From the NCBI GenBank assembly GCA_001695595.3, contig MBPM02000075.1:124001-188000 (forward strand): 64,000 nt of DNA, given 5' to 3'. Below the pieces are notes generated by a model. It was not told the DNA's origin and did not search any database. It was given only the letters and a program-made list of their open reading frames with translations. The stretch comes from Plasmopara viticola. Taxonomy: Eukaryota; Oomycota; Peronosporomycetes; Peronosporales; Peronosporaceae. Made by a program: the position numbers and the translations under genes. Shown here piece by piece: positions 1 through 64,000 of the stretch. How positions within the stretch are numbered: position 1 is the stretch's first letter; each line of letters starts with the position of its first letter.

Positions 1-3000
1 GTCTGTGCATATCTAGAATGATAAATTGTGCTTATTATGGTCATACGACGTCTCATCTCTTTGAATGAGCCACGCTGAAAAGCTTGTGCATTTGTAAACG
101 TCTAGAAAGATTGTTCGTGCTGATCTGAGGTAATATGACGTTTCAGCTCTTTGAAAAAAGACCAATTCATAATCGATTTCGATTCCTATGCATGTGGACA
201 CCTCTAAAAAGCTTAATTGTGCAGATCTTTGGTCATTGAACGTCTAAGCTCTCTGGAATAGTCATCATTTTATTGGTTGTGGCTAGGACATGTCATTGCA
301 CGTCAATATATATAGATTGTGCTGTGTTATGTCCGCTTGACGTCTCCAATCAGATAAGTCGTCAGTTGTCTCCTTCTGTCTTTTAATTGTCTGTGTGCGT
401 CTAAGAAAGATTGGGCTGAGCATGGTCATGACAGCTCGGTTTTAAAGAATTCTCTTTTCCAAGGCTTCAGGATGTGCACTTCTAGTCATAAGTTGTGCTG
501 ATCAAAGACTGTACGACGCCCCAGCTTTTCAAAAGGACCCGTTTTCAATTAGTTGCGTATTTAGTGGGTACGAGCACGTCCAGATAATCAAAATGTGCTT
601 ATATGAGGCCATAAAACACCCCAGCTCCCTAAAAGATTTCTTCCTTTCTAGTTGTGGCTTGACTTAATCTGCGCACGTCAATAGAGATAAGCCGTGCTAA
701 CATGTATCCGTCCGACGTTCACTATATCGAAAGCGTAAGTGTCCAGTTGCGACTTGAAACCGTCTGTGCATATCTAGAATGATAAATTGTGCTTATTATG
801 GTCATACGACGTCTCATCTCTTTGAATGAGCCACGCTGAAAATCTTGTGCATTTGTAAACGTCTAAAAAGATTGTTCGTGCTGATCTGAGGTAATATGAC
901 GTTTCAGCTCTTTGAAAAAAGACCAATTCATAATCGATTTCGATTCCTATGCATGTGGACACCTCTAAAAAGCTTAATTGTGCAGATCTTTGGTCATTGA
1001 ACGTCTAAGCTCTCTGGAATAGTCTCATTTTATTGGTTGTGGCTAGGACATGTCATTGCACGTCAATATATATAGATTGTGCTGTGTTATGTCGCTTGAC
1101 GTCTCCAATCAGAAAGTCGTCAGTTGTCTCCTTCTGTCTTTTAATTGTCTGTGTGCGTCTAAGAAAGATTGGGCTGAGCATGGTCATGACAGCTCGTTTT
1201 TAAAGAATTCTCTTTTCCAAGGCTTCAGGATGTGCACTTCTAGTCATAAGTTGTGCTGATCAAAGACTGTACGACGCCCCAGCTTTTCAAAAGGAACTCG
1301 TTTTCAATTAGTTGCGTATTTAGTGGGTACGAGCACGTCCAGATAATCAAATTGTGCTTATATGAGGCCATAAAACACCCCAGCTCCCTAAAAGATTTCT
1401 TCCTTTCTAGTTGTGGCTTGACTTAATCTGCGCACGTCAATAGAGATAAGCCGTGCTAACATGTATCCGTCCGACGTTCACTATATCGAAAGCGTAAGTG
1501 TCCAGTTGCGACTTGAAACCGTCTGTGCATATCTAGAATGATAAATTGTGCTTATTATGGTCATACGACGTCTCATCTCTTTGAATGAGCCACGCTGAAA
1601 AGCTTGTGCATTTGTAAACGTCTAGAAAGATTGTTCGTGCTGATCTGAGGTAATATGACGTTTCAGCTCTTTGAAAAAAGACCAATTCATAATCGATTTC
1701 GATTCCTATGCATGTGGACACCTCTAAAAAGCTTAATTGTGCAGATCTTTGGTCATTGAACGTCTAAGCTCTCTGGAATAGTCATCATTTTATTGGTTGT
1801 GGCTAGGACATGTCATTGCACGTCAATATAGATAGATTGTGCTGTGCTATGTCCGCTCGACGTCCCCGATCATAAAAGTCGTCAGTTGTCTCCTTCTGCC
1901 TTTAAATTGTCTGTGGACGTATAAGAAAGATTGTGCTGAGCATGGTCATGAGAGCTCGATTTTAAAGATTCTCTCTTTTAATGCTTCTGGCTGTGCACTT
2001 CTAGTCATAGGTTGTGCTGATCAAAGACTGTACGACGCTTCCAAATTCCAGAAGTAACCCGTTTTTAATTAGTTGCGTATTTAGTGGGTGTAAGCACGTC
2101 TAGATAATCAAAATTTGCTATTATGAGGCCATAAGACATCCCAGCTCTCTAGAATATTTCTTCCTTCCTTGTTGTGGCTCGACTAAGTCTGCGCACGTCA
2201 ATAGAGATAAGCCGTGCTAAGATGTATCCGTCCGACGTTCACTATATCTAAAGCGTAAGTGTCCAGTTGCGACTTGAAACCGTCTGTGCATATCTAGAAT
2301 GATAAATTTTGCTTATTATGGTCATACGACGTCTCATCTCTTTGAATGAGCCACGCTGAAAAGCTTGTGCATTTGTGAACGTCTAGAAAGATCGTTCGTG
2401 CTGATTTGAAGAAATATAATGTTTCATCACTTTAAAAAAAGACCAATTCATGATCGATTTCGATTCCTATGCATGTGGACACCTCTAAAAAGCTTAATTG
2501 TGCAGATCTTTGGTCATTAAACGTCTAAGCTCTCTGGAATAGTCATCATTTTATTGGTTGTGGCTAGGACATGTCATTGCACGTCAATATATATAGATTG
2601 TGCTGTGTTATGTCCGCTTGACGTCTCCAATCAGATAAGTCGTCAGTTGTCTCTTTCTGTCTTTTAATTGTCTGTGGACGTATAAGAAAGATTGTGCTGA
2701 GCATGGTCATGAGAGCTCGGTTTTAAAGATTCTCTCTTTCAATGCTTCTGGCTGTGCACTTCTAGTCATAAGTTGTGCTGATCAAAGACTGTACGACGCC
2801 CCAGCTTTTCAAAAGGAACCCGTTTTCAATTAGTTGCGTATTTAGTGGGTACGAGCACGTCCTGATAATCCAAATGTGCTTATATAAGGCCATAAGACAT
2901 CCCAGCTCTCTAGAATATTTCTTCCTTTCTAGTTGTGGCTTGACTTAATCTGCGCACGTCAATAGAGATAAGCCGTGCTAACATGTATCCGTCCGACGTT

Positions 3001-3806
3001 CACTATATCGAAAGCGTAAGTGTCCAGTTGCGACTTGAAACCGTCTGTGCATATCTAGAATGATAAATTGTGCTTATTATGGTCATACGACGTCTCATCT
3101 CTTTGAATGAGCCACGCTGAAAAGCTTGTGCATTTGTAAACGTCTAGAAAGATTGTTCGTGCTGATCTGAGGTAATATGACGTTTCAGCTCTTTGAAAAA
3201 AGACCAATTCATAATCGATTTCGATTCCTATGCATGTGGACACCTCTAAAAAGCTTAATTATGCAGATATTTGGTCATTGAACGTCCAAGCTCTCTGGTA
3301 TAGTCATCATTTTATTGGTTGTGGCTAGGACATGTCATTGCACGTCAATATATATAGATTGTGCTGTCCTATCTCTGCTAAACGTCTCCGATCAGAAAAG
3401 TCGTCAGTTGTCACCTTCTGTCTCCCAATCGTCAGTGTGCGTCTAGGAAAGATTGTGCTGAGCATGGTCAAAACAGCTCGGTTTAAAAGAATTCTCTTTT
3501 CCTAGGCTTCAAAGCTGTGCACTTCTAGTCATAAGTTGTGCTGATCGAAGACTGTACGACGTCTAAGCTGTTCAGAAGAAACGCGTTTTTTATAAATTGC
3601 ATGTTAAGTGGGTATAAGCACGTTTAGGTAGCCAAAATATTGCTATTATGTGGCCAAAAGACGTCCCGGTTCTTCAAAAAAATGTTTTCTTCCTAGTTGT
3701 GGCTTGAATGCGTTTGTGCACGTCAATAGAGATAAGCCGCACTAAGCTGTATCCGTCCGACATATACTTCATCGAAAGAGCAAGTGTCGAGTTGCGACTC
3801 GAAACC
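1..3806. repeat. Higher-order tandem satellite, five ~761 bp units of eight ~95 bp monomers
   Basis: The start motif GTCTGTGCATATCTAGAATG recurs at 1, 762, 1521, 2282 and 3043, with a diverged version at 3807, giving unit lengths of 761, 759, 761, 761 and 764 bp. Each unit is itself eight related monomers of about 95 bp, starting near 1, 85, 190, 295, 388, 473, 571 and 676 in the first unit. They share the skeleton GTGCACGTCTAGAAAGATTGTGCTG, then a TACGACGTCTCAGCTC-like block, then a TAGTTGTGGCTT-like block (joined here only as separate pieces). Units 1 and 2 are nearly identical. The array is cut by the window start, so it probably continues to the left. The 62-codon reading frames in each unit are by-products of repetition, not genes. 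Confidence 0.95.
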
Positions 3807-6640
3807 GTCTGTGCATGTCTAGAATGATAAATTGTGCTTAATATGGTCATACGACGTCTCATCTCTTTGGAACAGCCGGGCTGTTAACCTTGTGCATCCG
3901 TGAAGGTCTAGAAAGGTAGTCCGTGCTGATCCGAAGTATTATAATTTTCAGCTCTTTGAAATTTATTGATCGATTTCAATTTTTATGCATCTGAGCACGT
4001 CAAGAAAAATAGATTGTGCAGATCCGTGGTCATTTAACGCCTTCGCTTTCAAAAAAGCATTTTTTTCTTGCTGTGTCTACATTTAGTCTGTGCACGTCAA
4101 TTAAGGTAAGTGTGCTGTGCTAATTACGCTAAATGTTTCCGCTCCTCAAAAAAAACAATTTGTCTAGTTGCAAGTACAATGCATTGATTGCTCTAGTCAT
4201 GGTCATACGACGTATCAGCTCTTTTGAAAACCCAATTTTTGCCAGGCTGTAAATCTTATGCGTCTGTAAACGTCTAGACAGATAGAATGTGCCGGTCTGT
4301 TACCCTACGACGTCTGCATGTGCTTGTGTCTTACTTTTGAATCTTTTGTGCACATCTAGAAAGATACTCTGGGATGAGCAGGTCGTATGCGTTTCAGCTA
4401 AAAAAAGGGTCTTCACGTGACTCTAATGCGTCTGGGTACGTCTAGAAAGATATAATGTGATGATTTGCGTTTGCACAATGTCTCAGCTCCTCAAAGAAGC
4501 ATTGTTCGCCCAAGTTTTGGCCTTAATGCGTCTATGAATGTTCGTAAAGAAAGATTGTGCTAATCTGTGGTCGTACGACGTCTCAGATTTTCGTAAAAGT
4601 CATTATTCGACAAGCTCTTGCGTTAGTGCTTGCATGCACGATAAAATATAATCTTTGTGCTGAACTGTGGCCTTAATAAGTTTCATCTCCTCAAAGAGTC
4701 ATTATTTGACTTTCCACGCAACTAAGAATACGTCAAAGACCCGATCCTTTTGATAGATTCACCGATGTTGGAGACAATATTGTATCTGTGTATCTCTTAA
4801 AGGAGAGATTGTGCTGATCTGAAGCCGTACACTGCCTTAGTTTCTCGAATGAGTCATTTTCAAGGTGTGGCACCTTTGCATCTGTGCACGTCGAGAAAGA
4901 CATATCGTGCAAAGGTGTGGCTGTAGAACGTCTCAACTTCTTAAACTAAAATTTTTCAGATAGATTGCGACTTTATTGCGTCTGTGCACGTCTTGTCACT
5001 TAAATTGTGCCGATTTGTGGTCGCGAATCGTCTCAGCTCTTCAAAATGTTACCATTTGTCAAGATGTGTCTTAATGCGTCAATGCTTTAGAAGGACAGAT
5101 TATGCTAATTTATAGCGTACGACGTCTAAGCTCCTCGAAAGATTAATTCCTTGCTAATTTGTTGCTTTGATGCATCTGTGCAGATATATAACGCTGGTCT
5201 GTGGCCGCACGACTTCCCAGCGCTTGCACTCTGATGGATCTGTAGACGTCTAGAAAAGCAAAAGGTAATTTTTGTGGTCGTACTAAATCTCAGCTTTTTC
5301 AGCGAAGCATAGTGAGCAAAGTTGTGGCTCTAATGCGTCTACGCACGTTTAAGGCTATAATTGTGTTGGTTGGTGGCTATACAACATTTTTGCTCGTTAA
5401 AAGGATTCTTATTTCTTAGTTGTTGCTTTAATTCGTCTGTGCACGTCTTTATAAAATAGTTGTGCTGATTTGTGACCGAGCGACGTCTTAGCTCCTAATA
5501 ACTATTGCGTTTTTGCTTAGTCACGGCGCTGATGCGTCTATGCATTCCCAGAGGTATAGAGAGATTGATTTGTGGTCGCACAACGTCTTAGCTTTAAAAA
5601 GGCGTTATTTGCAAAGTTGTGGCTCTTATGGGTCTGTAGACGTATAGTTAGCCATACAAAACCTTATCGCTTGGTAAAAAGCATTAGGGCTAAGCCGTGG
5701 CTCTAACGCGTCTTTGCAGATCTGAAGGTATAGATCGTGATAATTCGTGGCCATAAGACGTCTCAACTCATAAAAAAGGCATATTTGTATTATGATATGG
5801 CAATACGTTTGTACACTTCGAGGGGAATAGGTCGTGCCAAAGAGTCAAGCTCTTGCTAGGGTGGGGCTTGAATGCGTCTATGCACATCCAAAGAGATATA
5901 TCATGCTGGACGTACGAAATCTCAGCTCCCCAAATTGTCAATATTTGCCAAGCGGTGGTTGAAATGCGTCTGTGCACATCTAAAAAGATATATCGTGCTG
6001 ATTAGTGGCCGTTCGACGTCTCGGCTCTTTAAAGGAGTCATTACTCGCTATGTTGCGTCTATATCACATCTGTGCTCGTCTAGAAAGATTAACAGTGCTA
6101 GCTTTTGGCAGAGTAATCTCTTAATTTTTTGAAACCCGGTTTTGCTAGGTTGGGAGTCAATGCAACTATTTTCGTCTTGAACGATACGATGGATCTGTGG
6201 ACGTACGACGTCTCAGCTCCATAAAAGAATCATTATTCGCTATGATATGCTATGACTCCGATGCGTCTATGCTTGTCTGGCTAAAAAATGTGCTGAGTAG
6301 CGGTTGTACGATGCGTCAGCTCTTGAATAGATAAATTATTTGCTAGACTGTGCTTACAACGCTACTTTCATGTCTGAAAGGCTAAATTGTGCTGAGTTGT
6401 TGTCGTACGGTGTTTCAACTCCTTAAAAGATTAAGTTTTGCTGGTTGGTGATTTATTTGCATCAATTGACACCTAGAAGGATTAAGTGAACTTGTCCGAA
6501 GCGGTACGCTGTCTCGTCTCTCCAGAAACGTCATCCCTAGCTAACGCGTGGCTCGTATGGGATGTCTAGAGAATCAAGTCGTGCTGGTTTGTGGCCGTAC
6601 GACGTCTCTGCTCCTCAAAATATTCCACAGTTGCTGTGCT
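3807..6640. repeat. Decayed flank of the same ~95 bp satellite, without higher-order structure
   Basis: The same monomer words (GTGCACGTCTA, GTGCTGATTTGTGGTCG, TACGACGTCTCAGCTCCT, GTTGTGGCT, ATGCGTCT) keep recurring every ~85-100 bp up to about 6640. Monomers are individually diverged and no 761 bp period remains after about 3.9 kb. This pattern is usual for the edge of a satellite array, where unequal exchange no longer homogenises copies. No coding potential is evident. Confidence 0.85.
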
Positions 6641-9600
6641 CAATCCTGCTTCGTGTTAAGTCTTACTTGACTTTGCAGCTCGCGGAGCACTATTTTGACA
6701 AAAATTGTTCTTAAAGCTACTTTACTTCAAAGAAATCACATGTCGTATCGTACTGTGATCAATCGTGATAGCGCTTTTAACAGCGCTCTCAAATAAGCTT
6801 ATTGCTTGATTTGCATTGCATACGCAGTTTGCGAAATGATGCTCTGATCACTACAAAAAGACTTGAGTGCATTATTTTCACAACACCTGCGAAATCAGAC
6901 GTGCCAAGAAATTCAAGTCGCGTAAATTCTGTGCACAGAAGTAGCTTGGAGGCTTCCATGCACCAAGATATTAAAAGGGTGCTTGGGCTGTCGAAAGATC
7001 CTAATTTTTGCATCGAATCTATTCTAATTTTGCATAGCCATTCAATCGATAGTTATTATCTACTGGAACGAGATTCGTACATTTCAGCCAAATCATGACA
7101 ATCTTGACCAACAAACGGCAATTTTAACAAAGCTTGTGATTAAAGCTGCTTCAAACATGAGCAGTCACAACATGATGCAGTATGAAAATATTTTCTTTGA
7201 ATCATCGTACAGTGCCGTTTGGGATTTGCTGGAAAAAACTCTAATATGTACAAAGGTCGCATAAGAGTTGTTGAGCCGTATTTGTGTGTTGTAATTACAA
7301 TGATTATTATGATATTAAGCTCAAAATTTACGCGTAGCTATGACGTTTTCATCCACTCAGATGATGAAGAGATGTGCGAGCTATCACATCACACCACTTC
7401 TTTTTATGCGACGAGTCTGACACGACTTAATAAATTTATTCAGCCTACCAACTAACAATTTACTAAATCATACATGTGCGCGTATTTCATCTGAAAGGCA
7501 CATTTGGCCTAAGAATGTATTTGCGTCTGCTCTGCTTTATAAAATTTCAAGTCAGACCGACGCAGAGCTCAAATAGGAAAATCTGACAAATTGCACATCC
7601 AATCATTGCCTCAGTAAAAAAATGAGAACTACGAGTATATAGGGATTTCATATAGCTTAAGCTCATAAACATGTCAGAACTACGAAATATGGCTCACAGC
7701 ACAAGCTTAACAATTGGCTTTTTCGGGGACGCTATACCAATCTTTTTTGGTCGCAGCATGATACAATTCAAAACATTTTATCAAGCTTACCAGCCTTCTT
7801 TACAGTTTTCATCAAAAATTGCCTTTTGTTGCTCAAGATCGTCATAGTTTGTTTCTTTGTTGGCATGGCATCGTTCCGCGTTGACGCAACAATAAACAAT
7901 ATTCACCTAAAAGAAACTTAAGAGATATCACATTCAGGGAAGCAATTTGCACATTACACATATCTATTTGGTGTCCGGAAGAACATGTAGTTTATTTGAA
8001 CAAGGTATTAAACCTCACCTCATAGGCAACACTTTGTTGGCATGGCATTTTCTTTCACGCGTGACGCAACAATAGTGAGGGAAATACCACCTATTACAGA
8101 AAAAAAAAATTAATTTTTCAGGAAGCTTTGACGTTGATATTCCGGTGATAAATATGTGTCAAAATAATTGCTCTTGGCGAGTCTGCATCAAGCAAAGTTG
8201 AGTCGGATAAAGCTCCTACGGCTTAAGCATCATCAGGTGAGGCTACAATAGGGGTGAAATAACAGCAAAAAAGATTGTGGCACGAAACCAAACTAGCTCT
8301 TTAACTGAACAATCACGTCTCCATCGAGCAAATGGCGTTCTAGAATTGAAGGTGTGCAGAATACCTCATCAAGCAAGGCGACATAATGCAACCAGATTTT
8401 GCCATATGTAAGCTGCAGCTCCCAAATTGAAGTCTAAAAATTGTTTTGATAGGCAGCAGAGTTTCCATCAGAATGCAGTGTTGGACATTTGAAGGCTCAC
8501 ATATTGACAAAGACTAGAGGCGGGATTTTTACACGTAAAAATGACTAAATTGTTGCCGAGCTAAGGTGGCACGTCTTGATGGTACGGATATAATACGCAA
8601 TTTACATGTTTTGCTGCTCATGAGCACATAACCTTAAGAAGTAAGAACTAGCTTCAAGCTCAAGTAACTTACGTCTGTCTGACTCTAACATTGAAGCTCG
8701 GCTTTTACATTTCGAACATAATTTTAAACGAAGTATTGATCGTACACTTTGGCGACAAGTGACAGGTTCAGACAAAAATTGCAGTCAAGACTGGTCCACT
8801 CTAGAACACTTACATGATGCACCAAGCTATGACTGTTTTTATTGTTCTTTCGAGTGAAGCAAATTATTAAGCCAATTCGTACTTTTCGACTCGTAAATTG
8901 CTAGAATGTTATTCCAAAATACGCTCAGTTGAATCAAAAATGCGAGTTGAAGTTCCGGGTGAATTGTAAAATTCCTTTGCGTTAAGATCTTCCTCAAGAC
9001 AATGAAGGGGCCTGAAAGCCTCAGTTCTCTTTTGCTTCGAGTTTGAATCGACCTTAAAAATTCGGCTTGGCTGGCGAATTAAATACTGACATTACATTAG
9101 TACGCATGAATCTAACGCATGCGTACCTCTCTCTTACTTGGACTATATGGTGATAGTAGTAAGGGTGTGTTAGACTTGCCTGAGCCATGACAAAGATACC
9201 AGATGTTTAGCAAGCTTTAAATATGTTGTTAAATAGCTTTGACACGATGTTTCTTATAGACTGCGCAGCTACGCTCTAAGATCAAAATGATCCCAATAGA
9301 CATTAGAGAACCCGTCACGCACTTACTACTGGATCGGTCGCGATCAATTTACGCATGCTTCTATCGATCATCACTCATATTAGCAGGGTATAAGTGGTTC
9401 GATTGCGTAATGAGGTGGCCTGATCAGACATGGTAATCAAGTGCTAGATGTCGCGCGAAGACATCCAGATTCCACCCACTGTAAAACAGTTTTATTCTAC
9501 AGATAGCATATAACGGAGAGTTCAAGAAGGCTTTTGTATTTCATTCAGAAATGGATCTTCTTTGGACTACACAGGTCTAGTAGCTAGATGTACTATTGAC

Positions 9601-11636
9601 CCAGGCACGCACCGTACGCTACATACTCAAAAACTCATATTTAAATTTATGCTTGGCTTGAAGATGTGATCTTCTCCAGCTCGACTTTACACACTATTGA
9701 GCTTTTGAACGTTGTGAAGAGAATGGTGCCTACAATACCAAAATTTACACACAGTAGCCGCTCTGATCGGTCATGCAAGTTGCTCCTGACTAGAGAGCTC
9801 AAACCATCCTTCCAGCTTTCCACACAGACACATTTATCCAACCCAAAAAGTATTATTGAGTCGAGAGCAACGATAGAGGTCAATCAGCCTCTCCGACGGA
9901 TTTACAAGGTGAAAGTCTGGGCAGCGGGGTTCAGTAGGCTGTAGTGAAGTGTGCCATCAAGACCTCGCAAGGTTTGCAAGAGCTACTCCATCGCACGAGT
10001 ACTCGCTTTCAGGCCGATGTCACTTCTCTTGCTGCGTGTCCTGTATCGAGGGATACCATTTGATCTTTTGAATGAAACAAGTATTGTATGGCGCATTGCT
10101 AATTTTATGAAAGATCCAATGCTCTGTATGTTGCTCTAAGCTCATTGATTGATTAATAAAATCGAAAAAGCATCCTGTAATGTGAGCTGACTTTTGAACC
10201 AGGGTAGCGAATAGTTATGCACTTCTGTAAGGCTTCAAATTATTATAGAGTAATGGTGTCGTCTCGGGTTCGACTGCGAAAGTTAATAACATCATAAAGA
10301 TCTAAATCGATTTATCTTCTTTTTACCGTCGAGTCCGCACTCCGCTAAACTGCATTGTATTGTGTATTTTGAACGCAATCCAATGCTAGAGACCGGAGAC
10401 TACAAGAGAGAGGGAAAGAGTTTTGACTTGCAAATGCACTTCTTAGTAACGAGTCCGAACGATGACATCGGAAGTGGAAGACGGCAAGTTTCCCTCTTGC
10501 CAGGGAGCGAGTACATATCGTTGCTTTAAAACTTCCTTTTGGAAGCCACGAGCGATATGAGTTATTTCCATAACCTGTGCGCTATTCGCACATATGGTTT
10601 CACACCCGTTTGCTTCGCCTTTTTCTGTTGCCACTACTCGTGAGGCAAAAATTGCGAAGTCTTTGATCTGACATTATCATCGTCTTTTTCGCACATTTCA
10701 TGCATACGATAAAAGCGAATTCAGAAAGGATATTTCATCTTTAGATTACGCACCACACCTAAAAAAGGTACGAGGTGAAAATATGTATTTTGGACTTAGA
10801 TGTCTAAATGTTGTTTTGATAGAACTGGATGTTGTAAGCTGATGTAAATATATATTTGTGCAATTTGGTCGAAATTTGGCCATATTCTAAAAAAGTTTGG
10901 CAAAAAAAAATCTATTTTAAATCAGACGAGTAATTTAAGGTATACTTAAGGTGCGAAAAACTGAGCAGTTAGGGCTAATTATTTGCAGAAAATCAGAAGA
11001 ACACAGGAGAGTTAGTCAGGACGTCTCTGTAAATGTGCATCGAATCAGCGTAGTTGTTTGAAGAGCCCCCTCTTTCGTCTTATTAACGTGAGGGTGACTC
11101 GGTGGCTTAAAGCAAGGCGTCGACTTGGGCTGGCGTTGGCGCCAAGGATGTGTAGCGCTTGCAGGAGGCGTCACTGAAGATGCGCAAAGATGCGCTTTCA
11201 AGTCGTGCTGGGCGATTATTATCCAGAAAACACCGCCGAGTCAAGGGTTGTTAGGCACTTAAGCGAATCGCTGTAGGTGATGCTTTACGTAGCAACTCGA
11301 GTGCGTGGCTAAAAATGATTTCCTTGATGTAGTCTCTTGGTGGCATATGCACTCCATGCAATCGATCCATAGGTATGCATGAAGCGATCGGCAAGGGTTT
11401 TTTGGCTCAATTAAACCATTCGCCCACCAATTCAAAAAGGATAGATGATATGACCATACTTTACTGCCATTTAATCGAAGTTTAACAGATTATACCGTAT
11501 CCAGTAAAACTGCATTTCATTATATAATAGCAAGCGTTCGTTAGATTGCAAATTACCTAATATCACCTCACCGCAACTGCCCGCACTATCTTTCTACCTG
11601 CGTGGTCTTTCTGGTCTGATCGTACGACAGTCGACG
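6641..11636. other. About 5 kb without a recognisable gene
   Basis: AT-rich sequence with only short reading frames (under 100 codons) on both strands; none shows a family motif I recognise. Frames near 6802-7098, 7219-7455 and 9647-9944 are the longest. The minus-strand frame at 9647-9883 has a protein-like feel (several hydrophobic/Trp clusters) and could be a transposon relic, but I cannot assign it. No satellite monomers are seen right of about 6640. Confidence 0.5.
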
Positions 11637-11643
11637 TCACTTC
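11637..11643 (+). promoter_or_regulatory. Candidate oomycete initiator (Inr) upstream of the GMC oxidoreductase
   Basis: TCACTTC fits the oomycete Inr consensus YCAYTYY, lies 30 bp before the ATG at 11674, and is followed by a GAATTGGTC stretch loosely like the flanking promoter region. Position and match are suggestive only; a 7 bp degenerate motif occurs often by chance. Confidence 0.35.
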
Positions 11644-11673
11644 GGTACTCCACGAATTGGTCTGTCCACAACG

Positions 11674-13512
11674 ATGCTACGTCACTTGCTTCGTCCCATC
11701 GCCTCCGCATTACAGCATCACACGTCCCAAATTACGGTGCGTGCTCTTAGTACTTCCATCACTAACACTGAATTCGACTATGTGATTGTGGGCGGGGGTT
11801 CGGCCGGATGCGTGCTTGCAAACCGCCTGACAGAGGATCCGAACAGCAAGGTGTTACTTGTTGAGACTGGCCCAGACGACCGTTCAAAATGGGACTCTTG
11901 GAAGATTCACATGCCTGCTGCACTCACCTTCAACCTGGGTGACGACAAGTACAATTGGTGCTACTCCACAGAACCTCAAAAGAATTTAAATGGTCGACGT
12001 TTGCCCTGGCCGCGTGGCCGTGTGCTTGGTGGCTCGTCATCACTAAATGCTATGGTCTACATCCGTGGTCACGCGTACGACTACGATGAATGGCAGGAGC
12101 AAGGCGCTGCTGGATGGAGCTACGCTGACTGTCTGCCCTACTTTCGTAAAGCACAGAACCATGAGCTGGGGTCGAACGATTACCGTGGTGGAGACGGCCC
12201 GTTGCACGTCGTCCGTGGTAATCAGAAGGATCAGATCCTTTTTAAGAAGTTCATCGATGCGGGTGTGCAGGCTGGATATCCCTTTACCGATGACATGAAC
12301 GGATACCAACAAGAGGGCTTTGGCTGGATGGACATGACTGTCTGGAAAGGCTTTCGCTGGAGCACTGCCTCCGCCTACCTTCGTGCAGCCATGAAGCGCT
12401 CTAATCTCACGGTTTTTACCGACACTTTTGTGCGCAAGGTTGTATTTGAGGGTAAGAAAGCCGTTGGGATCAAGATCGAGAGCCGCAATAAGGAAGTTAA
12501 GCAAATACGTGCAGTTAAGGAAGTGATTGTGTCTGGCGGTGCTATCAACTCACCCCAGCTACTCATGCTTTCGGGTATTGGTAATGCTGACCACTTGAAG
12601 GACGTGGGCGTGCCGCTTGTGCAGCACTTGCCAGCAGTTGGACAAAATTTGGAGGATCATTTGGATATGTACATTCAGTACTTGTGCAAAAAACCGATCA
12701 CACTGCATAATGCGACCTGGTACGCCGCAGAATGCTTCCGACGGTTGATCCATAATTTAGTATCTGATGAGGTTTAATTTGCCGGTTTTGGTTTCAGGAA
12801 ATACCCTCACAAAATGGTCGCGATCGCTTTGGAATGGATTTTACGTCAAACTGGTATGGGAGCGTCATCTCACCTCGAGTCGGGGGGCTTTATCCGCAGT
12901 GCTCCAGGCAAGCGTCATCCTGACCTGCAATACCACTTCCTCCCTGGTTCACTGACTGGTCAGCTTACTCCTGGAGCTTTTCACGCCATGCAAGCTCACT
13001 GCTCGCCAATGCGCGCACAGAGCCGTGGTTGGATCAAGTTGCGTAGCAATAATCCGCACGATCATCCGATTATTGAACCCAATTATTTGGATGTGGAACA
13101 AGATCTCGTGGACATGCGCAATGGTGTTCGGCTTACTCGTGAAATTATGGAGCAGCAAACGTTTGACGAATTCCGCGGCGACCCGATTTCACCATCCAAG
13201 GACGTTCAGACTGACGCCGAAATTGACGACTGGATTCGCCAGCACACAGAGAGCGCTTACCATCCATCATGTACCAACCGCATGGGTGTAGGCGAAACCA
13301 CTGTCGTCGACCCGCAGACGCGGGTGCACGGTGTCGACAATTTGCGCGTCGTAGATGCATCCATCATGCCAAACATTGTGAGTGGCAATTTAAACGCGCC
13401 GACAATTATGATTGCCGAAAAAGCTGCCGACATTATTCTCGGCAAGACGCCGCTGCCGAAGTCTACTGCACCAATATATCAGCCAAAGTTCTGGGAAACA
13501 AGCCAAAGATAG
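11674..13512 (+). CDS. Choline dehydrogenase-like GMC oxidoreductase, mitochondrial
   Basis: FAD-dependent GMC oxidoreductase; the closest family by pattern is choline dehydrogenase, which oxidises choline to betaine aldehyde in mitochondria. Two exons: 11674-12719 and 12798-13512, intron 12720-12797 (78 nt, GT...TTTCAG). Splicing joins ...HNATW to KYPHKMVAIALEW as in relatives and gives 586 residues, a normal family length. Residues 1-28 are Arg/Ser-rich without acidic residues, as in a mitochondrial presequence. The ADP-binding fold VIVGGGSAG is at about 37-45, GMC signature 1 (GRVLGGSSSLNAMVYIRG) at about 115-132, and signature 2 (GAINSPQLLMLSGIG) lies further on. The catalytic His is in YHPSCTNRMG (about H504) and the conserved Asn in SGNLNAP (about N548). 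Without splicing, the frame stops at 12777. The exact alcohol substrate is inferred; another GMC dehydrogenase is possible. Confidence 0.9.
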
Positions 13513-14444
13513 ATGTTTAAGCTTTGTCCTGCTCGTAGCGGCAACTTTTTACAGTTCCCCAGCCGCGCAAGTACACTATTACTTTTGAAAGGATACGGTG
13601 CGACTTTGTCAACCTAACTATGGCTGGCGTGAAAGCGAACTCTTCGTTAACTTTGGCTATATAGTGCTCGAAGATGTTAAGCGATCGATAGTGGTTGAAG
13701 CCGCACCTTTAAAGATCCGGATGGGCATCTGTAACGCTTAATGATCTATGTCGCGACGATAAATATATAATTTCTTTACATTACGCAAGCACAGATTTAT
13801 TAGTATGGCATGATTAATGTGGGCGGCAACTTGGCTGTGGGTTGTTCGACAAGCACTCAAGGACAATAAATGGTCTGCTTGTGGACGCGTCCACCGTGCC
13901 GACAGTGCGGGTCGCCATGTAATGTAAATACCCCACACCTTCCGATAATCAATCACAGGTCGTTTGCCCTTCACGTAGGACTTGCATTTTTTACTTATTC
14001 TGCTCATTACTTTAAGGAGCTCCACTTTCGGTTTGTGTATCTGCGATGTACGAACAACAATTAAGTAATGTCATTAGTAGACGACAAACGCTCGATTACT
14101 ATTATGCACATTATGCTAGCGCTTGGAGAGCTGGCATCGACAACGTCATGGTCGCATGGATGAGGCGTCAAGAAAGGTGAAAAAAAACCCAACTAACACC
14201 GTGCAGCAATTCCACAGTAGTAGAGGCAGGTGATATACATATTATATTCTCAAAAGAAATCTAAGAAACAATAGTTGATGAAGTAAAATTATGATCACTT
14301 TGATGGACAAGTGATGCGATGCTGCTTCTAAACTTAATCGTACAACTAGGCAGACGTAAAGGCATTTAGCCTACATTGGAACAACCGTATCTCTTTACAC
14401 GCAAAATGCAACCAACCTAAGCTGATTTAAAACAAGCATCAAGC
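13513..14444. other. Intergenic region, nothing recognised
   Basis: Lies between the convergent GMC gene and RXLR gene. It contains only short frames on both strands (the longest is 95 codons on minus, 13738-14025) without a motif. It presumably holds the 3' ends of both transcripts. Confidence 0.5.
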
Positions 14445-14855
14445 TTACTCAGAGCTCTTCTCGTCGTAGTAAACTTCGTATTGCTGCACGAGCTTGTAAT
14501 TCGGGTTGTTTTTGATTACAGCTTCATCCATGCCTTCGAAATACTCCTTTCTTAAATCCCCAGGGGTTTTTCCCATCGTCTTCCAGTATCTGAAGCGTAC
14601 TTTTTCCCAGAAAGTCGGTTCGCCAATATCCTCGTCCTCTTTCGAACTGCTTCCATCCGGATCAAAGCCGGTGTCCTTCTCGTTCAAACGGCTTTCATCT
14701 GAGCCAGGATTTTCAGTCGCTCTAAGCGAGCGGATCGAAAGGTGATCGATCGCCACATTGGGTTTGATATGGCGGACTTGTGGCGAGGAAGCGATGCCTT
14801 CGCTGCTCGTAAGGAGCACGACTGTCGTTGTCAACACAAAGTTTAAGACACGCAT
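14445..14855 (-). CDS. Secreted RXLR-type effector candidate
   Basis: A 136-residue secreted protein with no intron. The ATG at 14855 is preferred; a GTG one codon upstream extends the open frame but would not start a eukaryotic gene. Residues 1-24 form a signal peptide (hydrophobic core FVLTTTVVLL, then Ser/Gly-Ala-Ser before the likely cleavage). RSLR is at 42-45, inside the usual 30-60 window. No exact EER follows; instead there are acidic stretches (DESRLNEKD and KEDEDIGE). The C-terminal part, from about FWEKVRFRYWK to the end with KTP, NPNY and YEVYY, resembles a single WY-type helical module, the fold that carries host-target binding in many Peronosporales effectors. The family acts inside host plant cells after secretion; the target cannot be read from sequence. 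The gene sits in a gene-sparse, repeat-rich setting, as is typical. Confidence 0.75.
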   Translation of the reverse strand: MRVLNFVLTTTVVLLTSSEGIASSPQVRHIKPNVAIDHLSIRSLRATENPGSDESRLNEKDTGFDPDGSSSKEDEDIGEPTFWEKVRFRYWKTMGKTPGDLRKEYFEGMDEAVIKNNPNYKLVQQYEVYYDEKSSE

Positions 14856-16738
14856 CACAAAGGTACTTTAGAGCAAATTTGGTTATGGCTGATATAGAGC
14901 AGAGCGACAACTTCTTTCAATATATCCTGTTTAATTAATAGAGTGCTCATACAGAAACTGCAAAGCTCGAGATGCCACAGTAAGTAATTGCACATAGTAT
15001 GTGCATGCTGTAAAGAACTGATAAGTTTAATTGCGCCGGTTTTTACCATACTCACTCCGTATGGACGATTAACAATCCTTAAGGATATTTTCAAATTGTT
15101 AATATAGCGCATGGCAAAATTTGTAGAGCGACCGGAAAATCGAGCATTATTTAGAATCGCCACAATCCAAACAAACAAGTATCATCGTCAAAGAATTATT
15201 TGCCACAAACGATCAAGCACAATTCGCTGTCGGCGGCGATATAGCGCAGTGACCTTGACAGAATGCTCATGGAATAGTCCAATACAAAGCAGCGACGCCT
15301 GTGTTCGTACTTTTTCTCTAATTAAATTCTTGTTTTCGGCACTGATGCGATTGATTAGCCAGCTCTTAATCCACAGAAGAAGATACAACAATGTTTTTTA
15401 GATTACTCTGTTTTTACTATTCTTTTTTATCGTCTAAACCATTTTGTTGTAGTGCTTTTTGTGTTGAAGTCAATATATTTACATTTAAATTAAATTTTGG
15501 GGCCGCTACCCCCCTCATACACCACTCTATGTAGCACATCTTCTCGGTATGTGATTGGCTGTCAAGACACAAGAATGCACAGAAGCAGGGTCAAAGTCGA
15601 GTAATTGGCGAGTACGACGCAAGGGAGGACGAAATTTTGCTGGTGCCGTAGACTGCAGAGGACGCACAACAAACCCGCCGACAGTGGGGCATTAAGAATT
15701 TTTCGTGGAGAGCTTCGGCTAGGCGAGAAGTTCCTATTAACAACATAGATTGCGTATCAGATCAAAAGACTTTATTAAGTAGATACAAAGTTAATGTCGA
15801 GATATTTGGAAAATCAACTTGCAAAGGTCGATGGGAAGCCCGTCGTCGATATGGATTAAGCGAGAGTTAGTACGCAATGGCTGGCTTTACAAGCAAGCGA
15901 ATGTCATGTTTCTAGTTTACGAAAATATGAAAAGGCTTGAAAGGCTTTAGGAAAAGATGGAAACGACAATATTACTAATTAAAAGAACAGACGTAGCAAC
16001 AGGAGCGGACTGTATCGCTGGAGTACTACAAAGACAGCAACTTTGACAGGAAAGATGCATTTGCAGGATGGCATGCTGTTTATACGCTTTTAAGAGCCCG
16101 ATGAAACCAAGCCACCCTTCTGTTTTGAAGTAGCTAGAGAAGATTTTTCTTTCGTCTGCTCTGGATCGAACGACGACGATGCGAGCGCCTGGGTTTGTTT
16201 GCCGCAGAGTTTGTCAGGCGGTGGAAACAGTGCAATCCCGCCTTTTGCTGCCCTACTCAGCCGCTATCCGGTACCAAGCAATTACAATCTGTGGATGGGT
16301 CAAACGGTGCTCGTATTTGCACTAACACGATCGATACACGAAGCATTCGCACCGTCGCAGAGTTGCGTTGAGTGGCAAGTCAGCGGAGGCGATGAAATCC
16401 AAAGCTTATCAACCTTTTAAAAACGCAATGTATATGAATATTGAAAGATTGTAGGGCATAATCTACAAATTTCCCTGCCAGTTACCTTTCAAATTACAAA
16501 TTAAAGGAGGTTTTAGCTAGTGATTCATTCATTTTTAATTGAATTTAAATTGCGCATTTAAATGCATTAGAAATGCACCAAAAAATAAACATTTCTAATC
16601 TACTCAAACCCTAAGTACCTGTTACGGACCACTCCACGCGTCAGTCCCCAACCGTCGAATCCTTTCACCGTTCTTCGAGCATTGCTTACATGACTGGCCC
16701 CGAACGCCCATAGTCTTTCCTTTCAAACTTTTCAACAA
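14856..16738. other. Intergenic/repeat-derived sequence, no gene recognised
   Basis: Only short frames without motifs. The stretch around 15540-16420 has a local rise in GC and longer open frames (16199-16420 on plus), unlike the AT-rich surroundings, so it may be decayed transposon sequence, but I see no family motif. The last ~100 bases lead into the hAT remnant. Confidence 0.4.
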
Positions 16739-18848
16739 GTGGCACCAACCGGGACGCAGAAGGTTGCGCAAGCGCAATGCAAACATTGCGGTAAAAGGTT
16801 CGCTCGGAGTTCGCAAGCTCTGCAACGCCACGCCAGCAGTGATCAACGTCCTGGGTTCCCGAAAGGCATCGGGCTACTGCCCTTAGGAAAAATACCTGAT
16901 GAACACACGGGCGACGACGACGAGTCTGATGAACATGCGCCCCGGCTGCCGCCCGCCAAGCGTCCCTCCACTGCTGCGGTTTCTTCCCGTAGTACATACT
17001 CTTCTTCGACTCCTCGCTGGTGTGACTCCATGTCTGCAAGTGAGATTGAGAAAGGGCATGAGCTTCTTGCAACGGCGATGCACCGCACTACTACGTCTTT
17101 CACAATGTTTGAAAATTAGTAAGCGTGGTTAAAACACATTTGCCCGACATACGAGTTTCCTTCGCCGGAGGTCATCGGCGATATTTTGCTAATTAATGAG
17201 TACACGCGCGTGCAGATGAATTCACTGCGACAAATTGGAAAGTTCAGGGTGATGTGCATGACGCTGGACGGAGCCACGCACAAGGGGGGCAGGCAGGTCC
17301 TCACCCAGATGATTTGCGGACCCAAGGTCTTCTTTTTGCGCCACGCTCCCATGAACTCGAGTCGCGAGACGGCCAGCAATCTACTCGCAAAGGTCTTGTC
17401 TGGAAAGAGGGCTCTTCGTGTGTCGATCGGGCTTGCTTTGAACGGCCTCAATGGAGAAGAAGACGAGGACGACAAGCTGATTTAAGCTATTGTACCACCG
17501 CAATTTCAGGAGCCGAGGTGGTGTCCTTCCACCGATTCACCTAGTGCGATGACATGCCTACGTCAACTGGCCCTTTAATTAAACGAGTTCGCGTTTGTTT
17601 TCGGGTGTGCGCCGCATGGGGGACACAATTTGTGCATGGACTGGCTAAAGTTTCCGATCATCAGAAAAACAGTGGCCCAGAACGTCTTCATCGTGAAGAA
17701 GATCAATGCCGTACTTCTACTATCCTCCATGTTCGACCACGTTGTTGTGGAGAAGTGTGGTTGTCCGTACAGCCTGATCCTGTTCACGAAAACGCGTCGA
17801 TGTGCATCCTTGGGAATGCTGAAGCGAAACCTCTTTTTGAAGTCCGCGCTCCTCGCCATGCCTTACATGATCGACCATGAAGACAAGTACGAGGACGTAT
17901 AGATGGAAGACAAGTTGCGTGAATCGATCATCGTCAATGACCATTGGAAGAGAACCGCAGCGCTACATGAACTTCTGAAGTCGCTGTGCTGCGCCATCGC
18001 ACATTTGGAGGGCGACGAGGCAACCTTCTCCGCAGTCTTTGCGTGTATTCTTCACATTGCGCATAAGATACAGATCATCGACGACGATGTACTGGTGCGT
18101 CTGGAGGTGGACCGGATGAAATTGCTCGAACGTGTTCATTATCGGCTGGGCACGGTTTATACATCCGCTCACGCCCTGGCCTTTGTCACCGATCCGTTCT
18201 ATCACGACATGCGCGTCAGCTACATTCTTCAAAATTCGTCGAGATGGGACATGGTCCATTGTTCTAACAGTGTCGCGAAGCATCGGCGCGCATAGCAGTG
18301 AACGATTTGGAAATGCTCGACACCCTACACGAGGAGTTCGCATATTATCTATCGTTTCATTTGAGCACACACCAATGTATTGGGCGCGCAAGTTAAAGCC
18401 GTCGTTAATTTAGGCGCAAATGGACGACAGAGATTTACAGCATCTCGCCAAAGTCCCCATCCAAGTACACGGCAACCCAGCTCGTGCCGTTGGAGGCGAG
18501 TGGAACCACAAAACCAAGAACCGAGTGCGGACGAAACTACGTGTCCGTCTCGGTGCCGGCAAATGTGAGCGGCAGGTCGCCATTGCATTCAACTCGGCGC
18601 AGCTGCAGAGATCGCTGGCAAAGAAGCGAACCGACCCCTACACGCAAATGTTGGCGATGATTGGGAAGGATGAGGAGGAACTGCGTATCCTGGCAAACAT
18701 GGACGAAGAGGACGATGGGGATGATATCAAAGAGTTAGACAATTTTCGCCTTGGACAAAATCGCACTGACATACTTGATCAGGAAGTGGGAGAGGAAGAT
18801 GAGAAGTACTTTGACGAAGTAGTAATGGAGTTGGGGCAACTCGAATAA
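16739..18848 (+). pseudogene. hAT-superfamily transposase (BED finger, DUF659-like), inactivated
   Basis: hAT transposases cut and paste DNA transposons. Most of the protein is still readable in one frame from 16739 to 18295. First comes a BED-type finger (CKHCGKRF...LQRH), then a disordered acidic linker, then FEN and AWLKHICPTYEFPSP. The core block follows (MTLDGATHKGGRQVL, CGPKVFFLRH), then FVFGCAPHGGHNLCMDWL. A C-terminal part with NRVRTKLRVRLGAGK and FNSAQL follows in another frame (18420-18848) and resembles the dimerisation end of hAT proteins. The frame is broken by a tandem TAG-TAA after FEN (17117-17122), stops at about 17485, 17574 and 17900, and at least one frameshift after 18295. 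No convincing terminal inverted repeats were found by eye. A dead copy; the family call is firm and the boundaries are approximate. Confidence 0.8.
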
Positions 18849-19163
18849 TCCACCAGCAATACTCACTACTGTAGAACACACACAATACAATGAATTACGG
18901 TTTACCGCGTGTGTCGCTTTTTGGATGTAAAATGTATTTACAATGTATAAAATAATTTAAAACATTTAAAATGCTGCTCCAAAACGAAATGAATAAAAAA
19001 TAGAGCACTAGTTTTAGCCCTGTATTTGGTAATTGAGGGGTGCTAAAAAAAGTGGGGTGTGGGGAATTAACATAAACTGTAGGCGGTTAGTGGCTTCCTG
19101 ATTTGTACAATAATATAGTACACAATAGTCTACTACATCTCTACTATCACAAATTCGCATCAG
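18849..19163. other. Short spacer between hAT relic and ABC transporter 3' end
   Basis: AT-rich, no gene. It may contain the right end of the hAT transposon and the 3' UTR of the minus-strand transporter. Confidence 0.4.
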
Positions 19164-22100
19164 CTATAATTCGCTTTTATCTACAAGCTCTCGCCTTTCT
19201 TGATGCGCCAATGCACGTAGATCTTCACTTGGGCGCTCCAGATCGGACAGCTCCAACCTACTCGGGTCCTCTGAAAGAGTATCCAGTCGGTCTGAATCTG
19301 ATAAAAACGCAGTCAAATCTGTCGGAGCGTCAAGCTCGACCATTTCACCATTGACAACTACGAGCACGCGATCCACAGCATTTGAAATAAATGCTTTCAC
19401 GACCTGATCGTGCTGTGGTGAAGCTGTAGAGGTCGGTAACAATAGCAACAATGTTGCATTACGAAGCGTTTCATGCATCACACACTGCAAAATTTCCAGT
19501 GTAACGTCATCCAGAGCAAATTGCGGTTCCAGCTGTATTTGTACCTTGTCTGCTGGGGGCATAACCAACACATGAGCTACAGCCACTACTACGACGGATG
19601 GCTCGCTTAGCAATGCACGAGCAAGACTAAGCCGAAAACGCTTTGATGAATTTCGCATTAAACTTGATGCACCCGGGAGCAGATCGTCCAGCGAAGTCAC
19701 TTCGTTGTCAAGTTTAACCGCACGCAAAGCGGTCCACAATCTTTCATCTTCCAAATCAGCGCCACTTGGGTTGAGCTGCGTGCGTACCGAGCCATCATAT
19801 AGTACAGTGTTTGGTGCTGCTGCAGACACGCACGCAACACGTGAGCGGAGGGTATGCAGACTAAGAGTAGCCACGTCGACACCATCCACCACAATTCGTC
19901 CAGCCATTAGCTCGTGTAAGCGCAGCAATGCACGACCAACTGAAGACACTTGAGAGGCAGTAGACGACTCGAGAATTGCCACCTTTTCCCCAGCCTGTAA
20001 TCGAAACGACACAGCCTTAAGAGCTAAGGGTGGAGCTCCACCATCGCCGATTTCAAACACGTCGGTTAACTCGTCAACAATTGCAGCAGCAGGATCTCGA
20101 AAACTAACGGCATCAAAGCGCAAATCACCCTTCGTGGGCCAAGATGATGACGGATTGTTCTCATTCGGTATGAGAGGCGCTGATGCACGTCTTGTAGCGG
20201 CAGACGAGTATGTTGCGCTTTCAGTGATCACTTTCAAACCTCTTATTGCAGCTTGAACTCGAGCAGCAGTGGGTAATATTGGGCCTAGCCAAGCCCACAC
20301 TCGCAGGAGTGCCTCGAGTGCGCCACTATCAATCTTTAACGCTTCGTAGAGTGTCAAAGCCAGTACACCGGGCGTATGTCGTGAGGCTAAAAAAGATGAA
20401 GCTGCTACGATTCCAACCATAACAGCACCGTACAATTGAACGCGTAACGTAAGCCACAGGTCAACATGCAGACCTAAATGAGCATCGCGAGCAGCAATAT
20501 CTAATAGCCAGAAATGGTGACCCAAAACACGCTGAACATGCGCCACTCCAAAGGCCCGAACAACACGAGCCCCTGCAAGCGTCTCAGTTGCATGTATACG
20601 CGCAGCCTGCCGCGCTCGGCGCTCCAAATGGAGTAAGTCACGAGCCGGTCGCAAATACAATTGCGCAGCTCGAACGTACATGTAAACCATAGGCATCAGA
20701 AGAACTGCGTAGTACCTTATTACTATCACAATCGTCAGGAGCGCCAATAAAGTCGATGCTCCTAGAGACAGCATCGCACTTATGGCGAGAGGAAGCCTTG
20801 TATCCAAGACAGAGAGGTCTTTACTCGTAAATACTCGCTCAAGTTCCAACCTTCTGGATAGACTAAGGCGTTTTGATCGGGCGCGACCACTTCCAGCGCC
20901 ATATGCATCAAAGAAAACCAAAGGAGCGTGAAGTAAAGCTGATGTGAGTGTTGAAAAGGACCAACGTGCACCTAGATATGCTGCCACTGCAACGCCTAGC
21001 GCATAGCCAAATGCTAGCAGGCTGGCACTTAGAGCCAACAAAACGTAAATGAGTTGATCTGTTTCCAAGTTTTTCTGACTGGTCAAGTGTAACCACTTAA
21101 AGACCCACACCTCACTCATTAGCTGCAGCACTTGCCACGAGAAGAGAAGAATAAAAAGTAAGAGTGCAACCCGAAACCCACCAATACTACGAGTATAAGC
21201 GCGAATCGACTTGTACAGCCATTCTCCTTCTCTCCACTCCGCCTCTGCTGCTGATTCATACAAAAGATACTCGCGTAGAGATCGCTCGTGTAGCGAGATT
21301 CGACTTGTATTGATAATGTTCTCCATCGATACCTGCTCAATATCTGGTAATCTCACGGCAGGTGAATATGTTTCAGAGGTACCCACAGGATCAGTTCCAA
21401 ACGCATTGTAGTAAACCAAACTTTCCTCATCAATTTCCGTGTCGCTTTCCTCATTTTCTTGTTGGTCCTTACGCCCTGTGGCTTCATAAACATCCCGTGT
21501 ATGCACTAGCCGACCGCCATCTTCAAAGCGAATGGCATCATTTACGAACTCAGAATTTATAAATTCTACACGTGCTGTTACGATAATTCGTGTCTTGTCT
21601 TGCAGAAGTCCTAGTACACAGCGCGAGAAAATCTTACGCGCTACAGATCTCGGATGTATGAAAGCCAGAACGTCATCCAGCAGGTACACATCAGCATCAC
21701 TATAGCAAGCGCGCGCCAAACTGACTAGAGCCTGTTGTCCTAAGTTTGCTTTCCAGTCTCGAACTAGCGTGTGGTCACCGGCCGGTAACATTGCAAAAAC
21801 ATTCATGAGACTGCATGCATCAAGCACATGCTGGTACTTGCGATGGTCAAACGGAAGGCCAAACAGTACATTGTCACGCAAAGAAAGCGTCTGCTGCAGC
21901 CACGGCTGCTGTGGACAATATGCAACAGAGCCCCCCACATACAAACGACCACCAATCCCGTCACTTTCATCACGTGCTTGCATTTCACCCAGGAGCGCTG
22001 AAAGGAATGAAGTCTTGCCACTTCCAGGGCGTCCATGAACCACTAGCAGGTCCCCAGCGCCTACAGTCATATCCAAATGCTGGAAAATCACTGGACCATT

Positions 22101-23558
22101 CGTCGCCCAACCCAACGTTGCATCTTCAACAGCGATGACAACATCTTGTGAATCATACTTAGCTAATAGAGGCAAACTATCCCGCCGAGCAAAAGCGTAA
22201 GGATTTATTTCCTCTTGGTCCATAAATTCCGACAAATTGTAAAGGGAGAGCCAAGCCTTTCGTGCGTTTAGCAATGCATCGGGCAAAGCTCTAAGTGGTG
22301 TACTCATAAGACGCACGAGTGCCAGTGAAGCAAATGCTGATGCAGGAGAAAGTGAACGCGTAGAGTAGTGCAAGCCGACCACCATTGCAGTTGTAGCTGC
22401 AAGGACTGGCGTGGCATACTGAAAAGCAGCTTCTACGGCGCTTAGTACGTAAAAACGCCATAGAGCCGCCATCTCTCGTTCACGAGTAGCACTTATTCGC
22501 GCGTTTGCTGCAGATTCCCACGCATGTAACTTTACAGCAGACATAGCAAGCACCATTTCTTTCGCAGAACTTTGTCGAGTCTCTCGTGTTCTTTGTACCC
22601 GGTCTATTGATCGAAGCTGAAGCATTTTCAGTACTTGTGAAGCCACAAATGTCCAGATCATTGCACCAAGAGCTATTCCACATGCTGCATCGCCAAGAAA
22701 TTGCTCAATTAAAGTTAGAATCAACGCCAACAACACCACAGTTGCCCACACTTCGTGCAAACACGTAATGCCTTGGAGCAACTGTGTCACATCAGTTGTA
22801 TAGTGTGCGTCAGACTCTCGGATTTTGGTGGTTGAAAGCCTAAGTGCTTTTTGAAATACGAGACTCTGTAGCGCCGTTGTAAGACGCAGCGTTATTATCG
22901 TTAGCTCTGCGCGTACAAACACGGACAGTAGCGAGCGCAATAAACGGGAAAGAAGAAGCATCATAAGCCAGAACAAAAGACTTCGTCTCGTTTCACGTTC
23001 GTCTTTGTTTTCTTGCAGTAATAGCATCACGCTTTGAAACAGCACGTAAGGTCCCAATACTTCACAGAATTGCACCAGAGCGTGCAGAACTCCAAGCCCC
23101 ATAAATTTAAGCCCGTGCAATTTGATAAAGGCCAGTGGCAAGGAGCCGGAATTGATCCAGGCACGCTGCATAACGTTAGCGTCTGGCTCGGCGCGAGCGT
23201 GAAGTGGTAATTCCCAGACATCCGCCTGCTCCAGGCCGCGCTTTGCTAATCCTTGGTCTTGACGCCGGGGCTGATGAAATCGTGACTGATACAGTGATGA
23301 ATTAGGTACATTTTGTGGTGGTGGCCGATTGGCGAGCGTGATCGATTGGGTGACCCACTGCAAAAGCAGGCGGCTGAGAAATGATGCACACTCGACTGGG
23401 TGGGCGAATACTTGAGGCGGCGGCGCGCCGGTAAGGAGAGGCTGGCTTTCGGCTTTTACAGTAGATGCTTTGGAACGAATGAACGATCGACCAAACACGG
23501 CACTGTCCGCGGTCGTGCTCGCGCTGCTGCGACAGGTGTGTGAGGCTAGCGGGATCAT
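19164..23558 (-). CDS. ABCC (MRP)-type ABC transporter with degenerate second nucleotide-binding domain
   Basis: A 1464-residue full-length ABC protein in one exon with the order TMD1-NBD1-TMD2-NBD2, typical of ABCC exporters in plasma or vacuolar membranes. TMD1 spans about 145-430 and TMD2 about 790-1100. NBD1 (about 480-690) has a good Walker A, GRPGSGKTS (about 509-517), a Q-loop CPQQPW and a Walker B VYLLDDV. Its signature is altered (NLGQQALVSLARA), and the switch His is missing (VTARVEF where relatives have T-H). In NBD2 (about 1145-1350) the P-loop reads ESSTASQVSS, without the Gly-Lys-Ser/Thr core. The signature is MRNSSKRFRLSLARAL, and the Walker B is VVVVAVAHV without Asp-Glu. The long open frame argues that the gene is still expressed. 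Substrate unknown. The start ATG at 23558 is the first in frame. Confidence 0.88.
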   Translation of the reverse strand: MIPLASHTCRSSASTTADSAVFGRSFIRSKASTVKAESQPLLTGAPPPQVFAHPVECASFLSRLLLQWVTQSITLANRPPPQNVPNSSLYQSRFHQPRRQDQGLAKRGLEQADVWELPLHARAEPDANVMQRAWINSGSLPLAFIKLHGLKFMGLGVLHALVQFCEVLGPYVLFQSVMLLLQENKDERETRRSLLFWLMMLLLSRLLRSLLSVFVRAELTIITLRLTTALQSLVFQKALRLSTTKIRESDAHYTTDVTQLLQGITCLHEVWATVVLLALILTLIEQFLGDAACGIALGAMIWTFVASQVLKMLQLRSIDRVQRTRETRQSSAKEMVLAMSAVKLHAWESAANARISATREREMAALWRFYVLSAVEAAFQYATPVLAATTAMVVGLHYSTRSLSPASAFASLALVRLMSTPLRALPDALLNARKAWLSLYNLSEFMDQEEINPYAFARRDSLPLLAKYDSQDVVIAVEDATLGWATNGPVIFQHLDMTVGAGDLLVVHGRPGSGKTSFLSALLGEMQARDESDGIGGRLYVGGSVAYCPQQPWLQQTLSLRDNVLFGLPFDHRKYQHVLDACSLMNVFAMLPAGDHTLVRDWKANLGQQALVSLARACYSDADVYLLDDVLAFIHPRSVARKIFSRCVLGLLQDKTRIIVTARVEFINSEFVNDAIRFEDGGRLVHTRDVYEATGRKDQQENEESDTEIDEESLVYYNAFGTDPVGTSETYSPAVRLPDIEQVSMENIINTSRISLHERSLREYLLYESAAEAEWREGEWLYKSIRAYTRSIGGFRVALLLFILLFSWQVLQLMSEVWVFKWLHLTSQKNLETDQLIYVLLALSASLLAFGYALGVAVAAYLGARWSFSTLTSALLHAPLVFFDAYGAGSGRARSKRLSLSRRLELERVFTSKDLSVLDTRLPLAISAMLSLGASTLLALLTIVIVIRYYAVLLMPMVYMYVRAAQLYLRPARDLLHLERRARQAARIHATETLAGARVVRAFGVAHVQRVLGHHFWLLDIAARDAHLGLHVDLWLTLRVQLYGAVMVGIVAASSFLASRHTPGVLALTLYEALKIDSGALEALLRVWAWLGPILPTAARVQAAIRGLKVITESATYSSAATRRASAPLIPNENNPSSSWPTKGDLRFDAVSFRDPAAAIVDELTDVFEIGDGGAPPLALKAVSFRLQAGEKVAILESSTASQVSSVGRALLRLHELMAGRIVVDGVDVATLSLHTLRSRVACVSAAAPNTVLYDGSVRTQLNPSGADLEDERLWTALRAVKLDNEVTSLDDLLPGASSLMRNSSKRFRLSLARALLSEPSVVVVAVAHVLVMPPADKVQIQLEPQFALDDVTLEILQCVMHETLRNATLLLLLPTSTASPQHDQVVKAFISNAVDRVLVVVNGEMVELDAPTDLTAFLSDSDRLDTLSEDPSRLELSDLERPSEDLRALAHQERRELVDKSEL

Positions 23559-23913
23559 CCCCAGGTATGCAAATCAGCTGTATTGCTCATAGTTAAGTCA
23601 AGCTCAAGATAAGTCTTGAGAGAAATAAAGTCCTGCCATAGTTGAGCTTAGTCGCTTATCAGGAATAAGAGGTTATAAAAATGTATATACTTATTTATTT
23701 AAATTTGATCCTTCGAGACCGAGGCTCAAGAATACGAGAGTGGCACAATGCATAAACATCATTCTAGGAATGCGATCAGCGGACGAACATTCTCGATTCT
23801 TCACTGTACCAGTATAGGGTATCTTGGGACGAGAACACAAAGATACATGAGCGTTTTCTATGGGGACGGGGCTTCATACTACTCGTCAGTTTCTCAAACC
23901 AACCGTCCGTTAA

Positions 23914-24705
23914 ATGAAGCTGTCGTCGACAGACGCGGTCACATCGGTGTCAATGACTTTTCTGCTTTCCAGCATCGGTCGCATCAACGCTGCTTTGAAA
24001 GTTGTAGTGGCACAGCCTCCACCGCCGACCGGTACATTACGTGTGTGCCACGCAACGGAAGATGAATGGAACGCGTTTGCTGACAGCGAGGATCAAATTG
24101 TTCGACTAAAGTATCTTGAATGGTTTGCTGACACTGGCGAGATTCACATCATCGAGTTTGCCGACACTCCACACGAGCGATATATTAGTGAGTTCGAAAA
24201 AGGTACTTCCTTTGCCGAGCGACCTGTTCGTCTATGGCTTCAAGGATCCATGGCCGCCAAAAATTCTCAGGGGCAACGATGGTGTCCGGACCTCAGTTAT
24301 GGACCATGTCGAGCAACACCCGGCTCGGTGCTTCCTCCAAACGTACCAATATTTGCAGACTTTCGGACGATCAAGGTTGAAATTGGAGTCTCGCAGCAGT
24401 GGGGCATGGCACCTGGAGAGCTCGACCTTAAGGCGATAGATGTGTGGGCTGCGATGCCAGGAGTTGAGTACGTGCTGTGTGTGAAATTCGAGCCCGACTT
24501 TACGAATGCCGAATACAAGCTGTACGATGCTCGCGTCAATCCACTCGTGCAGCTAGCTCCACTTCCAATTGTCGCTCCAAGAACAGTGGTCCACTTGGAC
24601 GGACGTCGGATCCTTGGTATTGCGCCAGGGATGGCGCTCCCAGTAGGGTTTCCTGCAACTCTGCCGGTGGATATGTACTCTCCTTTGGTCTGGGCAATGC
24701 GTTAA
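23914..24705 (+). CDS. PD-(D/E)XK / Uma2-like protein, copy 1 (in left inverted repeat)
   Basis: An intact 263-residue frame from ATG 23914, with no intron and no obvious signal peptide. The middle resembles Uma2-type PD-(D/E)XK nuclease-fold proteins. WCPDLSYG (PD at 125-126) is followed by a strand with KVEIGVSQQW (E156, Q161), then LDLKAIDVWAAMPGVEYVL (K173) and a strand EYKLYDA. This order of PD, E-x-x-x-S-Q, helix with Lys, and Gly-Val-x-Tyr matches that fold, where the Lys has migrated to the helix. An overlapping frame at 23748-24065 runs through the start of this gene and is taken as a by-product. The last third (residues 205-263) is Pro/Gly/Val-rich and unassigned. The fold call is by eye; nuclease activity is inference. 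The twin copy is at 36734-37525. Confidence 0.6.
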   Translation: MKLSSTDAVTSVSMTFLLSSIGRINAALKVVVAQPPPPTGTLRVCHATEDEWNAFADSEDQIVRLKYLEWFADTGEIHIIEFADTPHERYISEFEKGTSFAERPVRLWLQGSMAAKNSQGQRWCPDLSYGPCRATPGSVLPPNVPIFADFRTIKVEIGVSQQWGMAPGELDLKAIDVWAAMPGVEYVLCVKFEPDFTNAEYKLYDARVNPLVQLAPLPIVAPRTVVHLDGRRILGIAPGMALPVGFPATLPVDMYSPLVWAMR

Positions 24706-24794
24706 TCAGACGTCTAGCAATCTCTTGCGCAGCAACTACCGATTGATGATTGGATGAGACGCGTGGAAAACCGGGTTTATACCGGCGTGGACCG

Positions 24795-24811
24795 ATTGTG
24801 ACATTCACAAT
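24795..24811. repeat. Perfect 7 bp palindrome with 3 nt spacer at the edge of the conserved block
   Basis: ATTGTGA-CAT-TCACAAT lies 7 bp inside the inner end of the highly conserved 1.1 kb block, and is present in both copies (the right copy at about 36624-36640). It could be a hairpin, a protein site or part of a terminator. Confidence 0.6.
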
Positions 24812-24964
24812 GACTGTAGATGCGAATATTGTGTGAGGATATAAGGGCTGTCGTATGTGTCACATCTTTGAACTTATGATTTGTAAGTTTTTTAAAATTG
24901 CTTTTTTGGCCGCTCCAAATATTTTCCCCTCCTAGTTCTTATTTCACAAGGTAAATTTATTCCA

Positions 24965-25012
24965 ATACTCCCATACTGACATACTCACATACTGACATAC
25001 TGACATACTCGC
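24965..25012. repeat. Six 8 bp tandem repeats (ATACTGAC type)
   Basis: Units ATACTCCC, ATACTGAC, ATACTCAC, ATACTGAC, ATACTGAC, ATACTCGC follow without spacers. The corresponding place in the right inverted repeat (about 36168-36182) has only about two units, so the array expanded after the two sides diverged. Confidence 0.85.
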
Positions 25013-25159
25013 ATGCTCTCAATATTTATTATTGATATAAAGAAACTATGTATGCTATTGACATGATATGATGTCTTTGTGGGAGTATCCATCTAAAATC
25101 TATCCTCTATTCATATTAGATGATCCAAACCTGGTATCGCTCATTGTTTTGTCTTGTGT

Positions 25160-26970
25160 AAGACAAAACTTTTACTGACGTTCCCGACACATTTGACGTG
25201 AATCCAATTCAAGATCCAACCGCTTATGCGTGGCATTGTAGTAGTCAGACATCATAAAAAATATGATCTTAAGCGACGAACATATATAAATACATAACCT
25301 AAGCAATATGACAATGTGCAACTTCATCAAAAGCATCGAAGAAAAGTGCAAATCAGCTCGCAACAAGGATCGCTGCTGCAAAAACTGGATTATCGTTGAT
25401 CGAGAGGAACGCATCGGCGCCAATTTCGGCCAGCACCTTTAGAGTTAATAATGAGTACAATATTTGGAAAATTGATTGTATCTATGGGTGTTTGCCCCAT
25501 TTCGAACTTTTACTTTGATATACGCTTTCATAGCTTTTAAAACTGAGAAACAGAAATACAAGCAGCTTCTTCGTATTTGCATCTACCAGCGATGTATTGA
25601 TAAGTATTATTCGTCGCCAAGAAGATTGTGGTTTCCAACGAACGATACCGGACAAAACGTCTCAATCCTTTGTTTTTGTATTTCGAATGAAACTTCAGAT
25701 AAGTTGATCGACAGCGGTGCAGAAAGACGCCAAATTCCTTCGTTTAATATTTATCTCAAATTTCGTGTTTCTTCTTTTTTCAGGAATGATTTTCTCAAAG
25801 TTAGCAACCTTGAAACGACAAACTACTTCACCAGTTTCATCATTGTAGTTTGGTAGTTTGTTGCTGTTGATGATTGTTAGTCATGGACTGGAATCGAGCC
25901 TTTTCCTTTCGCAGGACAATTAGATAGATTACTCGTTTCCATACTCAAGAAGGCAGCCTTTGGTAGAAAATTGCTCACATCAACGTAGCATAAGATTTAT
26001 TTCTTAGCATATTTAGATAGGCCAAACTCTCCTTGGTGTAAATTGAAAAGAATAAAAACCTTATTGTGAGTAAACGAGTACTTGACATGATTCATTAAAA
26101 CTTCTTAACCAGATTTGCCTTCACCAAGTAAGGATACCATGCAATCAAATTTATCATTTAGCTTAGTCATCAGACGACCAATCATATATAAGATAAACTC
26201 AATAGTCTCATTGTCAAACTGAAATTACATGTACTGATCAAGTAGAAAAGCATAGTTGTCGTCAATTTCAAATTCCGAGTCAATGTATGCTCGAATCTGA
26301 ATGTTCTCAACGGTATCAGCGGTCACAGTAAACGTGGCATTAAATGATCAGAGATACCATTTCTGAATCCAGTACTTCATTTCAATGAACTCAAAGCTCG
26401 GATTGATGGTATTTTAAATAAAGTAAAGTAATCGCTGGTGATCTTGTAATTTGCACATATGAAGCAGATGCTCAGTTGTGAATGAAATGTAGCAGGATCG
26501 TCGTAGTAACGAACATAGTAATATGGAAGCATATTCTCATAGATGGCGCCAGTTCAAAATTCACGCTCGTACTTGTCTTTGACGAGATCAAACAGCTTCT
26601 CTCAAAAGAAAGACTTTGCCATCTTTATTTTCTCCGAGTCCCTTTGGGTCGCATTCTCCTTTCCATTAATAGTATGACGCTCCGTCAGTTCCACCAGCAA
26701 TGGATTTGATTTAAGTTCCACTTGACATTGGATGATATTTGGAAGTTTTCCAATCATTATATACGTTTAATACAGAGGCTCGATCAGATTGTTCTGTCAT
26801 TGTGTGAAGAATACACGAGTATGTCTTGCGCATTAAGCCAAGATATATGTGTTGCTTGCGATATAGCACACCAGCCAAGCTCCAAATATGATTGTTTTCG
26901 CAAAGGCATGATCTCTTCATCATGCAAAATACTTTTATAGACGCTCATTGTATTACCCGCTTGACACACA
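25160..26970 (-). pseudogene. D5-like SF3 helicase-primase remnant (viral)
   Basis: Read on the minus strand in several frames. From right to left come KSILHDEEIMPL, LFDLVKDKYEREF, IYENMLPYYYVRYYDD, a Tyr/Phe-rich block, and FDNETIEFILYMIGRLM. Then comes a Walker A region, FDCMVSLLGEGKSG, around 26105-26150, and GEVVCRFKVANFEKIIPEKRR further left (about 25770-25840). The block order and the G-E-G-K-S-G motif preceded by MIGR match D5-type superfamily 3 helicases of large and Polinton-like DNA viruses, which unwind DNA at viral origins. The codon for the catalytic Lys is now a stop (TAA, minus strand of 26105-26107), and further stops and frameshifts occur throughout. The 5' end is unclear. 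Call by pattern only. Confidence 0.6.
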
Positions 26971-27641
26971 ATATATTACAAATTTAAGTTTTTCATCGAG
27001 CCCTAAGAATGTTTCTTCGGCCTCATCTGATTCAATGCAGATACGCTTAAGCGAGGTTACTGTAGCATCTTTTCGATTTTCAAGTAGGATGTGTGAGATG
27101 CAACCCTGATCAAATAATACTTGTGGATCTACATTCGAGATGAATTGGTATTTCCTTCACATGCACCGATTACTACATTAGACCTCAGAATGTCTTTATT
27201 GTCGTATTCATGTCTGCAAGTATCCCAAGTAATGCCTACCGCCTCAGCATCAAAAATATTTCATCTTAACTTTGATCCTCTTTGAATACCATGCTATCCG
27301 CGATCGCCGGTGTGACAATTGACTCATACGCATTTAAATCTTCACTTACTTTGAAATTCAAAGCCTCGACGAGCTTAGTTGCTAATGGTTCTTGAGTATG
27401 AACTAAGTTGAGGCGGTATCTCTTCAACGATAAACTGCCCCTGAAGTATACTTTGAAACAGACAAGTCATACGACCACGCGCTTGAGACTCCTACAAAGA
27501 CCGCTACAAAGCCTCTAAGCCGATCTAAAGACCGTCGGGGACGCATATTTCATGGAGATTTCACACCTTCTCGTAGCGACAAGACGCTTGAAATTGATAT
27601 CTACGAGATATCATTTACTTACTATAACATGCAATGTGATC

Positions 27642-28085
27642 ATGGTGCCCAAACAAAAGAGAACGTATCGCGAAGCTGGTCCTTTCCGTGTGAAATTTTA
27701 TGGACTTCAAGCTTGCTTAAATTGTGACAAATCTCGAGTAAATATCCAAACAATGCTTGTCTATCATGTTTTCGTTGATCTGTGGTGGTTGATACGAGAA
27801 GACACGCAGTTCAAAAAAGTGGTGTTTGATCTTTTAGACGATCAAGAGCGTGATTTCATGCGGTAGTGCTTGAATTAGTGTAAACTTACTTCACGAGGAC
27901 ATATAATAAGCTTTAAGACGGTCTCGTAAAACGCTCGAGGGTGCTTGAAGGCACAAACAGAATCGAAGATGACAATCCATCAATCAAAATTAATATAAAG
28001 GCCGCTTTGGACAAGTTTCATGAGAGGAATCTGTTGTCAACCTCAAACTACAGCCAATGTAAGCGTCTGATGAAGCTTTGAGTTT
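27642..28085 (+). pseudogene. Small unidentified viral-region protein, broken
   Basis: Starting at ATG 27642 a basic stretch (VPKQKRTYREAGPFRVKFYG) leads into VVFDLLDDQERDFMR. After a stop and a frame change come GLVKRSRVLEGTNR, DDNPSIKINIKAALDK and SQCKRLMKL. The second half looks like one helical domain. It lies directly upstream of, and on the same strand as, the penton-like gene, so it is probably part of the viral gene set. No function can be given. Confidence 0.45.
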
Positions 28086-28402
28086 CTGAGACTCGCGTTT
28101 GAAGTTGAGCAACTTCGAAGTATCGATATAAAATGGTTTCTTCATTGTTTTTCTTCTTCGCAAAACGAATAAGCTGATCTGACTCGGTTTGTTAGTCAAA
28201 GTCTCATACTTGTTGATCCATAGCCGAATTTAGAAGGAGCTTTGTGTTTCAAGTGATCCACGTCGCCTAACTATCGATATTTATCGCTCGAGGCATCATT
28301 TGTCGGCGAATTATCTGTCGTCGTTGCATACTTATTTGAGTTTGTTTTATATAGACAGTAATGAAGACGTCATTTCCAACTTTGCCAAATCTCAATAACA
28401 AC

Positions 28403-29184
28403 ATGGCTACTCACCAATACCGATACCGATTCTCACAGCCAATTGATCTCAGTCAGTATAAAACTGCCCTCGGATCCATATCGACCTACTACTCATGGCG
28501 AGCAATTACTACTTAAAGCTGTTAGTTTAAAGCTGTTATTTTGACGTCAAGACCGTATGGCCAACTGCTTCTACGACAATGACATTCACAACTACGCTCC
28601 CTGATGGAACATACTCGGCAAGCGATATCAACAACTGCCTTCAATACTGGTCTACTCATAACAATTTATATTGAATTTCTAAAACGACTGGACAACACTA
28701 CTATTTCATCCCATGTGCTGACAACCTATCGAGCTATGCCTTGCAATTTACACTGTGGCCAGTCGAAAATATCTGCTGCAAGTGTCTTTCCAGCAACACC
28801 AGTCTGTGCTTATATACCTCAGCTCTGCGTAGTCAATACCGCTTTCGGCTCTATCAATAAAGTTCGATTACTTACTCAGCCGCTCAGCCAACGAGCCTTT
28901 ATGCAGTCAATAGTAATCTGATGCCTCGAATAGATCCAACAGTGGCTGTTGTTATAACTTGTACAAGTCTCCACAACCCAATCACAAACAACAATCGAAT
29001 CCTACACACATTAAAGTTTGCTGGGGTAAAACATAACGATCTATTTACAACGTCTCAAAGACAAGGATTAGCATTTTGTCCAATACAAAGATTCAGTTTA
29101 GGATTGACGCTGTCATTTCTCGATCAGAATATTATTCCGCTCAGAATCATTGATGACAACGTATGCATTCGTTTGTTGATTTGA
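28403..29184 (+). pseudogene. Penton / minor-capsid-like protein remnant (viral)
   Basis: The ATG at 28403 opens YRFSQPIDLSQYKTALGSIS followed by TYYSW, then (after stops) LPDGTYSASDINNCLQYW. Next come PATPVCAYIPQL, then SLHNPITNNNRILHTLKF and finally LTLSFLDQNIIPLRIIDDN near the 3' end. Opening SxPIDLSxYxxALxSxxxxYSW, DGTYSxSDIN in the middle and the SFLDQNxxPLxIxD ending are the layout of the small jelly-roll penton proteins of Polinton-like and related viruses, which occupy capsid five-fold vertices. About 260 codons, normal for that group. Several stops and frameshifts make it a pseudogene. Confidence 0.6.
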
Positions 29185-29283
29185 CGAATGCAACAGTTAA
29201 CAGTCATCTCCAACCAATTGACCAAAAAAATTTACGAATTGCAGACCGATTCGATAACGTTTTTGTAAATGTCTCTATCAGAG

Positions 29284-31960
29284 ATGTCCATTAGCCCGGT
29301 AGTTATCTCTCAAGATGCTGTTCGTTTGTATTGTGATTTTAGTGGGGAAGTCGCGGCATGTGATTCCAAGATCTCTCAGTTTAATATTTCGACCAAGTAT
29401 CACATATTTAAAGTCATTCAAAAAGTCTAGGAGGGATACCAAAATAGCTCTAAAACAAGTGAATCATACTTCAACCTTATTTACGTCCTTGGATGAAGTA
29501 CTGGGAGTTCTGCGCTTAGCTTTGCTTTGGTGTCATCACCAGGTCATCTACTATTACAAATCTGCTAATTTCGCTATCATATAGACTCAATGCTGAAACT
29601 TTCCCATCTTTCATCACTTGAACATTACCGATCGTGGTTTTGAGACGATCACAAAGTGTCTCATTGGTCTTTGTACAGACAACTATTCGTGTGATGCATT
29701 TTCTTGAAAGCGCTTTTAAACAGAACGGTGTTTAACTTTCCCGACCCATTGGTACTTGCAACACACAATTCTATTGGCAGCCCAAAGTGAGGATTCTTTG
29801 GAAAGTTCTGCAGTTTGAACCCCGGTATCGATTCGTAAAAAAATGCATTGTCTAGTATAGTGATCGAATATGTCTCTTCCTCCAATTGTCAAGTCTCCTC
29901 TATCCAATAGCTCTTACTGTAGTGCAACTAATGGGTATCGTCCTATGATTATAGGCGATCAAAGCTAGTTGTGGCTTGGTGGTTCTGGAACGCTATCTGT
30001 GTTGAGCGTGATCGGCAAAACTGATTGCGGTTTGGTGTTCTACGTTAGACTTGATTGGATATCACATGTTTCAGGTGTAACTACTGGAGCCGCTCGATCT
30101 TCGGACACTCTGGTAATAGGTTCTGATAAGGCTATTACCTCTCTTTCATCTACAGCTATTGCGAGGACACTCACTGCTGAGAAACAATTCAACATCACAT
30201 CTCTTGGTACCTTAACTAAAACTCTTTCTGTTTCAATCAATTTCAAATAGTTCGCTACCGCTCAAGTGAACATTGAATATCGAATGCTCATCGATTCAAC
30301 TGGAAGCGTCGGCATTAGAACTCTACCATCTTTTGAATAGGATTTAGGCACATGTGGAACTGGAATTAAAACTGGAGCATTAAAATTCAACGAGACTACT
30401 CTTGATCAATCGTTGTACTTGCCGATTTCTCAAGGCTTAAAAGCCGGTGTGCTAACTTCAGCTCTTGGTTTTAGTGGAACAAATAGCTTTGGATGCTCTA
30501 TCCCTGATGCTTCAACAAATACGGCTTCGCCTGCATCACAGTCAATACGAGCAATACCTCTGCTGGTTTCATTATTTAATATAAAAATTTAGCGCTTACG
30601 AGAGTTATTGTGCGCTTGATTTTGGCTCTATTTTTTTTGTGCACGTCAAGAGTAAAAGAAAGGATATATCTATGGTCGTACGTCATGGCAATGGATCGGC
30701 AATGGCATCCACTGCTGCAAAACTCAATTATAGCAATATTGCAACTCTCGGGGCATTTTAGTCGTCAACTTGATACTTATGGTGTCGGATTGATGCCTTC
30801 AGGCACGTCTAGCGCAAATTTGTCGCGTCTTTACGGAAATACAGCCAACCGTGAAACGATGAGCATTTATCGACTATCGGTTACGAATGGTTTGGTCATC
30901 GCTTCAAGAGCGATACCCGCATCAACTTACAAACGTATCTGGTGTTAAATCCAACATCGACTGATAGTCCAAGTTCATTCGCTGGCGGTGTTTCAGCTAC
31001 AAGCGCCGACTTGATTGAAATATGAATTGGAATGACAATTCATCCGTGGGTTTCACCTTTCAAACGCATCAATTCTACTTCATTGTTGGGAATACTCAGC
31101 CTTACAAAAGCAGGTTCCTCATACATATATTCTCGACAGCAAATGCTTTCTGTATAAGTCCTGCCGGGTCGTCGTCTACTCCAACATGTGGTTGTCTTTA
31201 CCTTGTTTCAAATACTGTTTGTAAAATGATATTATACAACAATACACCATACACAAGCTCGTTTGAGACTGCTCCTTTCACGCTAAAATCTGGTGACACT
31301 TACATTAAAGCATTTGATGCACCCAACAATGGATCTGCAAACTATGATTTGCCCATTTTCGTCAAACGCCTCGCCTGTTGGCTTTGGATTACAACTGCAT
31401 CACACAACGAATGCTACATTCACTAATACGGAAGATTTTTTACCAACGATTTGATTTCTATGACTGCAAATACACAAAGACTTACAATAATTTGACTGAT
31501 AGAATTGGCATCGGAACTGGATCACCAAACTCCCTTTGCGTGTAATTGGATATAACTCATCTATCAAAACTATACCAATAAGAAAAATTTCGTATAGTTA
31601 TGATGTAGTCTCTAACGCGTGGGCAAATCGTTGCGGCGGAGCTCCTACTCTAACAAACGCCTCAGATTCTTTTGGTAATAACATTTGCATTCAAGCTGGT
31701 ATATGGGCTACGTCTGATCGTCGATCGAGAGAGGCAAAAAAACCGATTTAACATTTGATCGTTTCAAGGACCATAAATTGGTTAATTTTGTTGCAAAAAT
31801 GAAAAATTAGTTGATTTAATAGTTCAAGATGTAATGCGTGATTGTTCAGAAGCAAATACGATGATCAAAAATTCAAATTTGTGATTGAGGGTGAAACGTG
31901 ACCGGAAGGAGTTCAATTGTGCTTAGTATACAATGTATCATGATTTTAAATGTCTCGATA
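29284..31960 (+). pseudogene. Viral fibre-like protein with C-terminal peptidase S74 chaperone domain, broken
   Basis: From about 29980 the readable pieces contain the Ser/Thr/Leu-rich repeat typical of viral fibres, e.g. TLVIGSDKAITSLSSTAIAR and NITSLGTLTKTLSVS (30090-30240). The end carries a peptidase S74 domain: ICIQAGIWATSDRR (31685-31725), a LTFDRFKDHKLVNFVAK block, and VIEGET with PEGVQLCLVYN (31880-31935). In this domain a conserved Ser in the TSDRR(L)K motif cuts the chaperone off after it has folded the trimeric fibre. Stops are frequent, including a TGA in place of Trp between VIEGET and PEGVQ. The 5' boundary is approximate and more than one fibre gene may be merged here. Confidence 0.65.
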
Positions 31961-31989
31961 AATTGGAATAGACTATTGAAAATAATTGT

Positions 31990-33000
31990 AGCACTCACTT
32001 GCTTACACATTCCATCAAGCCAGCCTTTTTATTCAGCTTAGAACCGATTCACAGCATCTCGTTTCATTTTATGCTTTCTCGGGGTTTAGGAGATTGTCTT
32101 CAATAATTTTTTTTTGCCTTTGCGCTGCTCGAAAGCTTCGCCAGATCTATGTCAGATACTTTTGTACACATTAATTTCAGAAGAGCTCTATTAGATGTTG
32201 ATATCGTCAGTATATACTCTTTTTATCCCAGCGTTTAACTTGCGTACTCTCTTCTCTTTCTAAAATTTCTTTGTCATCACCGCTCTCGCCAACACCTGAG
32301 TCTGGAAAAAGCTGTCGATTAATTGAGAGTTTCTCCTCATCTCGTTGAGCAGCCTTTGTCGCCCGTTTGTCGCTAGGGGACTTTTTTTGGTGGAGTTACG
32401 GTTCGTTCTCGTTGAAAAAACTTTGCCGATTCCATCATGACTTCGTCAGAAATTTATCAGCCACTTCTTGACGTCCAATTTAAATCCTCTCATCGAAACT
32501 CTTCTTGTTTGTGATATTTTTGAACATATTAGTCGACCATCTGTTTCAATGTTAATTTCTTGTTGATGCATGCTCGATCATTGACGGCGTTGTGGGCAAT
32601 GTCATTTACTTCTCTATAACTTATTTTAAAAGAATCTCCAAGTGCAGCGGGTGGGTCCATATTCACGACTGCGTCAGTTTGTAGGGAGGTATGTAGGCCT
32701 TTTCTTTGTAGATTTAAACCTTCATTCGTTTCTCCCTTGATAACTTCAGGGAGACCTTCAGGACTTTCAAATAGATTTTGCTATTCGGTCATGATCATAC
32801 TCACGATTTTTCCTTATTCTTTGCTGAAACAAATTTCCAAGTGAATCGGCACTTGCATCATCCATCGATTCGTTTTGAAACAGAGCCTTTCGTCCTTAGC
32901 CGTGATCGAAATCACTCTTCGCCATCGTTTTGTGATAGCGATCATGTGTCTTTTGCAAGGTCTGATTATCAGACGATACGTATATAGAAGATGATTTTTT
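31990..33000 (-). other. Viral-region sequence with weak minus-strand coding signal
   Basis: On the minus strand, fragments such as TDAVVNMDPPAALGDSF, ISYREVNDIAHNAVND and ERTVTPPKK can be read between stops. They look like a real, broken protein of about 300 residues, but I do not recognise the family. Confidence 0.35.
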
Positions 33001-33343
33001 TTATGATGGTTACAAAGAATTACATTGATTTATCATTTGAGATCAACAATTCACGGTATCTGCGATACCTGAATTTGGACTAAAACTTGCGCAACGCGTG
33101 AGTATAAATGGTAAGAGCGTAGTTACAGTTGGAAGTCCCAGACACGATAATATCTTACTTGCACCATCTTCACTTGAAAGCTACGAACCGATACAAGGAC
33201 TCCAATTGACGCTAAGACAGCACACCAGCCAAAATAACATCATCAAGACCTCCATCAACACTTGACCTCGATAATTCTTGTAACGCCAAACCATATCCAA
33301 AACTTCCGGAGCTGTTCCAAATAGGGACGCTTCCAACTGTGAT

Positions 33344-34700
33344 CTACAGATTTTTCAATGCGGCAAATAAACTCGTCATTGCAGGAACCGTCGAGAATGG
33401 GCTACGAAATGGATCAATCGTGTTCGATACTGTCGCTCCTGCAGTGGGAAAAATAATAACAAGTTGCATGATCAAACGCTTTGGGTTTGCAATACTATAA
33501 CAGACCTTCCAAGTGAAAAAGTTTCCGAAATAGCATTGCATTAGTTCGTAATTCGTTCAAAGTAGCGGAATGTTTTTGTCTGATCCAACGCATGGTCGGC
33601 GATTGGGTTAGGCGAGAATGTTGGAGCAAGAAGACGTGAAAACGATTGTGATGGAGTGATATCAGTTCCACCTATGAGAGTATCATTCTCATCGGCTGTA
33701 ATCGTAAGAGTTTTAGCGGATGCAGGGAGCGCAAGGCCACCAATCAAAGCAGTTGTTGTTGTACACTGCTAAAATTGCAAAGCACTGGGCAGGTGCTGCC
33801 AAAACTCATATTTCTGCTCAAAGTAGCAATAGTAGCAGGCGCAACGACACCGGCATACCAGCTGTAACCAAAGTAGTGGATGAACTGTTGTAATTGAGGT
33901 AAATGAAAACGCGCGTACTGCATGGGCTTTACTTGAAATGGTCAGAAATATCCCGCAACTAAATGCAAGCCAAGTAATGCGCTATGTTAAATGGCGAACC
34001 AGCTGCAACGACCCCATTTGGAGCCGCATAGACTTATGATTTCGATACGGCTTGAAGATTTGCGCTATCCCTCATAACATCGAATACAAGCTTCGAGCTT
34101 GGTTGATCAAAAGCGATAAAATTGATCGTTCTCCTCTGTTCGAGTCGGTGTTAGCTAGACCAAACTCACCGATATGTATTCGTTGCTACGAAGTAGCCAA
34201 ACTATCGAACGATTGTGCCACCCCGCTTGATCCTCGGATCGTTATAGTTGAATATTTATCCAAGATAAAGTCTGGTTGTAACATCTCTGACATACGTATT
34301 ATGATCAGTTTCAGTCAGAGCCTTGAAAGCTGTATAATAGCTCTCATAAACATGATCCGTTTGAATAGTGGTTCCATCAATAGCAACTTTAACACTATCA
34401 TTGAAATGCCACGCGACGGCCTTCGGAACCGATTAGTCAATATTACATGCAGCAGTCAAAATGACCAACTAGCACCACCATTAAGAATTTAAAGCTTTAC
34501 TGAAACTCGACAGATGCGGCTTGTGAAGAATTAGTCGAGATATTTAATTGGATTTGTCCGGCATACTGACCGGTGTTAGACGTAATATCCTGAATGTAAG
34601 TCTATTTCGTATCTCGAAAGAGCGTCCCAACTGGAGCGGGTTCGACGGAATGTTCGAATGCTAAAATATCAGAAGCTAAAGACGTTGTTAATATTGATGA
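33344..34700 (-). pseudogene. Second fibre-like viral gene remnant
   Basis: Minus-strand pieces include VGTLFRDTK, TYIQDITSNTGQYAGQIQL, NISTNSSQAASVEF (about 34500-34640) and LPASAKTLTITADENDTLIG, GGTDITPSQ (33660-33740). They are Ser/Thr/Gly/Ile-rich beta-type stretches as in viral fibres, on the strand opposite to the S74 fibre. No S74 end was recognised. Many stops; boundaries approximate. Confidence 0.4.
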
Positions 34701-35760
34701 CGATCACATTTAAATCGCCAAAAAATAAAGTACCTTGATTTTTTTGAATTGTCAGAAACGACTGATGATCAACTCATGAAACTTTTGGTGTCAAAGTGGA
34801 TCAAATTGATTCCAAGCAGTATCTGAATAAAAGCGAAGACCATTGCATAATCTACATGGGGACACTCCAGATATCTCAAACACAGTCTCAAACAAAGAAA
34901 TTGTAGATTTTAAGCCTCTAGGCTCGCCAATATCACTTGTAATACAAAAGGATCATTTCTTTCGCGGTTTTGATATTAAGGACCCTCGATTTGCTCACTC
35001 TGGGCAGTATTGCGTGTGGCTTTACTATGTACAGCACAATTATGTAAAGGAACCTATAAGCTCTTCAAAGGGCAATTATAATTTTTGATGGATGTATAAA
35101 GAGATGGATCTTACAAACTTGGATTATAGAATCATCGACGAATACAAAAATTATGACAAGTACTGTTTGGTCAGGGAAACGCTTTCTGGTCCTATGATTT
35201 AGATGAGGATGCATTTGTTTCACGGGCAATTTTAATTGCTTCGTCGTGACCATCCTTCCAAGTATGGAGAGTGCATTATAATCAGTGCCGAATGTTGCGA
35301 GCTCGAAATGTAATACGGACTTACCATACAAAAGCAATAAATTTTAAAATTATTGAGACGCACAAACCAGAGCCAATTTGCATTATGAAAACTACTACGC
35401 ATGGCCAACTCCCAAACAAAGCTAAAATTCAGTTGAGGCAAAACCTACTCTGGTTGGCTAAAATTGCATCACCAAAAATACTTTTCCAGCCAAGGTGTAT
35501 TTAGTGGAAATACCTAGTCATGCGCAGTTACGCGCTAAGTAATTGTGAGGTTCATCATTTCATATGATATTATTGCTATAATATTGTATGAGCTCGACAT
35601 ATAAGCGTAGCTTCGAAATTAAAAGAATTATTGGCAAGAAAAATCCTTTGCTAGAAACCAAACTCGCCACCACGTCAGTTTGGCAAATGACGTACTCATG
35701 ATTTGTTAAGTGCTGATGATGCCTGAAGAATTCAGCATCAATATCGTAAACTATAACAAT
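34388..35760 (+). repeat. Segmental duplication, copy 1 (inside the viral element)
   Basis: The stretch beginning AACACTATCATTGAAATGCC and ending near AATATCGTAAACTATAA matches 40335-41702 in the same orientation over ~1.37 kb, with scattered substitutions and small indels. Frames inside (34843-35088 plus; 35065-35337 and 35560-35859 minus) are not recognisable proteins. Confidence 0.9.
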
Positions 35761-36220
35761 CTTTTTACGATTCCGCAATTTTGGAATCACACCATCTCCT
35801 TGCATTTCAAATAATGTGACAAATAGTTGCTTTTGGATGTAGCTTAATCGTCTTTTCATTCTTCAAATGTGGGGAAATGGACATTGCACATTTATATTAC
35901 TAAGGTTTTGTTTAATATTTTAATAACTTCGTCGCATAAGATCATAATTATGTTGCCTGATTACTACAATGTCACCATGATGAGGATTGGATCATGACTT
36001 GTTAAATGTGTCGAAAATGTCCGTGTCACGAAAAATTAAGCGATACAAGGTACGAATTATCTTATATCACTAAAAGATTTGTTTTAGATGGAACTGTGAA
36101 ATTGCCCACAAAGCTTACATTCAGATCATGTCATGCAGTATCTTTATTCCAATAGTGAACATTGCGAGTATGTGAGTATTGGGATAAATTTACTATATGA
36201 AATCTGAACCAGGAGGGGAT

Positions 36221-36546
36221 TGTATTGTATTGTATTACGTTATCGCGTTGCCAAGTTATGCACGTGCTAGGCTCAGTCTGGCTAGTCCACGGCATAAAGT
36301 GGTGTCCGCATACGTCGGGTCTCGTTCGGCGGGCAGTGCAGCCAGCACCGAGGCCGTGAGGGTCTTCCATTATTTTGTGTAGTTCTGACTTGGTAAGAGC
36401 CCAGGTGGCGCCCTGGTGCTGGAGACCGTCGCGTCGAGGGTGAGACTCGTTAGAGACCTGCAGATGCCCGAGAGCACCTGCCCGAAGCGCGCGAGCATTT
36501 AGCCCCCGCGCTTGGAAGGAGGGCGTCACCCCAACCTTTTCCGAAA
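36221..36546 (-). mobile_element. SINE copy A (in right inverted repeat)
   Basis: A ~326 bp insertion flanked by a perfect 14 bp target duplication AACCAGGAGGGGAT (36207-36220 and 36547-36560). Read on minus it starts CGGAAAAGGTTGGGG and ends in a (TACAA)n tail. It is absent from the matching place of the left inverted repeat, so the empty site is visible in this window. The long minus-strand frame through it (36131-36700) is not a gene. Confidence 0.9.
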
Positions 36547-36733
36547 AACCAGGAGGGGATATGTACAAAAAAGCAAAATAGACGGAGTGGCTATCTCGTG
36601 GTACAAAATACGCACTTACAGTCATTGTGAATGTCACAATCCGGTCTACGCCGGTATAAACCCGGTTTTCCGCGCACTTTGATCCAATCAGATCACTCAT
36701 CAGTTGCTGCGCAAGAGATTGCTAGACGTCTGA

Positions 36734-37525
36734 TTAACGCATTGCCCAGACCAAAGGAGAGTACATATCCACCGGCAGAGTTGCAGGAAACCCTACTGGG
36801 AGCGCCATCCCTGGCGGAATACCAAGGACCCGACGTCCGTCCAAGTGGATCACTGTTCTTGGAGCGACAATTGGAAGTGGAGCCAGCTGCACGAGTGGAT
36901 TGACGCGAGCATCGTACAGCTTGTATTCGGCATTCGTAAAGTCGGGCTCGAGTTTCACACACAGCACGTACTCAACTCCTGGCATCGCAGCCCATACATC
37001 AATCGCCTTGTGGTCGAGCTCTCCAGGTGCCATGCCCCACTGCTGAGAGACTCCAATTTCAACCTTGATCGTCCGAAAGTCTGCAAATATTGGTACGTTT
37101 AAAGGAAGCACCGAGCCGGGTGTTGCTCGGCATGGTCCATAACTGAGGTCCGGACACCATCGTTGCCCCTGAGAATTTTTGGCGGCCATGGATCCTTGAA
37201 GCCATAGACGAACATGTCGCTCGGCAAAGGAAGTACCTTGGTTGAACTCGCTAATATATCGCTCGTGTGGAGTGTCGGCAAACTCGATGATGTGAATCTC
37301 GCCAGTGTCAGCAAACCATTCAAGATAATTTAGTCGAACAATTTGATCCTCGCTGTCAGCAAACGCGTTCCATTCATCTTCCGTTGCGTGGCACACACGT
37401 AATGTACCGGTCGGCGGTGGAGGCTGTGCCACTACAACTTTCAAAGCAGCGTTGATGCGACCGATGCTGGAAAGCAGAAAAGTCATTGACACCGATGTGA
37501 CCGCGTCTGTCGACGACAGCTTCAT
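36734..37525 (-). CDS. PD-(D/E)XK / Uma2-like protein, copy 2 (in right inverted repeat)
   Basis: An intact 263-residue twin of the gene at 23914-24705, differing at roughly ten residues. Examples are Asn for Lys in the KYLEWF motif, His for Leu in LDLKAIDVW, Leu for Phe before EPDF, and Pro for Ala in GIAPG. The presumed fold residues P125, D126, E156, Q161 and K173 are all kept. 5' and 3' flanks are also shared. Upstream of the repeat edge an open frame continues rightwards (to about 37832), but it is absent from copy 1 and is regarded as chance. Function as for copy 1; activity not shown. Confidence 0.6.
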   Translation of the reverse strand: MKLSSTDAVTSVSMTFLLSSIGRINAALKVVVAQPPPPTGTLRVCHATEDEWNAFADSEDQIVRLNYLEWFADTGEIHIIEFADTPHERYISEFNQGTSFAERHVRLWLQGSMAAKNSQGQRWCPDLSYGPCRATPGSVLPLNVPIFADFRTIKVEIGVSQQWGMAPGELDHKAIDVWAAMPGVEYVLCVKLEPDFTNAEYKLYDARVNPLVQLAPLPIVAPRTVIHLDGRRVLGIPPGMALPVGFPATLPVDMYSPLVWAMR

Positions 37526-37715
37526 TTAACGGACGGTTGGTTTGAGAAACTGACGAGTAGTATGAAGCCCCGTCCCCATAGAAAACGCTCATGTATCTTT
37601 GTGTTCTCGTCCCAAGATACCCTATACTGGTACAGTGAAGAATCGAGAATGTTCGTCCGCTGATCGCATTCCTAGAATGATGTTTATGCATTGTGCCACT
37701 CTCGTATTCTTGAGC

Positions 37716-39339
37716 GTGAAATTCTCTGCGGTGTTTGACAGGTGCGTTTTTAAGCTGGCAGACCGTAGCGCCAACGACCTCATTGGTCATAGTCCATCTT
37801 TGCAAAAAATGCAGCAACTTAGAGACTTCCAAGTTCTCTTCGGTCAGCTCCCTACTATTGAGAGCTTAGTCACAATGCTTCGTGAGCACGTTGCTCGTTT
37901 CAGGCAAAGGTCCTGGCACTACGTGCCTAAAACTCTATACGGGTCATGAAGCGCCTGTATTTGCGCGTTCTCACCTCAGCCTTCCGCCATTCACCTGGTA
38001 GGCTGAAGTGGGCACACGCAGAATACTGCAGGTGCGTCAACAAAGTAATATTGTAAGGCGCATCTTTTTATATGCTTAAAATAATACGACTCGTAAAATA
38101 CGTGGACTACAAGATCTTGTGTATTACTATGTACATTGGAGCTCGGAGTAACTTTACTACAGTTACAGCATTCCTTTAATGCTGATAGAGCATTGGTAAT
38201 AAGACCGAGTATTCTTTTTCCTGTTAGCTCCTTAGTACTAAGAAGAAGGACTTTCTTCGTGATGTTTAGAACGTCACTTGATCTATGTCACATAACATGG
38301 TAGTAATAACTAGCTTTTAATACCTGGGCCATAGCAAGTAGTTGTGTTCTGAGGACCGTAATAATACATCCACCTTGCAATGTTAGTACTTGTTAATATA
38401 CAATCGGCTCGGTCTTTGGTTTTCAGCTTTTGGTTGCTGGCCAGTCCCTCACGCTTACTAATGGTGCTGACGGCGTTGGAAGTCTCGCAGTGGCTCTGTC
38501 TTGTGGTTTCCCGTAATTTGAAAGACCTTGAAACCTGATGGAGTCAAACTCGCGGGTTGATAACAATAAGCGACTGTATAATAGTCCACTGTCGTTAACA
38601 TTGGCGGCTTGTGCGAAGTCCTGACGCAAAATTTCTCCCACACTTCTAGTCGTTTGACTCTGTCATCGGGGTAGTTCTTCCGAGGACCCGAAGGAAGCTG
38701 AGTAAGTCGCTCAGGTGCATGGAGAGAAGAGAAAGAGGGAAATGAAGCGTTTAGCTCCGTTGTTGGTGAGTTTTTTCTGTTTGATAGTAAAGCAAAGCGG
38801 AAATAGCAGGAAAAAAAACTCGCAAGTAATCATAATTTGACTCGGCGTATCAACAAGATCCTAAGCAAGATAATGCCGAAGTAGAAGAAGCCAGTCCCAG
38901 AAGATCACGAAGCAAGCGATGATGAAGTATATTTTTCGACCAAGTAGCGACGTGTAGTGCGAAAGAGTCCGAAGAACAAAGATTGGAGCTGATCAGGGAC
39001 ACCAGCAGAGATCAATAGAACCAAGTGAAAGTGCTCATCGTCAGCTGGTCAAATGTGAACAAGATTCGGCCAAAACGAAACGAAAATTGTGCAATTGAAG
39101 GCGTTTGACGGAATCCTGCATAATCAGCAAGATAAGAAAGTGGAAGCGAAAGTGACCCCGAAAAGAGACATATTCAACGATCAGAACTTCACAGAGCAGA
39201 AGCAGATGAGTGAGAAGCATGACGCCAAGGAAAATCATGACTTTAGAAGTGCCAGCCAAGTGTGCATTTAAGAACAATCTTGATCTCGCGTTCAATAAGC
39301 ACGGATATGACAGAGGCGCCTGGAGCAAATGTAGAAATT
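37716..39339. other. No gene recognised; flank of viral element into gypsy debris
   Basis: Short frames only (e.g. 37599-37949 plus, 38423-38641 minus). The sequence from about 38650 is probably decayed upstream part of the gypsy element that becomes readable at 39340, judging by strand and position. Confidence 0.4.
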
Positions 39340-40330
39340 GACTTTTAGTGGACGAATTTGGATTTGCTCGGCAAATGAAGAACATAGAATACGAAGAGGT
39401 GTACAAGGTAAAGATATGTGCAGTGGATGCGAAGGCGATGCCAGAGTTCGTTCAACCAGTGCTAGCAAAATTCTCCGATGTATCCAGACATACTTCCGGA
39501 TCTATTACCTTTACAGCGCTCAGTAAATTTCGTACCGCAAATGGGTATCGCTTGTCAAAGACGGATCAAGATGCACTCGAAGATTGTATCAAGGAGAAGC
39601 TGCGCAAGGATGAATTAAAGCGTTAAATTTGCCGTAAGATTCGAATATCCCCGAAGTGCCCAAGAGAGATCCTGTCACAAACATGATCACAAAGCGCTAG
39701 GAATTAGCTGCATTTTCTCCAAGATGCACGCTGATTGCATCGACCGCCTGCAAATAGTTCGTGGACGAACGTCTTTTCTCTTATCTGACAACTGCTCGTT
39801 CAAATTGCCGTCCTTTAACTTTTATGACCTACTATGTCGGGTGTCAGACTTTCTGTTGATAAGAAAACGACACTCGCGATGAAAAGGATGGCCTGTCCAA
39901 AGTCCACAAAAGAGCCACTTAGCTTTTTAAGACTCGCTGGTTACCTCCGACGATTTAAGTGTGATATTGCTACTAATGTAGTAGGTCAACGAAAGAGATG
40001 TCGAATGGTGCGAAGGTCCAGAACAATGAATGCTTTGAGAGCTTTGATTTTGAAGTTACTCAAATTTCCAGCAAAGTTTTAGTCGCCGTGAGCGCATCTG
40101 GTTATCGTGTCGGCACAGTGCTATTTTAACCTTTGAATAGACAATCACCCGATTGCACTTTACTCAACGGACACCGCACAAAACAATTACTTGCCATCAA
40201 CTTGGCGCCGGAAAAACGGCGCTACTATCCCCATAGTCGACCACTTGATGTCTATACGGCCAATTAAATATGTCGTTGCATCACCCTAAAGTCTCATTAA
40301 AGTTGGTGCGATTCCTTAAGTCCTTCGCTC
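39340..40330 (+). pseudogene. Ty3/gypsy pol remnant (reverse transcriptase to RNase H)
   Basis: Readable plus-strand pieces in order: MPEFVQPVLAKFSDV and GYRLSKTDQDALEDCIKE (upstream of RT), then the RT thumb PKSTKEPLSFLRLAGYLRRF (about 39895-39955). After this come VAVSASGYRVGTVLF and LLAINLAPEKRRYY of the RNase H region (40080-40230). The core of the RT with YVDD appears deleted. Stops and frameshifts throughout. The end abuts duplication copy 2. Confidence 0.65.
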
Positions 40331-40334
40331 AGTT

Positions 40335-41702
40335 TGAACACTATCATTGAACTGCCACGCGCCGACCTTAGGAACCAATTGATCAATAGTACACGCAGCA
40401 GTCGAAGTGACCAACCAGCACCACCATTGAAAATTTAAAGCTTGACTGAAACTCGACCAATGCGGCTTGTGAAGAAATGGTCGAGATATTTATTTGGATT
40501 TGTCCGGCATACTGACCGGTGTTAGACGTCGAATCCTGAATGTAATTCTATCTCTTATCCCGGAAGAGCATCTCAGCCGGAGCGGGTTCGCCGGAATGTT
40601 CGAATGCTAAATTATCGGAAGCGGAAGACGTTGTTTATATTGATGATGATCACATTATAATCGCCGAAAAAATAAAGTACCTTGATTTTTTTGAATTGTC
40701 AAGAACGACTGATAAACAACTCATGAAACTTGTGGCGTCAAAGTGGGTCAAATTGATTCCAAGCAGTATTCAAATAAAAACGAAGACCGTTGCATAATCT
40801 ACATGGGAACGCTCCAGATATCTCGAACACAGTCTCAAACAAAGAAATAGTATAGTTTAAGCCTCTAGGCTCGCCAAGATCACTTGTAATACAAAAGGAT
40901 CATTTCTTTCGCGGTGTTGATATTAAGGACCCTCGATTTGCTCACTCTGGGCAGTATTGCGTGTGGCTTTACTATGTACAGCACAATTATGTAAAGGAAC
41001 CTATAAGCTCTTCAAAGGGCAGTTAAATTTTTGATGGATGTATAAAGAGATGGATCTTACAAACTTGGATTATAGAATCATCGACGAATACAAAAATTGT
41101 GACAAGTACTGTTTGGTCAGAGAAACGCTTTCTGGTCCTATGATTTAGATGAGGATGCATTTGTTTTACGGGTAATTTTATTTGCTTCGTCGTGACCATC
41201 CTTTCAAGTATGGAGAGCGCATTATAATCAGTGCCGAATGTTGCGAGCTCGAAATGTAATACGGACTTACCATACAAAAGCAATAATTTTAAAATGATTG
41301 AGACGCACAAACCAGAGCCAATTTGCATTATGAAAACTACTACGCATGGCCAACTCCCAAACAAAGCTAAAATTCAGTTGAGGCAAAACCTACTCTGGAT
41401 GGCTTAAATTGCATCACCAAAAATACTTTTCCAGCCAAGGTGTATTTAGTGGAAATGCCTAGTCATGCGCAGTTACGCGCTAAGTAATAGTGAGGTTCAT
41501 CATTTTTATGATATTATTGCTATAATATTGTATGAGCTCGACACATAAGCGTAGCTTCGAATTGAAAAAATTATTGGCAAGAAAAAGCCTTTGCTAGAAA
41601 TCAAACTCGCCATCACGTCAATTTGGCAAATGACGTACTCATGTTTTGTAAATTGCTGAAGATGCCTAAAGAATTCAGCATTAATATCGTAAGCTAAAAT
41701 AA
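40335..41702 (+). repeat. Segmental duplication, copy 2 (outside the viral element)
   Basis: Direct copy of 34388-35760, starting right after the gypsy RNase H remnant and ending just before a SINE. It lacks the viral inverted repeat, so it is either a fragment of a second related element or a duplication of part of the first. Confidence 0.9.
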
Positions 41703-41749
41703 TTCCACAATGCTCCACACTTGATTTTTTATTAAACAGTCTAAAGACC

Positions 41750-42079
41750 CTTCGGAAAAGGTTGGGGTGACGCCCTCCTACCAAGCGCGGGGGCTAAATG
41801 CTCGCGCGCTTCGGGCAGGTGCTCTCGGGCATCTGCAGGTCTCTAACGAGTCTCACCCTCGACGCGACGGTCTCCAGCACCAGGGCGCCACCTGGGCTCT
41901 TACCAAGGCAGAGCTAAACAAAATAATGGAAGATCCTCACGACGTCGGTGCTGGATGCACTGCCCGCCGAACGAGACCCGACTATGCGGACACCACTTTA
42001 TGCCGTGGACTAGCCAGACTGAGCCTAGCACGTGCATAACTTGGCAACGCGATAACGTAATACAACACAATACAATACA
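41750..42079 (+). mobile_element. SINE copy B
   Basis: A ~330 bp SINE in plus orientation between perfect 12 bp duplications AGTCTAAAGACC (41738-41749 and 42080-42091). Head GGAAAAGGTTGGGGTGACGC, GC-rich body, tail AATACAACACAATACAATAC. It lies ~190 bp before the eIF3e start codon. Confidence 0.9.
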
Positions 42080-42272
42080 AGTCTAAAGACCTCAATTTTG
42101 CTTTTGTCTCGACTTGCAAATTCTCGGCTTGACCGACCAATCATATACTAACATTCTATAAGTATTTTGAAGTCTTGTAAGTTCGTAGTGAAAATAGCAA
42201 GTTACCTTAGGCTTAAGTAGTGCTACTTAATTATCCAGCTAGCCATCCATTTTCAAACACTACCCACGCATT

Positions 42273-43768
42273 ATGAGCAGCCACGAGGAGACGGACGCGT
42301 CCGCGCCTGGCGTTGGCGTACCACCTGATGCTAAATTTGATCTGACAAATCGATTAGCACCCTTCATGGACCTGCACTTCATGTTTCCGCTCATTGACTT
42401 TTTGTCCAGTAGTGAATTGTACGACGAGGCGCAGCTCATGGCAGCTAAATTGGCACTTCTGAAGCCTACGAATATGGCCGATTTTGCTGTTGAAATCCAC
42501 CAAACGTTGCAAGGATCAGACGATGTACCTGAGGAGTTTGAGACGCGCCGAAGTGAGATCTTGGATGCTTTAAGCTTTGCTAAGAGTGAGTGTAGTTTAA
42601 TGCTGGAGCTTATTGAGGACGAAGAGAAAATTATGCAACTACAAAGTGAGAATTTGCTCAATGCCAGCTACCTTGAGCAAAATGAGGGCGTATGTAGGAT
42701 ACATTCAGCGTGCTTAATAAATTACCGGACGTACTGATGTAAACGTATACTTAACTTTTGATAGATCACGCCCGCTGTCTTGGACGGATTATACAAATAT
42801 GCCAAGCTACAGTACGAGTGTGGTAATTATCAAGACTGCCTCACGTACCTTACGTACTATGGCGTGCTTATTCCAAACTCATCGGAACAATTCCTTAATG
42901 CTCTATGGGGAAAACTTGCTGCTGAAATCCTCATCTTTCGTTGGGATGACGCTCTGGCAGACATTTCTCGGATCAGCGACGTCGTCGAAAGCAGTGTGCG
43001 TGCTATTTTTCATTTAATATACTAGCCTTGCACGAAATGCTGAGACATAATTACCTTTAAATTTGATGACAGATCGCAATGAGCCCCGTTGAGCAACTTC
43101 AGCAGCGCTCGTGGCTGCTTCACTGGTCGTTGTTTGTATTTGCGTGGCACGAGGAGGGCCGTGATGCCATTGTCGACTTTATGCTGCAGTCGCGCTGTGT
43201 GGAAGCTATCCAAAGCAACGCACCGTGGCTCCTGCGCTACCTATGTGCCGGTGTTATTTTGCATAAGCGTCGCCGTAACCTTATCAAAGACCTTCTCCGT
43301 GTACTTCGAGTCGATGACAAAGGATACCATGATCCAATCGTGGACTTTGTTGAGTGTCTTTTTGTCGATTTCGACTTTGAATCGGCTCAAGAAAAATTAC
43401 GCGAATGTGAAGTGGTGCTGGCGAGCGATTTTTTCCTGTATGAAAAAAATTCGACGGACTTCATGGAAGCTGCTCGCTTGGCAATATTCGAAATGTATTG
43501 CCGCGTGCATCGTACCATCGACATGAAGGCACTGTCGTCAAAGCTAGCCATGAAAGAAGGTGGCGAGGCCGAGAAGTGGATTGTTAACATGATTCGCAAC
43601 GCTCGCCTCGATGCCAAAATTGACTCTCAGGAAGGTCGTATCATCATGGGTATGCCGCAAAATTCGGTCCATCGTCAAGTGATCGACAAGACTCGCGATC
43701 TCGCTGCGCGAACCTGCAGCATGGTCGCGCAGTTTGAACGTATGGGGAAGCGAAAAAACTTTTTATGA
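42273..43768 (+). CDS. EIF3E: Eukaryotic translation initiation factor 3 subunit E (eIF3e/INT6)
   Basis: A subunit of the eIF3 complex that holds mRNA and the 43S ribosomal complex together at translation start. Three exons: 42273-42689, 42765-42995 and 43073-43768. Introns are 42690-42764 (GTATGT...TAG, 75 nt) and 42996-43072 (GTGCGT...CAG, 77 nt), both phase 0. The spliced protein has 447 residues, like the human protein (445). The start FDLTNRLAPFMDLHFMFPLI is the conserved eIF3e N-terminus. LWGKLAAEIL precedes intron 2, and QQRSWLLHWSLFVF and LRYLCAGVI follow it. The PCI domain includes FVECLFVDFDFESAQEKLRE and WIVNMIRNARLDAKIDS near the C-terminus. The motif CCATTTTCAAAC, about 25 bp before the ATG, resembles the oomycete Inr plus flanking promoter element. 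Confidence 0.95.
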
Positions 43769-44062
43769 GAAGATAAGCTTGAATCGCTGAGGACGCACTG
43801 ACCAAATTGTGTCACATGGTACGGCTTATGCCTTGTAGTAATAGGCTAGGCTCTGAGCGACCTTGCTGGGCGATAACAATGTAGGAACGGAGGCCTAAAA
43901 AATATAGTAGCGTGATTTTTTGAAAACGCTTCTTGATTTAAATAACTGATTTTACTTGAAATTTCCAAACACTAAGATTTATATGGGACGGTGCCAGTCG
44001 TTTCGAGTGAAGTTACACGAAGAAAAGTTAGACTACTACCTCCTCAATCGGTAATATTCGCA

Positions 44063-45763
44063 ATGGAGCATCGACCACAAGCTTTCAGCTCAATTTGGCG
44101 AAGACCGAGAGTCCTGTATTTGCTTGGTGGCGGGTGGATTCTATGGGTGTGCTGGTTCATTGGGTCACTTACAGGTTTGAGCAAGCACGTTGTTCACAAC
44201 CGCCTCCTCTTCATTCGCAGTCAGGACACCGATGAATACTCGCAACAGATTTTACTTAAGCTTCCACCAGCTGAGCCTGAACAAAGTTTTAATGAAAAAT
44301 TTCCGATCAAGGTGAAACCGAGCCGGGAATTGTTGCCGATGGGCGTCGATTTTTATACGAGTAACTTTAGCGAATCGGACACATCAACCACTATCATCTT
44401 TAATGTATATAAGGGCAGACCCAAGGCGTTAGCAGTGCAATTACTTAAAGCGTTAACGCAAAAGAATGTTGCTCCACCTAAAGTCTGGGTCATGTGTTTC
44501 AACTCTCCAATGGAAGAGAAATACCGAGACGTGGTTGTTGCAGTCAAGCGTAAACACCCTGAACTAGCCGAAAATATCAAGCTAACAGTGTCTGATTTCA
44601 ACTACAAATTTCACGGAAGGTTCCTATTGGCGTACATGGCCACAACGAAGTATGTGCTGATTGTTGACGATGATAAGGCTATTGACGGAGATACTATTAG
44701 TGATTACTTTAAATACATGAAGATTCGGAAGGGAGTGTGGGGTAATAATGGCCATCGTCGGGCGGCGACATTTGAGGGTTATAAGAGCTGGCCTCGCGAT
44801 TTTACGGGTCAGGCATGGGCTGAACAGGATTACCTCAGCGGAATGTGGTTCCTCGAGCAGTCGTGGCTAGAGTACTTTATGAAAGAACGCCCACCGTCAT
44901 GGGCTACCTCGGAAGACATGCACCTATCTCATGTTATGCGTAAGTACCTTAACCTGAACACATACGCCGGTCGAGTGGCAGTCGGGAAGACGCTCCCCCC
45001 AAAGCCAAAAGAAGTACAAGCAACGCAAGGATCAGCACTCGATCTTCGCGAGTTTATCTTCGACCATGAGTTGGGGCGCGGCAATAAGGTGGTTAGCGTT
45101 GATTCACCGATCAAAACACTTGTGTACGCGGAAAGTGTGGGCGATTTGGAGGATTTTATGACGAAATTGGACGCTTGCACATCGAGCAATGACAGTAATT
45201 CGGATGATGGTAAAGATGCTGGAGGTACAGACGTTTCAAGGCCTTGGTGCAATGGTGGGAAAACGGCAGCTGTTTTCCGCGGTGCTGAAGAGCAGGACGT
45301 TAATGGGCTTATTGCGGCCGCCGAAAAGCTTTGTACCAAAACACGATGCGAATACTATAGTGTCAAGCCACAAATTCGGCATGGAATTCGGTATTTCAAC
45401 ATGCGCGAAGGGTATGGCCAACTTACTTCAGGCGTGAAGATACCTTTCCAGACGGGAGCATCGGATGTGATGGTGTCTTTAGTGGGAATATTAAACAACG
45501 TTTTGCCCGACACGTTATTCGTGCCAGATGTAGCAACGATGTCGTGGCCGGAGACGGATAATGCGAAACGGAATCGGTTGAAAATTTATCATCAAACGGT
45601 TTTGTTGGCCGCGGACATTCATCAGAATTCCAAGACAAATGGTAAGGTCATGGATGGCGACACTAATGAGAAGCAGTCGCTCAATGATGGATTTCCACTA
45701 AAAATGGAGACTCTGGTATGGCAGCGAGGAACGGTAGAGGATGCTTTTTATTTCTCGCATTAA
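44063..45763 (+). CDS. Type II membrane glycosyltransferase, GT-A type
   Basis: A 566-residue, single-exon gene. The open frame continues upstream to 43991 only through a GTG, so ATG 44063 is the start. A short basic cytosolic tail (RRPR) precedes one membrane anchor at about 17-39, as in Golgi glycosyltransferases. The lumenal part begins a GT-A-like domain at about 108 (TTIIFNVYKGRPKALAVQLL). It has the metal/nucleotide-sugar motif YVLIVDDDKAI (about 197-207, DDD) and a later SEDMHLSHVM (about 283-292) where GT-A enzymes place acidic catalytic residues. The general layout recalls the exostosin-like GT64 family, but I am not certain of the family or the sugar. The C-terminal 200 residues are unassigned. 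It is in tandem with eIF3e with ~290 bp between. Confidence 0.75.
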   Translation: MEHRPQAFSSIWRRPRVLYLLGGGWILWVCWFIGSLTGLSKHVVHNRLLFIRSQDTDEYSQQILLKLPPAEPEQSFNEKFPIKVKPSRELLPMGVDFYTSNFSESDTSTTIIFNVYKGRPKALAVQLLKALTQKNVAPPKVWVMCFNSPMEEKYRDVVVAVKRKHPELAENIKLTVSDFNYKFHGRFLLAYMATTKYVLIVDDDKAIDGDTISDYFKYMKIRKGVWGNNGHRRAATFEGYKSWPRDFTGQAWAEQDYLSGMWFLEQSWLEYFMKERPPSWATSEDMHLSHVMRKYLNLNTYAGRVAVGKTLPPKPKEVQATQGSALDLREFIFDHELGRGNKVVSVDSPIKTLVYAESVGDLEDFMTKLDACTSSNDSNSDDGKDAGGTDVSRPWCNGGKTAAVFRGAEEQDVNGLIAAAEKLCTKTRCEYYSVKPQIRHGIRYFNMREGYGQLTSGVKIPFQTGASDVMVSLVGILNNVLPDTLFVPDVATMSWPETDNAKRNRLKIYHQTVLLAADIHQNSKTNGKVMDGDTNEKQSLNDGFPLKMETLVWQRGTVEDAFYFSH

Positions 45764-45922
45764 ATGAAATGGCATCAGTATATGATCTTTGTAATAAATG
45801 GAAGCAACCAAAACCTGAGCTTATATCTTGAGAGGCTGAAGCTATCGGTATTTATACTGGTAGAAGTTAAATTTTGTGATTGTGCGAAAATATAGGTCAA
45901 CCAATATAACATAAACAATGTA

Positions 45923-46240
45923 ATGTATTACGTCATCGCGTTGCCAAGTTATGCACGTGCTAGGCTCAGTCTGGCTAGTCCACGGCATAGAGTGGTGTCC
46001 GCATACGTCGGGTCTCGTTCGGCGGGCAGTGCAGCCAGCACCGAGGTCGTGAGGGTCTTCCATTATTTTGTTTAGCTCTGCCTTGGTAAGAGCCCAGGTG
46101 GCGCCCTGGTGCTGGAGACCGTCGCGTCGAGGGCGAGACTCGTTAGAGACCTGCAGATGCCCGAGAGCACCTGCCCGAAGCGCGCGAGCATTTAGCCCCC
46201 GCGCTTGGAAGGAGGGCGTCACCCCAACCTTTTCCGTAGG
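45923..46240 (-). mobile_element. SINE copy C
   Basis: About 318 bp between perfect 15 bp duplications AACATAAACAATGTA (45908-45922 and 46241-46255). Minus orientation; the tail is short and mutated (TAATACATTACA type). It is 160 bp after the glycosyltransferase stop, so it may fall in that gene's 3' region. Confidence 0.9.
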
Positions 46241-46255
46241 AACATAAACAATGTA

Positions 46256-49200
46256 TTATGAAATCCGCGCCGTCATGGATGGGATAAATTTGATGAGGTT
46301 GCAAGTTATTAGGACGACAAAACCGATCCGTAAGTTGTTTGGGAGGAAGTATCTGTCGACGCATTTAATGAGTACATTGGCAACGGCAAAGCATCATAAA
46401 CTGGGCTCGGTTCTTAGCCATCTATGATGGGCGTATCGCGTTTGTCGACCTTCTAACGGGAAATGACAAAAGGTTGCGAGTGGTGGCCCGATTCCCAAGA
46501 GACCGGAGATGGTGAGCGGGCGTTTAAAATGTTGCATGTCTGTGAGCTTGTCACACATAGAGTCGTAAATCGCTTCTAGGACGATGCATTCGACTCGGCA
46601 TGTGGCAATTATCAGATCTTAAATAGGCTGGATTAAAATTAAATTTAATTTGCTACGTGCCAAATTTTGAGATATCGAATTTATTACTGATGTAGTGTAT
46701 TTATGTCGCTAGTAATGTTTTGTGTTGCCCTACTTGCATTCTGTCTCGGAATAACGAGAAGACATAAAAACTAAGGGATGTAGCAGCCCATTCAATACTA
46801 TCAAATCCAACGCTTAAATGATAAAGAGTTATACTGCTGTACGTGGCCGACCGCACACTATTTTCTTTGACTCCGAACGTACCTCAATCCGTAAGCGACC
46901 CCCCCTCCAATTCGCCGCGACACGTAGCGTTGGAAAGAACATATCTGGTCCTACCAATAGTGCTTTAGTTATCGAAACTGTCGAGATCAAAGACAGGGCT
47001 GGAAGCTCCATCAAAAAGCGCATTTGTTTGGCATATAGAACGGATGCGAATCTCGCGTTTTTAATGCGATGCTTCACTGCAGACGAAGTATCCAAAGCCA
47101 AGTAATTATCCCCTTAACAGCGATCGCAATTGCATATCTCCGAAAGAGCAGGTAAGTCGGATGTATATGTTGAAAGAGATACCGCGGACAATTGAATTCT
47201 TATGACACTAATTTCATTGCCATGGGTTTTGTCCGCAGTCCTTAAAGCCACGCGAGTGCTCACAATCTATATCGCTCGAGTATATAAGCTACCGGACTAG
47301 AAAAAACGATTTGTACGCGTTCCACAGTGATGAAGTTGGAGGTTCTTCTAGAGCCTTTCGTTTCTGAGTGGATCCTTAAAAGGTGCGCGCTTTAAGACTC
47401 GTCGCCCACGGCACAGAATCTACTTCAATCGTTGTAATAGGCAAAACCTTAGACGCAAAGGCATATTTTGGTACAGAGGCAGCTATGGTAGCCAGAGCAA
47501 CCTTTTTCGAAGCTAGCCCTGTCATTGAGTGTCGCAGCCGACTGGTAGCTCTCATCGCTGACCACTTCGACACTTCATATTAAGTCAAGGAGTAATAAAA
47601 AAAGACGTCTCTTTAAATTATTGAACCCTTTAGTCTTAGTAGGGGGAGGAATGTACCAGTTTCTTGCATCGTAAGCTAGACTCCCGTTAGAGAACCTTTG
47701 AAAAACGATAGACTCTGGGTTCACTAGGTAAGTTTGAGCGGTGTCTCTCAAGCTCAAGGTGATTGCCGAGGCAGGCCATATTATGATTCAGTCACACAAA
47801 TAATGTCAAAAGCTATATCGGTCAATAGATTCGCCAACCAGAGGTTTAAGTGCAGTTACTTTTCTCATACAAAGATGCTAAACCTGATTGTTGGCGCCCC
47901 AATAGCGATCATAATTGCATTTTTATGAATGGGCAGATAACTCTTATTGTCAATCTAACACTTTCGAGGGCGTACTGCGGGCAAAGCGGCTATTTAGGTA
48001 GCGTATAGTTAATCTGAGATTCCCCTACAGCTCAAATGCGTTGCAAGCTAGACAAATGCTTGCCATATTCGTTGCCCAAAGGCTAAAATATATTTGGATC
48101 ACCGAGCTAGGAAGAACCGTAGGCGTACGCTCCTCGCCTGAGTAAGGTGAAAAAATCATGTTCGAGTGTGGAAGTTATCGGTCCAAACCATATCAGCTTG
48201 AAGCTGGGTCTAATCTTTTGCGTTTGTGTGCTCACGATCAACGAAGAAGTGCTAATTGCGTATTATGTTGATGCCATTGAAGCGAGGAAGGTAGCGGTGG
48301 AAGCAATTTTGCCCTCATATCTGATGATTAATTACGCGGTTCCCGTGAAACTTCTTGAGCAAACTTTTTTTAAACAGTAGAACTTCCATGTATGTGCGAC
48401 TTCATAGCAAAGCAATACTAACAGCTTCAGTGTGGTTTTCTTACCACGTAAGACCTTTAAGTAGGATTTCAGGGCACGCAATCAAGTAATGCAATCGAAG
48501 TGAAGAGGCCTCAGCTATAGTCAACATTGCTTTCGACACTTGAACATTTTTACATTTTTTGCCCTTATATCTGGACAATAGCGTCAGCTCTGTCTGAGTC
48601 AGCGATACATCAACATTGCATAGAGCATCTTTGTTTACTTGGTATCGGTACATGTTAAATTAACTCACTAGTGTACCATCAAAGAAACACACGATTTAGG
48701 CACTGTTTATACAGAAGAGTACCGGTAAGCAAGCAAATATAAAAGAAATGACAAGATCTGCCGCCTTTGCTGAGGCTCAGGTGAGCCTGACAGCATTCTG
48801 TATATCTCCATAAATTAAGTGAGATTCACGCACCTACAAAATTAGTTTGTCAAATCGGCTGTTAGTATTTGGACAACAAGCTAATCGAAAAATCTACAAG
48901 GTCAAATCAGACCCGGCGCAAAGCAGAGTCCAGCCTTTTTGACAGCCCGAATATTCTCCCATTGTCTTGGCGAGCTTTAACTCCTGTGATATTAAACCTA
49001 CTAGTCGATTTAGAGCTCATGCGGTTTACTCCCATGGACAGATGTGGGTAGTATTAACACTTATATCGATCTAAAATCATGTGCATTTAGCGGAATAGGC
49101 CAAAAAGTTATACTTTCTAATGTCAGAAGAATAAGCAAGTGGGAAAGTTGATAAAAAAATTAAAGAACCGAACATCGCGATGACACCGCCAATTTTATTA

Positions 49201-49335
49201 AAAATGGATCTTAAAATTGCATAGAAAGGCAAAAAATACCACTCAGGAACCTTGTCGTTGTCGGTAGACTTGCCGGTGATAACAGCTGCGTCACATGACA
49301 TTTCTTGTCTTTAAACGACGGAAATACAAGGGAAC
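46256..49335. other. About 3 kb without a recognisable gene
   Basis: Short frames on both strands (for example 46818-47105 plus and its antisense 46829-47101, 47383-47583, 48147-48380). None has a motif I can name. Likely old transposon debris, possibly the far end of the gypsy element to the right. Confidence 0.4.
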
Positions 49336-51900
49336 TTTTCAGTACAAATTTGTGAATTGTAAGTCCAAGAAGAGAGTCACATAAGAAAACAGATATCTGG
49401 ATCCAATAAAATTCAAAAGGAAAAATTTACCTTTCGTAGAATCGACATTTTCTGGGGCTTCATCGAGTTGTCCCTCAAAGCCATCGGCCAACATGACCGA
49501 ATTCATAGTTTGCCAACGCTTAAGACCCTTGGAAGATAGCCACAATATTGAAGTTTGAAACACTGGATGCGAATTTGGTCCCGTCAAAAAAAATTCAAGA
49601 AATTTCGCACAACTTTGTTCACGATCAAGAATTGCCCAATGTATATATAAGCGCAAGGTTCTTTAACACAGCAGAAATTTTGTGACGGGCAATTAAATTT
49701 TTGCCAAATTGTCGCCAACCTCGAAGTCTTGAAAACGTCGATTCTTCTTTTAATAGTTATTCTTGCGCTTTGCTCAATGTGCGACTTTAGCAGGATATTC
49801 AGAAAAAGTAAAATCTTCTGTGCTAAATTTCGAAGCTTGTAAAGTTTTCATCATCTTAGGAACATATCTAAGATCCGCTTCGAACGGTGGCATTTCGATA
49901 GATAAGTATATGCGCCGATTATAGGCTATCCTAATCAAAGACAGAAAGTCACTTTAATCCTGTTGACGATACCTCGGACGTAATTTCTTTTAAACGGTCA
50001 GTCCTTTCTATTTGTCCGTTCGTTCGCACTTAAAGCCGGAAAAATTTGCGTTGTGCTCCTACCGCAGACACGATCACTTGCCATAATTTAAATGTGATTT
50101 TGGTCTCTTGATCAGACACAATGGTCTTTGGCATGCGATGGTCTTTCATAAACTCTTCATAAAGACCTTTGCAATTTCTGCAGTATCGTTATTGTCTCCG
50201 TGGCGTTGCGCACACTCCTTTTTGCTACGCGATCAAAAGCACGATGATGGCGATAAAATTTCTTCTGGCTTCCGGTAGAGACACCAAAACGTGCATTGAA
50301 ACGTTGACAGATCTACCTCTTAAACATTTACAAGTAATTTGGAAGTTTAGTTCGCCTTGTCTCGTTGCAAATTGATTTCGTAAGTACTGACACACTGCTT
50401 GATTTTCAGCTACCGCAAATTCATATGACTAGAAGCGGAACTCAGCAAGCTCACTGAGTCATCGACACGCTGCGGTAATCTTCTAGGTCAGGATCATCTT
50501 AGTACTCTTGGAATCCGCTTCGACCACAAATAAATTATCGAGAAGGCACACACTATAATTTAGACCATTCATAATTGCAAAAAACCCTTGCTTAGCAAGG
50601 CAAAGTGTTATACTAGGGCTGGCATCATCTTTCGACTGGCTGACGCAATTATGTATTTTAGCTCCTCCTCTTGAAACAAGGTTTCCTCGATTGCAAAAAT
50701 CAAGGCATCCGTTCGATACAATATATTTTCAAGAAGTCTGGAAAACTGAGGAGAGGTAAAAATGTCAAGCAAAATTTGGGTTCAGTTAAGCAGCGTGAAA
50801 TAACGTCTGAGAGTGATCACTTCTCGAGAACATTTTCCTTTCAAACTTTAAATAATCGGTCCTGCAAATTGTGCAAAGTCTTCGCAAAACCTTGGGACAT
50901 AGACTGCAGTGTTTAGTTAAGGTACATTCGCTTTTTCGTCATGGGTACATCCCAATTTGCACTACTCTTTATCTTCGAATAACATTCGGACGCCTTTTTG
51001 TCCGGCAAAGTCTCCAAGACAAGAGTCACAACTATACAGATCTGGCACTTGAACAACATCACGTATAGTTGGTGTTCTTCACATCTCTTGAGAACACGCT
51101 TTAAGGCCGTGAAGCGGTCTGCGACATCTTTCTTTACAGTAAACACAAAGAGTAGATTCATACACATCTTTAGGATTTACAACACTTTCTGCAAAAAAAC
51201 ACTTAATTGCATTCGAGCTCCGGCTTAGTGACAAGATAATCAAATGGATTATCTGAGGTCGAAAAAGCGGTAAACGAAATTTTTGAATATTGTAGTATAG
51301 CCGGATGATGATTTCAAATCGGTACATGTACGAAAATCAATCACTTCCAGACATGAATCAAAGATGTCGTCCTTACGCGGCAACCGCATCAACGACAAGA
51401 CCATCACAAAACTTAGCAGACGCTGGACTTGCACAATGCACTTACCAAAAGGCTTCTTGATACAGAATGCCGGTGCCATAAAGCCAAACGGCCTCATGTG
51501 ATCTGATGACGAAGACAGCCTCAGTGTTTTGTCGCGACGCAGCATTTACAGGAGCTGCTGAGAAGAAATTAGCTGCGTTATTCCATGACAGCTATTGTGA
51601 TTTTGTTGTCAAGCATAGGTACAAAATCTAGTAGCTCTGATTTATGCGAGCCATGCGTTGTCCAGCAATCTATCTAGCTGGGCATTGCTCCGACCGGCTT
51701 AGCTGGATTGTCTCGTGATGTTCAGTGCTGACGCGACGTCTTGCACCCAGTCGATTTTGGCAGTCTTCTCACCGCGACAGATCATTTTTATGATAACTCG
51801 CCTCACAAAACTTTTGACACACCACTTAGCTTGCATCTGTTGTCAATAACGATGGTGACGGGCATCCCCTGACCAACGTCCTTAAAAGCTTGAGGCTCTA
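49336..51900 (-). pseudogene. Ty3/gypsy pol remnant (RT and integrase) on the minus strand
   Basis: Right to left on minus: MRLPRKDDIFDSCLEVIDFR and DLKSSSGYTTIFK (RT palm, 51270-51390). Then VADRFTALKRVLKRCEEHQL plus a thumb-like stretch ending DVPMTKK (50930-51110). Last comes an integrase core with MPKTIVSDQE, TFKLWQVIV and TNGQIERT (about 49990-50150). This is the gypsy order RT-RNase H-integrase. Frames shift often and stops are common; no LTRs were found by eye. The boundaries are soft, and gag-like debris may extend to about 52500. Confidence 0.65.
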
Positions 51901-53851
51901 TTCTTAGCACGCCTTCAAAGTAATGATTTCCTTCCTCTTATCTTTAAGCTTTTGGCTGATTTAGTCCATCGAGTTTCTAATCTATCTTTGTTATGAAACG
52001 CTTTGGTTTCCGGGGTTGTGACTTGTTCGCTTGATGCCCATATTACACTAGTAATTTCTTGTATTAATTGGTTTCACCAACTAATGGGCAGACTCGAAGC
52101 TGAAAGCCAATTCAATGGGTTCTTAGAGAATACTCAAAGTTTTCTCTTTCTCCTTTGCCATTCCAAATGGTGTTATTCCTATATTCTGTTCTAACTAAAT
52201 AAGTTTACTGGTCTCCAACACATTTTAAGATATCAACTTCTGACACCAAGAGACATAATGGTGTATAGTTCCCCTTCTATCTAGATGAAACATCCGCTTA
52301 AAAGGATCATGCTCAATATACTTGAGCCTGAACCACATGCACTTTTTACATGTAGGCTTGCACTTGAGCTTGCATCTGGACTAGACATTGCTGTCGTTGC
52401 TAAGTGAGATACAACTGCTGCATGAGAAGAGTGTCTCAGCCCGCGGATACAAAAAAGATAAACATTCTGGAAAAGTTTAATAGGCTTAGCGATTGGCACT
52501 TACCGTATCCCTCGGAGCAAATGCTCGTGCTCTCAAGCACAACTTTGGCCATAAAGCTTCAGCATCAGTAGCGCTTATTCTGCTCCATTGACGAGGTCCT
52601 AAGCTTTAAAGTGGGTGCTTTGTCGTAAACCTTTGTTGTTAAGCCACCAAAATCTGCTTTAAAGACTTATAAAGAATACAATACTGATTGATTCTTGTTT
52701 GCCAAATAACTTTTCTGTTACAGATAAATAGAGTGGTATAAAACACTTTCAACTGTTTTTGAGCTTGATGCATACGACGCATTAGGTTTCTAGTGATGTC
52801 GGGAGCTAGATTTTTTGCGTTTGTGTTCTCACAACCCGATATCTCGTTTCGAATGAGTTGGATGGGCTTTAGCTACTTCACCGTTGCTAAACACAAGCTC
52901 TTTTTAAATTTTGACGTCCTGGACGGTCTGTTAATCACATTATGTTCGCCCACGTCTTCAAATAATGCTGCGCAAGTATGCCTTCCTGCTAAATGTATCC
53001 GTGTCTGCAAAACTTATGAGTCGATACTTAGACAGAAAGAACACGGATGCATAAGCAGCAAAATCTATATCATAGAGGTAGCGACCAACTACCATAGCTT
53101 GGTTTAATTTCATACAACATAGTACTTTATTAGCTCTCTATGCAACTTTCACATATCACTGACCTGCACTGCAGCACCTGCACTGCAGCACCTGCGAGAG
53201 ACACACCTCATGTGAGAAGTATGAAACCTAGCAACGTCCTGAACAACATTCTCTACGTTTTCTAAAGCTCTACTAAGTATTGTAGGACCTTCAACAGCGA
53301 GGTGAGCTGTGCAAGAAGAATTATACGGTGTGGGTACGTATTCCTCTTACCTCGAGGTGCAAATTTAGTCTCTTGATCATTTAGCAATAAAATTTCCGAT
53401 AAAGGGTCGCATATGTATCTGGCCAAATTATACGAGTGTCTTGCTAAACCTTTACTATTGTGTGTGTTAGCCACATGCACATCATTCTCGTGGTTGTACA
53501 TTGCATCGCAATTCTGCAGGACAGCATTAAATACATCCTTGCTATGTTCCGTCAGTAGTTATCAGCTTTGCAGGGAAGTTGATACGACAAAGAGTGTGGC
53601 GCCAGAACCTCTCGATACGAATGTGCCTGCAAGCGTATCTCTTACTGTTACTAAATCTTGATTTAAAATCAGTGCCGCGTCGATCTGCTTGAATAATACG
53701 CTATTCATTCCTCAGTTAAATAAAGTATGTATATAACTCTAGCAAAACGATAATTAAACAACGTTTTGACCTTCCGAATAAAGACAACACTATCCATAAA
53801 ATTCGGACACTCCCCTGATCAGCGGACAGCTAACTCGAATGCAGAGAAGCA
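51901..53851. other. No recognisable gene; left flank of the copia insertion
   Basis: Short frames only (52003-52194, 52793-53107, 53413-53661 plus; 52281-52499 minus). Includes a 14 bp tandem repeat near 53163. Confidence 0.4.
53163..53195. repeat. Short tandem repeat, 14 bp unit
   Basis: CCTGCACTGCAGCA occurs twice in a row, followed by a partial third unit CCTGC. Confidence 0.85.
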
Positions 53852-53856
53852 TGTTA

Positions 53857-54063
53857 TGTTGAAAAGATGATGTGAGCAGTAGAAGGCAAGTTTGGAAGTA
53901 AATGTATTTAAGGTCCTTAGTTCGCTATTCCGAGCTACCTCTAAGCCTTTCCTATGACGTCATCGTGGGCGCAATCATGTCGCGTCATCGTGTGCGTAAT
54001 CATGTCGTCCTATGGTCCGGAGATTCGATCGCGCAACGTGTGCTGATAGCTGTTTTTCTAACA
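53857..54063 (-). repeat. Copia 3' LTR
   Basis: 207 bp, TG...CA, identical base for base by eye to 58519-58725. Contains TGACGTCA (53955-53962) and two 25 bp imperfect direct repeats (53959-53983, 53984-54008). Confidence 0.97.
53955..53962. promoter_or_regulatory. CRE-like bZIP site in copia LTR
   Basis: A perfect TGACGTCA palindrome, also at 58617-58624 in the other LTR. Two further GTCATCG half-site words are in the adjoining 25 bp repeats. LTR promoters often use host stress factors; binding here is inference. Confidence 0.4.
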
Positions 54064-54072
54064 CTCCTCCTC
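54064..54072 (-). other. Copia polypurine tract
   Basis: On minus, GAGGAGGAG directly precedes the 3' LTR, the place and composition of the plus-strand primer. Confidence 0.75.
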
Positions 54073-54096
54073 GCGATCGTGTCCCCGCCGCCGTAA

Positions 54097-56775
54097 CTAG
54101 CGCAACCCCACGAGCGCTCGCAGCTCTGCAAGCTTGTGCTGATCTAACGCCTTTGTCAGTAAGTCCGCGAGCATAAGCTCTGACCGGACGTAGCGCATCT
54201 CAACGACGCCACGACGAGCAAAGTCCTTAACAAACTTGAGGCGCACGTCGATGTGTTTAGCTTTTAGAGACGAAGTCTCTCCTTCGATCTGGCGAATCGT
54301 GGCCTGGTTATCCGCATGCATTGTCATAGGCTGAGTCGGTGCAAGTCCCACCTCTTTAAGCATCTCTTGAATACCAAGAAGCTCGCGTGCCGTCTCAGAC
54401 GCCGCGACAAATTCGGCCTCCATAGTCGAGAGAGAGACGCCACCTTGTTTCTTGGCTGCCCAGCTTACAGGCATCCCATTTAGCAAAACGATGGCACCAG
54501 TGAGCGATTTTCTGTCTCCCTTGTCGGCAGCAAAGTCGGCATCACTGTATGACTCGAGCGTTATTTGTTCGTTGCGGTCGGTATTAGCTCGCATTTCAAG
54601 CCGCATCACCTTGCTGCCACTAAGATAGCGCGCTATCCTTTTTGCGAGTTTCCAGTCTCGTACGCGCGGTGCATGTGTCTGGCGCGTGGCTTTGTGAACC
54701 GCAAACGCAATATCTGGACGCGTGCATCGTGCGATCCAAAGCAAACTACCGACCAACGACTGAAACGAACGTATACTTGGTGACCCGGATTCCTGCAGCA
54801 GCGCACTATCTGCCGTAACTTCTTCGTAGCAATCATCACCAATAGGCGTCCGCGTGGGGTTGGCCGAACCCATGCCGTGCTCACGCAACAGCTCGCCAAT
54901 AGCCTCCTCCTGATCAAGGGCATATGCGTGCGTGTCGAGTGCCGTCACCCTTATACCGAGAAACTTCGACACTGGTCCAAGATTCTTGATCGAAAGCGAT
55001 GCCATCGACACGAAAAATTGCTCAACCGCTGCAGCTCTTGTTGCTGTGACAAGAAGATCGTCGACGTAGACGCCGACCACTGTCAAGATTTCTTCCTCGC
55101 GCTTGAAATACAGACACATGTCGCTGATACACTGCTTGAATCCTGCTTCAGTGAGTCGTGCGTGTAGCAATTGACTCCATAATCGTCCTGCCTGCTTCAG
55201 TCCATACAGGCTCTTCTTCAGCTCAAGCGCGACTTCGATTACGTTGGTCGCACCAAGCTTCTTTAGTTGTTCGTCCTTGATGTCCATACCCCTAGGCACG
55301 TGAAGCAGAATCTCAAGGTCCTTCTCCTTGTCGGCCTTGACGTAGGCGTTCGGAATATCACCATGCTTTGCCGGCACCCCCCACGTCGCTGCAAGGCCTA
55401 ATATGACCTTAACTGTCGACATATCCATGACCGCAGCGAAGGTGAGCGCGTAATCGATGCCGAAAACTTGCTCATTCCCGCACGCAACTAGCCGCGCCTT
55501 GAGGCGCTCCACCGCGCCATTGGCATCAGTTTTGGTCTTGAATACCCACTTACTGTGAAGCATGTTGGCCCCAGCCGGTCGCTTGATCACATTCCAGACA
55601 CCATTGTTTTGGAGAGCGAGGATCTCCTCGAGCATTGCCTTTCTCCATCCTTCAGCTTTCGTGCTGCGCATTGCCTCCGCGTGTGTCTTGGGATCTGCCT
55701 CGTAAACTTGCATCACAGCTGGTACATCACTTGTCACGGGTTTACTGTCTTGTGCCGCTCGCTTGGCAGCCCCTCGTGTGGCATGGGTTGCACGTACCCA
55801 CGATTTCTGATTAGCCGTCCCCTTTGTTTTTGCTACGACGGGAACAATCGAAGATGTCTCCTCCTCAGCTCCTGCTTCGTAGAGTAGCTGCCCGCTGTGC
55901 TTGTCGGAGATTGCCTTAATGTTCTTGACGTGCTGGGTCACGATCACGACATTGGCCTTGCGTACGAACACACGATATCCTTTGGTCTCGTCGCTGCGAC
56001 CCACGATGATACCAATCTGCGCCCGCTGTGCAAAAGAGTTCTTCTTCGGGTCACGGTACACTGTGCATACCGAACCAAAAGTAACGATATCACGAAGATC
56101 GGGCGCTTGACTTGTTAGTACCTCGATTGGTGATGCTTGTTTGACGTTCGAGCTTGTGGGGCTTCGATTCAGAATGTACGCTGAGTATTCCACCGCATCT
56201 CCCCAGAACTTCAGCGGGAGCTTGCTAGCAAAAATCATAGAGCGAGCCATGTTTAGAATCGTCCGGTGCATGCGCTCTGCCTTGCCATTTGATGCTTGAT
56301 TTCTTGCTTCGCTCACCTGCCGTGACACGCCGGCGGACTGGCAGAACAAATCAACGTTCCGATATTCGCCACCCCCATCTGTGCGTAACACATGAATGCG
56401 ACAGTCGAAACGCTTCTCAAAAAACACTAAGAATTCCTTGAACCTTTTCGCCGCTTGGTCCTTGGTGCGTGCCAGAAATACGCGGCAGTAATTGCTCTTG
56501 TGATCGACGAAGTTAACGAGATACCGATTGCCAAGGCGGTCCCTTGGTGTCATCGGTCCCTTAAGGTCTGAGCAAATCACACCACCGATGCGATCGATCG
56601 GGGAGTGCACACCCGTATCTTTCTTTGACTGCGCGCTCTTGGTTTGCTTACTCTGTGCGCATGTGACGCACACCATGCGGCGACAGTCCGTGAGCTGAAT
56701 TCCAGAGCCGGGCTCGAGCGCCATCTTCTTGATTCTGTCGTACGATAGATGCCCGAAACGCTGATGGAAATGCAT
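54097..56775 (-). CDS. Copia integrase, reverse transcriptase and RNase H polyprotein part
   Basis: An 892-residue frame starting at an internal Met; in life it should be the continuation of the gag-protease frame. It begins with the integrase zinc finger ([10 protein letters not shown]...CVTCAQ) and continues with the integrase core carrying the D, D, E residues ([22 protein letters not shown]). RT follows with [10 protein letters not shown] and YVDDLLV, then RNase H with [16 protein letters not shown] and [13 protein letters not shown], ending 33 bp before the LTR. All catalytic motifs are present and there are no stops. Upstream in this frame the first stop (TAG) is only 36 bp before the Met, so the integrase cannot be made alone in the normal way; a -1 shift from the upstream frame is needed. 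Confidence 0.95.
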
Positions 56776-58514
56776 GAGTGTTCCACGCTGGACGTTTTCT
56801 CTGCACCCCTAGCAATCGATGCCACGATGGAGCCAGTCTTGTTGATGCCGTTTCGTTCGGCTTGCACTTCTACAACAAGCACATTGTTTTGCATTGCCAC
56901 ATCAAAGACGACGTCGCCTGTGTTGAGCGATCTAATCGTTCGCCGATCGTTTGCGTAAGCGAGCTTGAATCCTTTGAACTCAAGCTTGCCGTACGACAAT
57001 ATATTGCGGGCTAGCATTGGTGCGTAGTAGACGTCCGTTAAGCGAACGATGCTCGGCTTGCCGAGCGCAGTTACCCGCAGTAGCACGCTACCGACCAGCG
57101 TCAGCTGAAGCATCTTGCCATCGGCTACCAAACACTGATCGTCACATTCTCGTGCATCTTCGAGTAGAGCTGCGTCGTTCACGAGATGCCGGCTCGACCC
57201 GCTGTCCAAGATCCAAACCTTCTCTTGAGTGTTGCTATCTTGTACGCATAAGGTGTAATTTACAACGTCCTTCGTCTTGACGTTTCTCTTCCAGCTACCC
57301 TTGGCACCATTATGCCTCTTCTTCTTATCGGAACAAGCAGCCAAAATGTGACCAACCTTGCCGCATCCAAAGCACGCTCGTGTCTCGACGCGTGGTTTGC
57401 TCTCGACGATGTTCGCAACGACGTCTTTCCCAAACGAAGCAGGACCCCTCGTATCAATCTCAACAGACTGTGCGAAATGCGCGAGCTCTTCCGCTTGAAC
57501 GAGGAAATCAAGGCGCCTGGCATCATACTTTGCCATGAGTACCGTGCGCAGCTCACTCGACGCATAGTGGACAATGTTGTCGAGCACTTGCGCATCAGCC
57601 CCTCCGCACGCGTCGCTCACTGCCACCAAGTACAGGTAGTGCTCGGGCCAGGTCCTCTTGGCGTCTTTCTTTGCCGTGAACAGTCTCATTGACTGTGACG
57701 CAGTGATCGTCGTCTTAAACGTCTGGTGTAGTCGCTCCATTACATGGTCCAGCGTCGGGAGCTGGCGCCACCAAGTCTCGACCTGCTTGTTGTAGTACCG
57801 CTCGGCCGTGCCACTCAAGTAGTGACCAAGCAAGTCAGTCTTCACGTCTTCTGACCATTCAAAACCACACGCTGCTTGCGCGTACTGAATCTGACGCATA
57901 AAAGTCCGACCCCAATCCAGAAACCCGGAGCCCAGTCCTCGATACAATTCCGTTCCGTCAAACTTGCGAATCGTGAGCCTGCGCTGCCGCTCATCTGGTA
58001 CACGCATCGCTTGTTGTGCGACCGGCTCCGTTCGTCGCGCGTAATCCTGTGCCGCTGCAAACTGTGGTGATCGGAACTGGGTTTGCTGCGGCACTTCACC
58101 GCGCTGAGCGCCCCATTCCGACCGTGCAGGTTGTCTTCCTGCCTCATGCGTACGCTGCACGTATGCGCGGCCTTGGCCATGCCTTTGCTGCACGGGCGAA
58201 TGACTTAGCGCATCGATGTTCATCGGAATACCCCCTCGGCCATTGCCAAGAGCGGAATGGAACATGCCAGACTCAATTGCTCCAAGCATACGCTCGTCCT
58301 CGTCTCTCTTCACTTGCGAGGCCTCCATCTGCGTCATCCGTGCTTGGAGGTCGAGGAGCGTGGCGAGGATCCTTGCGTTGACGTCGTCGCTCCTTCCATG
58401 AGCGATGGACGTGGCTTCCACAACTACTGGAGACGCTGTGGCCCTGTCGTGGCCGGCGTCGAAGCTGACTGGAGTCGGTGTGCTTGGCGCGTCGTCGGAG
58501 TCACTTGGGCTCAT
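56577..58514 (-). CDS. Copia gag and protease polyprotein part
   Basis: A 645-residue frame from ATG 58514, five bases after the 5' LTR. The gag region has a capsid-like part at about 175-350 ([30 protein letters not shown]), a zinc knuckle [14 protein letters not shown] at 381-394, and the aspartic protease start [12 protein letters not shown] with DSGS at 437-440. The last ~70 residues run through the integrase zinc-finger DNA in the wrong frame, so the real junction with the downstream frame lies before 56775. A T-run at 56795-56798 (A-run on minus) is the best candidate place: adding one base there would make the frames continuous. Confidence 0.92.
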
Positions 58515-58518
58515 AACC
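58502..58518 (-). other. Copia primer-binding site, initiator-tRNA-Met anticodon-loop type
   Basis: Just inside the 5' LTR the minus strand reads GGTTATGAGCCC; its complement GGGCTCATAACC equals the anticodon stem-loop (CAU) of eukaryotic initiator tRNA-Met. Drosophila copia and yeast Ty5 are primed by such a 5' half-tRNA. The gag start codon lies within this site. Confidence 0.75.
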
Positions 58519-58725
58519 TGTTGAAAAGATGATGTGAGCAGTAGAAGGCAAGTTTGGAAGTAAATGTATTTAAGGTCCTTAGTTCGCTATTCCGAGCTAC
58601 CTCTAAGCCTTTCCTATGACGTCATCGTGGGCGCAATCATGTCGCGTCATCGTGTGCGTAATCATGTCGTCCTATGGTCCGGAGATTCGATCGCGCAACG
58701 TGTGCTGATAGCTGTTTTTCTAACA
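58519..58725 (-). repeat. Copia 5' LTR
   Basis: 207 bp, identical to 53857-54063; followed by target duplication TGTTA at 58726-58730. Should contain the promoter and transcription start of the element. Confidence 0.97.
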
Positions 58726-58730
58726 TGTTA

Positions 58731-59178
58731 GCATCAAATGCTTATGAAATCAGAGGCTTCCCTCTTCAACTTTTATTGCTGGCTGATCGGAGTCGGTGTC
58801 GCGGTTTCTGAACACCCATTAAAAAATTTATGCAGCTGGGTCAAGGGGTGGCTGTTGCTGCGGCCGTGGAAGCTGTTCATAATCGTTAAAAAGAGGCGCA
58901 CGAGCTTGGCCTCTCTCCCCACTACAAATTAAAGGAGGTAAAAGAAGATGGATAATTCGTTCGCCGTGAAGCGCTTGCGTAAAGGAAGGTGGGCAATACA
59001 AGGAGGCCGTCGTCGCCACCTATTTAATTACATCCCGTCCGCCAGCATGCGCTCGTGTTAGCACCTGGAAAGGATTTTTTCGGCGTCTGAAGTACGAAAA
59101 TGCAAAAACACAGTGCGCGTGTTTTGTGAATCTCTCACGTACGGAAAGATTCAGGATGTGCGATCTGTCACGTTTAAA
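58731..59178. other. No gene recognised between copia and SINE D
   Basis: Short frames only; contains a low-complexity purine-rich stretch near 58925-58950. It continues the sequence that was interrupted by the copia insertion at TGTTA. Confidence 0.4.
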
Positions 59179-59193
59179 GAACGAAGGCTTTGT

Positions 59194-59516
59194 ATTGTAT
59201 TGTATTACGTTATCGCGTTGCCAAGTTATGCTCGTGCTAAGCTCAGTCTGGCTAGTCCACGGCATAGAGTGGTGTCCGCATACGTCGGGTCTCGTTCGGC
59301 GGGCAGTGCAGCCAGCACCGAGGTCGTGAGGGTCTTCCATTATTTTGTGTAGTTCTGACTTGGTAATAGCCCAGGTGGCGCCCTGGTGCTGGAGACCGTC
59401 GCGTCGAGGGTGAGACTCGTTAGAGACCTGCAGATGCCCGAGAGCACCTGCCCGAAGCGCGCGAGCATTTAGCCCCCGCGCTTGGAAGGAGGGCGTCACC
59501 TCAACCTTTTCCTTGC
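59194..59516 (-). mobile_element. SINE copy D
   Basis: About 323 bp between 15 bp duplications GAACGAAGGCTTTGT (59179-59193) and GAACAAAGGCTTTGT (59517-59531), one mismatch. Minus orientation, tail (TACAA)n. Lies ~400 bp upstream of the EED-like start codon. Confidence 0.88.
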
Positions 59517-59922
59517 GAACAAAGGCTTTGTCTGACAAATTCACCAGCCACGCGCACCCTGTTTCTGCACTGCCGTACTTCAAATGATGGAATGATACTT
59601 AATGGGTGCTGACGCTGGCGCATGCTGACGGACGGAATGCAATCAACTTGATGGCGGCGACGGCTTCCTTGCCACTTACCCACCTCTCTTTCTGCAAGTG
59701 TTTGACGTCAAACTCGTCATTTATCTTTTTCCGATTTTTTCGCAAGTGAGGGTAAGCCTCACACCGTACGTCAGACCATCTTGGGAAAAATACCGAACAA
59801 AGTGTAGTTTATGGAATGTCTAGTTTTGTACCAGTGTTTCAACCATTTTGTATCACTTTTTGGCAAAATTTTCAAATTGAGTCAAACTTATAAAAATAGG
59901 AATCTTGCAAATACCGGTATCA

Positions 59923-61284
59923 ATGCTGCAAACATTTCACTTCTCAATGACAATGACCGAGCAGATGCAACACCCTGTAGGGCTCTCCTCGACGCTGAGC
60001 GAATCAGCACTTTTACACGATGTGGCTGCGGACGACATAGCACCAATGTCTCTTCTTCCGCGCCTTCGTAAGAAAGGCTACAAATTTTCGTGTAGGCTCC
60101 TGCGTGGGATTGCGCTTCTATTTGACTGGCTGGGCGCTCAATCGTTGATGTCTTGTCATTGCTTTATAATGCAGCCTACGCTCGAGAAGATCATGGAAAC
60201 GCTTTGTATTGTGTAGCTTTTTGCGACGTCCTGCCTATTTATGAGCGCATGTTTGCCGTGGCTGGTGGCAACCGAGTACGACTTGATGCTTCCAACCGCA
60301 ATCCATTTAATTACATATCTGATATGCTTTTTCATTTGACTTGAACATGCACAGCTGACGGTTTACGAGTGTTTAGAGAATGGTGGACTTGATGTCATTC
60401 AGGTGTATTGCGATGGTGATCAAGATGAGCAATACTTCACGGCTGCGTGGACTGTGGACGTGCTCACGGGGTCGCCGCTGCTAGCGGCTGCGGGCGTTCG
60501 TGGACACATCAAGGTCATTAATTGCATTACACAGTCGGTATTAATCGTGCTTTCTGGACACGGCAACTCGGTGAATGAGCTTAAATTTCATCCAGTCGAC
60601 CCGAGCTTGCTTTTTTCGGCTGGCAAAGATGAATCCATTCGTTTGTGGAACTCACTCACGGGCGTATGTATCGCAATATTTGCTGGTCATGTGGGTCACC
60701 GTGACGACGTCCTCAGTCTAGATATCCACCTGAAAGGCTCGTGCTTTGTATCGTCTGGTATGGACAACACTGTCAAGATTTGGGATTTGGAGGACGAGGT
60801 CGTCCAGACAGCGATTAAGAAGTCATACACGGAGCCACGTCCAAAGGATCGTCCGTTTGACACCAAGTTTATTCAATTTCCTGCTTTTTGTACCAGTAAG
60901 GTGCATGCAGATTATGTGGACTGCGTGCGAATGGTGGGCGACTTGATTTTGTCAAAATCAACTGGCAATAAAGTGATCTTTTGGAAGCCGAATCCATCGC
61001 GAGGCAAAGATGCTGTTACTGTGCTACGTGAATATCACTACAAGGACGCAGACTTATGGTTTATGAAGTTTGGCCTTGACTCGCAACTAGAAGTGATGGC
61101 TGTGGGCAACAAGAAAGGCGTCGTGAGCGTCTTTGACCTGGACGCCGAGCAGGAGCGGTCAATCTGCAAGCTTGCCCACAATAGCTGCAAGGGCACAGTG
61201 CGTCAAGTGTGCTTTAGCAAAAGCGGGCGCACAATTATCACCTGCTCGGACGACACGACGGTCTGGCGGTGGGATCTGTACTAA
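59923..61284 (+). CDS. EED: EED/FIE/ESC-type WD40 subunit of Polycomb repressive complex 2
   Basis: The WD40 scaffold of PRC2 that binds trimethylated histone H3 and supports H3K27 methylation in the nucleus. Three exons by splice signals and family continuity: 59923-60091, 60175-60275 and 60355-61284. Introns are 60092-60174 (83 nt) and 60276-60354 (79 nt). The product is 399 residues, between plant FIE and animal EED. Recognisable EED-specific stretches include FAVAGGNR joined to LTVYECLENGG, DQDEQYFTAAW, GSPLLAAAGVRGHIKVIN and GHGNSVNELKFHP. Others are KDESIRLWN, GHRDDVLSLDIH and SGMDNTVKIWDLEDE, then RPFDTKFIQFPAF, HADYVDCVRMVGDLILSKS and DDTTVWRWDLY at the end. Seven blades can be accounted for. 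The first exon, with its N-terminus (first ATG 59923), is the least certain; MTMTEQ a little later could also start. Confidence 0.88.
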
Positions 61285-61363
61285 GCCAACAGTCGACATT
61301 TGTCTTTGTGTTTTTTTCAATACAAACTTTTAATTCAAAAATCTAAAAAAAATAAAAAGCGAC

Positions 61364-64000
61364 ATGGGCACTAAGCGCAGGAAGGAAGGCGAAGTGCCTT
61401 CAGGTACTAGCAGCGCCTTGGGTCTCTCGAATGCTCCTACAGAGTGTCCAACTCCTTCAAAGGGTCCGAGAACTGATACACACGTTGCACCACCGTCCAG
61501 TGCTCGTCGCTTTGGCTTTAAGGGTCCATCGATCTCGCAGCTACCGACGCCTGCCACCGCCATTGCGACCATCAAGACTAAGCCACCGCATGCCAGTGAT
61601 CTGCATCCATTACACGGCGAGGCGTTAGTCAAAACTCATGTGACAGACGATACCATAAAGAGCGTAGCTCCCATCAATCTTGATGTGCACGTGCTCAAAA
61701 CGTTCAAAGAGAACTTTAGTACGGAAATGATAGCGACGCTCGAGCAGCTGTTGGCATTTCGACCTAAAGCCAACAAGTTTGCAGTCAAAGCGCGGAAGGA
61801 AGAACAGATCAACTATATCAAACAGCTTAGGACCAGCGTGCGCGATGTGTTAACTCAGGTAGGCTGAAGTGTGGTGTCTGAAAAGTAGTGGTAGTTTTGG
61901 TCTCATTTGTTGTTACATTCACTGATAGATTCAAGACTTTAGCACCCTCTCTGCAGCGATGGATAAAAAGTTAGCTATGGAAAAAGCGACGTTGGAGCGA
62001 AGACTGTCGATTTTGCAGCTGGCTGCGAGAAACAAGGGCCAATCAGAGGCCGAAGTGAAGAGATTACGAGAGCAATGCGACATGATGCAGAAGAGTGTCA
62101 CGCGGCTTCAAGCTTCAGAGCAGGAGGTTGGTCGCATTAACACAGTACTTCGAGATAACTCTGCAAAACTTGAGATTCAGCTTGAAGAGAGTCAGGCAGA
62201 GAATGAACAATTAAAAATGGATTTAAAGGCTCATAAAGTGCGTCTACTGAACGAAAGCGAGCGGTTTGAAGAAAAAAGACAAGAATTGGAACGCTTTTAT
62301 GAAAAAAAGGTTCTTGAAGAGAACAAGCGCAAGCAAATGGAGCTGGAAAAACTGCAGGAACAAGTCAGCAAGACCCGAGATGAGCTTGCCTTTGTGCTAA
62401 AAGCGCTGGATGAATACAAGGCTAAGGCAATGGATGCTGCGAACAGTCTGGACGACGAGCGTGAACGGCGTACTAGATTTGAGATGGAAAAATGCACTTT
62501 TGAAGCTAAGAATCAGGCTTTAGAGGCTCGAGTGAGCAGCACAACGAGTGATGTGGTAGAGCTGAAGGAGAGACTTCAACACAAAGAGGAAGAAGTATCA
62601 AATCTAGTCAAGAGTTTGACTGATATACAAAAATTTAACGCTTCTGTGAACACCAAAGTTGAAGCTGACAAGAAAGAATTGGCGGATAAATTGGAACGGC
62701 TCCAAAACACAATTCGAACGCTCGAGCTTCAGGATTCGTCGAGTGCAACAACAGTGCGTGACCTTCGGAAACAACTAGAGGCATGTGCACATGTTAATAT
62801 GCTGTGATTGCATGTGAAGTGATGTCCTCGATTATTTTTTTCCTAAATGTCTTCTTTGGTTTTCTGCAGGTAGAAATAAAAGCTCGAAAGGAAGCTGAGA
62901 CGAGCGAGCAGGAACTTTGTAGTCAGATCAAAAGTCTTGAAAAGGAGTTGCAAGAAAAGCTGCAAAAAGTGGGAGTTGAGGGAGGCGTTCGCCAAATGCT
63001 CGAAGATCAAGTGCGCGAGCTAAGAACAGAGCATATAGCTGTAAATGCTCAGATGGAAGCAGTGAAGGCAGAAATGAAACGACTCCAGTCGGTCAATGTG
63101 GTCTCAAAGGAGCAATACAATGACAAGATCGATTCACTCGAACGAAGATTTAAAGAGGAAAGAGAGACTTTTAAAAGCCAAGTTGACAATTTGCAGGAAG
63201 AAAAGATCAGTCTTGAGAGCGAAATACAGACTTTGCGCGCACGAGCTTCTACAGTCCGTGATGGAGACATTGAGGTGTTGTGCAAAGTGAAACGTGAGGC
63301 CGACATCCTACGTCGACGTCTCACCGAATTGACTAACCAGGGTGCTCAGTCAATCGCTCAGAAAGACAATATGATTTTGGAGCTTCAAGAAAGAATTAAA
63401 GAGGGAGATAAACAAAGAAGGATGATGCACAACACTATTCAAGTACGTTGCATTTTCTTGACTTTAGATCATTGTGACTTACCCATTTGTGTATTGGTAA
63501 AGGAATTGCGTGGAAATATTCGAGTATTTGCTAGAACGCGACCGTTCTTACCCTCGGATCATTGCAGTCCGAACACAACGACGCCTGTAATTTTATGTGA
63601 CTTTGATGGTGTAAGCTTGAAGTTGGTACGACCTGGAAAAAGTTCAGCAGAGCCAGAATCCTTCGCTTTTACGTTCGACAAAGTATTTGCTCCCTCTGCT
63701 GGCCAAGATGCCGTCTTTGAGCAGGTGTCTGAGTTTGTTCAGTCATCTCTGGACGGATACCATGTTTGCCTTTTTTCTTACGGGCAAACTGGTTCAGGTA
63801 AAACGCACACGGTAATTTATCAAAGCTTTTTTGCTGATTGTTTCACTACCTACAAGGTCTTAATTAAGTGCTCGTGTGGGTAATATGTAGATGCAAGGAA
63901 GTGGCAATGGTCAGATGCGTGGAATTATCCCAAGGGCTATCGAGATGATACTTAAAGAGTGTGAAGCATTAAAAGATCAAGGATGGAGTTATATCACAAA
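61364..64000 (+). CDS. Kinesin-14 (C-terminal motor), incomplete at window end
   Basis: A minus-end-directed kinesin of the Ncd/KIFC1 type, acting in spindle and microtubule organisation. Order tail - coiled coil - C-terminal motor. Exons by inspection: 61364-61858, 61929-62780 (or -62792), 62870-63442, 63503-63811 and 63891 onward. Exon 1 encodes a Ser/Thr/Pro-rich basic tail. Exons 2-3 encode a long coiled coil (from MDKKLAMEKATLERRLSIL). The motor begins at ELRGNIRVFARTRPFLPS, continues FTFDKVFAPSAGQDAVF, and has the P-loop GQTGSGKTHT joined across intron 4 to MQGSGNGQMRGIIPRAIE. The neck motif directly before the motor core (ELRGNIRVF) is diagnostic for kinesin-14. The gene starts 79 bp after the EED stop codon. 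Confidence 0.9.

Follow-up and report, generated by a model that had tools for sequence, protein, structure and literature searches.

We wanted to determine what lies between two long inverted repeats in the oomycete Plasmopara viticola, and why one gene within these repeats is still open when the recognised genes around it are broken. For this, we analysed a stretch of 64,000 nucleotides (the window; part of contig C75) against the host genome (92,937,831 bases in 358 contigs). A sequence-only reading of the same DNA had proposed a single integrated viral genome, later decayed, and this was upheld as the best reading, since ruined viral genes, a capsid gene among them, lie between the terminal repeats.

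Structure of the element and class of the virus

The features of the locus are collected in Table 1. The inverted repeats, previously put at about 1.5 kb, were found to consist of an outer and an inner part that together span 1598 bp on the left. No target duplication was seen at the ends of the element when the flanking sequences were compared by eye, in agreement with the sequence-only reading. The later insertion of a repeat, which it had also proposed, presumably corresponds to a 327-bp interspersed repeat within the right arm, present in four copies in the window (36219-36545, 41751-42076, 45919-46240, and 59190-59512). These copies are about 96-98% alike, and an Rfam search assigned them to no family. 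The upstream end of an ABC transporter frame lies 150 bp from the element. At the start of the window (1-4122), we observed a tandem array with a unit of roughly 760 bp, about 85-92% alike between units and with no Rfam match.

Table 1. Coordinates of the element, its genes, and neighbouring features in the window.
Feature	Position	Strand	Details
ABC transporter reading frame, open	19164-23573		1468 aa scanned; PF00005, PF00664
Decayed viral element	23724-37715		13,992 bp, bounded by inverted repeats of about 1.6 kb
Left terminal inverted repeat, outer part	23724-24832	+	96.8% to 36603-37715 over 1113 columns
Intact ORF, 263 aa, predicted Uma2/DUF820-like PD-(D/E)XK nuclease fold	23914-24705	+	model pLDDT 87.6
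Left terminal inverted repeat, inner part	25005-25321	+	66.8% to 35884-36179
Fragment, residues 3-39 of C58 open frame L019:305-754	25296-25406	+	E 6.7e-9; that frame adjoins the primase-helicase-like piece
Segment inverted relative to C58	25410-27440 (approximate)		from comparison with C58
Front part of primase-helicase-like gene, broken	26417-27117	-	E 1.9e-39 to C13 frame just upstream of PF19263 frame
Remnant, 3' part of family-wide gene region	27440-27731	+	upstream part tyrosine-recombinase-like by eye only
Penton-like gene fragment, putative	28705-29157	+	E 1.4e-36 to C58 frame
Packaging-ATPase-like gene fragment	29483-29780	-	E 3.3e-23; homologue of family-wide gene
Fibre gene with S74 chaperone end, broken	29864-31881	+	relative with PF13884, E 1.7e-14
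Broken relative of 290-aa conserved gene, function unassigned	32197-32973	-	E 1.6e-26
Major capsid protein gene, broken	33086-34682	-	frame-aware alignment: 9-10 premature stops, 9 frame changes
Right terminal inverted repeat, inner part	35884-36179	-	partner of 25005-25321
Interspersed repeat, 327 bp, SINE-like	36219-36545	+	inserted within right repeat
Right terminal inverted repeat, outer part	36603-37715	-	partner of 23724-24832
Second intact copy of 263-aa ORF	36734-37525	-	96% protein identity to first
Copy of 34388-35760, outside element	40333-41703		shares capsid-gene lesions

Polinton-like viruses (PLVs) are marked by terminal inverted repeats of hundreds of bp on an element of 14-40 kb and by a double-jelly-roll capsid protein. 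The repeats and the size were found here, with a length right at the minimum stated in the available passages of PMC12220804. Contrary to the sequence-only reading, in which no capsid gene had been recognised, a major capsid protein gene was detected on the minus strand (10 premature stops and 9 frame changes with one query, 9 and 9 with the other). Its alignment (E 2e-104) covers almost the whole capsid protein of the 'Phytophthora water mold MELD virus', a virus known from a contig of similar size (14,755 bp), whose capsid protein, unlike the gene in the window, is unbroken in the database. The predicted fold of this capsid family, of which the gene here is a remnant, is a double jelly-roll. 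At least 88 related capsid loci were found in the host genome, and metagenome contigs of 13-16 kb also carry this capsid. Scans of IMG/VR for capsid relatives confirmed none and a PDB sequence search with the capsid profile returned nothing (best E 0.56). Given this kinship with oomycete virus capsids and the double-jelly-roll fold of the family, the class, earlier left open, is settled by the capsid gene as PLV, and the element is best read as a decayed member of this class.

To describe how the capsid genes had decayed, we compared the window gene with 13 other capsid copies. In total, 39 of their 61 premature stops fell on W or Q codons, an excess over the roughly 46% expected under a fourfold transition bias. 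Moreover, the same W codons were stopped repeatedly across the copies with different stop codons. This pattern suggests a C-to-T biased decay.

The remaining viral genes were more difficult to name. When the region 24750-36250 was cut at its stop codons, none of the 83 resulting pieces of 50 aa or longer had a credible Pfam match (best E 0.0089). The fibre with an S74 end, seen in the sequence-only reading, was borne out, since 30882-31872 aligned (E 7.5e-38) with a relative of 342 aa in which PF13884 is present (E 1.7e-14); the PF13884 profile itself matched 71 places genome-wide and left this contig without a match at E<=1e-3. The ATPase, penton, and helicase, for which no Pfam profile rose above the cut-off either in the window or in the pieces of C58, are putative assignments made from homology to broken relatives or from a motif. 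A D5-like helicase had been claimed: the front part of a primase-helicase-like gene is indeed there, whereas the D5-type PF19263 domain was absent from the window search and present in the relatives on C13, C14, C61, and C66. Similarly, the frame taken for a penton is homologous to an open frame of C58, had no profile match, and is a putative penton. An ATPase-like gene, reported missing, was found as a fragment; its C58 relative matched Pfam Pox_A32 and a PHROG ATPase at E 0.11 only, with Walker-type motifs recognised by eye. The integrase profile PF00589 had no match genome-wide. A gene of the family, a 449-aa frame on C60, looks like a tyrosine recombinase to the eye, a reading to which Pfam, PHROGs, and PDB gave no support.

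Related copies in the same genome

A search with 601 bp of the left arm gave 15 matches in the genome. In one of them (C58:351882-368077), both repeats and the interior were collinear with the window save for one segment, with a DNA identity of 67-79% piece by piece. C50 and C2 contained one arm and the interior, C11 two inverted arms about 0.6 kb apart, and C57 and C71 arms only, within the stretches compared. As the copies on C58, C50, and C2 combine them, arms and interior belong together. Other copies within this genome repeat most of the stretch, which rules out that the repeats are unrelated inserted gene copies with no shared inner sequence, the outcome by which the sequence-only reading would have fallen.

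The segment that broke collinearity lies at about 25.4-27.4 kb. Here, a single frame of C58 (L019:305-754) is split in the window, residues 3-39 being found at 25296-25406 on the plus strand and residues 63-106 at 27406-27275 on the minus strand. In C13 and C66, the direction of the helicase relative to the capsid, fibre, and ATPase genes agrees with that of C58, so the inversion most likely arose in the window copy. The sequence-only reading had overlooked this inversion, as well as a partial duplication outside the element and an intact nuclease-fold gene in both repeats.

Two other groups of matches were observed. Contig C10 holds a dense cluster of viral elements at about 0.78-1.11 Mb, where about 330 kb contain 20 nuclease matches together with 10 capsid loci, many of the nuclease frames being open at about 290 aa. 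Contigs such as C172, C80, C123, C254, and C277 carried many S74 matches with identical scores and frames open up to 928 aa, together with matches to the PolB profile PF03175, and these elements form a second, perhaps younger group.

A nuclease-fold gene in both terminal repeats

Each arm contains one open copy of the 263-aa ORF, while all other recognised genes of the element are broken. The ORF had 66 homologues, and the named relatives all came from oomycetes, across genera. Its model matched a restriction-endonuclease-like fold of the Uma2/DUF820 type in a second structure comparison, made after Foldseek alone had returned no match at E<=0.001. At the sequence level, the Uma2 profile PF05685 had no match at E<=1 in 32 aligned family members, the window ORF included, and reached E 0.14 against a distant homologue; the best PDB hit with the ORF was at E 0.62, and the nuclease profile gave none there. 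The arm ORF is thus like the Uma2/DUF820 proteins in its predicted fold, and unlike them in having no sequence-profile match and in being located in the terminal repeats of oomycete viral elements. Among the acidic residues of the family alignment, D126 is invariant and E156 nearly so, and both are presumed to be catalytic, as in the fold family. Altogether, the model makes a DNA-cutting enzyme the probable product of this ORF.

The association of the nuclease with the virus is partial, since 62 of the 88 capsid loci had no nuclease match within 16 kb and 34 of the 73 nuclease places had no capsid or ATPase match within the same distance. At C146:53158-56770 and C93:176140-178279, nuclease-only copies are arranged in tandem about 1.5 kb apart, with neither a capsid nor an ATPase match within 16 kb; independent spread or retention by the host is possible for these copies.

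Could the repeats be a separate, nuclease-only mobile unit, two insertions of which came to lie around or within an older viral remnant? Such a unit would explain the much younger look of the outer arms compared with the interior, and the nuclease places devoid of capsid neighbours, the tandem copies on C146 and C93, and the inverted pair on C11 speak in its favour. Against it, C58, C14, and C61 have the same pair of inward-facing nuclease genes, about 15 kb apart, on either side of viral genes, and in both C58 and the window the inverted repeat runs inward past the nuclease unit. We therefore consider this explanation improbable, and the arms are best regarded as the terminal repeats of the virus.

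Divergence of the repeats and selection on the nuclease gene

To compare the age of the arms with the decay of the interior, we used the partial copy of the element that lies outside it. The stretch 34388-35760 and its copy at 40333-41703 showed 91 mismatches in 1369 positions (6.6%), unevenly distributed along the length. Two stops (capsid codons 28 and 73) and two frame changes (69 and 81) are found in each of the copies. Stops recur at codon 28, where 7 of 16 rows have TAG, TAA, or TGA, whereas C58 lacks both frame changes. Because stops and frame changes are common to both, the duplication would postdate the death of the capsid gene. Alternatively, the sequence at 40.3 kb could be part of an independent insertion of a relative that was dead by then, in which case the comparison of the two clocks would lose force. 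The outer arms showed 32 differences in 1109 positions (2.9%), significantly fewer than the duplication (P 1.5e-5). These differences were absent from the 387 bases at the outer end and all located in the remaining 722 (P 1.3e-6). Since the arms should be at least as old as the post-death duplication and differ less, they were probably homogenised after the death of the element, gene conversion being the simplest account.

An open frame in both arms amid broken genes, with a dN/dS of 0.48 between them, may also point to domestication, the host using the nuclease and so keeping the ORFs open. Contrarily, this value did not differ significantly from neutrality (P 0.10-0.19) and that between the C58 arms was 1.94 (P 0.43), leaving purifying selection after integration unsupported. 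In addition, only 3 of the first 12 nuclease places in the genome listing were open over their full length, and the outer end without any difference includes 190 bases upstream of the ORF. Domestication is likewise improbable, a shade more so than the separate mobile unit. Between elements, the dN/dS of the nuclease ORF was 0.27-0.62, which we read as the mark of selection during the life of the virus.

Discussion

Altogether, these results favour, with a probability of about 90%, an oomycete-associated PLV that integrated and decayed in place, whose repeats were later homogenised and whose nuclease survived as two open copies. In this scenario, the virus would have integrated about 150 bp from the ABC transporter frame and decayed there. 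After the death of the capsid gene, the 34388-35760 stretch would have been copied to 40.3 kb, and gene conversion between the terminal repeats would have kept the outer 1.1 kb nearly identical, so that a virus nuclease of the Uma2/DUF820 fold, being carried within the converted arms, may thereby persist in two open copies. In the living virus, this nuclease might have acted at or on DNA ends, in replication, integration, or attack on rival DNA, and this is the weakest step of the scenario.

A Polinton/Maverick proper, with protein-primed PolB and a retroviral integrase in place of a primase-helicase, is the least probable explanation, for although oomycete Polintons with both genes are described in the accessible part of PMC7805220 and the host genome holds 40 matches to PF03175, none of the 40 lies on this contig or on C58, C50, C2, C13, C14, C61, or C66, and C13, C14, C61, and C66 carry the primase-helicase domain PF19263. 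The absence of a polymerase gene noted in the sequence-only reading agrees with this search, in which a decayed gene could escape the profile.

Among the closest known systems is the Gossevirus (GKS1) group, in which the literature places oomycete capsids (capsid cluster PC_0014). According to the available portions of PMC7805220 and PMC10120064, PLVs of this group are integrated in oomycetes with terminal repeats, and one oomycete genome contains up to 299 capsid copies. The element resembles them in its oomycete host, its integrated state, its terminal inverted repeats, its capsid and packaging-ATPase-like genes, and the primase-helicase present here in its relatives, the placement being drawn from host and literature. 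It differs in its terminal-repeat nuclease, for which those portions have no counterpart; an 'endonuclease PC_0013' is mentioned there, its type and place unstated. The cryptophyte PLVs described in the consulted sections of PMC12220804 share S74-ended fibres and terminal repeats; unlike the element, they have other hosts and carry homing and HNH/GIY-YIG endonucleases, none described inside the repeats. In the same sections, fibres with an S74-type end are said to be ubiquitous in PLVs of most groups, and target duplications to be rare where a PLV encodes a tyrosine recombinase. Polinton fragments are listed for Phytophthora parasitica in the text available from PMC8204020. A nuclease inside terminal repeats is not described in the parts of PMC7805220, PMC10120064, PMC12220804, and PMC8204020 at hand, and the open-licence literature yielded nothing relevant on a PLV nuclease within terminal repeats or on Uma2 in connection with transposable elements or Phytophthora.

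As a virus fossil, the element is ordinary, one of many: it adds one more PLV to oomycetes, in which these viruses are already in print and known as common. Less expected is that both terminal repeats hold a nuclease-fold gene that has stayed open, in arms seemingly younger than the element between them. It is conceivable, if rather doubtful, that the nuclease in each repeat serves the ends of the virus, opening DNA or trimming termini during integration or replication, and that by cutting within or close to the repeats it also drives the conversion by which dead copies retain identical arms, letting the gene outlive the virus. Conserved in the repeats of several elements and across oomycete genera, it is a candidate enzyme of end processing or of competition. 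Finally, the mismatch between the divergence of the arms and the internal decay indicates that, because arms may be homogenised after death, the divergence of terminal repeats can underestimate the age of an integration.
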